DNA from: Pseudomonas fluorescens
Lineage (GTDB): Bacteria > Pseudomonadota > Gammaproteobacteria > Pseudomonadales > Pseudomonadaceae
Reading direction: 5' to 3'
Assembly: GCF_001648775.1 (NCBI RefSeq)
Contig: NZ_LVEJ01000026.1
Location: 1-64,000, forward strand
DNA length: 64,000 nt
The notes beneath the pieces were generated by a model. It saw nothing but the letters and a program-made list of their open reading frames with translations. It had not been told where the DNA came from and searched no databases. Of this stretch, positions 1 to 64,000 are shown piece by piece (the first letter of the stretch is position 1; every line of letters begins with the position of its first letter). Made by a program: the position numbers and the translations under genes.

Positions 1-200
1 CATCGAGAGGAGGTGCAGCGCAGCAAACCGGAGGCGATGCGCCCGGATCGATCCCGGAGCGAAGGAACCCCGAGCCCCAGCGAGCGGGCCGAACGCCAGG
101 GCAAAGCGTTTTGGTTACTTTTTCGGCGTCTGGAAAAAGTGACCCGCCGTAAGGGCGGAACCGTAATCCGAAGCACCCAAAAAAACGGATATGTACCCCT
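1..200. repeat. Probable dispersed Pseudomonas intergenic repeat
   Basis: This stretch contains the phrase about gcaaagcgttttggttact followed by gtgacccgccgtaagggcgg, which I recognise as a sequence recurring in intergenic regions of fluorescent pseudomonads and often mis-annotated as a short hypothetical protein. An open frame runs through it at 13-369, but it has no convincing ribosome binding site and an Arg/Ser/Pro-rich composition typical of spurious frames. The left edge is cut by the window, so the full element cannot be delimited. The recognition is from memory and not computed. Confidence 0.4.
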
Positions 201-247
201 AACAACCCAAAGCATGGTCGGCCCACAGGCCGCCAAGCCTAAAAGCC

Positions 248-505
248 CTAAACCAAATCCGGATCCAGGGACGAACGCAAAGAATTACTCTCCAACTCAT
301 ACCGCAACTCGTCAATCAAAGCATCAACCGACTCCGGCGTACGCAACGCATCAAGCTTCAACCCACTGATCACCAGATCCACCTGCCCCGACACCGGGTG
401 ATACAGCTTCACGGTCAGCGAATGGTCACCATCCACCAGACACTCACACGCCAGCGGCGAAAAACTGCGCTCAAGCTGCGCGCGCAACTGCGCAAGATTC
501 ATCAT
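248..505 (-). CDS. DUF1652 family small protein
   Basis: An 85-residue protein with the pattern of the Pseudomonas DUF1652 family: an N-terminal region with a CEC-type motif (residues about 20-22), a VDLV strand and a C-terminal helix rich in Leu/Ile/Glu (LIDELRYELE). Length fits the 75-90 residues usual for the family. An AAGGA lies nine bases before the first of two tandem ATG codons. No function is known for the family. It stands alone, with the LuxR regulator ending downstream on the same strand after about 140 bases. The family call is by motif memory and moderately sure. Confidence 0.65.
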   Translation of the reverse strand: MMNLAQLRAQLERSFSPLACECLVDGDHSLTVKLYHPVSGQVDLVISGLKLDALRTPESVDALIDELRYELESNSLRSSLDPDLV

Positions 506-644
506 TGCGGTTGTTCCTTTAGCAACTTCGAAGGGACGCGATCACAAACCTGAAAAGGCTCGCACCGCACCCCACCAGACTAAGAACAGTCGCCCGGCAT
601 CAACACCTCAAATTGCACCAAGCGCACTAGTGCATTTGCACCCT

Positions 645-2141
645 CTACCGCTGCCCCTTGCCCTCCGCTCCGCCGGAAAACAATCCCCGCTCCCGCGCCC
701 AGACAATCGCCTCACTGCGGCTGTGCACATCCAGCTTGGAATACACCGTCGCCACATGATTGCGCACCGTGTTCGGCGCCAGTTTCAGCCGCGCCGCGAT
801 CTCCTTGTCGGCCAGCCCCTCGCAGATCAACCCCAACACATCACGCTCGCGCGCCGTCAGATCGGTGAACGACACGCTGGGCAATTGCGGCGAATTGACC
901 TTCTTCACATTGGCCAGCTTTTCGATCAGCGTGCGACTGAACCAGGAAGCGTCTTTCATCACCTCCTCAATCGCCGCCACCAGCTCAAGTTCGGTTCGCT
1001 TGCGCTCGGTGATGTCCATCAACACCAGCAAATAACACGGCATGTCTTGAATATTCACGGTGTCGGCGGACAATGCGCACTCCAGCACATCGCCGTCCTT
1101 CCTGCGCACCTGCACGTCAACCCGATCAACCCGCCCGCTGTGTTGCAGGGCCGTCAGTAACCGTGCACGTGCCCCTTTGTCACTGACGAAGTCCAGTTGC
1201 GTCACGGTCTTGCCGAGCACGTCCTCGCTGTCATAGGCCAGGGTTTCGAGGAACGCCTGATTGACGTCGATCACCTGCTGCTCATCGGCACTGCAAATCA
1301 GGATCGGCACCGGCGTCAGGCGAAACGCCTTGGCAAACCGCTCCTCGCTCTGGCGCAGCGCCACCTCGGCCTTGTGCCGCAGTTCCATGTCGACGAAGGA
1401 AAACAGCATGCAATCTTCATCGTTGAGGGTCAGCGGCTGACCGGCCACGATCACCTGCTTGCTGCCGCCATCGGGCAGGCGCAGTTCGGCCTGCATCTGC
1501 GGGATGGTCGCCACGTCACGCAGGCGCTGAATGGCCAGATCCCGGTGTTCGGCCTGCTCGAAAATGTCGATTTCATAAGAGGACGTGCCAATCACTTGCT
1601 CACGGGTGTAGCCGGTCATCTCCAGAAATCCCGGATTGACTTTGATGTAGCGCAGGTCGCTGAGACGACAGATAACCGCCGGTGCCGGGTTGGCGTTGAA
1701 CGTTCTTTCAAAGCGCTGCTCGGCATTGGCCCAGTCGGTAACGTCGCTCATGATCAGCACCAGCGATTCGGGCTGCCCTTCGCGATCGGTGAGGATCATG
1801 CTGCGCACGCTGTGCACCCAGATGCGCTCGGGGTCGTCGATCGGCGACACTTCGATCAGCACGTCACTGAAGCTCTCACAACGCGCCACGCGGCTGATCG
1901 GGTAGTTTTCGGCGCTGATCGAGTGATTATTGCGATAGCGCAGGTTGAACTTTTTAGCGTATTCGTCGGCATTGTGGCCCAGATCGGTGATCCGGCTGAC
2001 ACCGTGCATGGCCAGCGCGGCTTCGTTGGCCCAGAGGATGCTCTGATCCAGCTCCAGCAAAATCACCCCGTCGGACAGCCCGGCGATGATCTGCTGCAAC
2101 TGGCGGCGGTTGGTTTCGGTGGTCAGGACTTCCTGGCTCAT
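645..2141 (-). CDS. PAS-domain LuxR-family transcriptional regulator
   Basis: A 498-residue cytoplasmic regulator. Three PAS-like modules can be read (about residues 10-130, 140-255 and 270-385), each with NPGFLEMTGYT- or NQAFLETLAY-type segments, followed by a LuxR/FixJ helix-turn-helix near 425-485 (LTARERDVLGLICEGLADKE). There is no receiver domain, histidine kinase domain or membrane segment, so the PAS domains probably sense a ligand or redox state directly. The ATG at 2141 is preferred over an upstream in-frame codon at 2186 because GGAGA sits just before it. The target genes are not evident from the neighbours. Confidence 0.88.
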   Translation of the reverse strand: MSQEVLTTETNRRQLQQIIAGLSDGVILLELDQSILWANEAALAMHGVSRITDLGHNADEYAKKFNLRYRNNHSISAENYPISRVARCESFSDVLIEVSPIDDPERIWVHSVRSMILTDREGQPESLVLIMSDVTDWANAEQRFERTFNANPAPAVICRLSDLRYIKVNPGFLEMTGYTREQVIGTSSYEIDIFEQAEHRDLAIQRLRDVATIPQMQAELRLPDGGSKQVIVAGQPLTLNDEDCMLFSFVDMELRHKAEVALRQSEERFAKAFRLTPVPILICSADEQQVIDVNQAFLETLAYDSEDVLGKTVTQLDFVSDKGARARLLTALQHSGRVDRVDVQVRRKDGDVLECALSADTVNIQDMPCYLLVLMDITERKRTELELVAAIEEVMKDASWFSRTLIEKLANVKKVNSPQLPSVSFTDLTARERDVLGLICEGLADKEIAARLKLAPNTVRNHVATVYSKLDVHSRSEAIVWARERGLFSGGAEGKGQR

Positions 2142-2233
2142 TGGATCTCCACAAGTGATACGCCCATGTGAAGAGTACGACCGCACGCGCTTGCGATCGT
2201 GCCAGCGTTAAATTCTTGCAACAACGCAAATCC

Positions 2234-2327
2234 CCTGTGGGAGCGAGCTTGCTCGCGAATGCGGTACTTCATTCAGATCATTTTTCGACTGACACTATGC
2301 CTTCGCGAGCAAGCTCGCTCCCACAGG
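2234..2327. repeat. REP doublet
   Basis: Two inverted copies of the Pseudomonas REP palindrome (CTGTGGGAGCGAGC...GCTCGCGAA, then TTCGCGAGC...GCTCCCACAG) separated by about 40 bases. It lies between the divergent LuxR start and the end of the LysR gene, whose stop codon begins three bases after the element. Confidence 0.95.
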
Positions 2328-2329
2328 AT

Positions 2330-3223
2330 TCAGTGTTGGCTTGGGTGTTCGATGAGTTCACGCAGTGTATCGAGAAACAGCTTGAGCACCGGCGAAGCAT
2401 CATCCGCGCGATAAGTGGCATACAACGGCACTTCCGGCAGCGCCGGGGTCAAGCGCCGGAACACCAGCCCCGCCGGCGCCAATTGCTCAATGGACGCCGG
2501 TAACAGCGCCACGCCAAACCCGGCGCGCACCAGACTCAACAAGGTCTGCACCTCGATCACCTGCTGGCGAATCTGCGGGGTGAACCCGGCCTGTATGCAG
2601 CATTGATAAAGGAAGTTGGCAAACCGCGACTGCTTCAGTTCCAGCGCGACAAACGGTTCGCGGGCCAGATCCGCCGGCGCCAGCACCTCGCGGTCAGCCA
2701 GCGGATGATCCGCCGGCATCACCACGTGTATCGGCTCATAGATCAGCAACTCATTGCGCAACTGCGGATCGTCATAGCCCACGCGAAACACACAGGCATC
2801 GATGCGCTTCTCCTTCAACGCCTTGACTTGCGCCGCCGGGGTCATCTCGTGCAAGCGCCAATTGACCTGCGGATAGCGCTCGCGAAACAGGTGCAAGGCC
2901 TTGGGCAGCACGCCGACCATCACCGAGCTGATCATGCCGATTTCCAGTTCGCCGAGCAGACCGCGCCCGGTTTGCCGCGTCAGGTCCAGCGCCCGCTCGA
3001 GCTGTTCGAACACCAGCGGCGCCTGCTCCTTGAGCATCTGCCCCGCCGCTGTCAGCTCGACCCGATGATGGCTGCGCTCGAACAGCGGCGTGCCCAGTTC
3101 CTCCTCCAGCAAACGAATCTGCTGGCTCAGCGGTGGCTGGCAGATGTGCAGGCGTTCGGCGGCGCGACCGAAATGCAACTCATCGGCGAGTGCCATGAAG
3201 TAGCGGAGCAGACGCAAGTCCAT
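2330..3223 (-). CDS. LysR-family transcriptional regulator
   Basis: A 297-residue LysR-type regulator. The winged HTH is at residues 1-60 (MDLRLLRYFMALADELHFGR, then LHICQPPLSQQIRLLEEELG) and the periplasmic-binding-protein-like effector domain fills about 90-290. It is close to the group that regulates aromatic compound catabolism (BenM/CatM-like N terminus). It starts six bases after the stop of the molybdenum hydroxylase large subunit, in the same direction, so it is probably co-transcribed with the hydroxylase and may control it or the nearby catabolic cluster. The effector is unknown. Confidence 0.9.
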   Translation of the reverse strand: MDLRLLRYFMALADELHFGRAAERLHICQPPLSQQIRLLEEELGTPLFERSHHRVELTAAGQMLKEQAPLVFEQLERALDLTRQTGRGLLGELEIGMISSVMVGVLPKALHLFRERYPQVNWRLHEMTPAAQVKALKEKRIDACVFRVGYDDPQLRNELLIYEPIHVVMPADHPLADREVLAPADLAREPFVALELKQSRFANFLYQCCIQAGFTPQIRQQVIEVQTLLSLVRAGFGVALLPASIEQLAPAGLVFRRLTPALPEVPLYATYRADDASPVLKLFLDTLRELIEHPSQH

Positions 3224-3229
3224 GGCGAT

Positions 3230-5443
3230 TTACCCCAGGTTCAGTGGCGTCGAACGCTGGCGCACGCCGGTCAGCGCGAACAGCGCGTTGGCGATGGCCG
3301 GCACCACTGACGGACTGCCCAACTCGCCGACGCCACCGGGTTTGCTCGGCTCGCCGTCAAGTACGAGGATGTCGGTGGCCGGCATGTCGGACATGCGCGT
3401 GACGCGATAGTCGTGAAAGTTGCTCTGCACCACCCTGCCCTGTTTGATGTCGAGCCGGTCGAACAACGCGTGACCAAAGCCCCACATCAGGCCGCCGTAG
3501 ATCTGTTCCTCGACACCGCCCGGCGACACCGCCAAACCGCAATCGACCACGCAGGTGAGTTTCTCGACTTTCGCCTTGCCGTCGACCGTCACCACGCGCG
3601 CGACCACGGCGATAAAACTGGTGTAACCCTGATTGGTCGCGATCCCCAGCGCCGTGCCCGGCGGCAATGGTTTGCCCCAACCGGCGCGTTCGGCAGCTTG
3701 CTTGAGCACCGCCACATGGCGGGGTCTTTCCTGCATGTTGGCCAGCCTGAACGCCAATGGATCTGCACCGGCCGCATGCGCCAGTTCATCCATGAAGCTC
3801 TCGACGGCAAACACGTTGGGGATGAAGCTCACCGAACGATACCAGCCGCTTGGCACATTGCTTTCGTGCTTGACCCAATTCAGCTGCAGATGCGGCGGAC
3901 GATAGGCGAAGTCCCACGCGGTGATCGCCTCGGTAGTGCTGTAATCCATTTTATCCGGACGTTCGAAATAGCCCGGCTCCCACTGTTCCGGCGAGGCCGG
4001 CGACACCGCGTGCAGTTGCAGCGCGCTGAGTTTGCCTTGCTCGTCGAGCGCGCCTTTGACCCGATGCAACGTCGCCGGATGATTGAACAGCGCGTGCATT
4101 TCGTCTTCACGACTGTTGAGCAACTTCACCGGCACGCCGGTTTTCTGCGCCAGATACGCGACTTCGAACAACCAGTATTTGGCCTCGCGCGCACCGAAGC
4201 TGCCGCCCGACACCAACTCATGAATGGTCACATTGGCCTTGTCGATCCCGCACACGGTTTGCGCCGCTTCCAGCGCCGAGGACGGCACCTGCACGCCGCC
4301 CCACCAAGTGATTGCCTTGTCCTTGACCTGCGCGGTGATGCAGATCGGTTCCAGCGGGTTTTGCACCTTGTAGGGCATGGTGTAATCGGCTTCGATCAGC
4401 TTCGCCGCACCCGCCCATTGCCCGGCAACATCACCGTGGGTCATGGCTTTGACGGTTTGTGCTGTTGGATCGCCGATGGCTTTGGCTTGAGCGCTGAATA
4501 ACTGCTCGCTGTCGAAACCGGCCAAAGGTGAATCGCTCCATTTGATGTCCAGCACTTTACGGCCCTGCTGCGCCGCCCAAAAGGTATCCGCCAGCACCGC
4601 AACGCCTTCCAGATTGCCGCCGAGTACATCGGCACGACCCGGAATCGCCAGCACCTTGCGCACACCCGGGACCTGTAACGCCGCCGCCGAATCGACGCTG
4701 AGCACTTTCGCGCCAACCACCGGCGCACGCTGAATCACCGCCACCAGCATGTCCGGCAATTGCACGTCGATGCTGTACTTGAAACGCCCGCACACCTTGG
4801 CCGCCGCATCACGTTTGTGGCGCAGCTTGCCGATGTATTTGAACTGCGCCGGATCCTTCAGCGTGACGTTTGTCGGGGCGGGCAGATTCGCCGCGACGCC
4901 GACCAGTTCGCCGTAACCGAGGCTGCGCTTGCTGGCTGCGTGCACGACCCGGCCTTCCTCGGTGGTGCAACTGTCGGGGCTGACTTTCCACTGTTTCGCT
5001 GCAGCGCTAATCAACAGCGCACGCGCCGTGGCACCGGCCATGCGCAAGCGATCGTATTCAAGGGAAACGCTGGTGCTGCCGCCCGTGGAGAAGACTTTCC
5101 AGACCGGGTGAATGTAGGTTTCGAAGAACGGATCTTCCGGGGTGATCACCTGCACGGTCAGCGGGTTGACGTCCAATTCTTCCGCCACGCACGCGGCCAG
5201 CGCGGTGTGCGTGCCGGTGCCGGAATCGTGCTTGTGCACCACCAGTTTCACCGTGCCGTCGGGAAAGATGCGCACCCAGGCATTCGGCTCGAATTCGCTG
5301 GCCGGCGCTGGGGCTTTAGGGTCAGTGGCTGCCATGCTGCCCGGCAGATACAGGGCAATCGCCAGACCCGAAGCAACGGTCGCCGCTTGCTTGAGAAATA
5401 CCCGCCGCGGCAGTTCGATGCGGGTGTCGTCGATGAGGCTCAT
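3230..5443 (-). CDS. Molybdopterin-binding subunit of a Tat-exported molybdenum hydroxylase (isoquinoline 1-oxidoreductase beta type)
   Basis: A 737-residue catalytic subunit of the xanthine dehydrogenase family, single-chain IorB type. The N terminus has a twin-arginine signal (RRVFLKQ about residues 13-19, then a hydrophobic stretch and a processing-like PGSMAA). The molybdenum cofactor loops are visible: GGSFGAREAKY mid-protein and GVGELGSP near the C terminus with the likely catalytic Glu707. Known relatives hydroxylate N-heterocycles or oxidise aldehydes and pass electrons to the partner [2Fe-2S] subunit and then to a cytochrome. The gene overlaps the end of the FeS subunit by one base (TGATG). 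The substrate cannot be told from the sequence, and no cytochrome gene is adjacent. Confidence 0.88.
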   Translation of the reverse strand: MSLIDDTRIELPRRVFLKQAATVASGLAIALYLPGSMAATDPKAPAPASEFEPNAWVRIFPDGTVKLVVHKHDSGTGTHTALAACVAEELDVNPLTVQVITPEDPFFETYIHPVWKVFSTGGSTSVSLEYDRLRMAGATARALLISAAAKQWKVSPDSCTTEEGRVVHAASKRSLGYGELVGVAANLPAPTNVTLKDPAQFKYIGKLRHKRDAAAKVCGRFKYSIDVQLPDMLVAVIQRAPVVGAKVLSVDSAAALQVPGVRKVLAIPGRADVLGGNLEGVAVLADTFWAAQQGRKVLDIKWSDSPLAGFDSEQLFSAQAKAIGDPTAQTVKAMTHGDVAGQWAGAAKLIEADYTMPYKVQNPLEPICITAQVKDKAITWWGGVQVPSSALEAAQTVCGIDKANVTIHELVSGGSFGAREAKYWLFEVAYLAQKTGVPVKLLNSREDEMHALFNHPATLHRVKGALDEQGKLSALQLHAVSPASPEQWEPGYFERPDKMDYSTTEAITAWDFAYRPPHLQLNWVKHESNVPSGWYRSVSFIPNVFAVESFMDELAHAAGADPLAFRLANMQERPRHVAVLKQAAERAGWGKPLPPGTALGIATNQGYTSFIAVVARVVTVDGKAKVEKLTCVVDCGLAVSPGGVEEQIYGGLMWGFGHALFDRLDIKQGRVVQSNFHDYRVTRMSDMPATDILVLDGEPSKPGGVGELGSPSVVPAIANALFALTGVRQRSTPLNLG

Positions 5444-5907
5444 CAGGCCTCCTTCGGCGCATTCGCCGCACGTTTGATCGCTTTGTTGATGCGCCCGTAA
5501 GTGCCGCAGCGGCAGATATTCCCGGACATGGCATTGCGGATCGAATCATCGGTCACCGCTGCACCGGTGTTGAGCAACGCGGCGGCGGACATGATCTGCC
5601 CGGATTGACAGTAGCCGCATTGCGGCACATCTTCGGCGACCCAGGCCAGTTGCAGCGGATGGTTTTGCGTTGGCGACAAACCTTCGATGGTGGTGATGCT
5701 GTGGCCCGCGACGGCGGCCGCCGGCAACTGGCAGGAACGCACCGCGACGCCGTCCAGGTGCACGGTGCAAGCACCGCACAGGCCCATGCCGCAACCAAAC
5801 TTGGTGCCGGTGAGTTTCAGTTGATCACGCAAGACCCATAACAAGGGCATGGAGGAGGACGCTTCATCCAGCTCGCGTCGTTCGCCGTTAACCGTGAATG
5901 CAATCAT
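5443..5907 (-). CDS. [2Fe-2S] subunit of molybdenum hydroxylase (isoquinoline 1-oxidoreductase alpha type)
   Basis: A 154-residue electron-transfer subunit. The plant-type ferredoxin cluster is carried by C39, C44, C47 and C59 ([15 protein letters not shown]) and the second cluster by C97, C100, C132 and C134 (CGYCQSGQ and CRCGTYGR). There is no signal peptide, so it presumably rides through the Tat system bound to the large subunit. The ATG at 5907 fits the start of the family (MIAFTVNGE), while an upstream open extension to 6168 lacks family features. It heads the two-gene hydroxylase operon and diverges from a LysR gene 118 bases away. Confidence 0.92.
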
Positions 5908-5926
5908 TGTCAGGCTCCAAAAGAGC

Positions 5927-5946
5927 GGCCCGTCTTTGTGCGGGCC
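5927..5946. promoter_or_regulatory. Dyad in the divergent hydroxylase/LysR promoter region
   Basis: A perfect inverted repeat GGCCCG-N8-CGGGCC lies between the divergent hydroxylase operon and the LysR gene starting at 6026. It could be an operator for that regulator or an mRNA hairpin in the hydroxylase leader. Position and symmetry are seen, but function is only inferred. Confidence 0.35.
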
Positions 5947-6025
5947 TGGTGACCGATTATTGGAACCCCGAGCAAAACCCGGCCAGCGACGATTTCTGCC
6001 AACCGCTGTAAGCAGGACTAACAAC

Positions 6026-6931
6026 ATGTACAAGCGATACCCGTCGGTGCAGTCCATGAGCGCGTTTATCCACGCGGCGCGCAGCGGCAGCTTCTCCAGC
6101 GCTGCGCGCAAACTGGATCTGACCCACAGCGCGATCAGCCAGCAGATTCGCGCACTGGAGGATTTCATCGGTCAGCCGCTGTTCGTGCGTGAAGGTGGCG
6201 GCAGCAACCTGACCGATGCCGGGCAGTTGTTTGCCAGTGTACTGTCGGATGGTCTGGCGCAAATTGATCGGGCGCTCTCGTCGGTGAAAAACCGTAGCGT
6301 GGCGCAGCGTTTGACCTTGGATGTCGACAGTGAACTGGCGCAGAGCTGGCTCAACCCGCGCTTGCCGCAGTTGCTCGATGGGCTGCCGGATTACGAGGTG
6401 ACGCTGCTGTCGATGCCGCGCAGTGATCGCAGCACGTTTGAGCGGGTGGATCTGGCGTTGCGCTACGGCTATGGCGATTGGGATGACTGCGAGATGACGC
6501 AGATCTGTGGCGATCGGGTGCTGGCGGTGGCTTCGCCTGAACTGCTGGCGCAACACGGATTGCAGGTGCCGTTGAGCCCGGCGCAGATTCTGCAGTTGCC
6601 ATTGTTGGGCTATACGCGGCGCTCGTGGATTCCGTGGCTGGATGCCGCCGGGATGACACCGACCGAACCGCCGGCGCGGGTGATTTTTGATAATGCGGCG
6701 AATTTGATTGCGGCTGCCGAGGCTGGTGTCGGCGCGGGACTGGTGCGCGGATTACTGGCCGCCGATGCCTTGCGCAGTGGGCGGTTGGTGGCGTTGAACG
6801 AGGCGCAGATTGCCGCGCATTACAACCTTTACGCGGTGTGGCCGCATGGGCAGGCTGAGCGTGTGGCGCCGGTGGTTGAAGTGATCAGGCAGTTGGCTTT
6901 GCGTACGCTTGAAATCCCGCCCTCACCCTAA
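6026..6931 (+). CDS. LysR-family transcriptional regulator (GcvA-like)
   Basis: A 301-residue LysR regulator of the GcvA/AmpR-like branch: HTH at residues 1-65 ([20 protein letters not shown] and [20 protein letters not shown]) and a substrate-binding effector domain from about 95 to 295. The ATG at 6026 gives the family-standard start; the frame stays open upstream to 5849 across the divergent promoter, but that part has no homology-like content. It diverges from the molybdenum hydroxylase operon, the usual arrangement for a regulator of that operon, and lies upstream of the amidohydrolase cluster in the same direction. Confidence 0.9.
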
Positions 6932-7112
6932 CCCTCCCAAAACGTCGGACCGCCCAGAGGTAGAGGGGACTGACCGTGGGATATTGACGAAGTACACCGA
7001 CGTGCACCTACTGCTTTGAATCCATAATCGACTCGATCTTTCAGGTCGATGTCAGGCACAAGACACCTCGGTCGACCCCCTCTCCCTCCGGGAGAGGGCT
7101 GGGGTGAGGGGC
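6918..7112. repeat. MITE-like intergenic repeat, copy A
   Basis: The segment is bounded by CCCTCACCC on the left and GGGGTGAGGGG on the right and contains CCCTCTCCCTCCGGGAGAGGG and ggggactgaccg. A second element with the same ends and an internal sequence related to the reverse complement of this one lies at 42189-42357. The 426 bases between the LysR stop (6931) and the amidohydrolase start (7358) hold this element, the dyad and hairpin listed next, and no gene I can support. Confidence 0.6.
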
Positions 7113-7261
7113 TCTTGATCCAGCACCGGGATCTAAATACACAGTCCATATCGCCCAAGTATCACCACCCCGTCCAATTAATATTGTACGAACCCAACCC
7201 CGCCTTCCAATACTCGCCCTCAGCAGCCACCCACCCGGGCCGGATGCGAACAGGCGAGGGA

Positions 7262-7280
7262 ATGCGCGAGTCTTGCGCAT
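7262..7280. promoter_or_regulatory. LysR-type candidate operator upstream of the amidohydrolase cluster
   Basis: The perfect dyad ATGCGC-N7-GCGCAT is centred about 87 bases before the first amidohydrolase start. The size and spacing fit a LysR-type recognition site, and two LysR genes lie nearby. It is followed at 7312-7325 by a GAGCC-GCAA-GGCTC hairpin with a GNRA loop just before the ribosome binding site. The functional role is inferred. Confidence 0.4.
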
Positions 7281-7357
7281 AGAAACGGCCGATTGCCCGG
7301 GACGTGGATGCCGAGAGCCGCAAGGCTCCCTTCCCCGCAATCAGGAGATCGACTGCA

Positions 7358-8287
7358 ATGATCATCGATATCAGCTGCTATCCCACGGATCTCGTGGACC
7401 TCGCCTGGAGGCATGACGGTGACCCGTTCACCGGCGAGCGTCTGCTGGAGATGATGGATGGCCCGTACATGGTCAACGGCAAGCCTCGCCGCATTGACAA
7501 AGCCTTCATCCAGCCGCCGCAGGGCAACACGATTTACACCTGGACCGACGGCGACCTGACCGGCCGTGAATCCATCGACGCCTACATGGCCTACACCCTG
7601 AAAATGGTCCAGACCTACCCGGATCGTTTCATCGGTTGCTTCGTCTACAACCCGCGCTGCGGCGTGGAAAATGGCGTCGAAGCGATCGAGCGCTACGTCA
7701 AGGAACACGGTTTCGGCATGGTGCAGATGCAGGCCAACATGCACGCCTACCGTCCTGACCGCGCCCTCGACTGGGTACGCCCATGCTTTGAGAAATGCGC
7801 CGAGCTGGGCATTCCGGTCAAGCTGCACACCGGCGACGGGCCTTACAGCATCCCGTCGGAATGGGTGCCGATGATCAAGGAATTCCCTAACGTCAATTTC
7901 ATCATGGCCCACTTCGGTGTGCAGACCGGCGGCGTCTACGTGTTCGAACCGATGCAATGGGCGATGGAATTGCCCAACGTCTACTGTGAATCCGGCTGGT
8001 GTCTGCAATCGCGGATCGTCGAGTTCGCCAAGGTCTTGCCGACGCACAAAATCCTCTTCGGCACCGACACGCCGCCGAACGAACCGGGCATGTGGCTGCG
8101 CTTGCTTGAGGTGCTCTGCCACGAACCGCCGCAGGGCCTGAACCTCGACGAGGACACCCTCGAAGACTATTTGGGCAACAACACCGCGCGGATGATCGGC
8201 CTCGAACCGACCCCGCCACCCCGTTCCGTTTCCGAAGCAGAGGCGCAACTCAAGCGCCCCGTCACCACTCAACTGGCCAGGAGCTGA
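7358..8287 (+). CDS. ACMSD-family amidohydrolase-like protein lacking the HxH metal motif
   Basis: A 309-residue member of the amidohydrolase superfamily, ACMSD/gamma-resorcylate decarboxylase branch (COG2159-like TIM barrel). It is a close paralogue of the next gene. The usual strand-1 metal motif HxH is replaced by S6-C7-Y8 (MIIDISCYP), and the strand-4 Lys/His positions are Gln, whereas the later ligands H157, H185 and D237 remain. It may therefore be a non-catalytic partner or have an altered metal site. The ATG at 7358 follows CAGGAG. It heads a run of seven co-directional genes ending at 15607. Confidence 0.85.
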   Translation: MIIDISCYPTDLVDLAWRHDGDPFTGERLLEMMDGPYMVNGKPRRIDKAFIQPPQGNTIYTWTDGDLTGRESIDAYMAYTLKMVQTYPDRFIGCFVYNPRCGVENGVEAIERYVKEHGFGMVQMQANMHAYRPDRALDWVRPCFEKCAELGIPVKLHTGDGPYSIPSEWVPMIKEFPNVNFIMAHFGVQTGGVYVFEPMQWAMELPNVYCESGWCLQSRIVEFAKVLPTHKILFGTDTPPNEPGMWLRLLEVLCHEPPQGLNLDEDTLEDYLGNNTARMIGLEPTPPPRSVSEAEAQLKRPVTTQLARS

Positions 8288-8291
8288 ACCG

Positions 8292-9197
8292 ATGATCATC
8301 GACACCCATCTGCACCCGACAAATCTGGTCGATGAGGCCTGGCGCCACACCGGCGAACCGTTCACCGGCGAGCGCATGCTCAAGTTGATGGACGGCCCGT
8401 ACATGATCAACGGCAAGCCACGCCGCATCGACATGGGTTTCATCCAGCCGCCACCGGGCAACACCGGTTATCGCGACGGCAACCGTCGGGGCCGCGAAGG
8501 CGTACGCGACTACATGTCATACATCGCCGAACTGTGCATGAAGTACCCGGATCGCTTCATCGGCAACTTCAACTTCAACCCACGCTGGGGACCGGAAAAC
8601 GGTGCAGCGGAGCTGGAATTCCACATCAAGGAATACGGCTTCAAGATGCTCAAACTGCACGCCAACATGCACGGCTATCGTCCGGATCGCGCACTCGACT
8701 GGTTGCGCCCGGCGATGAAGGTCTGCGCCAAGTACAACATCGTCGTGCTGATCCACACCGGCGACGGCCCGTACACGATTCCGACGATGTTCTACCCGAT
8801 CATCCGCGAGTTTCCGATGGTCAATTTCATCATCGGCCACTTCGGTATCCAGACCGGCGGCAACTACTCGTTCGAAGCGTTCTGGATGGCGATGGACACG
8901 CCGAACGTGTACTGCGAATCGGGCTGGTGCTTCCAGTCGCGGATCGTCGAATTCGCCAAGGAACTGCCGCGCAACAAGATCGTGTTTGGCACGGATTCGC
9001 CGCCGAACGAGCCAGGGATGTGGCTGAGGGAACTTGAGGTGTTGTGCTCGCCGGCACCGCAGGGTTTGGGGATTGATGAGGATCATCTCGAGGACTACCT
9101 GGGCAACAACATCGCCCGGTTGTGCGGGATCGAACCGACGCCACCGCCCAAAGACCTGGCCGAAGCCGACATACGCCTGACCACCACGTACCTGTAG
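8292..9197 (+). CDS. ACMSD-family amidohydrolase (metal-dependent decarboxylase or hydrolase)
   Basis: A 301-residue TIM-barrel amidohydrolase with an intact-looking mononuclear metal site: H6 and H8 (MIIDTHLHP), H155 (LIHTGDGPY), H183 (IIGHFG) and D235 (FGTDSPPNE). Known family members decarboxylate aminocarboxymuconate semialdehyde, resorcylate, carboxyvanillate or iso-orotate, and others hydrolyse C-O or C-N bonds. AGGAG lies eight bases before the ATG, and the gene starts four bases after its paralogue, so the two are translated together and may form a hetero-oligomer. The substrate is unknown; the downstream UbiD, permease and deaminase suggest a heterocyclic or aromatic acid. Confidence 0.87.
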   Translation: MIIDTHLHPTNLVDEAWRHTGEPFTGERMLKLMDGPYMINGKPRRIDMGFIQPPPGNTGYRDGNRRGREGVRDYMSYIAELCMKYPDRFIGNFNFNPRWGPENGAAELEFHIKEYGFKMLKLHANMHGYRPDRALDWLRPAMKVCAKYNIVVLIHTGDGPYTIPTMFYPIIREFPMVNFIIGHFGIQTGGNYSFEAFWMAMDTPNVYCESGWCFQSRIVEFAKELPRNKIVFGTDSPPNEPGMWLRELEVLCSPAPQGLGIDEDHLEDYLGNNIARLCGIEPTPPPKDLAEADIRLTTTYL

Positions 9198-9209
9198 CCA
9201 TACACATAA

Positions 9210-9303
9210 CCTGTGGGAGCGAGCTTGCTCGCGAATGCGGTGTGTCATTCAACAACGATGGTGACTGAACCAATGCCTTCGCGAGCAAGCTCGCTCCCAC
9301 AGG
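9210..9303. repeat. REP doublet
   Basis: Inverted pair of REP palindromes (CTGTGGGAGCGAGC... and its reverse complement) between the second amidohydrolase and the ubiD-like gene. Confidence 0.95.
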
Positions 9304-9356
9304 GTTCGTTGCCAGGATTTAAAAGCACAGCGACTTTACAGGCACAAAGATGACCC

Positions 9357-9401
9357 GGCGTTCGTTCGTCCGGCAGGCCAACGGCTGGCCGCGCGAACGC
9401 C
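9357..9401 (+). promoter_or_regulatory. Structured leader hairpin upstream of the UbiD gene
   Basis: An eight-base perfect outer stem, GGCGTTCG (9357-9364) with CGAACGCC (9394-9401), encloses an inner perfect stem GGCCA-ACGGC-TGGCC (9376-9390). It ends 38 bases before the ubiD start codon and is followed by a short T-run at 9421. The layout suits an attenuator or a small ligand-sensing leader. An upstream in-frame ATG at 9350 would put this structure inside the coding region, which I consider less likely. Confidence 0.4.
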
Positions 9402-9439
9402 TCTCACCCCTGCGTGCCTGCTTTTTACGAGGTGACACC

Positions 9440-10825
9440 ATGACCCGTTCGACGCTCGGCGATTCTCAGGACTTTCACGTGTTCATCGACGCCTATCGCC
9501 GTGAGTACCCGGACGATGTGCTGACCGTCACTCACCCGATTTCTGCCGATCAGGACGTCACCGCCCTGGTCGATGCCCTCGCCGCCCAGGGCCGCGATCC
9601 ACTGCTGATCTGCGAAAACGTCGGCAACCTCGGCGTGCCGGTGGCGACCAATCTGTTCGCTTCCCGCACCCGTATCGCCCGACTGTTCGGCGTAACGCCT
9701 GCGCAGCTACACGAAACCTTCCAGACCCGTGCGAACCAGCCCATCGCCCCGCGTTATGTAGAAAGCGGCCCGATCCTCGATGAAGTCTTCGAAGGCGAAG
9801 CGCTGGACCTGGCGCTGCTGCCGATGCTCAAGCATTTCGACAGCGATCGCGGCCCGTACATCACCAACGCGATCATCGTGGCCGAAGACCCGCTGACCGG
9901 CATCGCCAACATGAGCTATCACCGCTCGATGCGCCACGCCCGCCAGGCCCTCGCTACCAGCCTGCACTCACGCGGCCACCTGTGGCGGATGCTGCAAACC
10001 GCGCGCGAACGTGGCGAAGAATTGCGTGTGGCCATGGTGGTCGGCGCGCATCCTTTATTCATGCTCGCCGCCGCTGCACGCTTGCCCTATGGCGCCGATG
10101 AGCGCGCCGTCGCGGGTGGGCTGTTCGGCGCGCCGCTGGAGCTGGTGAAAACGCCGCGCTACGGCATCGGTGTGCCAGCGTATGCCGAGTTTGTTCTGGA
10201 AGGCGCGATTGACCCTGCGGCCTACGCCGAGGAAGGGCCGTTCGGCGAATTCAGCGGTTATTCCTCGGATCGTTCGACCAACAACGTGCTGCGCGTCGAC
10301 ACCTTGTTAAAGCGCAAAGACGCCTGGCTGGTCGACGTCATGGGCGGTCGCTACGCCGAACACCTGACCCTCGCCCGTCTGCCGCGCGAAGCGGAAATGA
10401 GCGAGAAGCTCAAGGCGCGTTTCCCCGCCGTCACCGCCGTGCATTACCCCAATTCCGGCACGCACTTTCACTGCTATGTGGCGCTGGACCAGAGCCGCGA
10501 CGGCGAGGCGCGGCAGATCATGCTGGCGCTGCTCGGCTGGGATCCGTACCTGAAAACCGTGATCGCGGTGGACAGCGATATCGACATCAGTGACGACAGC
10601 CAGGTGTTGTGGGCACTGGCCACGCACTTCCAGCCGCACCTGGATATTTTCACCATCGATGGCTTGCCCGGCAGTCCGCTCGATCCATCGTCGTCGGTCA
10701 ATGGCACCACTTCGCGGATGGGCCTGGATGCCACTCGCGGTTCGGGCTTCGACGGGATCAAGGCGCAGCTCGATCAGGAAGTTCTGGAGCGCGCGCGGGT
10801 TTTGCTCAAAGGGCTTGAAGCGTGA
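9440..10825 (+). CDS. UbiD-family prenylated-FMN decarboxylase
   Basis: A 461-residue UbiD/Fdc-type non-oxidative decarboxylase. By comparison with Fdc1 spacing, the catalytic E-R-E set is R162, E265 and E270 (EEGPFGEFSGY) and the metal ligands for prFMN are N157, H180 and E221, so it looks catalytically complete. The family reversibly decarboxylates unsaturated or aromatic acids using prenylated FMN. The start codon at 9440 has GAGGTG six bases upstream. Its stop overlaps the start of the UbiX gene (GTGA), the expected cofactor partner. It is shorter than E. coli UbiD (about 497 residues), and the context argues for a catabolic rather than ubiquinone role. Confidence 0.93.
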   Translation: MTRSTLGDSQDFHVFIDAYRREYPDDVLTVTHPISADQDVTALVDALAAQGRDPLLICENVGNLGVPVATNLFASRTRIARLFGVTPAQLHETFQTRANQPIAPRYVESGPILDEVFEGEALDLALLPMLKHFDSDRGPYITNAIIVAEDPLTGIANMSYHRSMRHARQALATSLHSRGHLWRMLQTARERGEELRVAMVVGAHPLFMLAAAARLPYGADERAVAGGLFGAPLELVKTPRYGIGVPAYAEFVLEGAIDPAAYAEEGPFGEFSGYSSDRSTNNVLRVDTLLKRKDAWLVDVMGGRYAEHLTLARLPREAEMSEKLKARFPAVTAVHYPNSGTHFHCYVALDQSRDGEARQIMLALLGWDPYLKTVIAVDSDIDISDDSQVLWALATHFQPHLDIFTIDGLPGSPLDPSSSVNGTTSRMGLDATRGSGFDGIKAQLDQEVLERARVLLKGLEA

Positions 10826-11451
10826 ACCGGCAACGGCTGGTGGTCGGCATCAGCGGCGCGTCCGGGTTTATCTACGGCGTGCGACTCCTGCAATTGCTCG
10901 CCGAGCTGAACATCGAAAGCCACCTGATCATCAGTCGCGCCGCGTTGCTGACCATGGCTCACGAGACGGACTACAAACTGGCTGACGTCACCGCGCTGGC
11001 CAGCCACTACCTCCGCGCCGATGACGTCGCCGCCGGGATCGCCAGCGGATCGTTTCGCTGCCTCGGGATGGTGGTTGCACCGTGTTCGATGAGGACGCTG
11101 GCAGAGATCGCCACCGGCACCTCATCGGGGCTGATCGGCCGCGCTGCAGACGTCACGCTCAAGGAGCGCCGCACGCTGGTGCTGATGGCCCGGGAAACTC
11201 CGTTGACCCTCGCCCACCTGCGCAACATGACCGCCGTCACCGAGATGGGCGGAATCATCGCCCCGCCAGTACCGGCGTTCTACGCCCGCCCGGAAAACCT
11301 CGGGCAAATGGTCGACCACAGCCTTGGTCGCGTGCTCGACCTGTTTGGTCTCGACTCTGGCACCGCACAACGATGGAGGGAACACCAAGCATCCTGTGGG
11401 AGCGAGCTTGCTCGCGAATGCGGTGGGTCAGCCACCCTCCGCGCTAAATGA
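10822..11451 (+). CDS. ubiX-like: UbiX-family flavin prenyltransferase
   Basis: A 209-residue protein that makes prenyl-FMN for the preceding UbiD homologue. Family motifs are clear: GISGASG at residues 8-14, VVAPCSMRTLAEIATG mid-protein and a RETPLTLAHLRNM segment. The GTG start overlaps the ubiD stop by four bases. The last roughly 19 residues (from about CGSELAREC) are encoded by the REP palindrome at 11393 onward, so the natural 3' end has been overwritten by a repeat insertion and the protein carries a REP-encoded tail. The catalytic part is complete. Confidence 0.92.
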   Translation: MNRQRLVVGISGASGFIYGVRLLQLLAELNIESHLIISRAALLTMAHETDYKLADVTALASHYLRADDVAAGIASGSFRCLGMVVAPCSMRTLAEIATGTSSGLIGRAADVTLKERRTLVLMARETPLTLAHLRNMTAVTEMGGIIAPPVPAFYARPENLGQMVDHSLGRVLDLFGLDSGTAQRWREHQASCGSELARECGGSATLRAK

Positions 11452-11485
11452 CACACCGCCTTCGCGAGCAAGCTCGCTCCCACAT
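11393..11485. repeat. REP doublet overlapping the UbiX 3' end
   Basis: An inverted REP pair whose left palindrome lies inside the UbiX reading frame and supplies its C-terminal codons. The right palindrome lies 39 bases before the CobW gene. Confidence 0.95.
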
Positions 11486-11524
11486 TTGATCTCACTCCGA
11501 CAAAAAGTACCTGAGGAGCTTTAG

Positions 11525-12586
11525 ATGAACACTTCCTTCAACGCCCCAACCCGCAACACCAAAATCCCCGTGACCATCCTCACCGGTTTCCTCGGTGCCG
11601 GTAAAACCACCCTGCTCAATTACATCCTCAAGGAAAACCACGGCCGTAAAATCGCCGTGATCGAAAACGAGTTCGGCGAGGTCGGCATCGACGGCGATCT
11701 GGTGCTCAGCTCCGAGACCGAGGAAATCTACGAGATGGTCAACGGCTGCGTGTGCTGCACCGCCGAGGTTCGCGAGGACCTGGTGCGCATCGTTCGCGAG
11801 CTGGTCGCGCGCCCGGTGCGCCTCGATCACATCCTGATCGAAACCAGCGGCCTGGCCGATCCGTACCCGGTGGCGCAGAGCTTCTTCATCAACGATCCGA
11901 TTGCCGAGGAAGTCGAACTCGACGCGATCGTGACCATGGTCGACGCCAAGCACATCGCCCAGCATCTGGAGGATCTGCAACTGGACGGCGTCGATAATCA
12001 GGCGGTGGATCAGATTGTTTGTGCCGACCGGATCGTCATCAACAAGGTCGATCTGGTCAGCGCTGAAGAGGTTGAAACCCTGCGCGGCAAGATCCGTGGA
12101 TTGAACGCCACGGCAGATCTGGTGACCTCGACCCATGCGCAAATCGACCTGACGAAAATCCTCGGTATCGGTGCCTTCGAATGCACGCAGAAGCTCATGG
12201 AAATCGGCGCGGATCAGCACGATCACGATCATCACGACCATGAGCATCACGCTGAGCACTCTATTGAAGAGCAGGATCACCAACACGACCCAAGCGTGTC
12301 ATCGGTAGGCATCGCCGTGGACGGCGCGGTCAACCTGATGGCGTTCCATCGCTGGATCAGCGAACTGCGTTCCTCTCAGGCCGACAACCTCTATCGCATG
12401 AAAGGCGTGCTCGCGGTGGCCAACGAAGACCAGCGCTACGTGCTGCAAGGCGTGCACAGCCTGGTGGAATTTCGCGCCTCGACCGCGTGGGGCACGGAGC
12501 CCCGTTCGAGCAAGATCGTCTTCATCGGCCGCGACCTGGACCGCGCGGCGCTGAACCAGGGCTTCGCCGCCTGCCTGGCAGGCTGA
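11525..12586 (+). CDS. CobW/COG0523-family GTP-dependent metallochaperone
   Basis: A 353-residue P-loop GTPase of the CobW/ZNG1 family. The Walker A GFLGAGKT is at 21-28, the signature GCVCC at 74-78, the INKVD specificity motif follows, and a His/Asp-rich metal-binding stretch (DQHDHDHHDHEHH type) spans about 229-252 before the C-terminal CobW domain. Such proteins hand Zn, Co or Fe to client metalloenzymes. Being placed among metal-dependent amidohydrolases, it probably loads one or more of them. TGAGGAGC precedes the start. It lies 73 bases after ubiX. Confidence 0.93.
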   Translation: MNTSFNAPTRNTKIPVTILTGFLGAGKTTLLNYILKENHGRKIAVIENEFGEVGIDGDLVLSSETEEIYEMVNGCVCCTAEVREDLVRIVRELVARPVRLDHILIETSGLADPYPVAQSFFINDPIAEEVELDAIVTMVDAKHIAQHLEDLQLDGVDNQAVDQIVCADRIVINKVDLVSAEEVETLRGKIRGLNATADLVTSTHAQIDLTKILGIGAFECTQKLMEIGADQHDHDHHDHEHHAEHSIEEQDHQHDPSVSSVGIAVDGAVNLMAFHRWISELRSSQADNLYRMKGVLAVANEDQRYVLQGVHSLVEFRASTAWGTEPRSSKIVFIGRDLDRAALNQGFAACLAG

Positions 12587-12663
12587 AACAAGGCATCGGA
12601 GCCGGTGGATGGCGGCTTCGCAGCACGAATGACTGATGTTCGCCACTTGGGGCTGCACAAGTC

Positions 12664-12757
12664 CCTGTGGGAGCGAGCTTGCTCGCGAAGAGGCCGTCAC
12701 ATTCAACCTCTCAGTTGACTGACATATCGCCTTCGCGAGCAAGCTCGCTCCCACAGG
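12664..12757. repeat. REP doublet
   Basis: Inverted REP pair between the CobW gene and the NCS2 permease gene, which share the same direction. Confidence 0.95.
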
Positions 12758-12837
12758 GTTCCACTGTGTCCTTGAGCTGATCGGCATCAGACGAATACCC
12801 CTCTCTACCGCATAAAAACAGCCAGAGGTGTTTCCCC

Positions 12838-14205
12838 ATGTCGTCAGCCACATCCCCAACCAAATCCGCCACCACCGTGCACCCCGTCGACCGCATTCTG
12901 CCGGTACGACAGATGCTCACCCTCGGCCTGCAACACATGGCCGTCTCGTACATCGGCGCCATCGCCGTGCCGTTGATTGTCGCCAGTGCCCTGAAAATGT
13001 CCCACGCCGACACAGTGGTGTTGATCAGCACCACGCTGTTCTGCTCGGGCATCGCCACCCTCCTGCAAACCGTCGGCTTCTGGAAATTCGGCGTGCGCTT
13101 GCCAATTCTGCAAGGCGTGGCGTTCAGCAGCGTCGGCCCGGTGATCGCCATCGGCAGCAACCCGGAGGTGGGGTTCGCCGGAGTCTGCGGGGCGGTGATC
13201 GGCGCGGGGATTTTCACCATGCTGATGGCGCCCTTCGTCGGGCGATTGCGGCGATTCTTCCCGCCCGTGGTCACCGGTTGCATCGTCACCGTGATTGGTC
13301 TGCAACTGTTCCCGATTGCTTATGAATGGGTCGGCGGCGGGCGCAACGCGAGCAACTTTGGCGCGCCGGCATTCCTCGGCGTGGCCGTGGTGGTGCTGCT
13401 GACGATTCTGCTGGTCAACCGTTATGGCAGCCCGATGCTGCGCAACATGGCGGTGTTGATCGGGATGCTGGTTGGCGCCGGTCTGGCGTACGGCCTGGGC
13501 ATGGGCAGTTTTCACAGCGTCGAAGAAGCGCCGTGGCTGACCGTGCCCTACCCGTTTTATTTCGGCTTGCCGACCTTCAGCCTGATCCCCATCGCGACCA
13601 TGGTGGTGGTGATGATCGTGCAGATGGTCGAGTCGATGGGGCTGTTCGTGGCCATCGGCGACATCGTCGAAAAACCGGTCGAGGACAAACAGGTCATCAA
13701 CGGTCTGCGCGCCAATGGTTTGGCCAGCACCATCGCCGGGATGTTCGCCGCGTTCCCGTTTATCGCCTTCATGGAAAACGTCGGCCTGGTGATCCTCACC
13801 GGCGTGCGCAGCCGTTGGGTGGTCGCGGTCAGCGGCTTGCTGATGTGCTCGATTGCCTTGGTGCCGAAGGCCGGCGCGATCATCGCATCGATGCCGACTG
13901 CCGCCCTCGGTGGCGCCGGCATCGCGATGTTCGGCGTGGTCGCGGCGGCGGGCATTCAGACCCTCGCCAAAGTCGATTACGAGCGCAATCGCTACAACGT
14001 GCTGATCGTCGGTTTCACCATCGCCGCCGCGCTGGTGCCGGTGCTCGCCCCGACCTTGTTCAAACAACTCCCCGAGTGGTCGCAGCCGTTCCTGCACAGC
14101 AGCGTGGTTATCGCTTGCCTGGTGTCGGTGCTGCTCAACGCCGCGCTGAATGGCGTCAGCGTGCCGGAAACCACCGCCAGCAAATCCGCCTCGCACATCC
14201 TTTAG
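12838..14205 (+). CDS. NCS2-family nucleobase permease (xanthine/uric acid type)
   Basis: A 455-residue inner-membrane symporter with about 12-14 predicted transmembrane segments. NCS2 hallmarks are visible: QHMAVSYIGAIAVPLIV in the first helix, VESMGLFVAIGDI in helix 8, and the helix-10 signature ENVGLVILTGV (the Gln usual at the first position is Glu here). Closest in style to UacT/XanP-type purine carriers. GAGGTG precedes the ATG. Its position directly before the deaminase gene (14-base gap) suggests it imports that enzyme's substrate or a precursor. The exact substrate is not deducible. Confidence 0.9.
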   Translation: MSSATSPTKSATTVHPVDRILPVRQMLTLGLQHMAVSYIGAIAVPLIVASALKMSHADTVVLISTTLFCSGIATLLQTVGFWKFGVRLPILQGVAFSSVGPVIAIGSNPEVGFAGVCGAVIGAGIFTMLMAPFVGRLRRFFPPVVTGCIVTVIGLQLFPIAYEWVGGGRNASNFGAPAFLGVAVVVLLTILLVNRYGSPMLRNMAVLIGMLVGAGLAYGLGMGSFHSVEEAPWLTVPYPFYFGLPTFSLIPIATMVVVMIVQMVESMGLFVAIGDIVEKPVEDKQVINGLRANGLASTIAGMFAAFPFIAFMENVGLVILTGVRSRWVVAVSGLLMCSIALVPKAGAIIASMPTAALGGAGIAMFGVVAAAGIQTLAKVDYERNRYNVLIVGFTIAAALVPVLAPTLFKQLPEWSQPFLHSSVVIACLVSVLLNAALNGVSVPETTASKSASHIL

Positions 14206-14218
14206 TTTGGAGCTGCCC

Positions 14219-15607
14219 ATGACTCAACTTCAGAACATCCTGATCAAAAACCCGGTCGCGGTGATGACCGGCCTGCGCGGCCCTCGCGCGCGGGCCGGCG
14301 CGGTGGACATCCGCGTGGTCGACGGTCGCATCGCCGAATTGGCCGCCGACCTGCAAGCGCAACCCGGCGAACGGGTGATCGACGCGCGCAACTGCGTGGT
14401 CTATCCGGGCTGGATCAACACCCACCATCACCTGTTCCAGAACTTGCTCAAAGCCGTGCCCGCAGGTCTGAATCAGGATCTGCAAGGCTGGCTGGCCAGC
14501 GTGCCCTACCCGCGCCTCAACCGCTTTACCCCACAACTGGCGCGGATTGCTGCACGGCTGGGCATGGTCGAATTGCTGCTGTCCGGCGTCACCACCTGCG
14601 CCGATCACCATTACCTCTATCACGCCCACGGCAGCACCGAGACCGGCGACTTGCTGTTCGACATGGCCGATGAATTCGGCCTGCGCTTTGTGCTGTGCCG
14701 TGGCGGTGCGCTGGAATCGGCAAGCGCGCATCCGGGCTTCTCGAAAACCGCGCTGCAACCGGAAAGCCTCGAGCAAATGGTCGGCGATATTGAACGGCTG
14801 AAATCGCTGTATCACCAGGACACCCCGGACGCGATGCGCCGCGTAGTTGTCGCCCCAACTACGCCGACCTTCTCGCTGCCGCCAACGCTGCTGCGCGAAC
14901 TCGCCCACACCGCACGCAGCCTCGGTTTGCGCCTGCACACACATTTGTCGGAAACGCAGAACTACGTGAATTTCTGCCGCGAAAAATACAACTGCCTGCC
15001 GGTGGAATTCGTCGCCGAACACGAATGGCTCGGCCCCGACGTCTGGTTCGCCCACGCCGTGCACCTGCAACCCGGCGAAATCCGCATGCTCGCGCAAACC
15101 GGCACCGGCATCTCCCATTGCCCGGTGAGCAATGCCCGGTTGGGCAGCGGCGTGGCGCCGGTGCCGCAGATGTACGAGGCAGGTGTGCCGATTTCCCTTG
15201 GCGTCGATGGCGTGGCGTCGAACGAATCCGGGAGCATGGTCGGCGAGGCCAACACCGCGTGGCTGATCCATCGCGCCGAACAAGGCGCATCGGCGACCAC
15301 CGCTGAAGACGTCATCCACTGGGGCACAGCGGGAGGCGCGCAGGTGCTCGGCCTTGGCGCGGTCGGCACGCTCGAAGTCGGGCAAGCGGCGGACCTGGTG
15401 ATCTACAGCCTCGACCATCCACGCTTCTACGGCTTCCACGACCGCGCCGTTGCACCGGTGGTGGCGGGCGAACCGATCACGGTGAAATACAGCCTTGTCG
15501 CCGGCCGTGTGGTCGTCGATAACGGTGTGATTCCGGGGCTGGACATCGAACGCATGCGCGCCGAAGCGTGGGAAGGTGTGCAACAGTTGATGGACGTTGA
15601 CGACTGA
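14219..15607 (+). CDS. 8-oxoguanine / isoxanthopterin-type deaminase (amidohydrolase superfamily)
   Basis: A 462-residue subtype-III amidohydrolase. H69 and H71 (NTHHHLF) are the strand-1 ligands, followed by LHTHLSETQNYVNFC, the FAHAVHL strand-6 His and the GVDGVASNESG strand-8 Asp. These segments closely resemble P. aeruginosa 8-oxoguanine deaminase PA0142 as I recall its sequence, and the related isoxanthopterin deaminases. Such enzymes replace an exocyclic amino group of a purine or pterin by oxygen. TTGGAG precedes the ATG at 14219. It closes the cluster begun by the tandem amidohydrolases. Substrate not certain. Confidence 0.82.
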   Translation: MTQLQNILIKNPVAVMTGLRGPRARAGAVDIRVVDGRIAELAADLQAQPGERVIDARNCVVYPGWINTHHHLFQNLLKAVPAGLNQDLQGWLASVPYPRLNRFTPQLARIAARLGMVELLLSGVTTCADHHYLYHAHGSTETGDLLFDMADEFGLRFVLCRGGALESASAHPGFSKTALQPESLEQMVGDIERLKSLYHQDTPDAMRRVVVAPTTPTFSLPPTLLRELAHTARSLGLRLHTHLSETQNYVNFCREKYNCLPVEFVAEHEWLGPDVWFAHAVHLQPGEIRMLAQTGTGISHCPVSNARLGSGVAPVPQMYEAGVPISLGVDGVASNESGSMVGEANTAWLIHRAEQGASATTAEDVIHWGTAGGAQVLGLGAVGTLEVGQAADLVIYSLDHPRFYGFHDRAVAPVVAGEPITVKYSLVAGRVVVDNGVIPGLDIERMRAEAWEGVQQLMDVDD

Positions 15608-15629
15608 TTCCGATCCACCACAACTTCAA

Positions 15630-15718
15630 TGTGAGAGCGAGCCTGCTCGCGAAGGCATACTGTCAGACACTGCAACATTGACTGATCCAACGCTTTCGCG
15701 AGCAGGCTCGCTCCCACA
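15630..15718. repeat. REP doublet
   Basis: Inverted REP pair (GTGAGAGCGAGCCTGCTCGCGAA variant on the left with one mismatch) after the deaminase gene. Confidence 0.93.
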
Positions 15719-15822
15719 TAAAGCCGCCGCATTCGCGACTTCCGGCTTTGTCGTCTAACGTTAATACCTCATCGGATTGAGCCCCTGCCCGCAACACCGG
15801 GCTCTTGATCAAGGAGAGACTG

Positions 15823-16014
15823 ATGACGTCGCGTCGCAACATCGAACAGACCTACCGCACCTGGTCCAGCCCGATTCTGCTGGAGCTGAAAAAACGTGAG
15901 CACCAAATGGCGCCGGTCGAGCGTCAGGCCCTTGAGAACGTCCTGGTGGAAAGAAGGCTGCTGGACATCGGCAATCCGGAGGGCGTCGAACGTCGTCGGA
16001 ATGGCGGTGGCTGA
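15823..16014 (+). CDS. Small hypothetical protein
   Basis: A 63-residue basic protein (MTSRRNIEQTYRTWSSPIL...) with an AAGGAGA ribosome binding site six bases before the ATG at 15823. It is predicted to be mostly helical and soluble, with no signal peptide, cysteine or known motif. The good start signal and non-random composition favour a real gene. It stands alone between REP elements, so context gives no clue to the role. Confidence 0.6.
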   Translation: MTSRRNIEQTYRTWSSPILLELKKREHQMAPVERQALENVLVERRLLDIGNPEGVERRRNGGG

Positions 16015-16023
16015 TACTGCGTT

Positions 16024-16098
16024 TTCGCGAGCAAGCTCGCTCCCACAGTGATTGAGGGTGAACACTTCATACCCTGTGGGAGCGAGCCTGCTCGCGAA
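16024..16098. repeat. REP doublet (opposite arrangement)
   Basis: TTCGCGAGC...GCTCCCACAG comes first and CTGTGGGAGC...GCTCGCGAA second, with a short spacer, the reverse order of most doublets in the window. It overlaps the region between two convergent genes. Confidence 0.95.
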
Positions 16099-16116
16099 GA
16101 GGCCCATGCAGTCACC

Positions 16117-16752
16117 TTACAACCTGGGCCGGCGCACCACCCTCACCCGCCCACTGTCGCCACCACCGCAATAAAAGCGATCCGCACCGTCCGACTCCAG
16201 CCCGGAAACACCCTGCCCCGCCGGCATCTTCAGTGACTCGAGCACCTTGCCATCCTGCGCATCGATATGCCGCAGTTCACTCTCATCCGCCTCCCAGGTG
16301 CCATGCCACAACCCGCCATCCACCCAGGTCACCCCGGTGACGAAGCGGTTCGACTCCAGCGTGCGCAGGATCTCGCCGGTCTGCGGATCAACTTGATGAA
16401 TCTTGCGCTCGCGATATTGCCCCACCCATAACGAGCCCTCCGCCCAGGCCATGCCTGAGTCACCGCCATTACCCGGTGCCGGGATGGTGTGGAGGACGTG
16501 CCCGGTGGTCGGGTCGATTTTGTGGATGTGGCGGTCGGCAATCTGGTACAGGTGTTTGCCGTCGAAAGCGGTGCCGCCGTCGGCGCCAACCTTGATCGTA
16601 CGGACGGTTTCGCCACTGGCCGGGTCCAGTGCGTTGAGCTGACCGTCGCTGGCGAACCAGACCTTCCGGCCATCGAACGTCACGCCGTGAATGCCGGTGA
16701 TGCCATCAAACGGGCCGTACTCGCGAAGGACTTCTGCATTTGCGTGTTTCAT
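16117..16752 (-). CDS. Vgb/SMP-30-like beta-propeller protein
   Basis: A 211-residue protein made of repeated blades of the type W-x-x-x-G-x-L-x-x-ID-P-x-TG-x-x-x-x-T (for example IHKIDPTTGHVLHTI and IHQVDPQTGEILRTL), as in streptogramin lyase/Vgb and glutaminyl cyclase-like propellers. No signal peptide is seen, so it is probably cytoplasmic. The ATG at 16752 has GAGG upstream. It is co-directional with and 31 bases from the regulator-like gene 16784-17995, so the two may be co-transcribed. The catalytic residues of Vgb cannot be verified by eye, so no reaction is assigned. Confidence 0.7.
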   Translation of the reverse strand: MKHANAEVLREYGPFDGITGIHGVTFDGRKVWFASDGQLNALDPASGETVRTIKVGADGGTAFDGKHLYQIADRHIHKIDPTTGHVLHTIPAPGNGGDSGMAWAEGSLWVGQYRERKIHQVDPQTGEILRTLESNRFVTGVTWVDGGLWHGTWEADESELRHIDAQDGKVLESLKMPAGQGVSGLESDGADRFYCGGGDSGRVRVVRRPRL

Positions 16753-16783
16753 GGGGGCTTCCTCGTGGATGTGTGGGGCCAGC

Positions 16784-17995
16784 CTAGCCATTGCCCAGCG
16801 ACACCGGGAGTAACAAGATCGTCGCGAAACCCGGCACCGGCGGCGTCAGCCAGCGCCGCGCCCGGCCGACGCCGAACGCCTGCACTTTGTCGGCGTGCGC
16901 CAGAACGTCCAAGGCGCGTTGCACCTGGCGCTGGCTGTTGCCCAAAGCCAGTGCCAACGCTGAACTTGACCAGGCCTCGCCGTCGGCGAGCAAGGCCAGC
17001 AATGCCGCGTACTTGTCCTCGACCGGCAGTGTCAGCAGTGCCACGTCCTCGGCCATCAGCGCAAAGCCCTTTGGCGTCGCGCTGATGTTCGCCAGCGGCG
17101 CCAGCGCTGCACGCAAGCGGCCAATTTCGACGCGCAGGCGAGCCCGGTGTGATTCATCCGTCAGGGGCAAACGGAAGGCTTGGGCGAACAGCGTTTCACG
17201 CGCTACATCGCCCGGCCAGGCTTGCGCGAGTAACCGCGCAAGATGGAACAGCACCGGCCGCGTGGCCAGCGCCACCGTCATGCCAGCGCCGCGCACGCTA
17301 TAGCGGCAGGCATCGACGATCAGCGTCGACGAGTTGAATAGCGCTTCAACCTGCGCCAGATTCACAGATTGCGCCTGACCGGCAACGATCAACCGCGCTG
17401 CCGGCGCAGCGAGCAGGTGACTGGCGTGATCGACCTCGGCGCTCAGTGCGGCGATCCCGGCCTGTTGCGCCGCAGCCTGCGCCCGAGCCAGCGCCGCGCT
17501 GGCCCTGTGCGCCTGGACCCGGCGCACCGCGATTTCGGCGGCGATCAACTCATGAGCAGTACGCAGCGCCGGCGGCAACGGCGCCGGGTCAGTTTGACCC
17601 AGCAACGTTTCGGCCTCCTCCAGCCCGCCGATCAACAGCAATCGGCGAATCTGCAAATAACGCGCGTGCGCCGCGTTCACGCCGTCACCGTGATCGTGCA
17701 ACAGCCGCCGCGCCGCCTCCAGCACCTTCACCGGCCAGCCCAGATCCCGCGCCGCCAGCGCCACCTCGGCCTCGGCGACCACACAACGTGCCCGCGACAG
17801 CGGCTCATTGCTGCCAAACGCCTTTACTGCCCGCTGCAACAACGCCTTGGCGCGGGACAGATCACCCAGTTGAGCCATGGCGATTGCGCGCAGGGCCAGC
17901 GCCGGCGGGTCTTCACGCAGGGCGACGTAGTTCAACGCACCCAGCGGGTCACCGGCGGACAGCGCGCGGCCGGCGGCGTTGATCAGCGAATCCAT
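16784..17995 (-). CDS. Probable HTH transcriptional regulator with TPR-like N terminus
   Basis: A 403-residue Ala/Leu-rich protein. The first about 200 residues look like helical tetratricopeptide-type repeats. The region about 215-320 resembles a winged-helix output domain (RARLRVEIGRLRAALAPL), and a second HTH-like segment lies at about 340-390 (ALALALGNSQRQVQRALDVL). This layout recalls SARP/BTAD-type regulators with the order changed. It lies upstream of the propeller gene in the same direction and may regulate or be co-expressed with it. The assignment is from pattern only. Confidence 0.55.
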   Translation of the reverse strand: MDSLINAAGRALSAGDPLGALNYVALREDPPALALRAIAMAQLGDLSRAKALLQRAVKAFGSNEPLSRARCVVAEAEVALAARDLGWPVKVLEAARRLLHDHGDGVNAAHARYLQIRRLLLIGGLEEAETLLGQTDPAPLPPALRTAHELIAAEIAVRRVQAHRASAALARAQAAAQQAGIAALSAEVDHASHLLAAPAARLIVAGQAQSVNLAQVEALFNSSTLIVDACRYSVRGAGMTVALATRPVLFHLARLLAQAWPGDVARETLFAQAFRLPLTDESHRARLRVEIGRLRAALAPLANISATPKGFALMAEDVALLTLPVEDKYAALLALLADGEAWSSSALALALGNSQRQVQRALDVLAHADKVQAFGVGRARRWLTPPVPGFATILLLPVSLGNG

Positions 17996-18208
17996 GGCTC
18001 ATTCATCCCCGACAACTGAATCGTCAGGTGAGTCTAATACCTGGAATGGCGGTCGACGTCGCAGCGCATTTGACAGGGGATGAAAAACGCAAAGTGCGAG
18101 GGCACGAATTCGCTTGGGCCATGGATGACATTTATTTCGAGGGGGAATGGCGCGGCGTACAAACACGATTCGCGCGCAACACCCCGGACATCATCTTGTG
18201 GCCATATC
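17996..18208. other. Intergenic region without supported gene
   Basis: Left part of the 563-base gap between the regulator-like gene and the NTF2-like gene. A frame is open on the plus strand (18028-18342) but it lacks a ribosome binding site and a protein-like composition. The only gene I support in the whole gap is the 27-codon gene at 18209-18292 on the minus strand. The right part (18293-18558) probably holds the promoter of the NTF2-like gene. Confidence 0.5.
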
Positions 18209-18292
18209 TCAGACCGGAGAAATCGTCGCGAGCAGGCCAATCAGAATGGTCAGTGTCAGAAAGCCACCCAGGAAAATCGCCATTTTGTTCAT
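18209..18292 (-). CDS. 27-residue predicted membrane peptide
   Basis: A very short gene reading M-N-K-M-A-I-F-L-G-G-F-L-T... and ending in ...TISPV, one hydrophobic helix of about 20 residues preceded by a positively charged Lys. The strong GAGGAG ribosome binding site lies six bases before the ATG at 18292. The start signal, the clean single-helix composition and the isolated position in a gap argue for a genuine small inner-membrane protein. There is no recognised family, and the function is unknown. Confidence 0.6.
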   Translation of the reverse strand: MNKMAIFLGGFLTLTILIGLLATISPV

Positions 18293-18558
18293 GTTGCTCT
18301 CCTCAATGCCGGGTTTGCGGTGCACTGAACGCTTCGAAATGAAGAACTGTCGAGAGTGACCGCACTGCCGGGGCATTTTGAGCGTTTGGCTGCGCCGGTA
18401 ACAGCGTCAGATAAGAGGAAAAAATACGGATCAGATGCGCATCTGATCTGCACCGGCCATGGGCCGATATTCAGCTCGACGCACAATGGTTACCTTTCGC
18501 CGAGATTGATCTAGAGTCATTGCCGACGCCAGAAGACCAACAACATCGCGGAGTGAAC

Positions 18559-18981
18559 ATGACCGATCTGAACCTGCAACCCAACGTCGCCGCATCCCTG
18601 AAGCAATGGCACGAAATGATCCACACCGGCAATTTGAGCACACTGCCCTCATTGCTTGATCCGCAAGCCGTGTTCCGCTCGCCGATGGCGCATACGCCGT
18701 ACCCGGGTGCGCCGGTGGTGTCGATGATTCTCAATACCGTGTTTGAGGTGTTTGAAGACTTCAAGTACCACCGTGAACTGGCGACTGCCGATGGCTTGAA
18801 TGTGATCCTGGAGTTCAGCGCCAAGGTGGGCTCGAAGGAGCTGAAAGGTATCGACATGATTCGCTTTGATGAGCGCGGCAAGATTGTCGAGTTTGAAGTG
18901 ATGGTGCGGCCGCTGAGCGGGTTGCAGGCCTTGGGCGAAGAAATGGGCCGGCGCCTTGGCGCGTATCTGGCAAAGGCCTAA
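18559..18981 (+). CDS. SnoaL/NTF2-like family protein
   Basis: A 140-residue protein with the NTF2-like cone fold pattern: an N-terminal helix (LKQWHEMIHTGNLSTLPSLL), a DPQAVFRSP strand and a C-terminal sheet with the IDMIRFDERGKIVEFEVMVRP signature common to SnoaL-like proteins. Members are small-molecule enzymes or binding proteins, and no catalytic residues can be fixed here. A CGGAG lies before the ATG at 18559. It converges with mqo across a shared terminator. Function unknown. Confidence 0.8.
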   Translation: MTDLNLQPNVAASLKQWHEMIHTGNLSTLPSLLDPQAVFRSPMAHTPYPGAPVVSMILNTVFEVFEDFKYHRELATADGLNVILEFSAKVGSKELKGIDMIRFDERGKIVEFEVMVRPLSGLQALGEEMGRRLGAYLAKA

Positions 18982-18996
18982 GCCTGATTCAGGCAC

Positions 18997-19036
18997 AAAA
19001 AAAGCCCACTGACCGTCGCCGGTTCAGTGGGCTTTG
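18997..19036 (-). terminator. Rho-independent terminator for mqo
   Basis: AAGCCCACTGACC (19002-19014) pairs with GGTTCAGTGGGCTT (19021-19034). On the minus strand the stem is followed by seven Ts, so it mainly ends mqo transcription, and it may also act for the convergent NTF2-like gene. Confidence 0.85.
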
Positions 19037-19052
19037 TGTGTCAGGCGTCTAG

Positions 19053-20699
19053 TTACAGCGCCATGTCACGTGCAGCGTTTTCCTTCGGAGCTTCAGCTTT
19101 TTCAGCTGCAGGTGCAGCCGGAGCAGCAGCCTGACCGATCACTGGAGGTGTCGGCAGTTCGAGGATCTTGGCGGTGTACGCCCACTCTGCAGCCACTTTG
19201 GCCGGATCGCTGTTCAACTGAGTGCCGTAGCTTGGCACGATCTGGTGCAGCTTGGTTTGCCACTCAGGGGTTGCGACTTTGTCTTTGAAGACTTTTTGCA
19301 GCACGCTCAGCATGATCGGTGCAGCGGTCGACGCGCCTGGCGATGCGCCCAGCAGGCCGGCGATGGAGCCGTCTTGTGCAGCAACGATTTCGGTGCCCAG
19401 TTTCAGCACGCCGCCAGCGGCTTCATCACGCTTGATGATTTGCACGCGTTGGCCGGCTTGCCACAGGCGCCAGTCTTCGGCTTTGGCGTTCGGGAAGTAT
19501 TCCTTCAGCGCGTTCAGACGGTCTTCATCCGACAGCATCAGTTGACCGGCAAGGTACTCGACCAGCGGGTATTCCTTGATGCCGACCTTGGTCATCGGCC
19601 AGATGTTGTGAGTGGTGGTGCTGGTCAGCAGGTCCAGGTACGAGCCTTCTTTGAGGAACTTGGTGCTGAAGGTCGCGAATGGGCCAAACAGGATGACGCG
19701 TTTGCCGTCCAGAACACGGGTGTCCAGGTGCGGAACGGACATCGGTGGTGCGCCAACCGAAGCTTTACCGTAGGCCTTGGCCAGGTGCTGTTCAGCGATG
19801 GCCGGGTTATCGGTCACCAGGAACGAGCCGCCTACCGGGAAGCCAGCGTATTCCTTGGCTTCAGGAATGCCCGACTTCTGCAGCAGGTGCAGTGCACCGC
19901 CGCCCGCGCCGATGAACACGAACTTGGCGTCGGTTTCGGTTTTAGTGCCGTCTTTCAGGTTTTTGTAGCTGACGCGCCAAGTGCCATCGGCATTCTTGGT
20001 GATGTCCTGGACTTCGCTCGACAGTTTCAGATCGAAGTTAGGTTTGGTCTGCAGGTACGTGGCGAACTGGCGGGTGATTTCGCCGAAGTTCATGTCGGTA
20101 CCCAGCGGGCTCCAGGTGGCCGCGATTTTCTGGTTCGGGTCACGCCCTTCCATCATCAGCGGGACCCACTTCTTGATCACAGCCGGGTCTTCGGAGTACT
20201 GCATGCCGGCAAACAGCGGGCTCGCTTGCAGGGCTTCGTAGCGCTTTTTCAGGAACTTGATGTTGTCATCGCCCCACACGAAGCTCATGTGCGGCGTGGT
20301 GTTGATGAACGAGCGAGGGTTCTTCAGAACGCCTTGCTGAACCTGCCAGGCCCAGAACTGACGGGAGACCTGGAACGCTTCGTTGATCTCGACCGCTTTC
20401 GGGATCGTCACGTTGCCTTTGTCGTCTTCCGGGGTGTAGTTCAGTTCAGCCAGAGCCGAGTGACCGGTACCGGCGTTGTTCCAGCCGTTGGAGCTTTCCA
20501 GGGCGACGCCGTCGAGGCGCTCGACCATTTCCATCGACCAGCTTGGCTCCAGCTCATTGATCCACACACCGAGGGTGGTGCTCATGATGCCGCCGCCGAT
20601 CAGCAGGACGTCGACTTTCTTTGCTTCGTCAGCATTGGCGGATGTCATCCCCATCGCCAAAGCCAGACCCAGCAGGGCTGTGTTCACTTTTTTAAACAT
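19053..20699 (-). CDS. mqo: Malate:quinone oxidoreductase with N-terminal signal-like extension
   Basis: A 548-residue FAD enzyme oxidising L-malate to oxaloacetate with reduction of the quinone pool. The dinucleotide-binding motif [16 protein letters not shown] starts near residue 32, followed by family blocks [20 protein letters not shown] and [14 protein letters not shown]. Before it lies a signal-peptide-like segment (charged start, [15 protein letters not shown]), which typical cytoplasmic Mqo lacks, and the C terminus ends in an Ala/Pro/Glu-rich tail (about residues 520-548). The ATG at 20699 has AGGTG upstream, and an in-frame GTG at 20708 is less likely. It is a monocistronic unit with its own terminator. 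Confidence 0.93.
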
Positions 20700-21171
20700 C
20701 TGTTGCACCTATGATAAAACGCCTTCCGCCCGCCGCTGTTATCTGTATGCGATCCGCTTTGATGACGCTCAGGCTCGCGTCGCAGATTCCGGCACACTTC
20801 AATTTTGACGGGTGGGCACACAAGGCCGACATGCTGCATCGACCTCAGTTAATGTCCCTTCTGAACTGACTTTTTATCATTATTGGCTTCAGCTACTTGA
20901 GCGACAGGGATTCCGTCGGCCCGCCCGAAGGCAAGCAAACTGAATAAGGTCAAACCAAGTTGGCGCGAAGAATATCACGTCAGGGCAAACCCGCGCGTCT
21001 GTTCCCGACTTGAGAGTCTTTTTCCGCTCAGGAAACTATCGGCCGGTGAAGGCTGATCATGAACCCTGAAGATTGCAGGGAGTGCCTAATTTCTGGATTA
21101 CCTGCTAAGTTGTACGATGACTGATGAATACAGCGCCAGTCATCACCCATAACAACAAGGAAACAACCTCC
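20700..21171. other. Divergent promoter region, mqo / NTF2-like exported protein
   Basis: A 472-base gap between two divergent genes. It is more AT-rich around 20865-20890 (tttttatcattattggc), a plausible promoter location. No small gene with a ribosome binding site, repeat or RNA motif was recognised. Confidence 0.4.
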
Positions 21172-21603
21172 ATGACCAAAACCAGACTCCTTATCGGCTT
21201 TCTCTGCGCCTTCAGCGGCTACGCCATGGCCGCCTCGGCTCCGGCGGAAAAAGCTGTTGCCCAAGCGGTTGATCATCTGACCCAGGCAATGCTGCACAAA
21301 GACATCGCCGAACTGAACGCACTCACCGCACCGAACCTGACTTACGGCCACTCCAGCGGCAAGATTCAGGACAAGAAGGAATTCATTGCCGACATCGAGA
21401 CCGGCAAGAGCGCGTTCAAAACGTTAGAGATGCAGAATCAGACCATCACGCTGTCCGGCGATACCGCACTGGTGCGCCATCACTTTTCCGCGCAGGCGTT
21501 GAAGGGCACTGAGGTGATACCGACCGAGATCGAGAACTTTCAGATCTGGCAGAAGCAGCATGGCAAATGGTTGCTGGTGGGGCGGCAGGCGTTCAAGTTT
21601 TGA
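21172..21603 (+). CDS. Exported NTF2-like (DUF4440-type) protein
   Basis: A 143-residue protein with an N-terminal Sec signal (MTKTRLLIGFLCAFSGYAMA-AS, cleavage after about residue 20) and a mature NTF2-like domain: VDHLTQAMLHKDIAELNALT helix, LTYGHSSGKIQDKKEFI, and a C-terminal IWQKQHGKWLLVGRQAF strand as in SnoaL-like/DUF4440 proteins. It is probably periplasmic. AAGGA precedes the ATG at 21172; an upstream in-frame ATG at 21124 would add a non-signal extension. No catalytic assignment is possible. Confidence 0.8.
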   Translation: MTKTRLLIGFLCAFSGYAMAASAPAEKAVAQAVDHLTQAMLHKDIAELNALTAPNLTYGHSSGKIQDKKEFIADIETGKSAFKTLEMQNQTITLSGDTALVRHHFSAQALKGTEVIPTEIENFQIWQKQHGKWLLVGRQAFKF

Positions 21604-21647
21604 TTTCGGTGAATTTATCCAGCATTAGTGTTGGCTGAACTGACCTC

Positions 21648-21739
21648 TTCGCGAGCAAGCTCGCTCCCACAGTGTTCGGTGGCGCAACGAATATTGCATT
21701 CACACCATGAAACCTGTGGGAGCGAGCTTGCTCGCGAAA
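21648..21739. repeat. REP doublet (opposite arrangement)
   Basis: TTCGCGAGC...CCCAC first, GTGGGAGC...GCGAA second. It lies between two convergent genes. Confidence 0.95.
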
Positions 21740-21778
21740 GCGGCAGCCCGGCCAGCATAAATACGACAGATTTCACCA

Positions 21779-23413
21779 CTACAACCGAAACCGATCCACC
21801 GACTGCGCCAACTGCCCCGCCAGGCTCGACAGCTCATCGGTGGTGTTCGCCGTTTGCCCGATCACCCGGCTGTTGCCTTCGGACATCCCCGCGATCATTT
21901 CCACTTGATGCGCGATCTCGTTACTGGCCTGACTCTGCTCACCAATCGTGCGGGTGATGTCGTTGACCAGTTGTGTCGTGCTCAACGTCGCTTCAAGGAT
22001 TTCGCGGATGGCCCGCTCGACATCCGCCGTCACCGCCATGCCCTTGTCGACCTGCGCGACCCCCGCCTCCATGCTGCTGACCGCCTCCCGCGTGCTGTTC
22101 TGAATGCGCGCGACCATTGCGGCGATTTCCTGAGTCGATGCACTGGTGCGCGCCGCCAGACTGCGCACTTCATCGGCGACCACCGCAAAACCCCGGCCCT
22201 GCTCGCCGGCGCGGGCGGCTTCAATCGCCGCGTTGAGCGCCAGCAGGTTGGTCTGGTCGGCGATGCTCTTGATCACCTGAATAATGTTGAAGATGCCTTC
22301 AGACTCTTGATCCAGCGTGCGAATCACCTGCGCCGACTGTTGCGCCGAGCGGGCGATGTCGTCCATGTCGCTGACCACTTGGTGGATCACCTGCCCGCCA
22401 TTCTTTGCCAGAGACTCGGCCTGATTGGCCATGCCCAGTGCTCGTTCGGCGTGACGGGTGATCTCCTCGATGCTCGCGGTCATCTGGCTGGCGGCAGCGG
22501 CCATGGTGCCGGCGGCGACACTTTGTTGCTGACTGCTGTCAGCCACCTGATGGCAGCCATGGCTGAGTTGCTCGCTCATGCCACTGACGCCGTGGGCGTT
22601 ACGGCGCACCACGTCGATCATGTTGCGCAGATCGCGCTGCATGGTCGCCAGCGTGCGGATCAGGACACTCGCTTCATCCTTGCCGGACGGCTCGGCGATC
22701 GGTTCGCTGAGGTTGCCGTGGGCAATGCTCTCGGCGATTCGGCTGGCGGACTTCAGCGGCCCCATGATGCTGAGGATGACCCAGCGCCCCTGCGCCAACA
22801 GCAACAACAGGCTGGCGAGCAACACCACGCCGAGGGCGATGTTGGCATTGCGGATTGCCGCTTCGGTGCCGGCGCTGGTTTGCCGGGTATTGGTTTCGAT
22901 CAACTCGCTGAGGGCAGCCATCTGTTCTTCAAGCTGACTGAATGCCGCGTTGAACGTGCCAAGTTCCTGCTGCGCCGTGTCCGGGTTATCCAGCGCCAGG
23001 CCGACAATCCGTTCGCCCGCATTGATGTAGGTATCGAGGCTCGGTTTGATCTGCTCCAGGGCCGTGCGCAACGCAGGATTGATCGGCAGCTTGAGGTTCT
23101 CCTCGAGCACTTCACGAAAATGCCCGGCGTGCTCGTCAATCGACGCGCGCACTTCTGCCGGCGTATTGGTGCTTTTGCCCAACCCCACCAGCATCGCCGA
23201 GTAAACGTCGGCGCGCAGCGCGTCGTGCATCATGTCGGCTTCCATATGATTACGCAGCGCGCTCATGCTGACCGCGTTATCACTGACCGCCGAGGCCATT
23301 CGAAGATTGCCGACGTAACTGACCAGACTGACGATCAACGCTGTCAGCAGGCTTGTCACAATCAGCAACACTAAACGCAGTTTGATCGACACCGTTATTT
23401 TCTCCTTGGCCAT
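21779..23413 (-). CDS. Methyl-accepting chemotaxis protein
   Basis: A 544-residue chemoreceptor. A first membrane helix lies at about residues 10-32 ([20 protein letters not shown]), followed by a periplasmic four-helix-bundle-like domain to about 190, a second helix ([15 protein letters not shown]), a HAMP domain, and the cytoplasmic signalling domain with the hairpin tip [19 protein letters not shown]. The periplasmic domain lacks a recognisable PAS/Cache fold, so the ligand is unknown. It is an isolated gene, as is usual for pseudomonad receptors. Confidence 0.95.
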
Positions 23414-23637
23414 GCTCGCAAGCGCCTGTCAGAGCTTCAGTTAAGCCTATTTGCGCAGGTCTGCCGCGCCAGAGCGTGTCAGCAGGTGTCCGTTCAAGCG
23501 GTCACAGCGGTAAAACTTTCGCTTTGAGAGGCCAGTCTCATTTTCCAACGTACACGGCCAGCGCCTTCATCGCCGGTTAATGCCGGCAGGCTATTGAGTC
23601 CGTCGTTGAAAACACTCATGCAGCAAAAGGAACGCTT

Positions 23638-24159
23638 ATGAAACGCGCACTGTATTTGGGACTGCTCGGCACCTTCGTTCTCGGCACCGCTCAGGCGGCC
23701 AGCGAAAAAGTCGCCATCAACCTGGTCAGCGCTGATGGCGCACCGCAGGCGATCGGCGCCGTCACCATCAGTGAAACGCCGTACGGCTTGCTATTCACCC
23801 CTGACCTGAAATCCCTGCCGGCCGGCGTGCACGGTCTCCACGTCCACGAAAACGGCAGTTGCGAAGCGGGCATGAAGGACGGCGTGAAAGGCGCTGCACT
23901 GGCCGCCGGTGGGCATTTCGACCCACAGAAAACCGGCAAGCATCTGGGCCCTTACGCCGATGGACACCTGGGCGACTTGCCGGCGGTTTACGTCACCGCA
24001 GACGGTATCGCCAACTATCCGGTGCTGGCGCCGCGCCTGAAGAAGATCGCCGAGATCAAGGGCCACGCGTTGATGATCCACGCCGGTGGCGACAACCACT
24101 CGGACATGCCGAAACCCTTGGGCGGCGGCGGTGACCGCATGGCCTGTGGCGTGATCTGA
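23638..24159 (+). CDS. sodC: Periplasmic Cu/Zn superoxide dismutase
   Basis: A 173-residue enzyme dismutating superoxide in the periplasm. A signal peptide covers about residues 1-20 ([20 protein letters not shown]). Metal and active-site motifs are present: [13 protein letters not shown] (Cu ligands and first disulfide Cys), GGHFDP and [13 protein letters not shown] (Zn ligands), and [12 protein letters not shown] with the second disulfide Cys and the active-site Arg. The length and order match bacterial SodC. AAAGGAA precedes the ATG. It is monocistronic. Confidence 0.96.
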
Positions 24160-24316
24160 TCACGCCCGCCTGAAGACCGGGCAAGCCGCAACGGCATGCC
24201 CGCGTCGGTTGTGCAATTGCGCAGACTTTTTCGCCGCACGGAACTCCCAACCACGGCGCACCTCTCACATTATGTAGTACTTCCCTTTTGCTTCGCGCTT
24301 GTGGAGGAATACCGTC

Positions 24317-24631
24317 ATGCGCAAGTTAGTGCTCGTTTCTTCTTTACTCTTATGCCTGCCGGTCGGTTCGGCGCTGGCCCGCGTCGATGCGGGCGACGTT
24401 GCGACCTCGGCGGGTGTCTCCGCGTCGCTGTACTCGACCTTCAAGGATCACAAAATGGTGATTCCGGCCCGTGACGACTTGTCTGCATTCGTCGCCAGCG
24501 GCGGGGCCATCCGTGGGGTTTATCTTGAGTCGGTGCTGCAACAGGTTCGCCAGGACAACCCAGGCATCAACGCCAGCGATGAAGACCTCGCCAACGCGAT
24601 TCTGGTGCATTACGAAGGCCTGAATCAGTAG
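24317..24631 (+). CDS. DUF2388 exported protein
   Basis: A 104-residue protein with a Sec signal peptide (MRKLVLVSSLLLCLPVGSALA) and a mature part typical of the Pseudomonas DUF2388 family: TSAGVSASLYSTFKD near the start and ARDDLSAFVASGGAIRGVYLE before a C-terminal helix. These proteins are often misnamed as Holliday junction resolvasome subunits, and no function is established. GTGGAGGA lies about nine bases before the ATG at 24317. It is probably monocistronic. Confidence 0.85.
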   Translation: MRKLVLVSSLLLCLPVGSALARVDAGDVATSAGVSASLYSTFKDHKMVIPARDDLSAFVASGGAIRGVYLESVLQQVRQDNPGINASDEDLANAILVHYEGLNQ

Positions 24632-24699
24632 CGGTCAGGGAACCGGCAGCCGATGGACGGCCGCTGACAGCTCATAGGCAAAACTGTTCGACGGCCTCT

Positions 24700-25113
24700 A
24701 TGATGGAGGCCATGACGACACCTTCGCCAATGCGCTCCCCCTGCCCGCCCGGCGCCTGCAATTGCGGGCGCGACCCGTTGCTGGAGACGCCCGGCGCGGA
24801 CCTGCGCATCCTGCGTCTGACCCGCGAGGAAGAAAAGCGCCTACTCGCACGCCTGGAACTGCTCAAGGATCTGGACGATCTCAGGCGCTTGCAACAGCGC
24901 ATGTTTGAGCAGTTGGGCATTCGCGTCGACGTCGCCCCCGGCTTCAACGAAGTACGGACCATGCGCGGCATCGCCATTCAGATCGACGAATTGCCAGGGC
25001 TCTGCCGCAAGACCCGCGCAGCCATTCCCGCTGCGATTCGCCGGGGCCTGGAAAATCACCCGCAGATCGCCTTCGAACTGCTCAACGCGCACGACTTGCT
25101 GCGCGACACCTGA
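24700..25113 (+). CDS. Hypothetical protein with N-terminal CPPGACNCGRD motif
   Basis: A 137-residue protein with a short Cys motif near the N terminus (CPPGACNCGRD, about residues 15-25) that might bind a metal, followed by a charged helical region (LTREEEKRLLARLELLKDLD) and a C-terminal domain. The start is uncertain: ATG codons at 24700, 24712 and 24730 are in frame, and the GGAGG at 24705 is too close to the second. Its stop codon directly abuts the LigD stop codon, tail to tail. No family could be named with confidence. Confidence 0.6.
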   Translation: MMEAMTTPSPMRSPCPPGACNCGRDPLLETPGADLRILRLTREEEKRLLARLELLKDLDDLRRLQQRMFEQLGIRVDVAPGFNEVRTMRGIAIQIDELPGLCRKTRAAIPAAIRRGLENHPQIAFELLNAHDLLRDT

Positions 25114-27735
25114 TCACTTTTTCATGCCGACCCGTTTACGCATCTCGGCGGTGATGCTCTGGCGGGTTTTCTTCATGTCCGCCCATGGCTCATCGCCGAC
25201 CTCTGCCAAGCGCTCAAGCACGTTATGAATGTTCCATTGATTGCCGCCCTTGAGGTCGGCGACCTCTTCGCGGAACAGCGGCACCGAGACCGGCAATCCC
25301 TCGCGCGTGCGCGCCGCGTAGGCACAAATGGTGGTAGCGCCCAGGCCGTTGCGCAGGTAATCGATAAAGATCCGACCGACACGGTTTTTCGGCCCGGACA
25401 CCGCCGAGAAACGATCCGGCAACAGCTTGGCCATATGACTGACGATCGCATGGCTGAAGTCCTTGACCTCATCCCAGCCGAGTTTGCGCGTCAGTGGCAC
25501 CACCAGGTGAATACCCTTGCCGCCGCTGGTTTTCAGAAACGCTTTGAGCCCCAGTTCATCGAGCACCGTGAGGGTCAACGCGGTGGCTTCGACCATGCTT
25601 TTCCACGGCAGCGCCGGGTCCGGGTCGAGATCGAGGACGAAGCGATCGGGCTTGTCCAGATCCACCGTGGTAGCGTTCCAGGTGTGCAGTTCGACGGTGC
25701 TCATCTGCACCGCGCCAATCAGCGCTTCAGCGTTGTTGATGAGCATCACCGGTTGGCCGGTGACGTCCTTGTCCAGCGTGCTGATGCCGGGGATCGCCAG
25801 GCGTTCGGCGTTCTTCTGGAAGAACAACTCACCGGCGATGCCGTCCGGTGCACGAACCAGTGCCACCGGGCGATCCTTGAGTTGCGGCAGGATCCATTCG
25901 GCGACGCTGGCGTAATATTCGGCCAGTTGCATCTTGGTGGTGCCGCTCACCGCGTCGATCACCCGATCGGGGTGGGTGATGCGCACCTTGCCGTTGGCGA
26001 GGCCGAGTTGCGACGGTGCGGTTTCGGCCTTGCTCGCGGAGGCTTTTTTCAGCGGTTTCTTTTCAGTGGTTTTCTTATCCGTCGCTTTCTTCGCAGGTGT
26101 TTTTTTCTCGGAAGTCTTCACGGGCTGCGCTCGCTCTTCGGTGATGTCCTTGGCCGGTTTGTCATCGCGCAAGCCATGGAACACGGCGTGGCGCACCGAG
26201 CCGTCCTTGGTCATTTCAGCGAAAGCCACTTCGGCCAGCAGCTTCGGTTTCAACCAATGCACGCCTCTGGCTTCAAAGCCGCTCGGCGGATTGACCACCG
26301 CAGCCTTCTTGACCTGCAAGGGTTTGAGTTGCGCCAGAATGCTTTTCAAGGTGGTTTCATTGAACCCGGTGCCGACCTTGCCGGCGTAACGCAACTCGCC
26401 GCTGTCGCGATCATGCAAGCCCAGCAACAATGCCCCGAAGGCACTGCGCGAACCCTTCGGGTCGGTGTAACCGACGATCACAAACTCCTGACGATGTTTA
26501 CACTTGAGCTTGATCCAGTCGCCGCTGCGGCGCGACACGTAAGGCGAACCGAGACGTTTGCCGATCAGGCCCTCCATCTGCATCTGACAGGCGCTGTTGA
26601 GCAATGCGTCCGGGGTTTCGTCGAACGCGTCAGAGAAGCGCAGCAACGGTTGTTCATGCGCACCGAGCACGGTGGCCAGCGCCGCGCGGCGCTCTTCGAC
26701 CGGCACTTCGCGCAGGTCGACGCCGTTGAGATACGGCAGATCGAACAGGTAATAAAGGATGTTGCCGCTGCGTCCGGCCTCAAAAGCATTTTGCAGCGCC
26801 TGAAAATCCGGCACGCCTTGCTCGTTGGCGACCACCATTTCGCCGTCCAGCCAGGCTGACTCAAGGCCCAGCGCGGCAAGCGCCTCGGCTTGTTGCGGCA
26901 GTTTGTGCGTCCAGTCATGGCCATTGCGGGTGAACAGTTGCACCTGGTCGCCATCGATCCGCGCCATGATTCGGTAACCGTCGAACTTGATCTCGTAGCT
27001 CCACTGCCCTTGCGGTGCGCTGTCGACCAGGGTCGCCAGTTGCGGTTTGAGTTGCGCGGGCAGTTTCGCCTTGTGGGCGCCGGTGAGTTGGCCGCTGGCC
27101 GCCTTGCGCGGTTTGGCCGCTGCTTTCTTCTGCGGCTTGCTCTGTTCGGCCGCCAGTTTCGGTTTGCTGACAATCGTGCGTTCACTCAACACACTGTCCG
27201 GCTCGGCGACCAGTACGTCGTAATCATCCTGCGGGCGCGCGGCGCTGTCCTGGTGTTTGATCAGAAACCACTGCTCTTTCTTGCCCGGCATGTGCGTGCG
27301 CACCAGATTCCAGATCCCGCCGAGCTTCTCGCCTTGCAATTCGAACTTGAGCTTGCCTTTGACGTAGGCCTTTTGCGGGTCCTCCAGCGGTATCCACACG
27401 CCGCGATCCCAGACAATCACATCGCCGGCACCGTAATGCCCTTCGGGAATGCTGCCCTCGAAGGTCGCGTAATCGAGCGGATGATCTTCGACATGCACCG
27501 CCAGGCGCTTGACCTTGGGGTCGAGCGACGGCCCTTTAGGCACCGCCCAACTCTTCAGCGCACCGTCGAGCTCCAGGCGAAAGTCGTAATGCAGGTGCGA
27601 AGCGTCGTGCTTCTGGATACAGAACTGCAAAGCGTGATCGCTGGCGGTTTTGCGGCCTTGGCGCTTCACCGCCGCCGGTTCCGCTGTCGCCGAGAAGTCG
27701 CGCATGCGGTTGTAATCGTCGAGGTTCCTGTTCAT
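25114..27735 (-). CDS. ligD: ATP-dependent DNA ligase D (NHEJ)
   Basis: A protein of about 873 residues with the three modules of Pseudomonas LigD in order. These are a 3'-phosphoesterase domain (residues about 30-190, HLHYDFRLELDG), an ATP-dependent ligase domain with the nucleotidyl lysine in EIKFDGYR near residue 250, and a primase/polymerase domain (about 590-870, DLDPDP and GKGIHLVVPL). A Lys/Thr/Ala-rich linker at about 550-590 joins the last two. It works with Ku in end joining, especially in stationary phase; ku is not in this window. It is the last gene of an operon with a methyltransferase and a diiron-oxidase-like gene. Confidence 0.97.
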   Translation of the reverse strand: MNRNLDDYNRMRDFSATAEPAAVKRQGRKTASDHALQFCIQKHDASHLHYDFRLELDGALKSWAVPKGPSLDPKVKRLAVHVEDHPLDYATFEGSIPEGHYGAGDVIVWDRGVWIPLEDPQKAYVKGKLKFELQGEKLGGIWNLVRTHMPGKKEQWFLIKHQDSAARPQDDYDVLVAEPDSVLSERTIVSKPKLAAEQSKPQKKAAAKPRKAASGQLTGAHKAKLPAQLKPQLATLVDSAPQGQWSYEIKFDGYRIMARIDGDQVQLFTRNGHDWTHKLPQQAEALAALGLESAWLDGEMVVANEQGVPDFQALQNAFEAGRSGNILYYLFDLPYLNGVDLREVPVEERRAALATVLGAHEQPLLRFSDAFDETPDALLNSACQMQMEGLIGKRLGSPYVSRRSGDWIKLKCKHRQEFVIVGYTDPKGSRSAFGALLLGLHDRDSGELRYAGKVGTGFNETTLKSILAQLKPLQVKKAAVVNPPSGFEARGVHWLKPKLLAEVAFAEMTKDGSVRHAVFHGLRDDKPAKDITEERAQPVKTSEKKTPAKKATDKKTTEKKPLKKASASKAETAPSQLGLANGKVRITHPDRVIDAVSGTTKMQLAEYYASVAEWILPQLKDRPVALVRAPDGIAGELFFQKNAERLAIPGISTLDKDVTGQPVMLINNAEALIGAVQMSTVELHTWNATTVDLDKPDRFVLDLDPDPALPWKSMVEATALTLTVLDELGLKAFLKTSGGKGIHLVVPLTRKLGWDEVKDFSHAIVSHMAKLLPDRFSAVSGPKNRVGRIFIDYLRNGLGATTICAYAARTREGLPVSVPLFREEVADLKGGNQWNIHNVLERLAEVGDEPWADMKKTRQSITAEMRKRVGMKK

Positions 27736-27752
27736 CACGCACCTGCCTTGTG

Positions 27753-28706
27753 TCAGCCTGTTCGGGTCACGGTCAACGCCACAACGGCGATCCGGTCGAC
27801 CCGCTGATAGCCGGGATTGAGCAGTTCTTCGCCGAAGACATCGGGATCGAGTTCGCGGTAGGTCCAGCCGAAGCGTTTCTCATCCAGGCGTGGCAGTACG
27901 GTGGCGAGAAACGGATCGTGGCCATCGACCATCGCCACGCCGGTGTAGAGCAACAGCGAACCGCCGGGGGTCAGTCGATTGAGTGCTTGTTCGACGATGC
28001 GCAGCGACAGCCCGGCGCCCAACTTGCCGCCGCCATTACGGTAGGCGCGCGCGGCTGGATCCGCCATATACGGCGGGTTGGCGACGATCAGGTCGAACTC
28101 GCCGTCGACGCCTTGCAACAGATCGCTGGCGCACACATCGACGTTGGCCACTTCGGCCAGCGCGGCGTTGATCGTGGTCAGACGCAGCGCCGCAGGATTG
28201 ATGTCCAGCGCCAACACTTGCGCTTCGCGGCGCGCACGGCCGATCAGGATCGCCCCGACGCCAGCGCCACAACCGATGTCGACAGCGCGATGGATGGGCG
28301 CGAAGTTCTGCTGCAAGTGGGCGTGAATCAGTTGGGCGAATCGATAGGTGTCGGGGCCGAAAAACACCGCGTCGGCGGCATCGGTGGGAAACGCCGAATG
28401 CACGAACAACAAATCATCCAGGCTCGACCAACGCACCCGGCTCTTGAAGCGGCCGTCGTACGCCTCGACAACCTGAGCGTCGTGCAATTGCCGCAATTCA
28501 TCGGCGGACAGTAAACCGGCCTCAAACGGCCGCGACCAACCGAACACATCGCGCAAGCAATCGACAGCCTGGCCCTCGTCACGCTGGTTGACCCGTTGGT
28601 GGGTCAGCGGCGTTGGCGTGACGAAGCGATAACCGTCAGCTTGCAAACGCCGGCCCAGTTGCAGCAGTGCGAGGTCATTGGCGCACAGATGCTCTTCATG
28701 ATTCAT
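27753..28706 (-). CDS. Class I SAM-dependent methyltransferase
   Basis: A 317-residue methyltransferase with motif I VDIGCGAGVGAILIG, an acidic motif II (ALDIN) and an NPPYMAD motif IV like that of HemK/PrmB and N6-adenine enzymes, preceded by an about 130-residue N-terminal domain. The ATG at 28706 has AAGGAGA nine bases upstream; the longer open frame upstream belongs to the overlapping gene. It lies 13 bases after the diiron-oxidase-like gene and 17 before ligD, so the three form an operon. The NPPY motif suggests methylation of a glutamine, adenine or other planar amide, but the target is unknown. Confidence 0.85.
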   Translation of the reverse strand: MNHEEHLCANDLALLQLGRRLQADGYRFVTPTPLTHQRVNQRDEGQAVDCLRDVFGWSRPFEAGLLSADELRQLHDAQVVEAYDGRFKSRVRWSSLDDLLFVHSAFPTDAADAVFFGPDTYRFAQLIHAHLQQNFAPIHRAVDIGCGAGVGAILIGRARREAQVLALDINPAALRLTTINAALAEVANVDVCASDLLQGVDGEFDLIVANPPYMADPAARAYRNGGGKLGAGLSLRIVEQALNRLTPGGSLLLYTGVAMVDGHDPFLATVLPRLDEKRFGWTYRELDPDVFGEELLNPGYQRVDRIAVVALTVTRTG

Positions 28707-28719
28707 CGGGCAGCTCTCC

Positions 28720-30096
28720 TTAAGGCAGGCGGGACTTGAGTTCAATGAAACGGCGCGTGGCGAGCAATCCGGCCGGATGCGCATGCCGCGCCGGTGCCAG
28801 CCACGGCAGCAGCGTCGCCATTTGTTCGACCGGGTTCTGACCTTGCAGCGTGGCGAGCAATTGCTGCACGTCGAGGTCCTGCTCGGGGACCACGGCAGCC
28901 GCCGATGTCTGGCTGTGACGTCGAATCGGTTTGGCGGCGTGAGGCGCCGTCCAGCTGCCGGCAATCCAGTCGTGCAGCAGTTGTTTTTCGTAGGCACTGA
29001 ACACGCCGAACATCGCCGCACCATCGCCAGCGATCAGTTGCCAGAAACGGCTGGCCTGTGGGTCTTCATTGCGTTTGATCCAGCCTTTGTTTTGCATGGC
29101 TTGAAGAAAACCGGGCAACTGCTCCGGCGCGGCCAGCCATTGATTGACGGTCTGTCCTTCGAAACGGCAGTAGTCGGAATGCATGTGTTGGCCGAACGGC
29201 CGCTTGCGCTCCAGCATCGCCAACAACTCGTGTTCAAGGTCGAAACCTTCAATGATCGCGCGGCTGCCCTGCCCCAGATCATTGAGCCGATAGCCCAGCG
29301 ACACTCGCCGCAGAAATTCGCCACGATCGGCCGTCAGTGGCAGCAGATCCAGTGCCGCCTGCACGGCTTTCTGTGCATGGCCGGTACTGGCGTTGTCGAT
29401 GGTCACGTGCAGGGTGAAATAGTACGGGTCGATGCCCAGTTCGCTGAGTTCATAACTGCTGATCAACAGGTGCAACGGCAGCTGTTCGTAGCCGAGGTTG
29501 TAGCCGATCACCTCAGGCAGATAATCCATGCCGCCAATGCCGAGCGCCAATTGCAGCGCGCCTTGCAGGTAGCGTTCATCGGCGATGGCGCTGCTGTCCT
29601 GCAAATCGTGGTCGGCGAGCAACTTGCGGTAGATGACGACATGATTCTGCGCTGGATTGCCCTCACCGAGCTCTTCCAGATAAGTACTGAGCAAGCCGGC
29701 AAAACGCGGATCCTGCCACTGCGTCAACAGGCCCGAAAGCCAGGCGCCGTCAACCAGTTTGGTCGGCGCGACCGCTTGCAGAAAGTACAGCGCCTGAGCC
29801 TTGCTGCGGAAGAACTGTCGAGGGCCGCCGGCCTTGCGTTGTTGCAGGTAATCGGCGTACTGGCGGGCGACGTCGGCGCTATGCGCGGCAACCCAGTCGT
29901 GCCAGGTTGTCGGGTCTTGCGGCAGGGTTTCACTGATGTCTGCGGCGCGTTGCAACTGTTCCTGCAAAAACGCCTGGGCGAGATCGCGGGGATTTTCTTC
30001 AGTTAACAACGCTTGATAAATCTGCCGAACATTGCCGACAGGATCGATCGCTTGTGGATGTGCCGGCACAGAGTGCAGGCGTGTCAGGACAGTCAT
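28720..30096 (-). CDS. Heme-oxygenase-like diiron protein (iron-containing redox enzyme family)
   Basis: A 458-residue protein whose middle region matches the heme-oxygenase-like diiron oxidase/oxygenase (HDO) superfamily. It has an EELGEGNPAQNH segment (E142 and H152 as likely ligands), E195, and the paired motif LHVTIDNASTGH giving H230, D234 and H240. Known HDO members (UndA, SznF, BesC) perform C-C cleavage or N-oxygenation on small substrates. The first about 100 residues and the last about 110 flank this core. The gene heads an operon with a methyltransferase and ligD. The substrate is unknown. The ATG at 30096 is the only reasonable start. Confidence 0.78.
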   Translation of the reverse strand: MTVLTRLHSVPAHPQAIDPVGNVRQIYQALLTEENPRDLAQAFLQEQLQRAADISETLPQDPTTWHDWVAAHSADVARQYADYLQQRKAGGPRQFFRSKAQALYFLQAVAPTKLVDGAWLSGLLTQWQDPRFAGLLSTYLEELGEGNPAQNHVVIYRKLLADHDLQDSSAIADERYLQGALQLALGIGGMDYLPEVIGYNLGYEQLPLHLLISSYELSELGIDPYYFTLHVTIDNASTGHAQKAVQAALDLLPLTADRGEFLRRVSLGYRLNDLGQGSRAIIEGFDLEHELLAMLERKRPFGQHMHSDYCRFEGQTVNQWLAAPEQLPGFLQAMQNKGWIKRNEDPQASRFWQLIAGDGAAMFGVFSAYEKQLLHDWIAGSWTAPHAAKPIRRHSQTSAAAVVPEQDLDVQQLLATLQGQNPVEQMATLLPWLAPARHAHPAGLLATRRFIELKSRLP

Positions 30097-30182
30097 GGCA
30101 AATTTCCCGGTCGGTTGGCAGGACGCTGATGCATACGCCTCTACAGCAGCAGAGGGGCTGCGCCTGGGAAAAATTCAATCGC

Positions 30183-30226
30183 CGTGAAAAATGCCCGGAC
30201 GGACGGCGGATTGCCGCCGTCCGCAG
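30183..30226 (-). terminator. Rho-independent terminator
   Basis: A perfect nine-base stem GGACGGCGG-attg-CCGCCGTCC (30201-30222). On the minus strand it is followed after a short interval by TTTTT. It separates the TerB-like gene from the diiron protein operon. Confidence 0.75.
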
Positions 30227-30265
30227 GGACTTATCCGATAAACACCATGACCCGGGTGGGCTTTT

Positions 30266-31030
30266 CTATGCCTGGCCCTTCGCTTGCTGTTCGAGATGCA
30301 CCTGCAAATCCGGATCGATCTGCAGCGCTGCCGCCAATTCATCCAGATAACTGCGCTCGGCGTCCTGCTGATCATCCACCAGCATCACGCTGGCCAGGTA
30401 CATTTCGGCAGCCACGGCCGGGTCACCGTTGGCGGACTGTGCCACTTCTGCAGGATCCAGCGGTTTCGCCACTTCAGCGTCGAGCCATTGCTGCAATTGC
30501 GGATCGTCGGTGTGTTTACCGATTTCGCTACTGATCAAGTGTTTTTCCGTTTCATCGATACGCCCGTCAGCCTTGGCTGCTGCGATCAAGGCCCGCAGTA
30601 CAGCGTGACTGTGTTCTTCAACCTCGGGGCCGGCCAGCAGATCGGCCGTTTGCGGGATCTGTTGCGGTGCTGCACTGGCCTGACTGCGCTGCCAGGCTTG
30701 ATACGCCTGATACGCCATCATCCCCAGCGAAGCCAGCGCCGCATAATTGGTGCCGCCGGAGCGACTTTGCGTGCCGCCACCCAGCGCACCGCCCAGTGCA
30801 CCGCCTAACCCACCACCGCCGCCGCCCAACAAGCCACCGAGCAAACCGCCGAGCCCACCCAGCCCTCCGGACGCGCCTGCGCCACCCGCACTGGCCTGAC
30901 CGCCGCCACCGAGCAGACCGCCGAGTAACCCACCCAGACCGCCGAGACCGTCACCGGCCGAAGCGCCACGTTGTTGTCCCGCCGAGGCCTGGCCTCGCAG
31001 CAGTTGTTCGAGCAAATCGCTGGTGTTCAT
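30266..31030 (-). CDS. TerB-like / DUF533 protein with glycine-rich repeats
   Basis: A 254-residue protein. Residues about 25-95 are low-complexity Gly/Leu with a duplicated block (GGLGGLLGGLLGGGG occurs twice around a GQASAGGAGAS spacer). Residues about 140-250 form a TerB-like helical domain (RALIAAAKADGRIDETEKHL, and a C-terminal YLDELAAALQIDP) as in DUF533/YebE-type inner-membrane or envelope proteins. The ATG at 31030 follows GAGGAT. It is isolated by a terminator. The domain is linked to tellurite or envelope stress in other bacteria, but the role here is unknown. Confidence 0.85.
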   Translation of the reverse strand: MNTSDLLEQLLRGQASAGQQRGASAGDGLGGLGGLLGGLLGGGGQASAGGAGASGGLGGLGGLLGGLLGGGGGGLGGALGGALGGGTQSRSGGTNYAALASLGMMAYQAYQAWQRSQASAAPQQIPQTADLLAGPEVEEHSHAVLRALIAAAKADGRIDETEKHLISSEIGKHTDDPQLQQWLDAEVAKPLDPAEVAQSANGDPAVAAEMYLASVMLVDDQQDAERSYLDELAAALQIDPDLQVHLEQQAKGQA

Positions 31031-31289
31031 GACGTCATCCTCAGGCATAGGCAGTGACTGCGTCTGGCAACGATAGCCCCCTGCAGCCGTAGCGCCAGCA
31101 CCGTTTGGCTGACACTCGATAGCGGAATGATTCTGGCCTGCGTATTTTTCCAGTGGCCAGCTAAGATTCAAGGAGGGTGAACCTTATCCCGGCCAAACCG
31201 GTCGATAGCTGCAACCCCGACCCGGTTTGCCGGCGCCCTTCTATTTAAGGGTGATACCCGGCTTGCTTCACTTTCTGGAGAACGCCCCC

Positions 31290-32012
31290 GTGATATCGAC
31301 CGTACACATCGCCAGGCTCAAAGCATGGGGCGCCCATGGTTTTACCGCGACCGGCGTGGTCACCGCTTTTCTCGCCACCCTCGCCCTCCTGGAAAACCAG
31401 CCCACCCACTGCCTGATGTGGCTGGGCGTGGCGCTGATCGTCGACGGCCTCGACGGCGCGCTGGCACGCAAGGTCAATGTGCAATCGGTGCTGCCGAGTT
31501 TCGACGGCTCGATCCTCGACCTGGTCATCGATTACCTGACGTATGTGTTTATTCCAGCGCTGTTCATCTATCGCTACATTCCATTGCCTGACTACACCCT
31601 GCTGTTGACGGTGTCGCTGATTCTGGTGTCGTCGCTGTTCTGTTTCTGCAACGTCAACATGAAGAGCAAGGACAACTATTTCGTTGGTTTCCCCGCGGCC
31701 TGGAACGTCGTTGCGCTGTGTCTGTACATCATCGGGCCGGGACCGTGGATCACGTTCCTGACGGTCATCGGTCTGGCGCTGTTGACGGTAACGCGGATGA
31801 AATTCCTGCACCCGTTCCGCGTGCGCCGCTTTATGCCGATCAACATCGCGGTGACGGCGATCTGGCTGCTGTGCAGTTTGTCGCTGGTGCTCAACCACCC
31901 GGTGATCAATCCGATGGTGATGGGCTTGTGGTTGCTGATGTCGGCGTATTTTCTGGGGATCTGCATCTGGCGCACGGCGCTGGAATGGTTTGATCGGACG
32001 CATTCGAAATAG
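31290..32012 (+). CDS. pcs: Phosphatidylcholine synthase
   Basis: A 240-residue inner-membrane enzyme condensing CDP-diacylglycerol with choline to make phosphatidylcholine. The CDP-alcohol phosphotransferase motif is present (DGLDGALAR, then GSILDLVID), with the wider spacing typical of Pcs, and about eight hydrophobic helices follow. The N terminus (ISTVHIARLKAWGAHGFTA) matches pseudomonad Pcs. The start is a GTG at 31290 with GGAG eight bases before; the longer upstream frame has no family features. It is monocistronic and divergent from the TerB-like gene. Confidence 0.93.
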   Translation: MISTVHIARLKAWGAHGFTATGVVTAFLATLALLENQPTHCLMWLGVALIVDGLDGALARKVNVQSVLPSFDGSILDLVIDYLTYVFIPALFIYRYIPLPDYTLLLTVSLILVSSLFCFCNVNMKSKDNYFVGFPAAWNVVALCLYIIGPGPWITFLTVIGLALLTVTRMKFLHPFRVRRFMPINIAVTAIWLLCSLSLVLNHPVINPMVMGLWLLMSAYFLGICIWRTALEWFDRTHSK

Positions 32013-32036
32013 GCCTTGATGCCTTGCCTCAATCAT

Positions 32037-32126
32037 TGTGGGAGCGAGCCTGCTCGCGAAGGCGGTGTATCAGCCGAGTTATTTATCGACTGGCACACCG
32101 CTTTCGCGAGCAGGCTCGCTCCCACA
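32037..32126. repeat. REP doublet
   Basis: Inverted REP pair between the convergent pcs and methyltransferase genes. Confidence 0.95.
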
Positions 32127-32161
32127 GGGTTATGCGATGAGGCTGAAAGATTTGTTTCTGC

Positions 32162-32974
32162 TTAGCGCTTGCTGATCACCACCTCCAGATACTCACTCGG
32201 CACCACCAGCGAACCCTCCCCGGCGCGATTCGAGCGATTGAGCAGATCCGTCAGATCACTTTCCAGCGCCTGCCCGCTCTCCGGCGGTAACGCCGCAAAG
32301 GCCTTGTGCACCGGCCCATACCAATGGCGAAAAATATCGATGAAATGTGCGGCCGAGCGATAGCGGAAATTGAATTCGCGGCGGGTCACCTGCACAACAA
32401 AGTCGCGATCATCGAAATGCTCATGCAGCCACGCTTCCGTGCCCCAGTTCGAGGGTGGCTGAGCCACGGGCGGTGGCGGCAGATGCCGGCCCAGTGTCTT
32501 GAACATCTGCCCGACAAAACCTTCCGGCGTCCAGTTGGCCAGTCCAATGCGCCCGCCCCGGCGACAGACACGCGCCAATTCGGCGGCAGCCTTGTCCTGA
32601 TCCGGCGCAAACATCACGCCGAAGGTCGACAGCACGGCGGCAAAACTGCCGTCAGCGAACGGCAGTGCCTCGGCATCAGCCACTTCAAACGTGACCTCCA
32701 GATGCTCGGCACGGGCGCGATCCTGGCCGCGTTCGAGCAAGGCGGCGACGTAATCGGTAGACATCACCCGACAGCCTCGCCGTGCCGCAGCGAGCGTCGC
32801 ATTGCCGTTGCCGGCGGCGACATCCAGCACCTCCTCATCGCAGCGCAGGTCGCAGGCTTCGGCGAGGTTTTCGCCGACGATCTGCAACGTCGTGCCGATC
32901 ACCGCATAGTCGCCACTGGCCCAGGCGACTTTCTGGCGTTCCTTCAAGGTAGTCAGATCAATCGGTGTACTCAT
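32162..32974 (-). CDS. UbiE/COQ5-type SAM-dependent methyltransferase
   Basis: A 270-residue class I methyltransferase with motif I VLDVAAGNGNATLAAARRG, DAEALPFADGSFAAVLSTFG (post-I to motif IV, ubiE-like) and RVCRRGGRIGLANWTPEGFVG. The C-terminal half, with YRSAAHFIDIFRHWYGPVHK, resembles enzymes acting on small organic substrates. The ATG at 32974 is chosen because the family begins there and GGAG lies about ten bases upstream. It lies 33 bases after the DUF4242 gene in the same direction and probably shares its transcript. Target unknown. Confidence 0.85.
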   Translation of the reverse strand: MSTPIDLTTLKERQKVAWASGDYAVIGTTLQIVGENLAEACDLRCDEEVLDVAAGNGNATLAAARRGCRVMSTDYVAALLERGQDRARAEHLEVTFEVADAEALPFADGSFAAVLSTFGVMFAPDQDKAAAELARVCRRGGRIGLANWTPEGFVGQMFKTLGRHLPPPPVAQPPSNWGTEAWLHEHFDDRDFVVQVTRREFNFRYRSAAHFIDIFRHWYGPVHKAFAALPPESGQALESDLTDLLNRSNRAGEGSLVVPSEYLEVVISKR

Positions 32975-33007
32975 GCAGGCGAACTCCACCAAAGTTTGAA
33001 TCCGGCA

Positions 33008-33280
33008 TCATTCGGCCGTGGTCGGATCGATGACCGTCACCACCCGCGCCACGCTGTTGGCCGGGAATCCACCGAGCCTGGCGTGTTCGCGCACCTGCGC
33101 TTCATCGGGGGCGATGTACACGCAATAGATCTTGTCGGCGGTGACGTAGCTCTGTAGCCATTGCACTTGCGGACCGAGTTCGCGCAACGCCTGGCAGGAC
33201 GTTTGCGACACGGCTTTGAGTTCTTGCTCCGACAGCTTTCCGGCTCCTGGAATCTCGCGTTCAATCACGAATTTCGGCAT
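33008..33280 (-). CDS. DUF4242 family protein (SCO4226-like, possible nickel binder)
   Basis: A 90-residue protein with the ferredoxin-like DUF4242 pattern: MPKFVIEREIPGAGKLS at the start, WLQSYVTADKIYCVYIAPDE in the middle and EHARLGGFPANSVARVVTVID at the end. The Streptomyces relative SCO4226 binds nickel. Whether the same residues bind metal here cannot be judged by eye. It is co-directional with and upstream of a methyltransferase gene. AGGTTGCC precedes the ATG. Confidence 0.85.
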   Translation of the reverse strand: MPKFVIEREIPGAGKLSEQELKAVSQTSCQALRELGPQVQWLQSYVTADKIYCVYIAPDEAQVREHARLGGFPANSVARVVTVIDPTTAE

Positions 33281-33505
33281 GGCAACCTCGCGTTCTTGTT
33301 ATGTGGCAAGGCCGGCAGTGGCCCTGCTCGCCCACTATCGCGCCGACGCCGCGCGCCGTCCCTGCCAATCGTCCGGCGGCCCGGCAAAACGGCCGCTTTG
33401 CCGATGAGCGGCGCGGATCTGTTAAGCGTGTGCAACAGCTTGAGGATTGCCAACGAGCGGGGATTGGTTTTTGATGCACGCTCGCCTCTGCAACGGACTC
33501 TGCCG

Positions 33506-33967
33506 ATGTCACTGCAACTCGATTGGCTTGCACATCACCTGCACCATAGCGACCGCTATGCCGAGTGGATTCACCGCCAGTTTGCCTACGAATACGCCCA
33601 CCAACCGTTGGCCGAATGGCAGCGCGAATTTGCCGAAGGCCAACGCAACGGGGACTGGTCCTGCTTGATCGCCATGGACGGTGAGCGCTTGCTTGGCGGC
33701 GCCGCGCTGGCACGCGATGACCTTGCCCGGCGGCCCGATCTCGGCCCATGGCTGGCCTGTGTGTTCGTCAGCCCGCAAGCTCGTGGACAAGGCCTGGCAG
33801 AACGCTTGATCAAAGGGATTTGTCAGGAGGCCAAAGATCGCGGACTGGCGCATTTGTACCTGCACACGCAGACCAGGCAGGACTACTACGCCAAACGCGG
33901 CTGGCAGGTGCTGGAGCGTTTTCACGCCTGGGACAACGAGCAATGGCTCATGGTGCGCGACCTCTGA
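33506..33967 (+). CDS. GNAT-family N-acetyltransferase
   Basis: A 153-residue acetyltransferase with the acetyl-CoA loop VFVSPQARGQGLAERLIKG (Q/R-x-x-G-x-G/A) and a C-terminal YLHTQTRQDYYAKRGWQVLER segment typical of the family. It transfers an acetyl group to an amine of unknown identity. The ATG at 33506 gives a normal GNAT length; the frame is open further upstream but that part overlaps the divergent DUF4242 gene. It converges with the DipZ gene with only 15 bases between stops. Confidence 0.88.
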   Translation: MSLQLDWLAHHLHHSDRYAEWIHRQFAYEYAHQPLAEWQREFAEGQRNGDWSCLIAMDGERLLGGAALARDDLARRPDLGPWLACVFVSPQARGQGLAERLIKGICQEAKDRGLAHLYLHTQTRQDYYAKRGWQVLERFHAWDNEQWLMVRDL

Positions 33968-33982
33968 GCCATTGTGGCTTGA

Positions 33983-35194
33983 TCAGGCTGCAGGTGCCTT
34001 CGCCTCCTTGAGCAACTGCTGAATCATCTGCTCCTGCGCTTCGTAACGACCTTCGCCGAAGTGGCTGTAACGCACCTGCCCCTTGGCGTCGATCAGGTAA
34101 TGCGCCGGCCAGTACTGATTGTCGAAGTGGCGCCAGATCGCGTAGTTGTTGTCGATGGCCACCGGGTAGGTAATGCCGAGCTTTTGCACCTGATCCCTGA
34201 CGTTGTCGATGATCCGCTCGTAGCCGTATTCCGGGGTATGCACGCCGATCACCACCAAGCCGTCCTTCTGGTATTTCTGCGCCCAGTCTTTGACGTACGG
34301 CAGCGTGTGCTGGCAGTTGATGCAGTCGTAGGTCCAGAAATCCACCAGCACCACTTTGCCACGCAGGGATTCGGCGCTCAGCTCGGGGGAGTTCAGCCAT
34401 TGCACGGCGCCGGACAACGACGGCATCGCGCCGTGGCCTTGCTCCGGCATCGTATCGGCGCGGACTTTGTTGACGAAGTAGTCGACGACTTTCGGCATGT
34501 TTTCCAGCACGCTTTTCTCGACGCTGGCGACGCCTTCGGAAGAAGTGCCAGCGAGCAGCGTCTTGTCGGCGCCAGTGGAGATCACTGCTGCGGCCGCGAG
34601 CACCGCCACACCAGCGCCGCGCCGAAACCAACCGGTGAACGGAATCGATGGTTTCAGCCGATTGACCAGCCCACGCCCGGCGAAAACCAAGGCCCCCAAC
34701 GACAACGCACTGCCGGCGCCGTACGCCAGGAGCAGCAAACTGGTGTGAGCATTGGCGCCTTGCAGCATCGCCCCGGTCAGAATCACGCCGAGGATCGGCC
34801 CGGCACACGGTGCCCACAACAGGCCAGTGGCGACACCGAGCATGATCGAGCCCATTGGCCCGGCGCTTTTACGCGTGCTTGCATCGAGGCGATTGCCGAG
34901 CAGTACCAACGGCCGGGTCAGCCAGTCACCGACACGCGCGGAAATCAGCGACAGCGCGAACAACACCATCACCACCAGCGCAATGTGCCGGCCACTGTTG
35001 CTGGCCTGAATCACCCATTCGCTGCTGACCACGGCCAGGCTGGAAATCAGCGCGAACGTCAGCGCCATGCCACCAAGGGTCAGCAGGATCGACGAGCGCT
35101 GGCGGTTGGCGCCGGCGAACAGGAACGGCACCACCGGCAAAATACACGGGCTGAGAACGGTCAACAGACCGCCGAGGAATGCGATTAAGTACAT
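33983..35194 (-). CDS. dipZ: DipZ-type thiol:disulfide interchange protein (CcdA-TlpA/thioredoxin fusion)
   Basis: A 403-residue membrane protein. A CcdA/DsbD-beta-like transmembrane part (about residues 1-215) carries the redox cysteines in LSPCILPVVP and LLWAPCAGPILG. A periplasmic thioredoxin-like domain follows, with a CINC active site (WTYDCINCQHTLPY) and a PVAIDNNYAIWRHF segment. It moves reducing power from the cytoplasm to periplasmic thiols or methionine repair. It is the third gene of a presumed operon after DUF2790 and the 84-residue repeat protein, divergent from a two-component system, an arrangement resembling the thiol/copper-stress PA2478-PA2480 region of P. aeruginosa as I recall it. 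Confidence 0.92.
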   Translation of the reverse strand: MYLIAFLGGLLTVLSPCILPVVPFLFAGANRQRSSILLTLGGMALTFALISSLAVVSSEWVIQASNSGRHIALVVMVLFALSLISARVGDWLTRPLVLLGNRLDASTRKSAGPMGSIMLGVATGLLWAPCAGPILGVILTGAMLQGANAHTSLLLLAYGAGSALSLGALVFAGRGLVNRLKPSIPFTGWFRRGAGVAVLAAAAVISTGADKTLLAGTSSEGVASVEKSVLENMPKVVDYFVNKVRADTMPEQGHGAMPSLSGAVQWLNSPELSAESLRGKVVLVDFWTYDCINCQHTLPYVKDWAQKYQKDGLVVIGVHTPEYGYERIIDNVRDQVQKLGITYPVAIDNNYAIWRHFDNQYWPAHYLIDAKGQVRYSHFGEGRYEAQEQMIQQLLKEAKAPAA

Positions 35195-35219
35195 GATGGG
35201 TCACCCTGAAAATAGTGGG

Positions 35220-35253
35220 CCCTGTGGCGAAGGGCTTATCCCGCACCACAGGG
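35220..35253. repeat. REP-like palindrome of a second type
   Basis: CCCTGTGG (35220-35227) and CCACAGGG (35246-35253) flank gaagggcttatccc. This is the CTGTGGCGA...-type palindrome also common in fluorescent pseudomonads, different from the GTGGGAGCGAGC doublets. It lies in the 73-base gap between the small repeat protein and dipZ and could modulate their relative expression. Confidence 0.6.
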
Positions 35254-35267
35254 TTATTTACCGAAAC

Positions 35268-35522
35268 TCAGGCGCTCTGGCTGTCCAGCCACTGGCTCTG
35301 CGGCGTGCGGCTGGCGCCGTTCTCGGCAAACATCTGGCCTTGTGGTGTGCGACTGGCGCCGTCGGCGGCGATCAAGCCGTCAGTCCCCGATTGGGCTACC
35401 GGCGTCAGTTGAAAGCAGTTGCCGCTGTGGCAGCTATGCTGTTCAACCGCGGCGTTGGCGTGGGCGGCGACGCCGGCCAGGGAGAAGGCGATGGCGGTCA
35501 AAAAACGTGAGACGTTGTGCAT
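35268..35522 (-). CDS. Small secreted repeat protein with CHSGNC motif
   Basis: An 84-residue protein with a signal peptide (about residues 1-24, FLTAIAFSLAGVAAHANA), two cysteines in CHSGNC (C31 and C36), and two imperfect 14-residue C-terminal repeats of the form A-(A/E)-(D/N)-GASRTPQ-(G/S)-Q. A GAGGAG ribosome binding site precedes the ATG. It resembles small periplasmic repeat proteins common in Pseudomonas, some annotated as phage infection protein. It lies between DUF2790 and dipZ in one presumed operon. The cysteines make it a possible client of DipZ or of the MNIO enzyme at 39030, but that is conjecture. Confidence 0.75.
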   Translation of the reverse strand: MHNVSRFLTAIAFSLAGVAAHANAAVEQHSCHSGNCFQLTPVAQSGTDGLIAADGASRTPQGQMFAENGASRTPQSQWLDSQSA

Positions 35523-35551
35523 GATGTTTCTCCTCAGGATGGGTAAATGAC

Positions 35552-35815
35552 TCAGTTGTCGTTGTTGCAGCCGTCAGCGAACTTGCGGTAATCCAGCACC
35601 TGAGTGGCGCCGGTCGAATCGAGGTAAGTCATGCGTGCATCGACGATGCCGCAGACCACCGAGTTGTCCTGTTTCAGCGAGATCACTTTGTGGATATCCA
35701 GGTGAGTGCCGTAGGTGTAGGTTTGCGGGGTCACCACGGCTTCGGCGCGGGCCGACAGGGTGCAAACGTTCAACGCGGCAAACAGGCAGGTGGCAATGGT
35801 GGTTTTGCTGATCAT
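35552..35815 (-). CDS. DUF2790 exported protein
   Basis: An 87-residue protein with a signal peptide (MISKTTIATCLFAALNVCTLSARA) and the DUF2790 core YGTHLDIHKVISL, CGIVDARMTYLDS and LDYRKFADGC, with two mature cysteines. The family is confined largely to Pseudomonas and has no assigned reaction. Several members respond to copper or envelope stress in the literature as I remember it. GAGGAC lies before the ATG. It is the first gene after the divergent promoter shared with the two-component system. Confidence 0.9.
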   Translation of the reverse strand: MISKTTIATCLFAALNVCTLSARAEAVVTPQTYTYGTHLDIHKVISLKQDNSVVCGIVDARMTYLDSTGATQVLDYRKFADGCNNDN

Positions 35816-35938
35816 GATGGTGTCCTCAAGGCTGCAATGGGTTTGGGCCGAGGCGATCGGTGTGGGCCTCGATGAAACCTATTTGAAGCTCGCGAGGTAT
35901 CGCGGATGTGTCGGGAAACAGCGCGGATAAATCGTTAC

Positions 35939-35976
35939 GTATCCCTGCCGGCCGGGGATACACAGCGATACAAAAC
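35939..35976. promoter_or_regulatory. Operator copy 1: GTATC-N13-GATACA-N4-GATACA
   Basis: GTATC at 35939, then GATACACAGC (35957) directly followed by GATACAAAAC (35967), a 10-base direct repeat as expected for OmpR-family binding, plus an upstream inverted half-site at N13. It is placed 124 bases before the DUF2790 start. The same architecture occurs at 36006 and 39957. Confidence 0.75.
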
Positions 35977-36005
35977 CCGGGAAACATTGCGTTTTTGCGT
36001 CCCCG

Positions 36006-36044
36006 TGTATCCGTCGACACGGCAGATACACTGCAATACAAAGG
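36006..36044. promoter_or_regulatory. Operator copy 2: TGTATC-N13-GATACA-N4-AATACA
   Basis: TGTATC at 36006, then GATACACTGC (36025) followed by AATACAAAGG (36035). It is identical in spacing to copy 1 and lies 68 bases before the response regulator start, suggesting autoregulation of the two-component operon. Confidence 0.72.
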
Positions 36045-36111
36045 CAGGCAGGCGGGCCGCTGAAGGCTCGATAGACTGCACGGCATTCCCCTTTGCTAGA
36101 GGTTTGAACCG

Positions 36112-36852
36112 ATGGACCATGTCGATCACATTCTCATCGTCGATGACGACCGCGAGATCCGTGAACTGGTAGGCAATTACCTGAAGAAAAACGGCCTGCG
36201 CACCACCGTGGTCGCCGATGGCCGGCAAATGCGCAGCTTTCTCGACGCCAACACGGTCGACCTGATCGTGCTCGACATCATGATGCCCGGCGACGATGGC
36301 CTGCAGCTGTGCCGCGAACTGCGCGTAGGCAAACACAAGGCCACGCCAGTGCTGATGCTGACCGCGCGCAACGATGAAACCGATCGCATCATTGGTCTGG
36401 AAATGGGCGCGGACGATTACCTGACCAAACCCTTCGCCGCCCGCGAGCTGCTCGCACGGATCAACGCCGTGTTGCGTCGCACGCGGATGCTGCCGCCCAA
36501 TCTGGTGGTCACCGAAGCCGGCCGGTTGTTGGCTTTCGGTCGCTGGCAACTCGACACCTCGGCCCGCCACTTGCTCGACAAGGACGGCACCATGGTCGCC
36601 CTCAGCGGCGCCGAATACCGTTTGCTACGGGTATTTCTCGATCATCCGCAGCGGGTGCTCAGCCGCGACCAACTGCTCAACCTGACGCAGGGCCGTGACG
36701 CCGATCTGTTCGACCGCTCGATCGATTTGCTGGTCAGCCGTCTGCGCCAGCGCTTGCTGGATGACGCGCGCGAGCCGGCCTACATCAAGACCGTGCGCAG
36801 CGAAGGCTATGTGTTCTCGCTACCGGTCGAAATCCTCGGTGCGCCGGCATGA
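36112..36852 (+). CDS. OmpR-family response regulator
   Basis: A 246-residue two-component regulator. The receiver domain (1-120) has the acidic pocket DDD at 11-13, the phospho-acceptor D55 (VLDIMMPGDDG) and the conserved Lys in DDYLTKPF. The winged-helix DNA-binding domain spans about 140-240 (LSGAEYRLLRVFLDHPQRVL, RQRLLDDAREPAYIKTVRSE). It overlaps the kinase gene by four bases (ATGA). The arrangement next to dipZ recalls PA2479/DsbR of P. aeruginosa, a copper- and thiol-responsive regulator. The GATACA direct repeats nearby are the obvious candidate binding sites. Confidence 0.95.
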   Translation: MDHVDHILIVDDDREIRELVGNYLKKNGLRTTVVADGRQMRSFLDANTVDLIVLDIMMPGDDGLQLCRELRVGKHKATPVLMLTARNDETDRIIGLEMGADDYLTKPFAARELLARINAVLRRTRMLPPNLVVTEAGRLLAFGRWQLDTSARHLLDKDGTMVALSGAEYRLLRVFLDHPQRVLSRDQLLNLTQGRDADLFDRSIDLLVSRLRQRLLDDAREPAYIKTVRSEGYVFSLPVEILGAPA

Positions 36853-38156
36853 GCCGCAGCCTGCATTGGCCACGCACCCTCGCCTCGCGCCTGTCGCTGA
36901 TCTTTCTGATCGGGCTGATTCTGGCCCAGGCGTTGTCGTTCGGTGCGCAGTATTACGAGCGTTACCAAAGCGCGAAAAACACCATGCTCGGCAATCTCGA
37001 AACCGACGTGTCGACCTCGATTGCGATCCTCGACCGCTTGCCCGCCGAGGAGCGCCCGGCCTGGCTGCAACGTCTGGCGCGGGCCAACTACGGCTATCTG
37101 CTGAGCGAAGGTGAACCTGGGGTGCCGATCAAGGCCGGCGATGTGCCGATTGCCGTGACTTCGATCACCGATGCGCTCGGCGAAAACTATCCGCTGACTT
37201 TCACCGACATTCCCGGCGCGCAAAAACATTTTCAGGGACATTTGCATCTCGGCGACGGCAGCCCGGTGACCATCGATGTGCGCCCGTCGATGGTGCCGCT
37301 GTCACCGTGGTTGCCGGCGGTGTTGCTGGGGCAACTGGCACTGATGATCGCCTGCACCTGGCTGGCGGTGCGCATCGCCATCCGCCCGCTCACCCGCCTC
37401 GCCAACGCCGTGGAAACCCTCGACCCCAATGCGCACCCTATCCAGCTCGATGAAAAAGGCCCGAGCGAAGTGGTCTACGCCGCGCGCGCCTTCAACGCGA
37501 TGCAGGCACGTATCGCTGCTTACCTGAAAGAACGCATGCAACTGCTCGCCGCCATTTCCCATGACCTGCAAACGCCGATCACGCGGATGAAACTGCGCGC
37601 CGAATTCATGGACGACTCGGCGGAAAAGGACAAGCTGTGGAACGACCTCGGCGAGATGGAACACCTGGTGCGCGAAGGCGTTGCCTACGCCCGCAGCATC
37701 CACGGTTCGACCGAAGAAAGTCGGCGCACCAACATGGATTCGTTTCTCGAAAGCCTGGTGTTCGACTATCAGGACATGGGCAAGGACGTGCAACTTGTGG
37801 GCAAAAGCGAGGTGGTCATCGACACCCGTCCGCATGCCTTGCGTCGCGTGCTGGTCAACCTCACCGACAACGCGCTGAAGTTTGCCGGCGCCGCCGAAGT
37901 GTGGGTGGAAGCGAACAAGGGCAACCTGTCGCTGACCGTCATGGATCGCGGCCCGGGCATCGCCGAGGCTGAACTGACGCAGGTGCTGGAGCCGTTTTAC
38001 CGGGTGGAAAACTCACGTAATCGCGAGACCGGTGGCACCGGCCTCGGCTTGGCCATCGCCCAACAATTGGCGATGGCGCTGGGCGGCTCGCTGACCCTGA
38101 GGAACCGCGAGGGCGGCGGGCTCTGCGCTGAACTCAAATTGCCCCTGCACGCCTGA
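36849..38156 (+). CDS. Sensor histidine kinase
   Basis: A 435-residue membrane kinase. TM1 is at about residues 13-33 and TM2 at about 153-175, with a periplasmic sensor of about 120 residues between. This is followed by HAMP, a dimerisation domain with the phospho-acceptor H238 (AAISHDLQTPITRMK), and an ATPase domain with NLTDNALKFA, DRGPGI and GTGLGLAIA. The periplasmic part has no cysteine but several Met and His residues (for example HFQGHLHLG), so a cysteine-based sensor is not obvious. It is the partner of the preceding response regulator. Resemblance to PA2480/DsbS rests on gene order and remains tentative. Confidence 0.95.
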   Translation: MSRSLHWPRTLASRLSLIFLIGLILAQALSFGAQYYERYQSAKNTMLGNLETDVSTSIAILDRLPAEERPAWLQRLARANYGYLLSEGEPGVPIKAGDVPIAVTSITDALGENYPLTFTDIPGAQKHFQGHLHLGDGSPVTIDVRPSMVPLSPWLPAVLLGQLALMIACTWLAVRIAIRPLTRLANAVETLDPNAHPIQLDEKGPSEVVYAARAFNAMQARIAAYLKERMQLLAAISHDLQTPITRMKLRAEFMDDSAEKDKLWNDLGEMEHLVREGVAYARSIHGSTEESRRTNMDSFLESLVFDYQDMGKDVQLVGKSEVVIDTRPHALRRVLVNLTDNALKFAGAAEVWVEANKGNLSLTVMDRGPGIAEAELTQVLEPFYRVENSRNRETGGTGLGLAIAQQLAMALGGSLTLRNREGGGLCAELKLPLHA

Positions 38157-38165
38157 ACGCTGTGA

Positions 38166-38270
38166 AAAAACCTGTGGGAGCGAGCTTGCTCGCGAAGGCG
38201 TCGTGTCAGTTGAACCTTTGGCTGACTGACACACCGCTTTCGCGAGCAGGCTCGCTCCCACAAGGTTTTT
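38166..38270. repeat. REP doublet extended by A/T tails
   Basis: An inverted REP pair flanked by AAAAAACC and GGTTTTT, so the whole can fold into one long hairpin with a T-tail. It lies between the convergent kinase and DUF2063 genes and may terminate transcription from both. Confidence 0.93.
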
Positions 38271-38284
38271 ATAATTCCTGACGT

Positions 38285-39037
38285 TCAGGGTTCCAGGCCA
38301 ACTACGCCGTCTTCGTGCATTTGCTGCAACAACGCCAACCCACTGTCCATGAATGCTGCGGAGCCAGACTGACCGGCCTCGCTCGCCAGCGCTTGCAGAT
38401 GCTCGCGCCCGCTCAACGAGGGCAACTCGCCGATGCGCTGCAACAACCGCCAGGCCAACGGGCTCAATTCAGCAAACCTGACGCTGAAATCCACCGAACG
38501 CCGCACCAGCAACAGCGTCGGTTGCGCTGGCGGCTCGGCAGGTTGCCGGTCCGGCGACAGCAACTGCACCGGCCACACATACGCCAGCGGCCACGCCAGT
38601 GCCGACACCTGCAAGGGTCGATCCAGCAAGAAGGCCGGATCACTCGACGGCAAGGGCTCGGCAGCGGATTGCTGCAGCACCATCTCTACCCATTCGTAAT
38701 GCGCCAGTTCCAGCAGAAACGCCGGCCAGTCACCGTCATTCAAAACCGCAGGTGCGGCGGCGAGAAACCCGACAAACTCTTCAGCGATCTTGCCAAACCT
38801 GGGTGTTTGCGCGCGGTAATCACGTAGAAAACTGCGCAGCAATGTACGCCAGCGAGCATCGCCAATGATCCCGACCAACACCGGAAAGGTCGGGCTCAAC
38901 AACGCCGAAACGTTATTGAACACCAGGTCCCGATAGACGTTGACCCGTGCGGCGTTCATGTCGGCTGGCAGAGGCTGATTGTCGGGATCGCGTAAATACG
39001 CGGTCAGCGCGTGCTGTTGCAACTGCAGATTATCCAC
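38285..39037 (-). CDS. DUF2063 protein, partner of MNIO enzymes (BufC-like)
   Basis: A 250-residue protein with the DUF2063 (putative DNA-binding domain, PF09836) N terminus: [32 protein letters not shown] and a C-terminal helical half. In RiPP clusters such proteins deliver the precursor peptide to the DUF692 oxidase and are not thought to bind DNA. The start is a GTG at 39037 with a strong AGGAGGTG, overlapping the MNIO gene by eight bases, so the two are translationally coupled. No precursor gene follows. Confidence 0.88.
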
Positions 39038-39869
39038 GGCGCACCTCCTGACTTTGCAGTTGGCGAAGGGTCTGCAACTCGGCGACCAGTTCGCAAAACG
39101 CCGGAAAGTTGAAGTCCCGTTCCAGCAAGGTCGGTTGCGCGCCGAATCGAGCAAAAGCGTCAGCCAACAGCGACCAGACCACGGGTTTAACCGAGGCGCC
39201 GTGGGTGTCGATCTTTAACGTGTCCGACTCATCAAAATGCCCGGCCACGTGCATGCCGACCACCCTGCCCGGCTCGATCCCGGCCAGGAACTGATGAGGA
39301 TCGAAACCGTGGTTGATCGAATTGACGTAGACGTTATTCACGTCCAACAGCAAATCGCAGTCAGCCTCGCGCAGCACCGCGTTGGTAAACGTCACCTCGT
39401 CCATGTCCTGCCGTGGCGCGGCATAGTAAGAAACGTTTTCCACTGCCAGACGCCGCCCGAGAATGTCCTGAGAGTGGCGGATCCGCGCGGCGACGTGGCG
39501 CACCGCCTCCTCGGTGAAGGGCAACGGCAGCAGATCATAGAGATGGCCGTCGTCGCTGCAGTAGCTCAGGTGTTCGCTGTACAACGGCACCTGGTGATGG
39601 TCGAGAAAGCCACGCACTTCCTGAAGAAAACCGACGTCGAGCGGCGCCGAACCGCCAAGCGAAAGTGACAAGCCGTGACAGGTCAGCGGATAACGCTCGG
39701 CCAGTTCGCGTAACGCCGCACCGTGGGCGCCGCCGACGCCGATCCAGTTTTCCGGGGCGACTTCGAGAAAGTCGAAATCGCCTGTGCGGGCGGCTTGCAG
39801 GTCTTTGAGCAATCCACGGCGCAGGCCGAGCCCGACGCTGGGTTGCAGTGATGAGACAGGCGTTTGCAT
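39030..39869 (-). CDS. DUF692 multinuclear non-heme iron oxidase (MNIO, BufB-like)
   Basis: A 279-residue TIM-barrel enzyme of the MbnB/TglH/BufB family, which oxidatively modifies cysteines of RiPP precursors using two or three irons. Family landmarks include [40 protein letters not shown] and the metal-site motif [10 protein letters not shown] with DTHGASV. The ATG at 39869 has GAGGT eight bases upstream. It is coupled to the DUF2063 gene. A GATACA operator like those near the two-component system lies 88-126 bases upstream. Its precursor peptide is not adjacent. Confidence 0.92.
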
Positions 39870-40202
39870 GGCGGTGTACCTCAGCGATGGTTTTCTCCAG
39901 TTGAACCGCCGGCTGTATCGCGCCTGTGTGCACTTGACCGGGCATTTGCCGCCCTGTGTATCCGCCAACCAGCGCGATACACAGTGATACACACGCCTGT
40001 CTGCACCACAGATCAGTCGTAGAAATGAGCCTGCAATTGCCCGGTGTCGCCCGGAAAAAGCCGGCTAGACTGATTTATTACCCAGTCGAGGGGGACGCAG
40101 GACGTTTGCGGTGCCCTGCCTACTTCCGCGACCACCGCCCGGTGGCGCACGCCTCGACCTTCGACGCCGCCGGACTGTGATCCTGTTTCAGGAGCACACG
40201 TG
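39870..40202. other. Divergent promoter region, MNIO operon / methyltransferase
   Basis: A 333-base gap. It contains the third GATACA operator (39957-39995) and an extra TGTATC half-site at 39914. I looked on the minus strand for a cysteine-containing bufferin-type precursor before the MNIO gene and found none. No gene is supported here. Confidence 0.55.
39957..39995. promoter_or_regulatory. Operator copy 3: TGTATC-N13-GATACA-N4-GATACA
   Basis: TGTATC at 39957, then GATACACAGT (39976) directly followed by GATACACACG (39986). The architecture is identical to the two copies in the two-component/DUF2790 intergenic region. Its orientation relative to the MNIO operon matches that of copy 1 relative to DUF2790. 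Confidence 0.75.
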
Positions 40203-41249
40203 ATGGACGAGGCGAAGCTCAACGAATTCATGGGCAAACTGGTCAACGACATGGGCGGCGCGGCGATGCTGGCCAATGTCATCGTCGGTGAAGAACTCGG
40301 CCTGTACCGGGCGATGGCCGACAGTCAGCCGATCAGCCCCGAAGCCCTCGCGGGCAAAACCAGTTGCAACCCGCGTCTGGTGCGCGAATGGCTCAGCGCA
40401 CACGCCGCTTCAGGCTACATGGAGCACCACGACGGCCAGTTCCATTTGCCAGAGGAACAGGCGCTCGCGCTCGCCGTGGAAGATTCGCCGGTGTACGTCG
40501 CCGGCGGATTGGGCGTGGTGGCGTCGTTTTTCCATGACAAGGACAAACTGGTCAAAGCCATGCGCGGCAACGGCGCCCTGCCCTGGGGCGATCACCATCC
40601 GTGCATGTTCACCGGCACCGAACGCTTCTTTCGCCCCGGCTACAAAGGCCATCTGATTGCCGAATGGTTACCGGCGCTGGACGGTGTGGTGGCCAAGCTT
40701 GAGGATGGCGCCAAGGTCGCCGACGTCGGCTGCGGCCACGGCGCCTCGACGGTGATCATGGCCCAGGCGTTTCCCAACTCGCGTTTCGTCGGTTTCGACT
40801 ACCACGCGCCGTCGACCACCGTCGCCACCCAGCGCGCCGAAGAAGGTGGTGTCAGCAGCCGGGCGAAGTTCTTTCAGGGCACGGCGAAGAGCTACCCCAG
40901 CGATGACTATGACCTGATCTGCTATTTCGACTGCCTGCACGACATGGGCGATCCGGTGGGCGCTGCGCGGCATGCCTACGATTCACTCAAGGATGACGGC
41001 ACGGTGTTGTTGGTCGAACCGTTCGCCAACGACACGCTGGACGACAACATCAACCCGGTCGGGCGCCTGTTCTACGCGGCGTCGACGTTCATTTGCACGC
41101 CGAACTCGCTGTCGCAGGAAGTCGGTCTTGGTCTCGGTGCGCAGGCTGGGGAAATGCGTCTGCGCAAAGTGTTTGCCGAAGCCGGGTTCAAGCAATTCAG
41201 GCGAGCGACGCAGACGCCGTTCAACCTGATTCTGGAGGCGCGCAAGTAA
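40203..41249 (+). CDS. SAM-dependent methyltransferase with N-terminal winged-helix domain
   Basis: A 348-residue methyltransferase of the two-domain type: an N-terminal dimerisation/winged-helix part (about 1-110, ANVIVGEELGLYRAMADSQP) as in Rv2258c-like and O-methyltransferase proteins, then a Rossmann domain with VADVGCGHGASTVIMA and CYFDCLHDMGDPVGAARHAY. The target is unknown. AGGAG lies nine bases before the ATG at 40203, and a GTG immediately before is also possible. It is followed by the sirtuin gene after 66 bases in the same direction. Confidence 0.85.
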   Translation: MDEAKLNEFMGKLVNDMGGAAMLANVIVGEELGLYRAMADSQPISPEALAGKTSCNPRLVREWLSAHAASGYMEHHDGQFHLPEEQALALAVEDSPVYVAGGLGVVASFFHDKDKLVKAMRGNGALPWGDHHPCMFTGTERFFRPGYKGHLIAEWLPALDGVVAKLEDGAKVADVGCGHGASTVIMAQAFPNSRFVGFDYHAPSTTVATQRAEEGGVSSRAKFFQGTAKSYPSDDYDLICYFDCLHDMGDPVGAARHAYDSLKDDGTVLLVEPFANDTLDDNINPVGRLFYAASTFICTPNSLSQEVGLGLGAQAGEMRLRKVFAEAGFKQFRRATQTPFNLILEARK

Positions 41250-41315
41250 TCCCCCAGATGCATAACCTGAGGTTGGTGCTAACCTGCTGGCACTGTTCAC
41301 TTCGGAGCGCTGACC

Positions 41316-42158
41316 ATGCTCGACAGCCCGACCCAGGAACACCTCGACACGCTGCAACAGGCGATGGCCGACGGCGATTTTCTGGTGCTGACCGGCGCCG
41401 GCATCAGCACCCCGTCGGGCATCCCCGATTACCGCGACAGCGCCGGTGTGCGCCGTGGGCGCCAGCCGATGATGTATCAGGAATTCCTCGCCGCCCCGGA
41501 ATCGCGCCGCCGTTACTGGGCGCGGGCGATGCTCGGCTGGCCACGCGTACGCCAGGCGCAGCCGAATGCGGCGCACCAAGCGTTAGCCAGTTTGCAGCGC
41601 GATGCGCGGATCAGCGCTTTGATCACGCAAAACGTCGATACCCTGCACGACCAGGCCGGCAGTCAGGATGTGATCGAACTGCATGGCAGCCTGCATCGCG
41701 TGCTGTGTCTGGATTGCGGCCAGCGTAGCGAGCGCGATGCGATTCAGCGCCTGATGGAAATGCACAATCCGTATCTGGCTGGCGTCGACGCGGTGCAGGC
41801 GCCGGATGGCGACACCCTGCTCGATCCGGCGTTCGAAGCTCGATTTCAGGTGCCGCACTGCCCGCATTGCGCTGGGGAGCGGATGAAGCCGGACGTGGTG
41901 TTTTTCGGTGAGAACGTCGCGGCGCACACAGCGGCGCGGGCCATGGCGGCGGCAGAAAATGCGGCGGGGATGTTGGTCGTGGGTTCGTCGTTGATGGCGT
42001 ATTCGGCGTTTCGTCTGTGCCGGGTGATGGCTGATCGCGGCAAACCGCTGATCGCCATCAACCTGGGCAAGACTCGGGCGGATGATTTGCTGGATTTGAA
42101 GATTGAAGCGTCTTGCGAACAGGTTTTGCCGTTGTTGGTTCGAGAGCTGGATCGGTAA
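41316..42158 (+). CDS. Sir2-family NAD-dependent protein deacylase
   Basis: A 280-residue sirtuin. The NAD-binding motifs are LTGAGISTPSGIPDYRDS and TQNVDTLHDQAG, the catalytic His is in VIELHGSLHR, and four zinc cysteines occur as CLDC and CPHC with a longer insert between the pairs. VVFFGENV and a GSSLMAYSAF segment complete the fold. It removes acyl groups from lysines of proteins, consuming NAD. The insert makes it a class II/SIRT4-like form. It may be co-transcribed with the preceding methyltransferase. Confidence 0.93.
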   Translation: MLDSPTQEHLDTLQQAMADGDFLVLTGAGISTPSGIPDYRDSAGVRRGRQPMMYQEFLAAPESRRRYWARAMLGWPRVRQAQPNAAHQALASLQRDARISALITQNVDTLHDQAGSQDVIELHGSLHRVLCLDCGQRSERDAIQRLMEMHNPYLAGVDAVQAPDGDTLLDPAFEARFQVPHCPHCAGERMKPDVVFFGENVAAHTAARAMAAAENAAGMLVVGSSLMAYSAFRLCRVMADRGKPLIAINLGKTRADDLLDLKIEASCEQVLPLLVRELDR

Positions 42159-42188
42159 GTTGCTGCACCTTGCGCTCGACTTGAAATC

Positions 42189-42357
42189 CAGCCCCTCACC
42201 CTGGCCCTCTCCCAAGGGAGAGGGGACTGACCGAGTTGTCTGGGCTGAATACTGCGACCTGAAAATGCTGAGTCGAGCTCACAAGCTGAACAACCCCCGA
42301 TCAGCTCCCTTTCCCCCTCGCCCCTGGGGGAGAGGGTTGGGGTGAGGGGTAGGTCTC
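42189..42357. repeat. MITE-like intergenic repeat, copy B
   Basis: It is bounded by CCCCTCACCC and GGGGTGAGGGG and includes the CCCTCTCCCAAGGGAGAGGG hairpin and ggggactgaccgag. Internal cgacctgaaaatgctgagtcg corresponds, in reverse complement, to cgactc...tttcaggtcg in copy A at 6918-7112. It fills the gap between the sirtuin gene and the dhcR-like gene. Confidence 0.6.
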
Positions 42358-43243
42358 ACAGTCGCCCCAAATCTTCAGCCTTGAGAATATCGAACAACGC
42401 CTGCGCCGCCGCCGACAATTCATTCCCTGGCTCGGTCAGCACGCCGATCGCTCGTTCTACCGAGTCGTTCAAGGTCAGGCAATGCGCGCCCAACTCCTGC
42501 ATCTGCTCTGCACACAGCGCCGGCACTGCGCTGACACCCAGCCCACTGGCAACCATCCGCCCGACCGTCGCCAGTTGATGGCTTTCAAATTCCACCGGCA
42601 GTTTCATGCCTCGGGCCTGCAAGTGTTCTTCGAGCATCACCCGCACCGTCGACGGTCGCTGCAGCGTGATGAACGGCTCCTGCAACAACGTCTGCCAGTC
42701 GATCTCGCGGCGCGTGGCCAATGGCGAATCCTTCGGCACCACCGCGACGAAGCGGTCCATATAAAGCGGCGTGAATGTCATCGAGGTGTTCTGCATCGGC
42801 TCGAACGCCACACCCAGTTCCACCTGACGGTCACGGACCATCTCCAGCACTTGCTCGTTGATCACATCGTTGACCGTGACATTGACGTTCGGATAGCGCG
42901 CGCGAAAGGTCTTGAGGATCGGCGGCAGGAGGTTGCCGGCAAACGATGGCATCGCCGCCAGCGTCACCCGCCCGCGCTGCAAGCTGAAGCGTTGACGCAT
43001 TTCGTCTTCGGCGTTGTCCCAGTCGGCGATCAGGCGCCGGGCCAGCGGCAGCAGCGATTCGCCTTCCGGGGTCAGCGCGACATTGCGCGTGTTGCGGCTG
43101 AACAGGCGCCCGCCCAGCCCCTCCTCCAACGCCTTGATCGTCAGGCTCAGCGCCGACTGCGACAGGTGCAGACGCTCGCACGCCACGGCGAAGCTCAGGC
43201 TGTGCGCCACGGCAAGAAAGGCGCGAATCTGTTTGATGGTCAT
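42356..43243 (-). CDS. dhcR: LysR-family regulator (DhcR-like)
   Basis: A 295-residue LysR protein: HTH at 1-60 (MTIKQIRAFLAVAHSLSFAV, LHLSQSALSLTIKALEEGLG) and effector domain thereafter. It diverges from dhcA-dhcB-atoB exactly as P. aeruginosa dhcR (PA1998) diverges from PA1999-PA2001, so it most probably activates that operon in response to a dehydrocarnitine or acetoacetate-related signal. The dyad in the shared intergenic region is a candidate binding site. The symbol rests on gene order and resemblance. Confidence 0.85.
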   Translation of the reverse strand: MTIKQIRAFLAVAHSLSFAVACERLHLSQSALSLTIKALEEGLGGRLFSRNTRNVALTPEGESLLPLARRLIADWDNAEDEMRQRFSLQRGRVTLAAMPSFAGNLLPPILKTFRARYPNVNVTVNDVINEQVLEMVRDRQVELGVAFEPMQNTSMTFTPLYMDRFVAVVPKDSPLATRREIDWQTLLQEPFITLQRPSTVRVMLEEHLQARGMKLPVEFESHQLATVGRMVASGLGVSAVPALCAEQMQELGAHCLTLNDSVERAIGVLTEPGNELSAAAQALFDILKAEDLGRL

Positions 43244-43300
43244 GCTCGCTTCGCTCCAGTTGTAAGCTACAAGCGTTAAGCGGCAAGCAAAAACGCTACT

Positions 43301-43320
43301 ATTGAGTTTTATCTATCAAT
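43301..43320. promoter_or_regulatory. Candidate LysR operator in the dhcR-dhcA intergenic region
   Basis: The inverted repeat ATTGA-N10-TCAAT lies in an AT-rich part of the divergent promoter region, 95 bases before dhcA and 58 before dhcR. Its symmetry and position fit a LysR-type site. The adjacent taagctacaagcg stretch resembles another short Pseudomonas repeat. Confidence 0.4.
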
Positions 43321-43414
43321 CAACCTTAAAAATCAACTTAACAAATATATCTTCCAGCGAGACACTCCAACCATTCGGCTAGCCAGCCGCCCGCAAATAA
43401 TAAAAGAGGTGCAT

Positions 43415-44113
43415 ATGGCAGGTTTCGACAAGCGCGTGAGTTCCTACGAGGAAGCCCTCGCCGGGCTGGAAGACGGCATGACCGTCATCGCCGGCGGCTT
43501 TGGTCTGTGTGGCATTCCGGAAAACCTGATCGCCGAGATCAAACGCAAAGGCACCCGCGATCTGACCGTGGTTTCCAACAACTGCGGCGTCGATGGCTTT
43601 GGCCTCGGCGTGCTGCTCACCGACCGCCAGATCAGCAAAGTCATCGCCTCCTACGTCGGCGAAAACAAGCTGTTCGAAGAGCAACTGCTCAAAGGCGACA
43701 TCGAAGTCATCCTGACCCCGCAAGGCACCCTCGCCGAGAAAATGCGCGCGGGCGGCGCCGGCATCCCTGCCTTCTTCACCGCCACCGGCGTCGGCACTCC
43801 CGTTGCCGAAGGCAAGGAAGTGCGTGAATTCAAGGGTCGCAAGTACCTGATGGAAGAATCCATCACCGGCGACTTCGCCATCGTCAAAGGCTGGAAAGCC
43901 GACCACTTCGGCAACGTCATCTATCGTCACACCGCGCAGAACTTCAACCCGCTGGCGGCCACTGCCGGCAAGATCACCGTGGTTGAAGTCGAAGAAATCG
44001 TCGAACCCGGCGAACTCGACCCCTCGCAGATCCACACCCCGGGCATCTACGTCGATCGGGTCATTTGCGGCACGTTCGAAAAACGCATCGAACAGCGCAC
44101 CATCCGCAAATAA
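43415..44113 (+). CDS. dhcA: 3-ketoacid (dehydrocarnitine) CoA-transferase subunit A
   Basis: A 232-residue alpha subunit of a family I CoA-transferase. The CoA-binding/oxyanion region [18 protein letters not shown] and the [20 protein letters not shown] motif are clear. With subunit B it transfers CoA from an acyl-CoA to a 3-ketoacid such as dehydrocarnitine or acetoacetate. The ATG at 43415 has AGAGGTG upstream. It is the first gene of a three-gene operon with subunit B (24 bases later) and thiolase. The same fold also serves ScoA and AtoD; the gene order favours Dhc. Confidence 0.9.
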
Positions 44114-44137
44114 TTCAGGCTGACGGAGAATAAAAAC

Positions 44138-44803
44138 ATGGCACTTTCCCGCGAACAAATGGCTCAGCGCGTCGCCCGCGAAATGCAGGACGGCTTCTAC
44201 GTGAACCTCGGTATCGGCATTCCGACCCTGGTCGCCAACTACATTCCCGACGGCATGGAAGTCATGCTGCAATCGGAAAACGGCCTGCTCGGCATGGGTC
44301 CGTTTCCGACGGAGGACACCATCGATGCCGACATGATCAACGCTGGCAAACAAACCGTGACTGCACGTATCGGTGCGTCGATTTTCAACTCCGCCGAATC
44401 CTTCGCGATGATCCGCGGTGGTCATGTCGACCTGACCGTGCTCGGCGCGTTCGAAGTCGACGTCGAAGGCAACATCGCTTCGTGGATGATCCCCGGCAAA
44501 CTGGTCAAGGGCATGGGCGGCGCGATGGATCTGGTGGCCGGCGCCGACAACATCATCGTCATCATGACCCACGCGTCGAAGGATGGTGAGTCCAAGCTGC
44601 TCGCCAAATGCAGCCTGCCGCTGACCGGCGCCGGTTGCATCAAACGCGTGCTGACCGACCTCGCCTACCTGGAAATCGAAAATGGCGCTTTTGTCCTCAA
44701 GGAACGCGCACCTGGCGTCAGCGTCGAGGAAATCGTCGCCAAAACCGCTGGTAAACTGATCGTCCCGGATCACGTACCGGAAATGCAGTTCGCTGCCCAG
44801 TGA
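44138..44803 (+). CDS. dhcB: 3-ketoacid (dehydrocarnitine) CoA-transferase subunit B
   Basis: A 221-residue beta subunit. The catalytic glutamate that forms the acyl-enzyme and CoA-thioester is E47 in [11 protein letters not shown]. Other family segments are [16 protein letters not shown] and [15 protein letters not shown]. An ACGGAG precedes the ATG. The next gene starts 11 bases after its stop, with its ribosome binding site overlapping the stop region. Together with subunit A and the thiolase it feeds 3-ketoacids to acetyl-CoA. Confidence 0.92.
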
Positions 44804-44814
44804 GGAGTTCGAAA

Positions 44815-45996
44815 ATGCAAGACGTCGTAATTGTTGCCGCCACGCGTACCGCGATCGGCAGTTTCCAGGGCTCCCTGGCCAGCGTTTCCGCGGTGGATCT
44901 GGGCGCGGCGGTGATCCGCCAGTTACTTGCACAGACCGGTCTGGACGGTGCGCAGGTCGATGAAGTGATCATGGGCCAGGTGCTGACCGCCGGCGCCGGC
45001 CAGAACCCGGCGCGACAGGCTGCGATCAAGGCTGGTCTGCCCCACGCCGTACCGGCGCTGACCCTGAACAAGGTCTGCGGTTCGGGCCTCAAGGCCCTGC
45101 ACCTCGGTGCGCAGGCGATCCGTTGCGGCGACGCGGAGGTGATCATCGCCGGCGGCCAGGAAAACATGAGCCTGTCCAACTATGTGATGCCGGGCGCACG
45201 CACCGGTCTGCGCATGGGCCACGCGCAAATCGTCGACACCATGATCAGCGATGGCCTGTGGGATGCGTTCAACGATTACCACATGGGCATCACTGCCGAG
45301 AACCTCGTCGACAAATACGACATCAGCCGCGAACAGCAGGACGCCTTCGCTGCCGCTTCTCAGCAGAAAGCCGCCGCTGCCATCGAGGCCGGTCGCTTTG
45401 TCGATGAAATCACTCCGATCCTGATCCCGCAGCGCAAGGGCGATCCGGTGGCGTTCCAGGTCGACGAGCAACCGCGCGGCGACACCACCGCCGAATCGCT
45501 GGCGAAACTGCGTCCGGCGTTCAAGAAGGACGGCAGCGTCACCGCCGGGAATGCTTCGTCGCTGAACGATGGCGCCGCCGCGGTGATTCTGATGAGCGCC
45601 GAAAAAGCCAAATCCCTTGGCCTGCCGGTGCTGGCGACCATCGCCGCTTATGCCAACGCAGGTGTCGATCCGGCGATCATGGGCATTGGTCCGGTGTCGG
45701 CGACCCGTCGCTGCCTCGACAAGGCCGGCTGGAACATCGACCAGCTCGACCTGATCGAAGCCAACGAAGCTTTCGCCGCGCAATCACTGGCGGTGGCCAA
45801 GGATCTGCAGTGGGATCTGAACAAGGTCAACGTCAACGGCGGCGCCATTGCGTTGGGTCACCCAATCGGCGCATCGGGCTGCCGCGTGCTGGTGACGCTG
45901 CTGCATGAAATGATCAAGCGTGATGCGAAAAAGGGTCTGGCGACCCTGTGCATCGGCGGCGGCCAGGGTGTGGCTTTGGCGCTGCAACGCGCTTAA
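44815..45996 (+). CDS. atoB: Acetyl-CoA acetyltransferase
   Basis: A 393-residue degradative thiolase splitting acetoacetyl-CoA into two acetyl-CoA. The catalytic residues are C88 ([12 protein letters not shown]), H349 ([11 protein letters not shown]) and C379 ([10 protein letters not shown]). The ATG at 44815 has GAGGAG six bases upstream; an earlier in-frame GTG at 44800 is inside the preceding gene. It is the last gene of the dhc operon, ended by a strong terminator. Confidence 0.95.
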
Positions 45997-46054
45997 GCAA
46001 GCGTTCAACGGCAGGCGGCGGATCCACGACATCCGCTGATTGCTGGCAACAAAA

Positions 46055-46090
46055 ACCCGGTGCGACTTGCGTTGCACCGGGTCTTTTTTT
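46055..46090 (+). terminator. Rho-independent terminator of the dhcAB-atoB operon
   Basis: ACCCGGTGC (46055-46063) pairs with GCACCGGGT (46074-46082) and is followed by C and seven Ts. Confidence 0.9.
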
Positions 46091-46119
46091 GCCTGTTCGA
46101 AATCTGCAGTGAATGTTGC

Positions 46120-46196
46120 GGCCCCTTCGCGAGCAGGCTCGCTCCCACTTTGGAAATGCGGTCCCCTGTGGGAGCGAGCCTGCTCGCGAAGAGGCC
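46120..46196. repeat. REP doublet (opposite arrangement)
   Basis: GGCCCCTTCGCGAGC...CTCCCAC first and GTGGGAGC...GCGAAGAGGCC second, between the convergent atoB and Nramp genes. Confidence 0.95.
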
Positions 46197-46215
46197 AGCC
46201 CAAACACAACAAAAC

Positions 46216-47535
46216 TCAGCCGGCCAATTGCAAAATCAACCAGGCATTCGCCCCGCTGATCACCGCAAACAACCCCCACGCCAAAACCCTCGTCGGCAAC
46301 CGATTCACAAACGGCCCCATCAGTTGCTGGTCATTGGTCATGCGAATCAGCGGATACAGGGCAAACGGCAACTGCAAACTCAACACCACCTGGCTCAACA
46401 CCAACAACTTGCCCACCGCGTTATCGCCCATCAACCACACGCCAATGAACGCCGGAATCAGCGCCAGCCCGCGGGTGATCAAACGCCGCTGCCAGCACGG
46501 GATCCGCAGTTTCAGGTAACCCTCCATGATTACCTGCCCGGCGATGGTGCCGGTGAACGTCGAGCTCTGTCCCGACGCCAGCAACGCCACACCGAACAGC
46601 ACGCTGGCCAGTGCGCCACCGACCAGCGGATCGAGCAAGTGGTAAGCATCCTGAATATCCACCACATCGGTATGCCCGGACTGATGGAACGCCGCCGCTG
46701 CGAGAATCAGGATCGCCGCGTTGACCAGTAACGCCAGCGCCAACGAGCCGATGGTGTCGATGCGCGCCAGTTTCACTGCATCCTGCTTGCTCGCCAGATC
46801 CTTGCCGATCATCCGCGTCTGCACGATCGAGGTGTGCAGATAGAGGTTATGCGGCATCACCGTCGCGCCGAGAATGCCGATGGCCAGGTACAGCGGCGCG
46901 GCATCGCTGATTGCCGCCAATGACGGTTTGAAGCCTTGGGCGACGTCCGGCCAGTACGGTTTGATCAGCAGCAGTTCGACGAAGAAACACACGCCGATGG
47001 TCGCGACCAGCACCAGCATGATCGCTTCCAGTCGGCGGAAGCCACGGTTCTGCAAGGCCAGCACCAACAAGGTGTCGAACGCCGTCAGGGCGATACCGAA
47101 GGTCAGGGAACAGCCAAGCAGCAAGTGAAACGCCAGCGCACAACCGAGCACTTCGGCAAGGTCAGTGGCAATGATCGAGATTTCCGCCAGCACCCACTGC
47201 AACCGCGCGGTCGGCGTGCTGTAGCGCTCGCGGGACAGTTGCGCGAGGTCGCGGCCGGTGGCGATGCCCAAGCGCGAACACAGGCACTGCACGACCATCC
47301 CCGCCAGACTCGCCAGCAACACCACGAACAACAGGCTGTAGCCAAAACGCGACCCGGCCTCGATGGCGGTGGCCCAGTTGCCCGGGTCCATGTAGCCGAT
47401 CGACACCAGCAACCCGGGGCCGGCGAATCGCAGCACGCGTTTGAAGAACGGGGCACTCGGATCAACCGCGACACTGCCGGCCACTTCCGGCGGACAAAAC
47501 GGCGCGGTGGCGATTTTGGGCAAACTGAATTTCAC
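46216..47535 (-). CDS. mntH: Nramp-family divalent metal (Mn/Fe) transporter
   Basis: A 439-residue proton-coupled metal importer with 11 predicted helices. The metal-site motifs are SIGYMDPGNWAT in TM1 and MPHNLYLHTSIVQTR in TM6. Mn(II) is the usual substrate of bacterial members. The start is unclear: a GTG at 47535 gives the conventional MKFSLPKIATAPFCPPE-type N terminus, while a TTG at 47553 would add six residues, and no strong ribosome binding site marks either. It is monocistronic. Confidence 0.92.
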   Translation of the reverse strand: MKFSLPKIATAPFCPPEVAGSVAVDPSAPFFKRVLRFAGPGLLVSIGYMDPGNWATAIEAGSRFGYSLLFVVLLASLAGMVVQCLCSRLGIATGRDLAQLSRERYSTPTARLQWVLAEISIIATDLAEVLGCALAFHLLLGCSLTFGIALTAFDTLLVLALQNRGFRRLEAIMLVLVATIGVCFFVELLLIKPYWPDVAQGFKPSLAAISDAAPLYLAIGILGATVMPHNLYLHTSIVQTRMIGKDLASKQDAVKLARIDTIGSLALALLVNAAILILAAAAFHQSGHTDVVDIQDAYHLLDPLVGGALASVLFGVALLASGQSSTFTGTIAGQVIMEGYLKLRIPCWQRRLITRGLALIPAFIGVWLMGDNAVGKLLVLSQVVLSLQLPFALYPLIRMTNDQQLMGPFVNRLPTRVLAWGLFAVISGANAWLILQLAG

Positions 47536-47607
47536 GCACACATCCAGAAACAAGTCGGAAAAACGCAGCTTAGACGGTTCAGCCCGAGCCTTGAAGCGTA
47601 AAAAAAT

Positions 47608-48144
47608 CTATCGACTCACCCCTAACAACTGCTCACGCAACTCGGGGCTGCGTGTGCGCGGATCCAGCCAGATATCGAAAAACGCCCGGGCAAACAGCGG
47701 GTCATCGATTTCATGCTGCAACTGCTGCCCGACAAAAAACCGCGCACCCTGCCCCGGCAGATACACGCCGGTGATTCGCGTACCGGCCTGCACATCGACG
47801 AAAGATTGCTGCATCTGTAGCTGCCAGCCGGCCAATTGCGCAGGGCTGACGCTGCTGCCGGCCAGGCGTTTGATTTCATCGACACTGGCCTTGACCAGAT
47901 CGTCACGGGAAATACTGCGGCGATAAATCAACTCGAGCGCAAAGGGCTGACCGTCCATCAAGGGTCGCGCGGCGCTCCACAGGCGCGCGTTGTAGACATC
48001 AAAACCGAACACACTGAAATCGCCGGTACCGATAATCTGCGCACCGGGCACCGCGTCCTGCCAATTGGCCCAGGTCGGTGTCAGCAACAGCGCCCACAGG
48101 CCGATGCCGCAACATCCACGCAACACCTTCGGTGTTCTGTTCAT
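47608..48144 (-). CDS. Exported chalcone-isomerase-like protein
   Basis: A 178-residue protein with an N-terminal signal (GLWALLLTPTWA) and a chalcone isomerase-like domain: GTGDFSVFGFDVYNARLWS, ALELIYRRSISRDDLVKAS, and PGQGARFFVGQQLQHEIDDP with the closing AFFDIWLDPRT segment. Bacterial members are periplasmic and not known to isomerise chalcones; some may bind fatty acids. It is monocistronic. The promoter region with the divergent membrane protein is 147 bases. Confidence 0.85.
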   Translation of the reverse strand: MNRTPKVLRGCCGIGLWALLLTPTWANWQDAVPGAQIIGTGDFSVFGFDVYNARLWSAARPLMDGQPFALELIYRRSISRDDLVKASVDEIKRLAGSSVSPAQLAGWQLQMQQSFVDVQAGTRITGVYLPGQGARFFVGQQLQHEIDDPLFARAFFDIWLDPRTRSPELREQLLGVSR

Positions 48145-48291
48145 CGCGGTATCGACTCCGGCCAGCCCTGATAGTCAGAGCATAGTCGGCTACGGCCATC
48201 AGCACTTTGTATACAAAATTTGCACACATACGCAGCAATCGTTGCTCGGCAATGCTAACGTGGCCCCCATCCATCCGACGGAGACACGTGC

Positions 48292-49068
48292 GTGCTGATC
48301 CTCAAACTGCTGCTGATTCCCGGTTTTCTGCTGCTGATTTCCCTGGCGGGCAAACGTTGGGGGCCGAGTGTCGCGGGGTGGCTGTCGGGGTTGCCGGTGG
48401 TGGTCGGGCCGATTCTGTTTTTCCTCGCGATTGAACAAGGCCCGGCGTTTGCCGCGCAATCGGCCGTGGCCGCACTGTCGGCCATGTTCGCGATGATCGC
48501 CTTCTGCATCACCTACGCGCAGGTCGCGCAACGGGCCAACTGGCCATTGGCGCTGACAGTGTCGCTGGCGGTGTGGGCAGGGATTGCCGGGGTGCTGTCG
48601 CTGGTTCCGGCGTCGTTGCCGTTTTCCGTGGCGGCGGCGGCGATTGCGCTGCTGTCATCGCCGTACCTGTTTCCCAAGGTGCAACCGGTACTCAATGGCC
48701 CGGCGCCGAAGTCGGACAAGTTGATCTGGCGGATGATCGCCGGCGCCGCGTTGACGCTGGTTGTGACGATGCTCGCCAGCACCGTCGGCGAACGCTGGAG
48801 CGGACTGCTCGCGGTGTTCCCGGTGCTTGGCAGTGTGATGGCGGTGTTCTCCCAGCAAACGCGCGGCCCGGCGTTTACCGCCGTTCTTTTGCGTGCAACG
48901 GCGACGGGGATGTATTCGTTTTCGGCATTTTGCCTGGTCTCGGCGCTGACCTTGCCGAGCATGGGCTTGAGTGGCTTTGCCGTGGGTGTCGCGGTGTCGG
49001 TGGCGATGCTCGGCGTCACGCGCAAACTGCTCGCTAAACCCGTCCTGATAAAACAACCCCAGACCTGA
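48292..49068 (+). CDS. Integral membrane protein of unknown function
   Basis: A 258-residue very hydrophobic protein with about seven or eight predicted transmembrane helices, including SGLPVVVGPILFFLAIEQG near residues 30-50 and a second-half repeat with LAVFPVLGSVMAVFSQQTRG. The internal resemblance of these two segments suggests an inverted or tandem repeat of a helix bundle. The start is a GTG at 48292 preceded by CGGAGACA. No transporter family could be named with confidence. Confidence 0.75.
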   Translation: MLILKLLLIPGFLLLISLAGKRWGPSVAGWLSGLPVVVGPILFFLAIEQGPAFAAQSAVAALSAMFAMIAFCITYAQVAQRANWPLALTVSLAVWAGIAGVLSLVPASLPFSVAAAAIALLSSPYLFPKVQPVLNGPAPKSDKLIWRMIAGAALTLVVTMLASTVGERWSGLLAVFPVLGSVMAVFSQQTRGPAFTAVLLRATATGMYSFSAFCLVSALTLPSMGLSGFAVGVAVSVAMLGVTRKLLAKPVLIKQPQT

Positions 49069-49185
49069 CATTAACCGGGGGGGAAAGGCGCAACAGCAAT
49101 ATCCGTTCAGACGAGCCGGGCTGGAGTGACAAGGCGCTGCGTGGGATGATCGCCCGCCTAGCGCGTCCATCACCCGGAGATTCGA

Positions 49186-49749
49186 ATGTCATTGTTGAGC
49201 AAGAAAGCCGTTGTCCTGTTGCTGGCGGCAGTCGCCGGCCTCGGCGCCATCAACGCTCAGGCGGCCAAGGCCAAGGAAAAAGCCGGCACCGATAAAGTCT
49301 CGATGCTCGACGGCAAGTTCACCTTCGTGCTGCCCAAGGGCTTCGTCGCCGATCCGCTGCCGGCCAGCCCGAGCGGTGCGACAGGCACGATGTACACCAA
49401 TGAGGCCACCAAGACCGTGGTCATCGCCGCCGAAAACAAGATTCCCGAGGGCACTCACGTCAAAGACAACGACGGTGAATTCCTCGACGGCAGCATGACC
49501 CGTTTCATCGAAGACCAAAGCAAAGCCTTGCCGGACTTCAATAAGCTCACTGAGAAAAGCCTGACCCGGAAAGGCACCGGCCTCGGTCTGCGTCAGGTCG
49601 ACAGCACCGCCACCCAGGGCGGCGGCCAGACCCTCAACACCACGCTACTGGCCGGCTCCGGGACGAAAATGGCGCTGGTGCAGGTGATCTCCCGTGCCAG
49701 CGACAAGAAAGGTCACGATGCGCTGGTGAAAACCATCCTCAAGGATTGA
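49186..49749 (+). CDS. Hypothetical exported protein (possibly DcrB/PsbP-like)
   Basis: A 187-residue protein with a Sec signal (LLAAVAGLGAINAQA, cleavage near residue 26) and a mature domain containing GKFTFVLPKGFVADPLP, MYTNEATKTVVIAAEN and a C-terminal KMALVQVISRASDKKGHDAL, a layout that resembles DcrB/PsbP-like periplasmic proteins. That resemblance is tentative. CCCGGAG precedes the ATG. Its last 11 bases overlap the end of the convergent esterase gene. Confidence 0.78.
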   Translation: MSLLSKKAVVLLLAAVAGLGAINAQAAKAKEKAGTDKVSMLDGKFTFVLPKGFVADPLPASPSGATGTMYTNEATKTVVIAAENKIPEGTHVKDNDGEFLDGSMTRFIEDQSKALPDFNKLTEKSLTRKGTGLGLRQVDSTATQGGGQTLNTTLLAGSGTKMALVQVISRASDKKGHDALVKTILKD

Positions 49750-50455
49750 GCTGCTGCAACCAGGCATTGAGATCGCGCAGTTCGGCCGCACTGATGCTGT
49801 GGCCGACACCCGGATAGGCGTGAAATTGCGGTGTGTAATCCAGCTTCTGTAGCTGTGCATTGGCTTCGGTACCGTCGTGGTACGGCACACGATCATCGGC
49901 GGTGCCGTGACCGATGAAGATGTTCAGCGGCAACGGTTGTTGTTCGGCCTTGAGCTCGGCTTTCAACACCGGCAACAACCGTCCGCTCAACGCCGCAATC
50001 CCCCCGACGGCGACTGGCGGCCGCAGCCCGACTTCGTACGTCATCATCGCGCCCTGACTGAAACCGATCAGGTACACCTTGTCGGGGCTGGTGTGATATT
50101 TCTTCGCCGCTTGCGCGATAAAGTCGCGCAGTTTCTGGCCACTGACCTTCAGATCATCGGTCTCGCCGTTGTAGGCACCTTCGCCTTTCTTGCGAAACCA
50201 CTGGAAACGCCCTTCGCCCAACGCCAGCGGCGCCTGCACCGACAGGTAGTTGTACTGCGCCGGCAGCTGAAATTTCATGCCGATCAGATCAGCCTCGTTA
50301 CTGCCGTAGCCGTGCAGGAAAATCACCAGCGGACGCGGCTCGGCGTCGGCGTGAACCTGTTCGATGTATTTCAGCGGCAGATCGGATTGCAGCGTGGTTT
50401 GCGCCTGGGCGGCGGTGGACGCCAGCAGGGTCAATAGAGCAAACACCTTCAACAT
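49739..50455 (-). CDS. Exported alpha/beta-hydrolase (phospholipase/carboxylesterase type)
   Basis: A 238-residue hydrolase with a signal peptide (MLKVFALLTLLASTAAQA) and the catalytic triad Ser in YLIGFSQGAMMTYE, Asp in GTADDRVPYHDG and His in YPGVGHSISA. The nucleophile context GFSQG and the early LHGYGSNEADL oxyanion region match the LysoPLA/carboxylesterase family. It probably acts in the periplasm on an ester of unknown identity. The ATG at 50455 has AAGGAAGG upstream. Confidence 0.9.
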   Translation of the reverse strand: MLKVFALLTLLASTAAQAQTTLQSDLPLKYIEQVHADAEPRPLVIFLHGYGSNEADLIGMKFQLPAQYNYLSVQAPLALGEGRFQWFRKKGEGAYNGETDDLKVSGQKLRDFIAQAAKKYHTSPDKVYLIGFSQGAMMTYEVGLRPPVAVGGIAALSGRLLPVLKAELKAEQQPLPLNIFIGHGTADDRVPYHDGTEANAQLQKLDYTPQFHAYPGVGHSISAAELRDLNAWLQQLNP

Positions 50456-50538
50456 AGAGCCTTCCTTCACGGGGTGTCGGGTTCACTGGGAGCCTAACAC
50501 TCTGGGCCAAGGATCCAAATTCAGAGGTGATGTTGAAG

Positions 50539-50613
50539 GCCCCTTCGCGAGCAAGCTCGCTCCCACATTGAAATGCGTTCCCCTGTGGGAGCGAGCTTGC
50601 TCGCGAAAGGGCC
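50539..50613. repeat. REP doublet (opposite arrangement)
   Basis: CCCCTTCGCGAGC...CTCCCAC followed by GTGGGAGC...GCGAAAGGG, upstream of the esterase gene. Confidence 0.95.
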
Positions 50614-50634
50614 AGTGAATCCAGCGAAGATCCG

Positions 50635-51747
50635 TCAGTCGTTCGTCAGCTTGCCCGTGCGAAACGCCACACGCCCCGCCACTTTCGCCTGCCAGATCCC
50701 GGGCTCGGTGTAACGCCCACGATCAAGCGCAAACAAAACCCCGCTGGTGCCCGCGCGCACGGTGCTCACGCGATCCTGCAACGGATCCACCACTTCAAAC
50801 AGTGCATCACCCTTCTCCACCCACTCGCCGGCATTGCGCAGAAAACTCACCACGCCATGGTGCGGGGCGAACAGGTATTCGGTGCCCTCAAACGGCAAGC
50901 CTTCACAGCATTCGCTCGGCGCGGCCGGCCATTCACCGCTGATGAAACCCTGCTCGGCAAGAAAACCGAGGATCGCTTCACAGTTGGCCTGGGCCTGATC
51001 GACCCGGGTGTCGCCCATGCTGCCCAGCTCCAGGGTGGTGGCCAGATTCGCCGCCGGGATCGCTGCGTTGGGGAACGCCCGCGCCAGACGCAACCACGGC
51101 GTCGAGCAGGATTCATCGAACGAACTGCCGCCGGAGTCTTCACACAGCAACGCCACGCCCGCCTTCAGGCGTGCCGCCAGCGATTGCCACTGCGGCCAGT
51201 GTTGCGGCAACGCATACAGGTGAATCGCAGCGTCGAAGTCGCAATGCAGATCGAGGGTGATGTCGGCATCACAGGCATGGCGCAACAGCAAGCGATGCAG
51301 CGCTTCGAGTTGCGAGGCCGGCGCCGGCAGGTTGTCGAAAACCTCGCCCATGGTTTGGCGGATCAGCGCGACATTGGCCTCGGCATCCGCGCCCAGACGC
51401 TCACCGATCAGCACCCCGACCGGTGCGCTGAGTTCGACGAACGCGCGGTTGAAGTTCTTGCCGCTGCCCAGTTCGAAACGGCCCATGTGCGCGCCTTGCA
51501 GATGCTGGTCCAACCCGATCGGGTTGGCGACCGGCACCAGTTCGATCACGCCCTGCAAACGGCCTTGCTGCTCAAGTTCATTCAGGCGTTGCTTCAGTTC
51601 CCACGCGGTGCGCATGCCCGGCAGTTCATCGGCGTGCAGGCTGGCCTGGATGTACACCTTGCGGGGGCCCGCGCCGTAGCGAAACACGCTGAGAGAACGT
51701 TCGCTGCCAAGGTGGCTCCAGGGCAGAACATGGTCGATGCGTTGCAT
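50635..51747 (-). CDS. Succinylglutamate desuccinylase/aspartoacylase family deacylase (AotO-like)
   Basis: A 370-residue zinc carboxypeptidase-like (M14/AstE-AspA) protein. The zinc motif is IQASLHADELPGM near residues 33-45 and the second His lies in ITLDLHCDFDAAIHLY near 165-180. A C-terminal beta-barrel-like extension, with HHGVVSFLRNAGEWVEKGD, is typical of the aspartoacylase group. P. aeruginosa AotO, in the arginine/ornithine transport operon, has this form. It lies downstream of and co-directional with a cationic amino-acid binding protein, separated by a terminator and a REP pair. Substrate unknown. Confidence 0.85.
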   Translation of the reverse strand: MQRIDHVLPWSHLGSERSLSVFRYGAGPRKVYIQASLHADELPGMRTAWELKQRLNELEQQGRLQGVIELVPVANPIGLDQHLQGAHMGRFELGSGKNFNRAFVELSAPVGVLIGERLGADAEANVALIRQTMGEVFDNLPAPASQLEALHRLLLRHACDADITLDLHCDFDAAIHLYALPQHWPQWQSLAARLKAGVALLCEDSGGSSFDESCSTPWLRLARAFPNAAIPAANLATTLELGSMGDTRVDQAQANCEAILGFLAEQGFISGEWPAAPSECCEGLPFEGTEYLFAPHHGVVSFLRNAGEWVEKGDALFEVVDPLQDRVSTVRAGTSGVLFALDRGRYTEPGIWQAKVAGRVAFRTGKLTND

Positions 51748-51788
51748 GGGAAAACTCCTGCAGTCTGGTAGATCTGGATCAATGAGAT

Positions 51789-51884
51789 CCCTGTGGGAGC
51801 GAGCTTGCTCGCGAATGCAATTTGACAGTCAATAAGGATGTTGAATGTTAAACCGTATTCGCGAGCAAGCTCGCTCCCACAGGG
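51789..51884. repeat. REP doublet
   Basis: Inverted REP pair between the AotO-like gene and the binding-protein gene. Confidence 0.95.
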
Positions 51885-51906
51885 TTCTTCTATCAAATTC
51901 GAGCGC

Positions 51907-51944
51907 AAAAAAAGTGGCCACCGCGCAAACGGGGCCACTTTTTT
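51907..51944. terminator. Bidirectional Rho-independent terminator
   Basis: AAAAAAAGTGGCC (51907-51919) pairs with GGCCACTTTTTT (51933-51944). It lies just after the binding-protein gene on the minus strand and works in both directions. Confidence 0.9.
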
Positions 51945-51954
51945 CTACGGCGTA

Positions 51955-52734
51955 TTAATGGCCGTACACGTCAAAGTCGAAGTACTTGTCCTGCACTTGC
52001 TTGTACTTGCCGTTGGCGCGGATTTCGGTGATGGCCTTGTTGAACTGCTCGGCCAGCGCGGTATCGCCCTTGCGCACCGCAATGCCGGCGCCGCCGCCGA
52101 AGTACTTGGCGTCTTCATAGGTCGGGCCAACGAATTCAAAGCCTTTGCCGGCGTCGGTTTTCAGGAAACCGTCGCTGAGGTTGACCGAGTCAGCCAGCAT
52201 GGCGTCAAGACGACCCGAAGTCATATCGAGGTTGGCTTCTTGCTGCGAGCCGTAACGCACCAGATCGATCCCGGCCGGCACCAGCACTTCAGTGGCGAAA
52301 CGGTCGTGGGTGCTGGCACGCAGCACGCCGACTTTCTTGCCTTTGAGTTCGGTCAGCGGGTCTTTGATGCCGGAGCCTTCCTTCATCACGAAGCGCGCCG
52401 GGGTGTGGTAGTACTTGATGGTGAAGTCGACGTTTTTCTTGCGGTCGTCAGTGATGGTCATCGAGGACAGGATCGCGTCGATTTTCTTCACTTTCAGCGC
52501 CGGGATCAGACCATCGAACTCTTGCTCGACCCAGGTACATTTGACTTTCATCTGCTCACACAGCGCATCGCCGATGTCGACGTCGAAACCGGTGAGTTTG
52601 CCGTCAGGGGTTTTCATCGAGAATGGCGGGTAACCGGCTTCGATACCGATGCGGATCGGCTTGGCGTCTTCGGCCACAGCGGTCAGGGACAACATCGACA
52701 GTGCCAGGGCACCGAACATCACTAGCTTCTTCAT
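51955..52734 (-). CDS. Cationic amino acid ABC transporter substrate-binding protein (ArgT/AotJ type)
   Basis: A 259-residue periplasmic binding protein of SBP family 3 with a signal peptide ([21 protein letters not shown]). Family blocks are [33 protein letters not shown] and [20 protein letters not shown]. Similarity is to lysine/arginine/ornithine binders. No permease or ATPase gene is adjacent, so it either serves a transporter encoded elsewhere or is expressed separately by way of the terminator after it. A GGAG lies before the ATG. Confidence 0.92.
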
Positions 52735-52971
52735 TTATTACTCCTGTGTGCGGAGGCTTTTATTGGCAGCTTTCGATTCAGCGTTCGGTCATGGCCATTT
52801 AGAGGCAAAAACCGAAGTGGCCGGCAGTCTATGGCGGCGCGCACAGGGCAAATTGTGTTTAAGCGACAAATACTTACAGGAATTCGGCAACCCGGTTGAC
52901 CGGGGTCAACGACTGCGCCGTCGTGGGGCAAAGGCTGTAGGACACGCCCTCAATCGGCTCATCAATCAGCG

Positions 52972-53008
52972 CAAAAAACCGGGTGGAGTGGCTTGCGGCA
53001 ACTCCACC
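52972..53008 (-). terminator. Rho-independent terminator of the rhodanese gene
   Basis: On the minus strand GGTGGAGT (53008-53001) pairs with ACTCCACC (52989-52982) and is followed by CGG and a six-base T-run (52979-52974). Confidence 0.88.
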
Positions 53009-53014
53009 GATTAT

Positions 53015-53443
53015 TCAGCAGGCGCAGCTGATCGGCGCTTGGGCGACGTGCGGCACGTTCAGCTCGAAACCTTCATCCAGCCATCCGGTGACGCCACCGA
53101 GCATTTCCTTGACCGGGTAGCCCAACGCCGCCAGTTTCACCGCAGCCTTGTTGGCGCCGTTGCAGTGCGGGCCGGCGCAATAGACCACAAACAGAGTGTT
53201 CATTGGATATTCGCTTAACCCTGCGGCCGTCAGCAGACGTGTCGGAATGTTGATTGCGCCGGGTACATGGCCCCTCTCGAACGCCAGCGGACCGCGCACA
53301 TCAACCAGCACGAAGTCGATCTCCCCGGCCTCCTGGCTGCTGTGTACGTCGGAACAATCGGTTTCGAAGGTCAGACGGTTACTGAAATGCATCAAGGCAA
53401 TCGCCGACGGGGCGGCAGGGATTTCGCGAACCAGGCTGGTCAT
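53015..53443 (-). CDS. Rhodanese-like domain protein
   Basis: A 142-residue single-domain sulfurtransferase-like protein: VLVDVRGPLAFERGHVPGAINIP in the first half, the active-site loop VVYCAGPHCNGANKAA with the catalytic Cys, and a C-terminal MLGGVTGWLDEGFEL. AAGGAG lies nine bases before the ATG at 53443. It diverges from an FtrA-type AraC regulator, which probably controls it. The physiological sulfur donor and acceptor are unknown. Confidence 0.92.
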   Translation of the reverse strand: MTSLVREIPAAPSAIALMHFSNRLTFETDCSDVHSSQEAGEIDFVLVDVRGPLAFERGHVPGAINIPTRLLTAAGLSEYPMNTLFVVYCAGPHCNGANKAAVKLAALGYPVKEMLGGVTGWLDEGFELNVPHVAQAPISCAC

Positions 53444-53544
53444 GGGCAGTGCTCCTTCATCTGAACGGGTGTGAACAGACTTTATCGAGCCGCCGCGAAT
53501 CGCTACAGTGGCGCACAAGACACCTACCGGGAGTTTTCCGCCAA

Positions 53545-54519
53545 ATGCCCACTTCACCAGGACTGGTCGCGATTCTCGCCTACGACGGCCTCTGCACGTT
53601 CGAGTTCGGCATCGCCGTAGAGATCTTCGGTCTTGCCCGACCGGAGTTCGATTTCCCGTGGTACGCACACGCCATTGCCGCAGTCGATCAAGGGCCGATG
53701 CGCGCCATGGGCGGGATTCAGGTACTGGCCGACGGCGGTCTGGAACTGCTGGCGCAAGCGCGCACGATCATCATCCCCGGTTGGCGCGACCGCAACGCCG
53801 CGGTGCCGCCAGCGCTGCTCGAGGCGTTACGCCAGGCCCACGCCCGCGGCGCAAGGCTGCTATCGATTTGCTCGGGTGTGTTTGTGCTGGCGGCCACGGG
53901 TCTGCTCGACGGCCACGGCGCGACCACCCATTGGCGTTACACCGCAGAACTGGCGCAACGCTTTCCGGCGATCGCGGTGGATGCCGATGTGCTTTACGTC
54001 GACGCCGGCCAATTGATCACTTCGGCCGGCAGCGCGGCCGGCATTGATGCGTGCCTGCATCTGGTGGCGCGGGATTTCGGTACGCAAGTCGCCAACGCCG
54101 TGGCGCGCCGTTTGGTGATGTCGCCACAGCGCACCGGTGGTCAGGCGCAGTTCATTCCGACACCGGTCAGCGCGACACCCCGCAACGATTTGTCACGGGT
54201 GATGCAGTGGGCGCGCGAGCGTTTGCATGAACCTTTGGAAGTGCGCGATCTGGCCAGCGAAGCGGCGATGAGTGAGCGGACATTTCTGCGGCGCTTCACT
54301 GAAGCCAGCGGTCAGTCGCCCAAGGCGTGGTTGCAGCATGAGCGGCTGGCGCGGGCGCGGGAGTTGCTGGAGAGCACGCCGCACAACACCGAACAGATTG
54401 CCCAGCGCTGTGGTTATCGCTCGGTGGAGAGTTTTCGCGTGGCATTTCGCAGCGTGGTCGGCGTGCCGCCGTCGGTGTATCGGGAGCGGTTTGGGCGCGG
54501 GGTCAGTGCTGTTTCCTGA
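53545..54519 (+). CDS. GlxA/FtrA-type AraC-family transcriptional regulator
   Basis: A 324-residue regulator. The N-terminal DJ-1/PfpI-like domain (about 1-190) has a nucleophile-elbow-like LLSICSGVFVLAATGLLDG. The C-terminal double HTH of AraC type is at about 215-320 (LEVRDLASEAAMSERTFLRR and IAQRCGYRSVESFRVAFRSV). Such proteins (FtrA, GlxA, CdhR) usually sense small metabolites. The ATG at 53545 starts the PfpI-like domain; the upstream open frame overlaps the rhodanese promoter. It is divergent from the rhodanese gene by about 100 bases. Confidence 0.92.
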   Translation: MPTSPGLVAILAYDGLCTFEFGIAVEIFGLARPEFDFPWYAHAIAAVDQGPMRAMGGIQVLADGGLELLAQARTIIIPGWRDRNAAVPPALLEALRQAHARGARLLSICSGVFVLAATGLLDGHGATTHWRYTAELAQRFPAIAVDADVLYVDAGQLITSAGSAAGIDACLHLVARDFGTQVANAVARRLVMSPQRTGGQAQFIPTPVSATPRNDLSRVMQWARERLHEPLEVRDLASEAAMSERTFLRRFTEASGQSPKAWLQHERLARARELLESTPHNTEQIAQRCGYRSVESFRVAFRSVVGVPPSVYRERFGRGVSAVS

Positions 54520-54536
54520 GGTGACTGGACGACCGC

Positions 54537-54607
54537 TTTCGCGAGCAGGCTCGCTCCCACCTCTGAAATGCGTTCCCCTGTGGGAACGAGCCTGCTCGCG
54601 AAGAGGC
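54537..54607. repeat. REP doublet (opposite arrangement)
   Basis: TTTCGCGAGC...CTCCCAC followed by GTGGGAACGAGC...GCGAAGAGGCC, between the convergent regulator and cobF genes. The right copy carries one substitution (GGGAACG). Confidence 0.93.
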
Positions 54608-54626
54608 CCACTCAGTCATCGAAAAT

Positions 54627-55382
54627 CTAAGGCTTGCGCAGCAAATAGGTATCCATGATCCAGCCATGCTCGGCCCGAGCGGCCTTGCGCACCCGCTCGA
54701 TCTCGTCCGCCACATCGGCCAACTTGCCGCTGATCAGAATCTCGTCCGGCGTGCCCAGGTAGGCGCCCCAGTAAATCTCGGTCTGTGGATCCGCCACCCG
54801 CTGGTAGGAATCTTCGGCATCGAGCATCACCACCAGACTGTCCGCATCACTCACCAGCCCCGCCGCCAGCCGCCGGCCTGTGGTGATTTCAACGGAACGG
54901 CCGATGGTGTTCAACGCCACCTTGTGCTGCGCCGCCAAGGCCTGGACGCTGGTAATCCCCGGAATCACCTCATACTCGAAAGCACAGCGACCCGAGGCCA
55001 GAATCGCCTGCAGGATACGCAGCGTGCTGTCGTACAACGCAGGGTCGCCCCACACCAGGAAACCGCCACACTGGTCGTCGGACAATTCGTCATTGATCAG
55101 CCGTTCGAAGGTCGCCTGCTTGGCGCGGTTGAGTTCATCGACACTGGCGGTGTAATCAACATCGCCGCGTTGGCGTTCCGGGCTGTGAGCCTCGGCAAAA
55201 CGGTAGCGGCGATCGGTGATGTAGCGTTCACAGATGTCGCGACGCAAATCGATCAGTTTGTCTTTGCTCTGGCCTTTGTCCATCAGAAAAAACACGTCGA
55301 CGCGGTTGAGTGCCTTCACCGCCTGCATCGTGATGTAGTCCGGATTGCCGGCGCCAATGCCGATGACCAGCAATTGTTTCAT
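54627..55382 (-). CDS. cobF: Precorrin-6A synthase (deacetylating)
   Basis: A 251-residue tetrapyrrole methyltransferase. The N terminus MKQLLVIGIGAGNPDYITMQ and the CobF-specific segments FFLMDKGQSKDKLIDLRRDI and LVWGDPALYDSTLRILQAI identify the enzyme that methylates C-1 of the corrin ring and releases acetate in the aerobic cobalamin pathway. It overlaps by one base (TGATG) the upstream phosphatase-like gene. Other cob genes are not in the window, as is common for cobF in pseudomonads. Confidence 0.95.
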   Translation of the reverse strand: MKQLLVIGIGAGNPDYITMQAVKALNRVDVFFLMDKGQSKDKLIDLRRDICERYITDRRYRFAEAHSPERQRGDVDYTASVDELNRAKQATFERLINDELSDDQCGGFLVWGDPALYDSTLRILQAILASGRCAFEYEVIPGITSVQALAAQHKVALNTIGRSVEITTGRRLAAGLVSDADSLVVMLDAEDSYQRVADPQTEIYWGAYLGTPDEILISGKLADVADEIERVRKAARAEHGWIMDTYLLRKP

Positions 55383-55951
55383 CAGAAAGTCTCCTCAGGA
55401 TCAATGCCCGGCAATAGTAGTCGCCAGATACCGTTGAAGCGCAGTTCGATCGCCGCCAGCGGCTCGACATCAATGGCGTTGAAGGCCGTCCCTTGCACGA
55501 TGTGCATCAATGCCGCGCGAACCACGTACGGATGAGTTACTGCAACGACATGGCCCGGCGTTGGCTGCAAATTCGTGAGCCACGCAGCCACCCTGGCGGC
55601 GAGTTGCGTGACGGACTCGCCACCCGGCGGTGCGACCTGTGGGTCAGCGAGCCAGGCGAGCAACGCAGCGCTGTCTTCACGCTGCAAGTCCTTGATCGAC
55701 TTGCCGTGCCAATCCCCCCAGTCGCAATCGCGCAGTGCGTCGTCGATTTCGGCATCCGCCCCGAACCACGCAGCGGTCTGGCGTGTGCGCAGTTCCGGGC
55801 CACACAACAAGCGCCGGGGCTGGGCAAAACGCGCGGCCAGCGCTTCAGACGTCAACTGGATATTTTCAACGGGCTCGTTCGTAGGAAAACACGCCAGTTT
55901 TTGTGCGACGGTTCGCGCATGGCACATCAGGGTTAAACGGGTGGTCTGCAC
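55382..55951 (-). CDS. Histidine phosphatase superfamily protein with altered RHG motif
   Basis: A 189-residue member of the phosphoglycerate-mutase-like superfamily. The usual LxRHGxT catalytic motif reads LMCHARTVAQK here, so the catalytic His (H11) is present but the preceding Arg is Cys and the Gly is Ala. The second half keeps CGPELRTRQTAAWF, a WGDWHGKS segment and the second His in VVAVTHPYVVRAAL. It is co-translated with cobF, which suggests a cobalamin-related role, though it differs from CobC by its motif. Activity is uncertain. Confidence 0.82.
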   Translation of the reverse strand: MQTTRLTLMCHARTVAQKLACFPTNEPVENIQLTSEALAARFAQPRRLLCGPELRTRQTAAWFGADAEIDDALRDCDWGDWHGKSIKDLQREDSAALLAWLADPQVAPPGGESVTQLAARVAAWLTNLQPTPGHVVAVTHPYVVRAALMHIVQGTAFNAIDVEPLAAIELRFNGIWRLLLPGIDPEETF

Positions 55952-56281
55952 GATGACTCGCTCTGTCGTGAGGCATGAACATCAACGGCGCGATGCCGCT
56001 CTGTCGGTAATTGTGCCGTAAAGCGCGGGCTGCGGGGCAGTCCGAAAGATCCCGGTTAAAACCATCCTTCTTAAAAAAGCGGCAATCTCTGACACCACCA
56101 TGGGCGATGGACTACAAGCTCGATCGCCTTCGATGTAGGCCTTATTACACGGGCATCTTGCCCTCTTTGTGGACTTCCTCAACACGGCAAAAAATTCACT
56201 AGACATGTAGCGTCAGTTACATAAATACTGTTTTAACGGATTATGAAGCGAATTCAACACCCTCATCCAGCAGGAGCCCGG
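55952..56281. other. Divergent promoter region with candidate RpiR operator
   Basis: A 330-base gap between the cobF operon and the RpiR-led cluster. The palindrome ATGTA-N8-TACAT (56205-56222) lies about 60 bases before the regulator start in an AT-rich stretch and is a candidate autoregulatory site. No cobalamin riboswitch box or supported small gene was seen; the open frame 56011-56202 lacks a ribosome binding site. Confidence 0.5.
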
Positions 56282-57136
56282 ATGCCCCCTCTTAGAGACT
56301 TGATCACCGATCCAGGCCTGGACCTTACGCCATCGGAGCGCAAAGTCGTTCGTGCCTTACTTGATCAATACCCGCGTAATGGCCTGGGGCCGATGGCGCG
56401 TCTGGCCGAACACGCCGGCGTCAGCGATCCGACCATTGTGCGTCTGGTGAAAAAGCTCGGTTTTGGTGGTTACGCCGAATTCCAGGAGGCCCTGCTCAGC
56501 GACATGGACCATCGCCTGCGCTCGCCGCGCACGCTGTTGCAGCCACGCGCCCAGCAACACAAGGATGACGCCTGGAGCCACTACCTGGCTGACAGCCACC
56601 GTCTGCTGGTGGACACCCAATCGCTGACGCAACCTGAAGATGTGCGCATCCTGACCGACTGGCTATTGGATACGCGGCATCAGATCTACTGTTTTGGCGG
56701 GCGCTTCAGCAGCCTGATGGCGACTTACCTGCTCAATCACTTGCGCTTGCTGCGTCCCGGCTGCTTCGCCCTGGAAGACAACGCGCAACTGCCCGATCGT
56801 CTGTTCGACCTGCAGCGTCAGGACGTCGTGCTGTTGTTCGACTATCGCCGCTATCAGACCCAGGCCCTGCGTGTCGCCAGCGCCGCGAAAAACAACAACG
56901 CCCGCGTGGTGCTGTTCACCGACATCTACGCCTCGCCATTGCGCGAACTGGCCGATCTGATCATCAGCGCCCCGGTGGAGTCGGCGTCACCGTTCGACAC
57001 CATGGTGCCGGCGCTGGCTCAGGTCGAAGCCTTGATCGCCTGCCTGACCCTGCGCAGCACGGACCTGGCCGATCGCCTGGAAGGCATCGATGCCCTGCGC
57101 AACGACTTCAACACCCACCTGCTGGAGGATAAATAA
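56282..57136 (+). CDS. MurR/RpiR-family transcriptional regulator
   Basis: A 284-residue regulator with an N-terminal RpiR HTH (about 15-80, LTPSERKVVRALLDQYPRNG and HAGVSDPTIVRLVKKLGFGG) and a C-terminal SIS domain (about 125-260, QIYCFGGRFSSLMATYLLNH). SIS domains normally bind phosphosugars, but RpiR proteins also control amino-acid and amine catabolism. CAGGAG lies before the ATG at 56282, which is preferred over the upstream ATG at 56243. It is the first gene of a seven-gene co-directional cluster and is followed after two bases by the amidase gene. Confidence 0.92.
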   Translation: MPPLRDLITDPGLDLTPSERKVVRALLDQYPRNGLGPMARLAEHAGVSDPTIVRLVKKLGFGGYAEFQEALLSDMDHRLRSPRTLLQPRAQQHKDDAWSHYLADSHRLLVDTQSLTQPEDVRILTDWLLDTRHQIYCFGGRFSSLMATYLLNHLRLLRPGCFALEDNAQLPDRLFDLQRQDVVLLFDYRRYQTQALRVASAAKNNNARVVLFTDIYASPLRELADLIISAPVESASPFDTMVPALAQVEALIACLTLRSTDLADRLEGIDALRNDFNTHLLEDK

Positions 57137-57138
57137 GG

Positions 57139-57783
57139 ATGTTCAGCCTTCCCCACCGCTCGCCGCGGGATCTGCCGTTTGTCACTGACCACACCGCACT
57201 GTTGCTGGTGGATATGCAGCGTGCCTGGCTCGAACCGCAGTTCGACCCGCACCTCAGCGGTCCCGACGCCGAGTATTTCCTCAACCGTGCGCGCACGCAG
57301 GTGATTGGCAACCAGCAACGCTTGCTCAGTGCCTTTCGCGAAGCCGGGCAGAACGTCCTGCACACGATTATCGAAAGCCTCACCGCCGATGGCCGCGACC
57401 GTTCACTCGACCACAAACTGTCGGACATGCACCTGCCCAAGGGCAGCCCGCAGGCACAGATCATTGCCGAACTGACGCCAGTGGAAAACGAAATCGTCCT
57501 GCCGAAGACCTCTTCCGGCGTCTTCAACTCGACCAACATCGACTACGTACTGCGCAACCTGGAGACACGGCACCTGATCATCGCCGGCATCGTCACCGAC
57601 CAATGCGTCGACATGGCCGTGCGTGACGCCGCTGATCGCGGCTATCTGGTCACGCTGGTCGAAGACGCCTGCGCCACCTACAGCGCCGAACGCCATCAGG
57701 CCTGCCTGAACGCAATCAAGGGTTATTGCTGGATCACCGACACCGCCACCGTGCTCGGCCGCTTGCAGGAGATGCAAGCATGA
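57139..57783 (+). CDS. Isochorismatase-family cysteine hydrolase
   Basis: A 214-residue amidase-like protein. The catalytic triad can be read as Asp in LLLVDMQRAWLEP (near residue 25), Lys in VLPKTSSGVFNSTN and Cys in IAGIVTDQCVDMAVRDA. Family members hydrolyse nicotinamide, carbamoyl-sarcosine, ureidoacrylate or other amides. AAGGATG precedes the ATG. It overlaps the next gene by four bases (ATGA), so it is translationally coupled to the glutamine-synthetase-like ligase. The substrate is unknown. Confidence 0.9.
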   Translation: MFSLPHRSPRDLPFVTDHTALLLVDMQRAWLEPQFDPHLSGPDAEYFLNRARTQVIGNQQRLLSAFREAGQNVLHTIIESLTADGRDRSLDHKLSDMHLPKGSPQAQIIAELTPVENEIVLPKTSSGVFNSTNIDYVLRNLETRHLIIAGIVTDQCVDMAVRDAADRGYLVTLVEDACATYSAERHQACLNAIKGYCWITDTATVLGRLQEMQA

Positions 57784-59111
57784 GCACGCGCCTGACGCCG
57801 CTACCGATGACCACCATCGTCACCACGGACCTGATCGGCATCACCCGTGGCCGCTCGTTTCCCACCGATGAACTGGAGCACTATCAAGCGGCCGGTTGCG
57901 GCTGGGTGCCGGCCAACAGTGCACTCACGCCGCAGGACATCATCGCTTCGAGCAACCCATGGGGCGCCTATGGCGACCTGCGGCTGATTCCCGATCTGAG
58001 CAGTCGCGTCACGGTCGGCAACGGCCCGGATGCCGATGCGCCGGCGCTGGATTTCATTCACGGTGATATCCGCGAAACCGATGGCCGCCCGTGGAGCGCC
58101 TGCCCGCGCACGCTGCTGCACGACGAAATCGCCCGCTATCGCGACGAACTGGGTTTGCAGGTCAACGCCGCGTTCGAACATGAATTCAACCTGCACGCAG
58201 GCTTTGCCGAACATCTGGCGTTTTCCCTCGAAGCTCAGCGTCAGGGCGCCGAATTCGGCGGCTGGCTGCTCAGCGCCCTGCGCGCCGGCGGCGTCGAGCC
58301 GGAAATGTTCCTGCCTGAATACGGCAAACATCAATACGAAATCACTTGCCGCCCGACACTCGGCGTGGCGGCGGCAGACCGCGCGGTGAATGTGCGCGAG
58401 ATCACCCGCGAGATCGCCCGGCAGATGGGCCTCGACCTGAGTTTCGCGCCGAAGACTGCCGAGAATGCGGTGTGCAACGGCGTGCATCTGCACGTCAGCC
58501 TGCTCGATCTGGCCGGCCAACCGATGCTGTATGACGCCGGCACCAGCAACGGCCTGTCGAGCCTCGGCCAGCATTGGGCGGCGGGGATTCTGCATTACTT
58601 GCCGGCGCTGTGTGCCTTCACCGCACCGACGCCGGTTTCCTACCAACGCTTGCAGCCGCATCACTGGAGCGCGTCCTACGCCTGCCTGGGGCAGCAGAAC
58701 CGTGAAGCGGCGCTGCGCATCTGTCCGACCGTGACCCTGGGCGGCAAATCCGTGGCGCAGCAGTTCAACCTCGAATTCCGCGCCATGGACGCCACCGCCT
58801 CGCCGCACCTGGCGATGGCCGCGCTGCTGATCGCCGGGCGGCTGGGCATCGAACAGCGCCTGGCGCTCAACGCCATCACCGATGAAGTACCCGATTCACT
58901 CAACGACGAACAACGCAAGGCCCGGGGCATTGTCGCCCTGCCCGCCTCGCTGGCCCAGGCACTGGATTGCCTGCGTGACAGTGCAGCCTTCAACCAATGG
59001 CTGCCCAAGCCGTTGCTCGACACCTACCACGCCCTTAAAACCGAGGAACTGGCGCTGACGGAACAGCTCTCGCCCGCTGACCTGTGTGAGCACTATGCAC
59101 GCCTGTACTGA
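57780..59111 (+). CDS. Glutamine-synthetase-family ligase (gamma-glutamylamine synthetase type)
   Basis: A 443-residue enzyme of the GS superfamily, type seen in amine catabolism (PuuA/SpuI/GlnA-like). Metal and nucleotide motifs include FEHEFNL, EYGKHQYEIT and CNGVHLHVSLLD, with a C-terminal FNLEFRAMDATASPHL. It likely ligates glutamate, or a similar acid, to an amine using ATP. The ATG at 57780 overlaps the amidase stop. The tail overlaps the next gene by about 17 bases. The identity of the amine is not deducible. Confidence 0.88.
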   Translation: MSTRLTPLPMTTIVTTDLIGITRGRSFPTDELEHYQAAGCGWVPANSALTPQDIIASSNPWGAYGDLRLIPDLSSRVTVGNGPDADAPALDFIHGDIRETDGRPWSACPRTLLHDEIARYRDELGLQVNAAFEHEFNLHAGFAEHLAFSLEAQRQGAEFGGWLLSALRAGGVEPEMFLPEYGKHQYEITCRPTLGVAAADRAVNVREITREIARQMGLDLSFAPKTAENAVCNGVHLHVSLLDLAGQPMLYDAGTSNGLSSLGQHWAAGILHYLPALCAFTAPTPVSYQRLQPHHWSASYACLGQQNREAALRICPTVTLGGKSVAQQFNLEFRAMDATASPHLAMAALLIAGRLGIEQRLALNAITDEVPDSLNDEQRKARGIVALPASLAQALDCLRDSAAFNQWLPKPLLDTYHALKTEELALTEQLSPADLCEHYARLY

Positions 59112-59847
59112 ATCCGCCGAGCTTGGGTTGTACACCCGACCGGTCTACAACCTGAGCCGCGCCGACTCGACGCACCCGTTGATTCTGGTGTGCGAACACG
59201 CCAGTCGCTACATCCCCGAGGCCCTGAACAATCTGGGCCTGGACGATGCCGCCGCACGTGAACACATCGCCTGGGACATCGGCGCACTGCAACTGGCCGA
59301 GCAATTGTCGCAAGCGCTCGGCGCGACGCTGTTGAGCGCCAACTATTCACGCTTGCTGATCGACCTGAACCGCCCACGGCATGCGCCGGACAGCATCCCG
59401 GCGCAAAGCGAAATCTATCAGGTGCCGGGCAACCGCGAACTCGACGAAGCCACGCGCGAATACCGCCGCCAGACGCTGTTCAAGCCGTTTCACGCCCGCT
59501 TGCAGACACTGATCGACGAGCGTGTTGCCAAGGGCCAACCGGTGCGGGTGGTGGGGATTCACAGTTTTACCCCGGTGTACTACGGCCAGCCCCGGCCACT
59601 GGAAATCGGCGTGCTGTTCGATCAGGCCCAGGCCTACGCGCAGCGTCTGCTCGACGGTCTCGGTGAACATCCGCTGAAGGTCGCTGGCAATCAGCCGTAC
59701 AAGATCGATCCGCTGGGCGACATGACCGTGCCGGTGCACGGCGATGCGCGAGGCCTGGAATCAGTGCTGATCGAGGTGCGTAACGACTTGCTGCGCAGCC
59801 CCGAAGCCGTATCGCGCTGGGCTGGATACCTCGCGCCATTGCTGTAA
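59095..59847 (+). CDS. N-formylglutamate amidohydrolase family protein
   Basis: A 250-residue member of the FGase family: ILVCEHASRYIPEALNNLG near residue 30-50, AWDIGALQLAEQLSQALG, SRLLIDLNRPRHAPDSIP and VVGIHSFTPVYYG. Known enzymes hydrolyse N-formylglutamate or related formyl or acyl amino acids. The ATG at 59095 lies inside the end of the preceding gene, and a GTG at 59086 is also possible; neither has a clear ribosome binding site, consistent with coupled translation. It is part of the RpiR-led cluster. Confidence 0.88.
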   Translation: MHACTESAELGLYTRPVYNLSRADSTHPLILVCEHASRYIPEALNNLGLDDAAAREHIAWDIGALQLAEQLSQALGATLLSANYSRLLIDLNRPRHAPDSIPAQSEIYQVPGNRELDEATREYRRQTLFKPFHARLQTLIDERVAKGQPVRVVGIHSFTPVYYGQPRPLEIGVLFDQAQAYAQRLLDGLGEHPLKVAGNQPYKIDPLGDMTVPVHGDARGLESVLIEVRNDLLRSPEAVSRWAGYLAPLL

Positions 59848-59928
59848 CGAAAGACTGCTGACGCTGTAAACGATGGACCGATATAACAACGAAAAAACGA
59901 CCGACTGGCTGACAAGGAGTTGCGCTTC

Positions 59929-61278
59929 ATGGAAATTGAAGAATTCGGCTACAAGCAAGAGTTGAAACGTAGCCTGACGCTGACCGACCTGGTGGTATAC
60001 GGGATGATCTTCATGATCCCCATCGCCCCGTTCGGTGTGTATGGCTACGTCAACGCCGAGGCACCGGGGATGGTGCCGCTGGCGTACATCATCGGCATGG
60101 TGGCGATGCTGTTCACGGCGTTGAGCTACGGCAGCATGGCCAAGGCTTTTCCGATTGCAGGCTCGGTGTATTCCTACGCGCAGCGCGGCCTGAACCAGCA
60201 CGTCGGCTTCCTCGCCGGTTGGCTGATGCTCCTCGACTACTTGCTGATCCCGCCGCTGCTCTACGTCTATGCGGCGATGGCACTCAACCATTTGTACCCG
60301 GACATCCCGAAAGTAGGCTTCATTCTGGCGTTCCTGGTCAGCGCAACCTTCGTCAACCTGCGCGGCATCACCTTCACCGCGCGGATGAACATCGTCTTCC
60401 TGCTGGCACAACTGGTGGTGCTGGGGATTTTCCTGTTTTACGCCTGGAACGCCCTGCATAACGGTGCTGGCAACGGCGAGCTGACGTTGGCGCCGTTGTA
60501 TCACCCGGAAACCTTCAACTTCGCCCTGCTGATGCAAGCGGTGTCGATTGCGGTGCTGTCGTTCCTCGGCTTCGATGCGATTTCCACCCTCGCCGAGGAA
60601 ATCAAAGGCGATCCGGGCAAGAGCGTTGGCAAAGCCGCGTTGATCACCCTGCTGGTCATGGGCTTGATTTTCGTCGCACAAACCTGGATCGCCACCGATC
60701 TGGCCGCGGGCATGGGTTTCAAGTCCGCCGACACTGCGTTCTATGAAATCGCCGAAATTGCCGCTGGCAGTTGGCTGGCGACTCTGACCGCTGTTGCCAC
60801 GGCATTGGCCTGGGGCGTAGCCGTGGCCATCACCTCGCAAGCTGCGGTCTCGCGCCTGCTGTTCGGCATGGCCCGCGACGGCAAGCTGCCGAAAGTGCTG
60901 GCCAAGGTGCACCCGAAACATAACACGCCGTACTTGAGCATCTATCTGGTCGCGGTGCTGTCGCTGGTGATCTGCTACCTGTTCATCAACTCGGTCGACA
61001 CCTTGACCTCGCTGGTCAACTTCGGCGCGCTCAGCGGTTTCATGCTGCTGCACCTGACGGTGATCAACTACTACTGGCGTCGGCAAAAGTCCGGTCAGGT
61101 CGTGCGTCACCTGATCTGCCCGGTGATCGGCTTCATCATCGTCGCGGCCATCATGTACAACATGGGCGTCGATGCGCAGAAACTCGGCCTGATCTGGATT
61201 GCTCTGGGCCTGGTGTATCTGTTCTTCCTCAACAAGCTCGGCGCCAGTACCGCGCTGCCTGATCCGAGCAATGGCTGA
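59929..61278 (+). CDS. APC-superfamily amino acid/amine permease
   Basis: A 449-residue inner-membrane transporter with about 12 helices. The N-terminal LTDLVVYGMIFMIPIAPFGV and the helix-6 segment FLGFDAISTLAEEIKGDPG are characteristic of the APC family, in the branch with PuuP-like amine importers. AAGGAG lies nine bases before the ATG at 59929. It is placed between the hydrolase genes and the acyltransferase genes and presumably imports the substrate of the cluster. Confidence 0.9.
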   Translation: MEIEEFGYKQELKRSLTLTDLVVYGMIFMIPIAPFGVYGYVNAEAPGMVPLAYIIGMVAMLFTALSYGSMAKAFPIAGSVYSYAQRGLNQHVGFLAGWLMLLDYLLIPPLLYVYAAMALNHLYPDIPKVGFILAFLVSATFVNLRGITFTARMNIVFLLAQLVVLGIFLFYAWNALHNGAGNGELTLAPLYHPETFNFALLMQAVSIAVLSFLGFDAISTLAEEIKGDPGKSVGKAALITLLVMGLIFVAQTWIATDLAAGMGFKSADTAFYEIAEIAAGSWLATLTAVATALAWGVAVAITSQAAVSRLLFGMARDGKLPKVLAKVHPKHNTPYLSIYLVAVLSLVICYLFINSVDTLTSLVNFGALSGFMLLHLTVINYYWRRQKSGQVVRHLICPVIGFIIVAAIMYNMGVDAQKLGLIWIALGLVYLFFLNKLGASTALPDPSNG

Positions 61279-61396
61279 CAAGAAAAAGAGCGGCGTCTGA
61301 CAACAGATCAGGCGAGCGCCGATTTATCGCGTGGAAACCGACAGTGATAGTCAGGTTCGGCGAATTCGCCGGACCTTTTGATACAGGAGTACATCC

Positions 61397-62413
61397 ATGC
61401 TGGTCTTACGCCCAGTCGAGATAACCGACCTGCCGCAGTTGCATCAACTGGCCCGCGACAGTCTGGTCGGCGTGACGTCGCTGCCGGACGACAGCGAACG
61501 CCTGCGCGGCAAAATCCTCGCGTCCTGCGCCTCTTTCGATAGCGACGCCGCAGCGCCGGGCCCGGAAAACTACTTCTTCGTGCTGGAAGACCTTGATAGC
61601 CAGCGCCTGCTCGGCTGCTCGGAGATTCTCGCCACTGCCGGCTTCAACGAGCCGTTCTACAGCCTGCGCAATCGGCACTTCACCAGCGCCTCGCGGGAGC
61701 TCAACATCGAGCACGGTGTACCGGCGCTGTCGCTGTGTCACGACCTCAACGATCACACGCTACTGCGTGGTTTTCACATCGACGCTGCGCTGGTGCACAC
61801 GCCGTTTTCCGAATTGCTCTCGCGCGCGCGTCTGCTGTTTATCGCCGCCCACGCGCCACGCTTCGCCGAAGCGGTGATCACCGAAATTGTCGGCTACAGC
61901 GACGAAAACGGTCATTCACCGTTCTGGGACGCGCTGGGCAAGCATTTTTTCGACCTGCCCTACGCTGAAGCCGAGCGCCTGTGCGGGTTGCAGAGCCGCA
62001 CCTTTCTCGCCGAGTTGATGCCGCAGTACCCGATCTATGTGCCGATGCTGCCGCCCGATGCGCAGGCCTGCATTGGCCGCATCCACCCGGACGGCCAGGA
62101 AGCGTTCGACATTCTCGAACGCGAAGGTTTTGAAACCAACAGCTACATCGACCTGTTCGATGCCGGCCCGACCTTGTATGCGCGTACGGCGAATATCCGT
62201 TCGATCGCCCGCAGCCACACGGCGCCCGTGCAACAAAAGGCGCACATCGATGCCCGTGGTCGCTATCTGCTGAGCAACGATGCGCTGCACAACTACCGCG
62301 CGATCATCGCCGAACTGGATTACCAGCCCGGTCAACCGCTGGCGCTCACCCCGGCAATGTGTACGGCGCTGAACGTGACCGATGGCAACCCGATCCGCCT
62401 GATTGCCCTGTGA
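61397..62413 (+). CDS. Arginine N-succinyltransferase-like protein (AruF/AstA paralogue)
   Basis: A 338-residue AstA-family acyltransferase. Segments such as VGVTSLPDDSERLRGKI, SLCHDLNDHTLLRGF, EIVGYSDENGHSPFWDALG and RTFLAELMPQYPIYVPML closely match AruF of Pseudomonas as I recall it. Those enzymes succinylate the alpha-amine of arginine or ornithine with succinyl-CoA. The true aru operon genes (aruC, aruD, aruB, aruE) are not here, so this is probably a second copy with another substrate. CAGGAG precedes the ATG. Confidence 0.9.
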   Translation: MLVLRPVEITDLPQLHQLARDSLVGVTSLPDDSERLRGKILASCASFDSDAAAPGPENYFFVLEDLDSQRLLGCSEILATAGFNEPFYSLRNRHFTSASRELNIEHGVPALSLCHDLNDHTLLRGFHIDAALVHTPFSELLSRARLLFIAAHAPRFAEAVITEIVGYSDENGHSPFWDALGKHFFDLPYAEAERLCGLQSRTFLAELMPQYPIYVPMLPPDAQACIGRIHPDGQEAFDILEREGFETNSYIDLFDAGPTLYARTANIRSIARSHTAPVQQKAHIDARGRYLLSNDALHNYRAIIAELDYQPGQPLALTPAMCTALNVTDGNPIRLIAL

Positions 62414-62474
62414 ACCGCGCCCGGTTCAGCACCCAACGACAGTGCCCGAACAGGCGCGCAGAAGGAGTTACCGC

Positions 62475-63509
62475 ATGATTGTCCGCCCGGTCAAAGTCAA
62501 CGACTTGCCAGCCTTGATGACGCTGGTGCGCCAGGCCGGCCCGGGGTTCACCACCCTGCCGGCCAACGAAGATCGCCTGGCCCACCGGGTGCGCTGGGCG
62601 CAACGGGCGTTCGCCGAACAAGTGGAACGTGCCGATGCCGATTACCTGTTCGTGCTCGAAGACGATGACTTGCGCGTGGTCGGTGTCAGCGCGTTATCCG
62701 GCGCGGTTGGCCTGCGTGAGCCCTGGTACAACTATCGGGTCGGGCTGACCGTGAGTTCGGCGCCGGACCTGGGCATTCAGCGGCAGATTCCGACGCTGTT
62801 CCTCAACAACGAACTGACCGGCCAATCGGAGCTGTGCTCGTTGTTCCTCGGTCATGATTACCGTCACGGCAGCAACGGCCGGCTGCTATCGCTTGGGCGC
62901 TTGCTGTTTGTCGCCGAGTTTCCGCACCTGTTTGGCGAGAAGATGATCGCCGAACTGCGCGGCAGTGCCGATGAACAGGGTTGTTCGCCGTTCTGGGACA
63001 GTCTGGGCCGGCACTTCTTCCAGATGGATTTCAGCCACGCCGATCACTTGTCGGGGTTGGGCAACAAATCGTTCATCGCCGAACTGATGCCGCGCCAGCC
63101 GCTGTACACCTGCCTGCTCACTGAACAGGCGCAAGCGGCCATCGGCCAGGCGCACCCGAATACCGAGCCGGCGTTGAAAATCCTGCAAGCGGAAGGTTTC
63201 ACCCACAAAGGCTATATCGATATTTTCGACGGTGGCCCGGTGATCGAAGCGCCGGTGCGCAACATTCGCACGGTGCGCGACAGCCTTGAGCTGACCCTGA
63301 GCCTCGGCACCCCGGACGAACAGGCACCGCTGTGGCTGATTCATAACCGTCGTCTGGAAAACTGTCGTATCACTGTCGCCCGCGCCCGCCGGGTCGGCAG
63401 CAGCCTGATGATCGACCGCCTGACCGCCAAGCGCCTGCAACTGCAACCGGGCAATTCGGTACGCGCGGTGATGCTGCCCAATCAACAGCAGCAGGCCGTG
63501 GCGGCCTGA
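62475..63509 (+). CDS. Arginine N-succinyltransferase-like protein (AruG/AstA paralogue)
   Basis: A 344-residue AstA-family protein matching the AruG-type subunit: FTTLPANEDRLAHRVRWAQR, GLREPWYNYRVGLTVSS, CSPFWDSLGRHFFQMDF and KSFIAELMPRQPLYTCLL. With the preceding AruF-like gene it likely forms a heteromeric acyltransferase. GAAGGAG lies before the ATG at 62475; the open frame back to 62403 overlaps the preceding gene and is not favoured. It is the last gene of the RpiR-led cluster. Confidence 0.9.
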   Translation: MIVRPVKVNDLPALMTLVRQAGPGFTTLPANEDRLAHRVRWAQRAFAEQVERADADYLFVLEDDDLRVVGVSALSGAVGLREPWYNYRVGLTVSSAPDLGIQRQIPTLFLNNELTGQSELCSLFLGHDYRHGSNGRLLSLGRLLFVAEFPHLFGEKMIAELRGSADEQGCSPFWDSLGRHFFQMDFSHADHLSGLGNKSFIAELMPRQPLYTCLLTEQAQAAIGQAHPNTEPALKILQAEGFTHKGYIDIFDGGPVIEAPVRNIRTVRDSLELTLSLGTPDEQAPLWLIHNRRLENCRITVARARRVGSSLMIDRLTAKRLQLQPGNSVRAVMLPNQQQQAVAA

Positions 63510-63520
63510 CTGCCCGCCCC

Positions 63521-63558
63521 TTTGGAGATGAATCCTTTCAGCGCAGAATTCATCCTCC
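63521..63558. terminator. Possible terminator-like hairpin
   Basis: GGAGATGAAT (63523-63532) can pair imperfectly with ATTCATCCTCC (63549-63559) after the AruG-like gene. There is no clear T-run, so it is only a weak candidate for ending the cluster transcript. Confidence 0.3.
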
Positions 63559-63675
63559 AGCGTCACGGCGTAAATTCGTCATGATCCTTGACCCATTCGC
63601 GTGATAGCCTTTTCATTCTTCGGCGTTGACACATTTGCTCAAGCCTTTCCATTCCTTTGTATTGGTGGAACTCGT

Positions 63676-64000
63676 ATGACCAGGCTTTCTCATCAAGATT
63701 TGCGCCGTAGTTTCCGTCAGCTGCTGGCCTCCGACACCTGCTACCACACCGCGTCGGTGTTCGACCCGATGTCCGCCCGCATCGCCGCTGACCTGGGTTT
63801 TGAAGTGGGAATTCTCGGCGGTTCCGTGGCTTCGTTGCAGGTGCTCGGCGCACCGGACTTCGCCCTGATCACCCTCAGCGAGTTCGCCGAACAGGCTACC
63901 CGTATCGGCCGCGTCGCCCAATTGCCGGTGATCGCCGACGCCGACCACGGCTATGGCAACGCCCTTAACGTGATGCGCACCATCGTCGAACTGGAGCGCG
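63676..64000 (+). CDS. Oxaloacetate decarboxylase, PEP mutase/isocitrate lyase superfamily (partial)
   Basis: The first 108 codons of a gene cut by the window end. The N terminus ([55 protein letters not shown]) matches the oxaloacetate decarboxylase PA4872 of P. aeruginosa as I recall it, a member of the PEP mutase/isocitrate lyase superfamily. The DADHGYG motif provides metal-binding acids. GGTGGA lies upstream of the ATG at 63676. It follows the RpiR cluster by 166 bases in the same direction, probably as an independent gene. Confidence 0.9.

Follow-up and report, generated by a model that had tools for sequence, protein, structure and literature searches.

Gene content of the locus

The 64,000-nucleotide stretch of Pseudomonas fluorescens DNA analyzed here (the window) carries, at 7358-15607, seven co-directional genes on the plus strand that a preliminary description had delimited as a candidate catabolic cluster for a heterocyclic compound; examination of open reading frames, translations and profile matches verified all seven within these limits. 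The list was correct as far as it went but omitted the neighboring genes of a molybdenum hydroxylase and its LysR-type regulators, and the inclusion of this hydroxylase changes the logic of the pathway. The features are:

2330..3223, minus strand: LysR0, a LysR-type regulator (LysR homologue in 75/80 related loci, paralogues possibly included)
3230..5443, minus strand: XdhB, molybdopterin subunit of a xanthine-dehydrogenase-family hydroxylase (NCBIfam matches to this family, all below cut-offs)
5443..5907, minus strand: XdhA, 2Fe-2S subunit and partner of XdhB (NCBIfam matches to PucE/XdhC-type [2Fe-2S] proteins, below cut-offs)
6026..6931, plus strand: LysR1, a GcvA-like LysR-type regulator (Pfam LysR domains)
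7358..8287, plus strand: AmhA, an Amidohydro_2 protein with the beta-1 HxH motif replaced by an invariant S-x-Y, here S-C-Y (Pfam, alignment of copies)
8292..9197, plus strand: AmhB, a predicted Amidohydro_2 metalloenzyme of ACMSD-branch fold (Pfam, ligand motif, fold neighbors)
9440..10825, plus strand: UbiD-family prenyl-FMN decarboxylase (family profile, nearest solved relative 6H6V)
10822..11451, plus strand: UbiX-family flavin prenyltransferase (profile matches)
11525..12586, plus strand: CobW/COG0523-type (G3E) GTPase (profile matches)
12838..14205, plus strand: NCS2 nucleobase permease of the xanthine permease (PbuX) subfamily (TIGR03173)
14219..15607, plus strand: isoxanthopterin/pterin-type deaminase, a COG0402-type amidohydrolase (alignment with 2PAJ and 3HPA)

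The LysR1 reading frame is open from 5849, and its start was set by the length of the homologue in locus L006; the UbiD frame is open from 9350, with the gene start taken as 9440; and the deaminase start was placed at the ATG at 14219, the first ATG of the frame (14150) falling inside the permease gene. The 3' end of ubiX runs into a REP-type inverted repeat.

Conservation of the cluster

Related loci were collected by scanning genome contigs for relatives of AmhB and retaining the best 80 of 223, of which 46 are from Pseudomonas. Homologues of AmhA, AmhB, UbiD and UbiX are each present in 80/80 of these loci, those of CobW and the NCS2 permease in 75 and 73, and that of the deaminase, the least constant of the seven, in 69. 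Of these loci, 74 are long enough to be tested for gene order, and in 67 of them all seven genes share one order and one strand, an arrangement that exceeds chance and bears out the notion of a single conserved catabolic unit; scattering of the genes in relatives, which had been named as the observation that would speak against it, was not seen in the loci examined. The conserved unit is larger than seven genes. Homologues of XdhB, XdhA and LysR1 occur in 67, 68 and 64 of the 80 loci, respectively, and the XdhAB pair is present in 64 of the 72 loci whose sequence extends 9 kb or more ahead of amhB, so that the molybdenum hydroxylase pair and two LysR genes travel along with the seven; in the Burkholderia-type order, LysR0 immediately adjoins amhA.

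The cluster occurs in pseudomonads, in Burkholderiaceae and on the pSymB megaplasmid of Sinorhizobium meliloti. AmhB is its most conserved protein (82-100% identity across alpha-, beta- and gammaproteobacteria), and among 126 plasmid records the best-matching place is at least 80% identical in 91 and less than 60% identical in 35, with none between. In the Alphaproteobacteria seen (L100, L101 and L156), a cytosine-deaminase-like enzyme replaces the 2PAJ-like deaminase. An AMDase-like gene is found in 13 loci and is alone in spanning five genera among the 16 recurrent neighbor groups shown; a class II aldolase joins the locus in two Rhizobiaceae. No published account of such a cluster was found in the literature searched.

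The amidohydrolase pair and the UbiD decarboxylase

Both amidohydrolases match Pfam PF04909 (136 and 160 bits, gathering score 26.4), and fold comparison agrees with their proposed placement in the ACMSD branch: among the matches listed, AmhB reaches Z scores of about 19-22 and AmhA of 18-20 against members of this branch, at 11-21% identity. The fold neighbors of AmhB among these matches are mostly decarboxylases (2,6-dihydroxybenzoate, ACMSD, iso-orotate and 5-carboxyvanillate), while COG3618 proteins and the LigJ hydratase score 19-20 against AmhB, the top match being 22. A close characterized orthologue in another pathway, the second observation named in advance as unfavorable, was found for neither protein in the databases searched, there being no NCBIfam family and a best PDB match of 29 bits. 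The description of the two as twins, taken to mean equals, is not supported. The HxH metal motif (HLH) is kept in 81/81 copies of AmhB, and H155, H183 and D235 are kept in the aligned motifs shown, whereas AmhA reads S-C-Y at the HxH position in 81/81 copies; judged by this motif, AmhA was rejected as a catalytic ACMSD-branch (PF04909) enzyme. AmhA is probably a non-catalytic or re-purposed partner of AmhB, and a weak to moderate case can be made that the two form a heteromeric complex. CobW is probably a metallochaperone that serves AmhB, the deaminase or both.

The expected UbiD/UbiX pair is present, both families being matched. The nearest solved relative of the cluster UbiD is 6H6V (208 bits), which we take to be HmfF, the furan-2,5-dicarboxylate decarboxylase, with a five-membered heteroaromatic carboxylate as substrate. 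In an alignment with checked numbering, HmfF residues H296, R304 and E305, presumably part of its substrate site, are conserved in the cluster enzyme; the neighboring site residues R331 and Y332 are replaced by H and F, so the substrate site differs, and the enzyme was not filed as HmfF. PA0254 and AnInD, presumably acting on pyrrole and indole carboxylates, are also among the solved relatives. We know of no UbiD enzyme that acts on an imidazole C2 carboxylate.

The deaminase and its association with AmhB

The cluster deaminase aligns with 2PAJ at 456 bits (50% identity over 451 residues), compared with 298 bits (40% over 419 residues) for 3HPA and 280 bits for 7WW2, named an 8-oxoguanine deaminase; PDB names are generic, and we take 2PAJ to be isoxanthopterin deaminase and 3HPA an 8-oxoguanine deaminase. 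The predicted isoxanthopterin type is thus favored. An APTT stretch is common to the cluster enzyme and 2PAJ, whereas 3HPA and 7WW2 read APCSP there, and this stretch may be a specificity determinant. As an 8-oxoguanine deaminase equivalog (PRK08203) the cluster enzyme was rejected, with 432.9 bits against the NCBIfam cut-off of 532; a second deaminase elsewhere in the genome carries APCSP and, at 701.5 bits for PRK08203, scores as 8-oxoguanine deaminase. In Massilia (L071), a deaminase gene precedes amhA by 0.25 kb in the same orientation, and its product is 54% identical to 2PAJ over 466 residues. In the excerpts of PMC5270733 consulted, Hall et al. (2010) is the source for the activity of such deaminases on isoxanthopterin and pterin-6-carboxylate.

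Among 299 Burkholderiaceae genomes, 61 have a close orthologue of the deaminase; every one of these is AmhB-positive, and none of the 235 AmhB-negative genomes has it. Of the 61 pairs, 38 lie within 8 kb of each other, 20 at 8-17 kb and 3 on different contigs; the co-occurrence is thus mostly physical linkage (58/61 within approximately 17 kb), and because of this, and because the genomes are related, its small p value exaggerates the evidence. Our confidence in a pterin substrate and in the full route was set slightly lower for the linkage. The close orthologue is missing from 3 of the 64 AmhB-positive genomes; two of these three are assemblies in at least 500 contigs. Distant copies (48-55%) occur in 17 of the 299 genomes, only 8 of which are AmhB-positive, and 2PAJ-like deaminases are therefore not exclusive to the cluster pathway.

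The molybdenum hydroxylase and the permease

The translation of XdhB has an N-terminal Tat-type motif (RRVFLKQAA). The protein was rejected as a canonical xanthine dehydrogenase (TIGR02965; 83.7 bits against a cut-off of 849.5), and the canonical enzyme of this genome is encoded on another contig. The latter, which would act on the xanthine formed by the cluster, is present in 64/64 AmhB-positive and 151/235 AmhB-negative Burkholderiaceae, a co-occurrence that serves only as a consistency check, since the comparison is unmatched for genus and genome size. The predicted nucleobase permease exceeds the TIGR03173 cut-off for xanthine permease (473.6 against 414.15 bits); permeases of the xanthine subfamily carry small uncharged nucleobases. 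According to the portions consulted of PMC11121863 and PMC9966888, enzymes of the xanthine dehydrogenase family hydroxylate pterin at C7, form leucopterin from xanthopterin and produce violapterin from lumazine.

A proposed route from pterins to xanthine

Gene content, conservation, co-occurrence, the metal-ligand pattern and the nearest families are established by sequence; the substrate class is deduced fairly strongly, whereas the order of steps is proposed and the activities of AmhAB and UbiD are deduced at weak to moderate strength. We consider it reasonably probable that the substrates are oxidized pterins of the isoxanthopterin, xanthopterin and leucopterin type, pterin being the better of the candidates proposed in the preliminary description; no result points to the orotate-like acids that it also listed. 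More tentatively, these compounds may be taken up and degraded, via xanthine-8-carboxylate, all the way to xanthine. Tat-exported XdhAB would oxidize C7, C6 or both in the pteridine ring, and the NCS2 permease would import the oxo-pterin. The deaminase would then strip the 2-amino group, yielding violapterin or, from leucopterin, 2,4,6,7-tetraoxopteridine. A heteromer of AmhB, as the metal centre, and AmhA, without HxH, would hydrolytically open the pyrazinedione ring and reclose it as an imidazole, giving xanthine-8-carboxylate, which UbiD, with prenyl-FMN made by UbiX, would decarboxylate to xanthine for ordinary purine catabolism, while CobW would supply metal.

The chemistry of deamination, ring contraction and decarboxylation is said to have been worked out in Alcaligenes in the 1960s, the contraction being known as EC 5.5.1.3, tetrahydroxypteridine cycloisomerase; to our knowledge this is an orphan activity with no gene assigned. 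It is more doubtful that AmhA and AmhB, a metal-binding and an obligatorily degenerate subunit, convert a pteridine to a purine by forming xanthine-8-carboxylate from tetraoxopteridine and that the UbiD is a prenyl-FMN purine-8-carboxylate decarboxylase. Judged by family, a second decarboxylase role would be at least as natural for AmhB as that of a cycloisomerase. The AMDase-like gene and the class II aldolase count against the pterin route, as neither is explained by its steps.

Alternative substrates

An unlikely alternative retains a pterin, folate-derived pterin-6-carboxylate, which the hydroxylase would oxidize at C7 and the deaminase would accept with its 6-carboxylate in place. This group, which would then have a hydroxyl next to it, like those of gamma-resorcylate and iso-orotate, would be removed by AmhAB or UbiD, the other decarboxylase acting later, possibly on xanthine-8-carboxylate, with the contraction spontaneous or catalyzed from outside the cluster. 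The fold neighbors of AmhB, ortho-hydroxyaryl decarboxylases and a 5-carboxyuracil decarboxylase, suit this scheme, and a Caballeronia plasmid (L157) has, some 6 kb from amhA, a gene of the M20 peptidase family, which we take to be that of the folate-cleaving carboxypeptidase G. However, the permease is of the xanthine subfamily, no folate hydrolase is among the 16 recurrent neighbor groups shown, and a pyrazine carboxylate would fit an HmfF-like UbiD poorly. Pterin-6-carboxylate is a reported substrate of the 2PAJ-type family (PMC5270733, in excerpt), and soil folate degraders exist (PMC9513972, in excerpt). Loss of a ring carboxylate by the compound taken up, which is what the preliminary description specifically envisaged, is a possible but less favored reading.

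It is quite unlikely that the substrate is another plant, soil or synthetic heterocycle with no connection to pterins and that the deaminase was taken over to act on some other aminated ring. The core substrate may carry its amino group only incidentally, given that the deaminase differs between lineages, being 2PAJ-like in most loci but of the cytosine-deaminase-like kind in those Alphaproteobacteria that were seen, and the aldolase and AMDase-like genes added in some lineages point the same way; the identity of AmhB over three proteobacterial classes, in turn, speaks for a substrate that is natural and old and against recent assembly of the pathway. Catabolism of oxidized purines, with 8-oxoguanine or an 8-substituted guanine imported and deaminated and a purine carboxylate as UbiD substrate, would agree with the permease subfamily and the secondary similarity of the deaminase to 3HPA and 7WW2; it is made improbable by the closer match to 2PAJ, with APTT rather than APCSP, by the separate 8-oxoguanine-type deaminase of the genome and by the fact that with an 8-oxopurine there is no need for a decarboxylase or for AmhAB to open the ring. 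Turnover of a queuosine-related 7-deazapurine carboxylate (7-carboxy-7-deazaguanine) by deamination, UbiD pyrrole-carboxylate decarboxylation and hydroxylation is highly improbable, for although the substrate is guanine-like and carboxylated and PA0254 and AnInD are among the UbiD relatives, no queuosine-pathway gene is in the 16 neighbor groups shown, the known deaminase relatives act on pterins and AmhAB would have no obvious role.

Comparison with known systems

Folate and pterins are widespread, the latter being related to folate and to insect pigments. Catabolism of pterin and isoxanthopterin by Alcaligenes was reportedly described by Levenberg and Hayaishi in 1959 and by McNutt in 1963-64, and is said to comprise the steps predicted here: deamination, hydroxylation, contraction to xanthine-8-carboxylate and decarboxylation to xanthine. 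That work was biochemical and concerned another organism. The 1959 paper of Levenberg and Hayaishi and one by McNutt from 1963 are references 25 and 26 in the excerpts of PMC9513972, which leave the Variovorax folate study at deaminated products and call the mechanism of environmental degradation not fully elucidated; in the literature searched, no gene-level description of folate or pterin decay past deamination was found. The Arad3529-type enzyme (Agrobacterium, Variovorax; same excerpts) is an amidohydrolase that acts as a pterin deaminase, the role proposed for the replacement deaminase in L100, L101 and L156, of which it is at most a functional analogue. Isoxanthopterin deaminase itself, with which the cluster and Massilia enzymes share the above identities and the APTT stretch, came from marine metagenome DNA (Hall et al. 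2010), and the excerpts of PMC5270733 assign it no pathway or operon.

HmfF is the best solved likeness of the cluster UbiD, which differs at R331/Y332 and is accompanied by UbiX and AmhAB in 80/80 loci; no furan-pathway genes are among the recurrent neighbor groups shown. If the proposed route is true, this UbiD would be the first prenyl-FMN purine-8-carboxylate decarboxylase, EC 5.5.1.3 would gain its first gene assignment, and one conserved cluster would supply candidate genes for an orphan enzyme, join pteridine with purine catabolism and provide a missing link in the bacterial mineralization of pterins from folate and animal pigments. With ACMSD, 2,6-dihydroxybenzoate decarboxylase, iso-orotate decarboxylase and LigW, the amidohydrolase pair shares a fold and, in AmhB, the ligands HxH, H, H and D; it is set apart by low identity to the matches listed and by a degenerate AmhA in 80/80 loci, and would be a clear case of an amidohydrolase travelling with a twin whose metal site is dead.

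Gene content of the cluster

The seven genes of the preliminary description were recovered where it had placed them, all on the forward strand, and are preceded by genes for a xanthine-dehydrogenase-family hydroxylase (XdhAB) and two LysR-type proteins.

Features of the cluster and its upstream region
3230-5443 and 5443-5907, opposite strand: the two hydroxylase subunits, upstream of the seven genes
upstream, with the hydroxylase genes, opposite strand: LysR gene
about 6026-6931: second LysR gene, between the hydroxylase genes and amhA
7358-15607, forward strand: amhA, amhB, ubiD, ubiX, a cobW-type GTPase, an NCS2 permease and a COG0402-type deaminase, in that order

For the deaminase, the ATG at 14219, directly after the permease stop at 14205, is preferred as the start to the first ATG of the reading frame (14150), which falls within the permease gene. 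The molybdenum subunit of the hydroxylase, XdhB, carries a Tat-type motif at its N-terminus, which suggests that the enzyme is probably exported. Across loci, the Tat pattern is found in 46 of 68 XdhB reading frames, a count given no weight here, as most of the 22 misses have over-extended or truncated starts. The hydroxylase was rejected as a canonical xanthine dehydrogenase, scoring 84 bits against TIGR02965 (cut-off 850), and the canonical enzyme of this genome is encoded on another contig. The large subunit of the latter lies at G000:C12:295779-300259, followed after approximately 1.2 kb by a COG0402-type gene that probably encodes guanine deaminase.

Three REP-type inverted-repeat pairs with arms 82-94% complementary lie inside the cluster (9210-9303, 11393-11484 and 12663-12758), the second of which overlaps the 3' end of ubiX, so that the final residues of UbiX are repeat sequence. 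No Rfam match at the gathering score was found in positions 1-22000 of the window, and scans for promoters and terminators yielded 1 and 8 hits versus 2.0 and 7.9 expected, respectively.

Conservation and distribution of the cluster

Scanning genome contigs with AmhB yielded 223 relatives, the best 80 of which were used; 46 of these 80 are from Pseudomonas, and the counts are weighted to near relatives. Within this set, AmhA, AmhB, UbiD and UbiX are each encoded in all 80 loci. The gene order, which the preliminary description had proposed to check across Pseudomonas, is kept: all seven genes share identical order and strand in 67 of the 74 loci of sufficient length (six shorter loci were left out), the exceptions being L068, L071, L072, L073, L076, L079 and L083. 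Both hydroxylase genes occur in 64 of the 72 loci that have 9 kb before amhB, eight loci too short upstream being left out; among the eight without the pair, L071 and L076 contain XDH-type genes that fail the test. In L071, from Massilia, the genes for UbiX and CobW stand apart from ubiD (1-7386), followed by ABC-transporter-like genes including one for a BMP-like binding protein, which may replace the NCS2 permease.

The core was also detected on the pSymB replicon of S. meliloti, on plasmids of Paracoccus, Ensifer and Shinella, and on a Caballeronia plasmid, where an M20 peptidase gene lies nearby. A three-subunit form of the hydroxylase is encoded in S. meliloti, Ensifer, Shinella and one of the two Paracoccus loci, and XdhC-type maturation genes join the cluster in Ensifer, Shinella and one Paracoccus. 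In the relevant excerpts of two Sinorhizobium papers, pSymB genes that may or may not be those of the cluster (SMb21286-21288 and SMb20132) appear as list entries, without a substrate.

The distribution of AmhB is patchy: it occurs in 20 of 199 Pseudomonas genomes and 4 of 398 genomes of a phylum-wide sample (the genome of the window included in both counts), and in 64 of 299 Burkholderiaceae genomes. AmhB matches twice in every positive genome, with AmhA as the weaker match, except that G597 gives three pieces, with AmhB split over two contigs. The best matches in 126 plasmid records fall into two groups, 91 with at least 80% identity and 35 below 60%, with none between; the 11 listed among those 35 are 23-30% identical. 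AmhB is the most conserved protein of the cluster, with a median identity to the window of 90% across the 34 loci outside Pseudomonas, compared with 75% for UbiD, 73% for the deaminase and 64% for XdhB.

AmhA and AmhB differ at the first metal site

The preliminary description had treated AmhA and AmhB as twin amidohydrolases, a view that does not survive if it means two equal enzymes. The proteins are 64% identical, and the later H, H and D ligands are kept in both, but the first metal site reads HLH in all 81 copies of AmhB and SCY in all 81 copies of AmhA (80 loci and the window). AmhA has thus lost the HxH motif and yet stayed under strict constraint, and we read the pair as a putative heteromer (AmhAB) in which one subunit binds metal and the other is degenerate.

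The predicted models of AmhA and AmhB have moderate confidence, with mean pLDDT values of 78 and 74, and match the ACMSD branch, the top matches being the uncharacterized structure 3CJP and hydroxybenzoate decarboxylases (for AmhB, Z about 22, rmsd 2.6-3.0, 235-253 aligned residues), while COG3618 proteins and LigJ follow at Z 19-20. In this fold search, decarboxylases were not separable from lactonases and hydratases, and the reaction of AmhAB is not nameable from the modelled fold alone.

The deaminase is linked to AmhB

The deaminase shares 50% identity with 2PAJ (451 aligned residues) and 40% with 3HPA (419). We take 2PAJ to represent the isoxanthopterin deaminase described by Hall et al. 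2010. An excerpt of a later paper (PMC5270733) quotes isoxanthopterin and pterin-6-carboxylate as substrates of the latter enzyme. The other deaminase copy of the genome (G000:C4:13054-14382, L095) scores as an 8-oxoguanine deaminase, with 701 bits, and serves as an internal comparison.

Orthologues at 66% identity or more, a threshold chosen after seeing a gap between 66% and 55%, occur in 61 of 299 Burkholderiaceae genomes, all 61 with AmhB, and in none of 235 AmhB-negative genomes (Fisher p about 1e-60, ignoring genome relatedness and gene linkage). The distance to amhB is below 8 kb in 38 genomes and 8-17 kb in 20, with the genes on different contigs in three (G565, G255 and G584), so the co-occurrence figure largely repeats what the physical linkage of the two genes already shows. 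Three AmhB-positive Burkholderiaceae genomes (G525, G617 and G621) have no orthologue. With contigs matched by position, the deaminase gene was found on another contig, next to an NCS2 gene of its own, in the genomes of L072 and L083, and approximately 15 kb from amhB in that of L076; L071 has a copy with 54% identity to 2PAJ 0.25 kb upstream of amhA.

Proposed pathway and alternatives

The substrate is more likely than not of the pterin class. Excerpts of published work describe XDH-type enzymes as hydroxylating pterin at C7 to isoxanthopterin and converting xanthopterin to leucopterin (PMC11121863) and lumazine to violapterin (PMC9966888). Hydroxylation of this kind would be followed by deamination of leucopterin to tetraoxopteridine, which AmhAB would contract to xanthine-8-carboxylate and UbiD would decarboxylate to xanthine. 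Ring contraction could proceed by hydrolysis of one pyrazinedione lactam and subsequent cyclodehydration, which would suit a metal amidohydrolase. According to McNutt, tetraoxopteridine is reportedly isomerized in Alcaligenes to xanthine-8-carboxylate (EC 5.5.1.3), which is then decarboxylated to xanthine. The references of PMC9513972 include Levenberg and Hayaishi 1959 and a 1963 McNutt paper on deamination, and not the isomerase work. In the open-access literature searched, a scope that leaves most subscription papers outside, no paper was recognized on this cluster or on genes for the conversion of a pteridine to xanthine-8-carboxylate, a compound named in one excerpted paper only, as a mass-spectral alternative to tetrahydroxypteridine.

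As a hypothesis, this pathway would place all conserved genes in a complete series of steps, and the full route with AmhAB as the ring-contracting enzyme is proposed tentatively. By fold, AmhAB could equally be a decarboxylase, for instance in a pterin-6-carboxylate route, the first of the rival readings. The closest solved relative of UbiD, 6H6V (208 bits), which is presumably HmfF, bears on this choice: H296, R304 and E305 are kept, H and F stand in place of R331 and Y332, and the likeness would suit a five-membered heteroaromatic ring bearing a carboxylate, which describes xanthine-8-carboxylate and not lumazine-6-carboxylate. An 8-oxoguanine pathway has been demoted to a rival. The orotate or iso-orotate pathway was dropped as the leading idea, as the recurrent neighbor groups listed contain no pyrimidine-pathway gene and the deaminase is of the pterin type. 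The observation made in the preliminary description stands and is extended, and its interpretation is supported in part, without the equal twins and the orotate-like lead.

Variable neighbors and the alphaproteobacterial deaminase

Thirteen of the 80 loci have an AMDase/Asp-Glu-racemase-type gene as a neighbor of the cluster; they come from beta- and gammaproteobacteria (Burkholderia, Caballeronia, Paraburkholderia, Marinobacterium and an Oceanospirillaceae bin). In Ensifer and Shinella, a class II aldolase gene adjoins a cytosine-deaminase-like gene and a BMP-type ABC transporter; by way of speculation, a possible role of the aldolase is retro-aldol cleavage of the side chain of neopterin- or biopterin-like substrates.

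Additional genes at related loci
L062 16824-17549; L055 16942-17673; L083 14257-15030; L157 18829-19617: AMDase-type gene (Pfam Amdase for the L157 copy)
L156 4363-5151 (reverse strand); L155 4357-5157 (reverse strand): class II aldolase (PRK06486 above cut-off in L156)
L100 26799-28094; L101 18084-19361; L079 15554-16828; L158 19580-20810: cytosine-deaminase-like amidohydrolase of Alphaproteobacteria

In the Alphaproteobacteria seen, this cytosine-deaminase-like protein takes the place of the deaminase, to which it gives only a short 35% match. The replacement forms one family, with 66-68% identity among Sinorhizobium, Paracoccus and Ensifer; the Paracoccus methylovorus copy (L158) seemingly has its reading frame broken in two. 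Arad3529, a known pterin deaminase of Agrobacterium and at most a functional analogue of the replacement, is assigned in PMC9513972 to a branch of cyclic amidine hydrolases.
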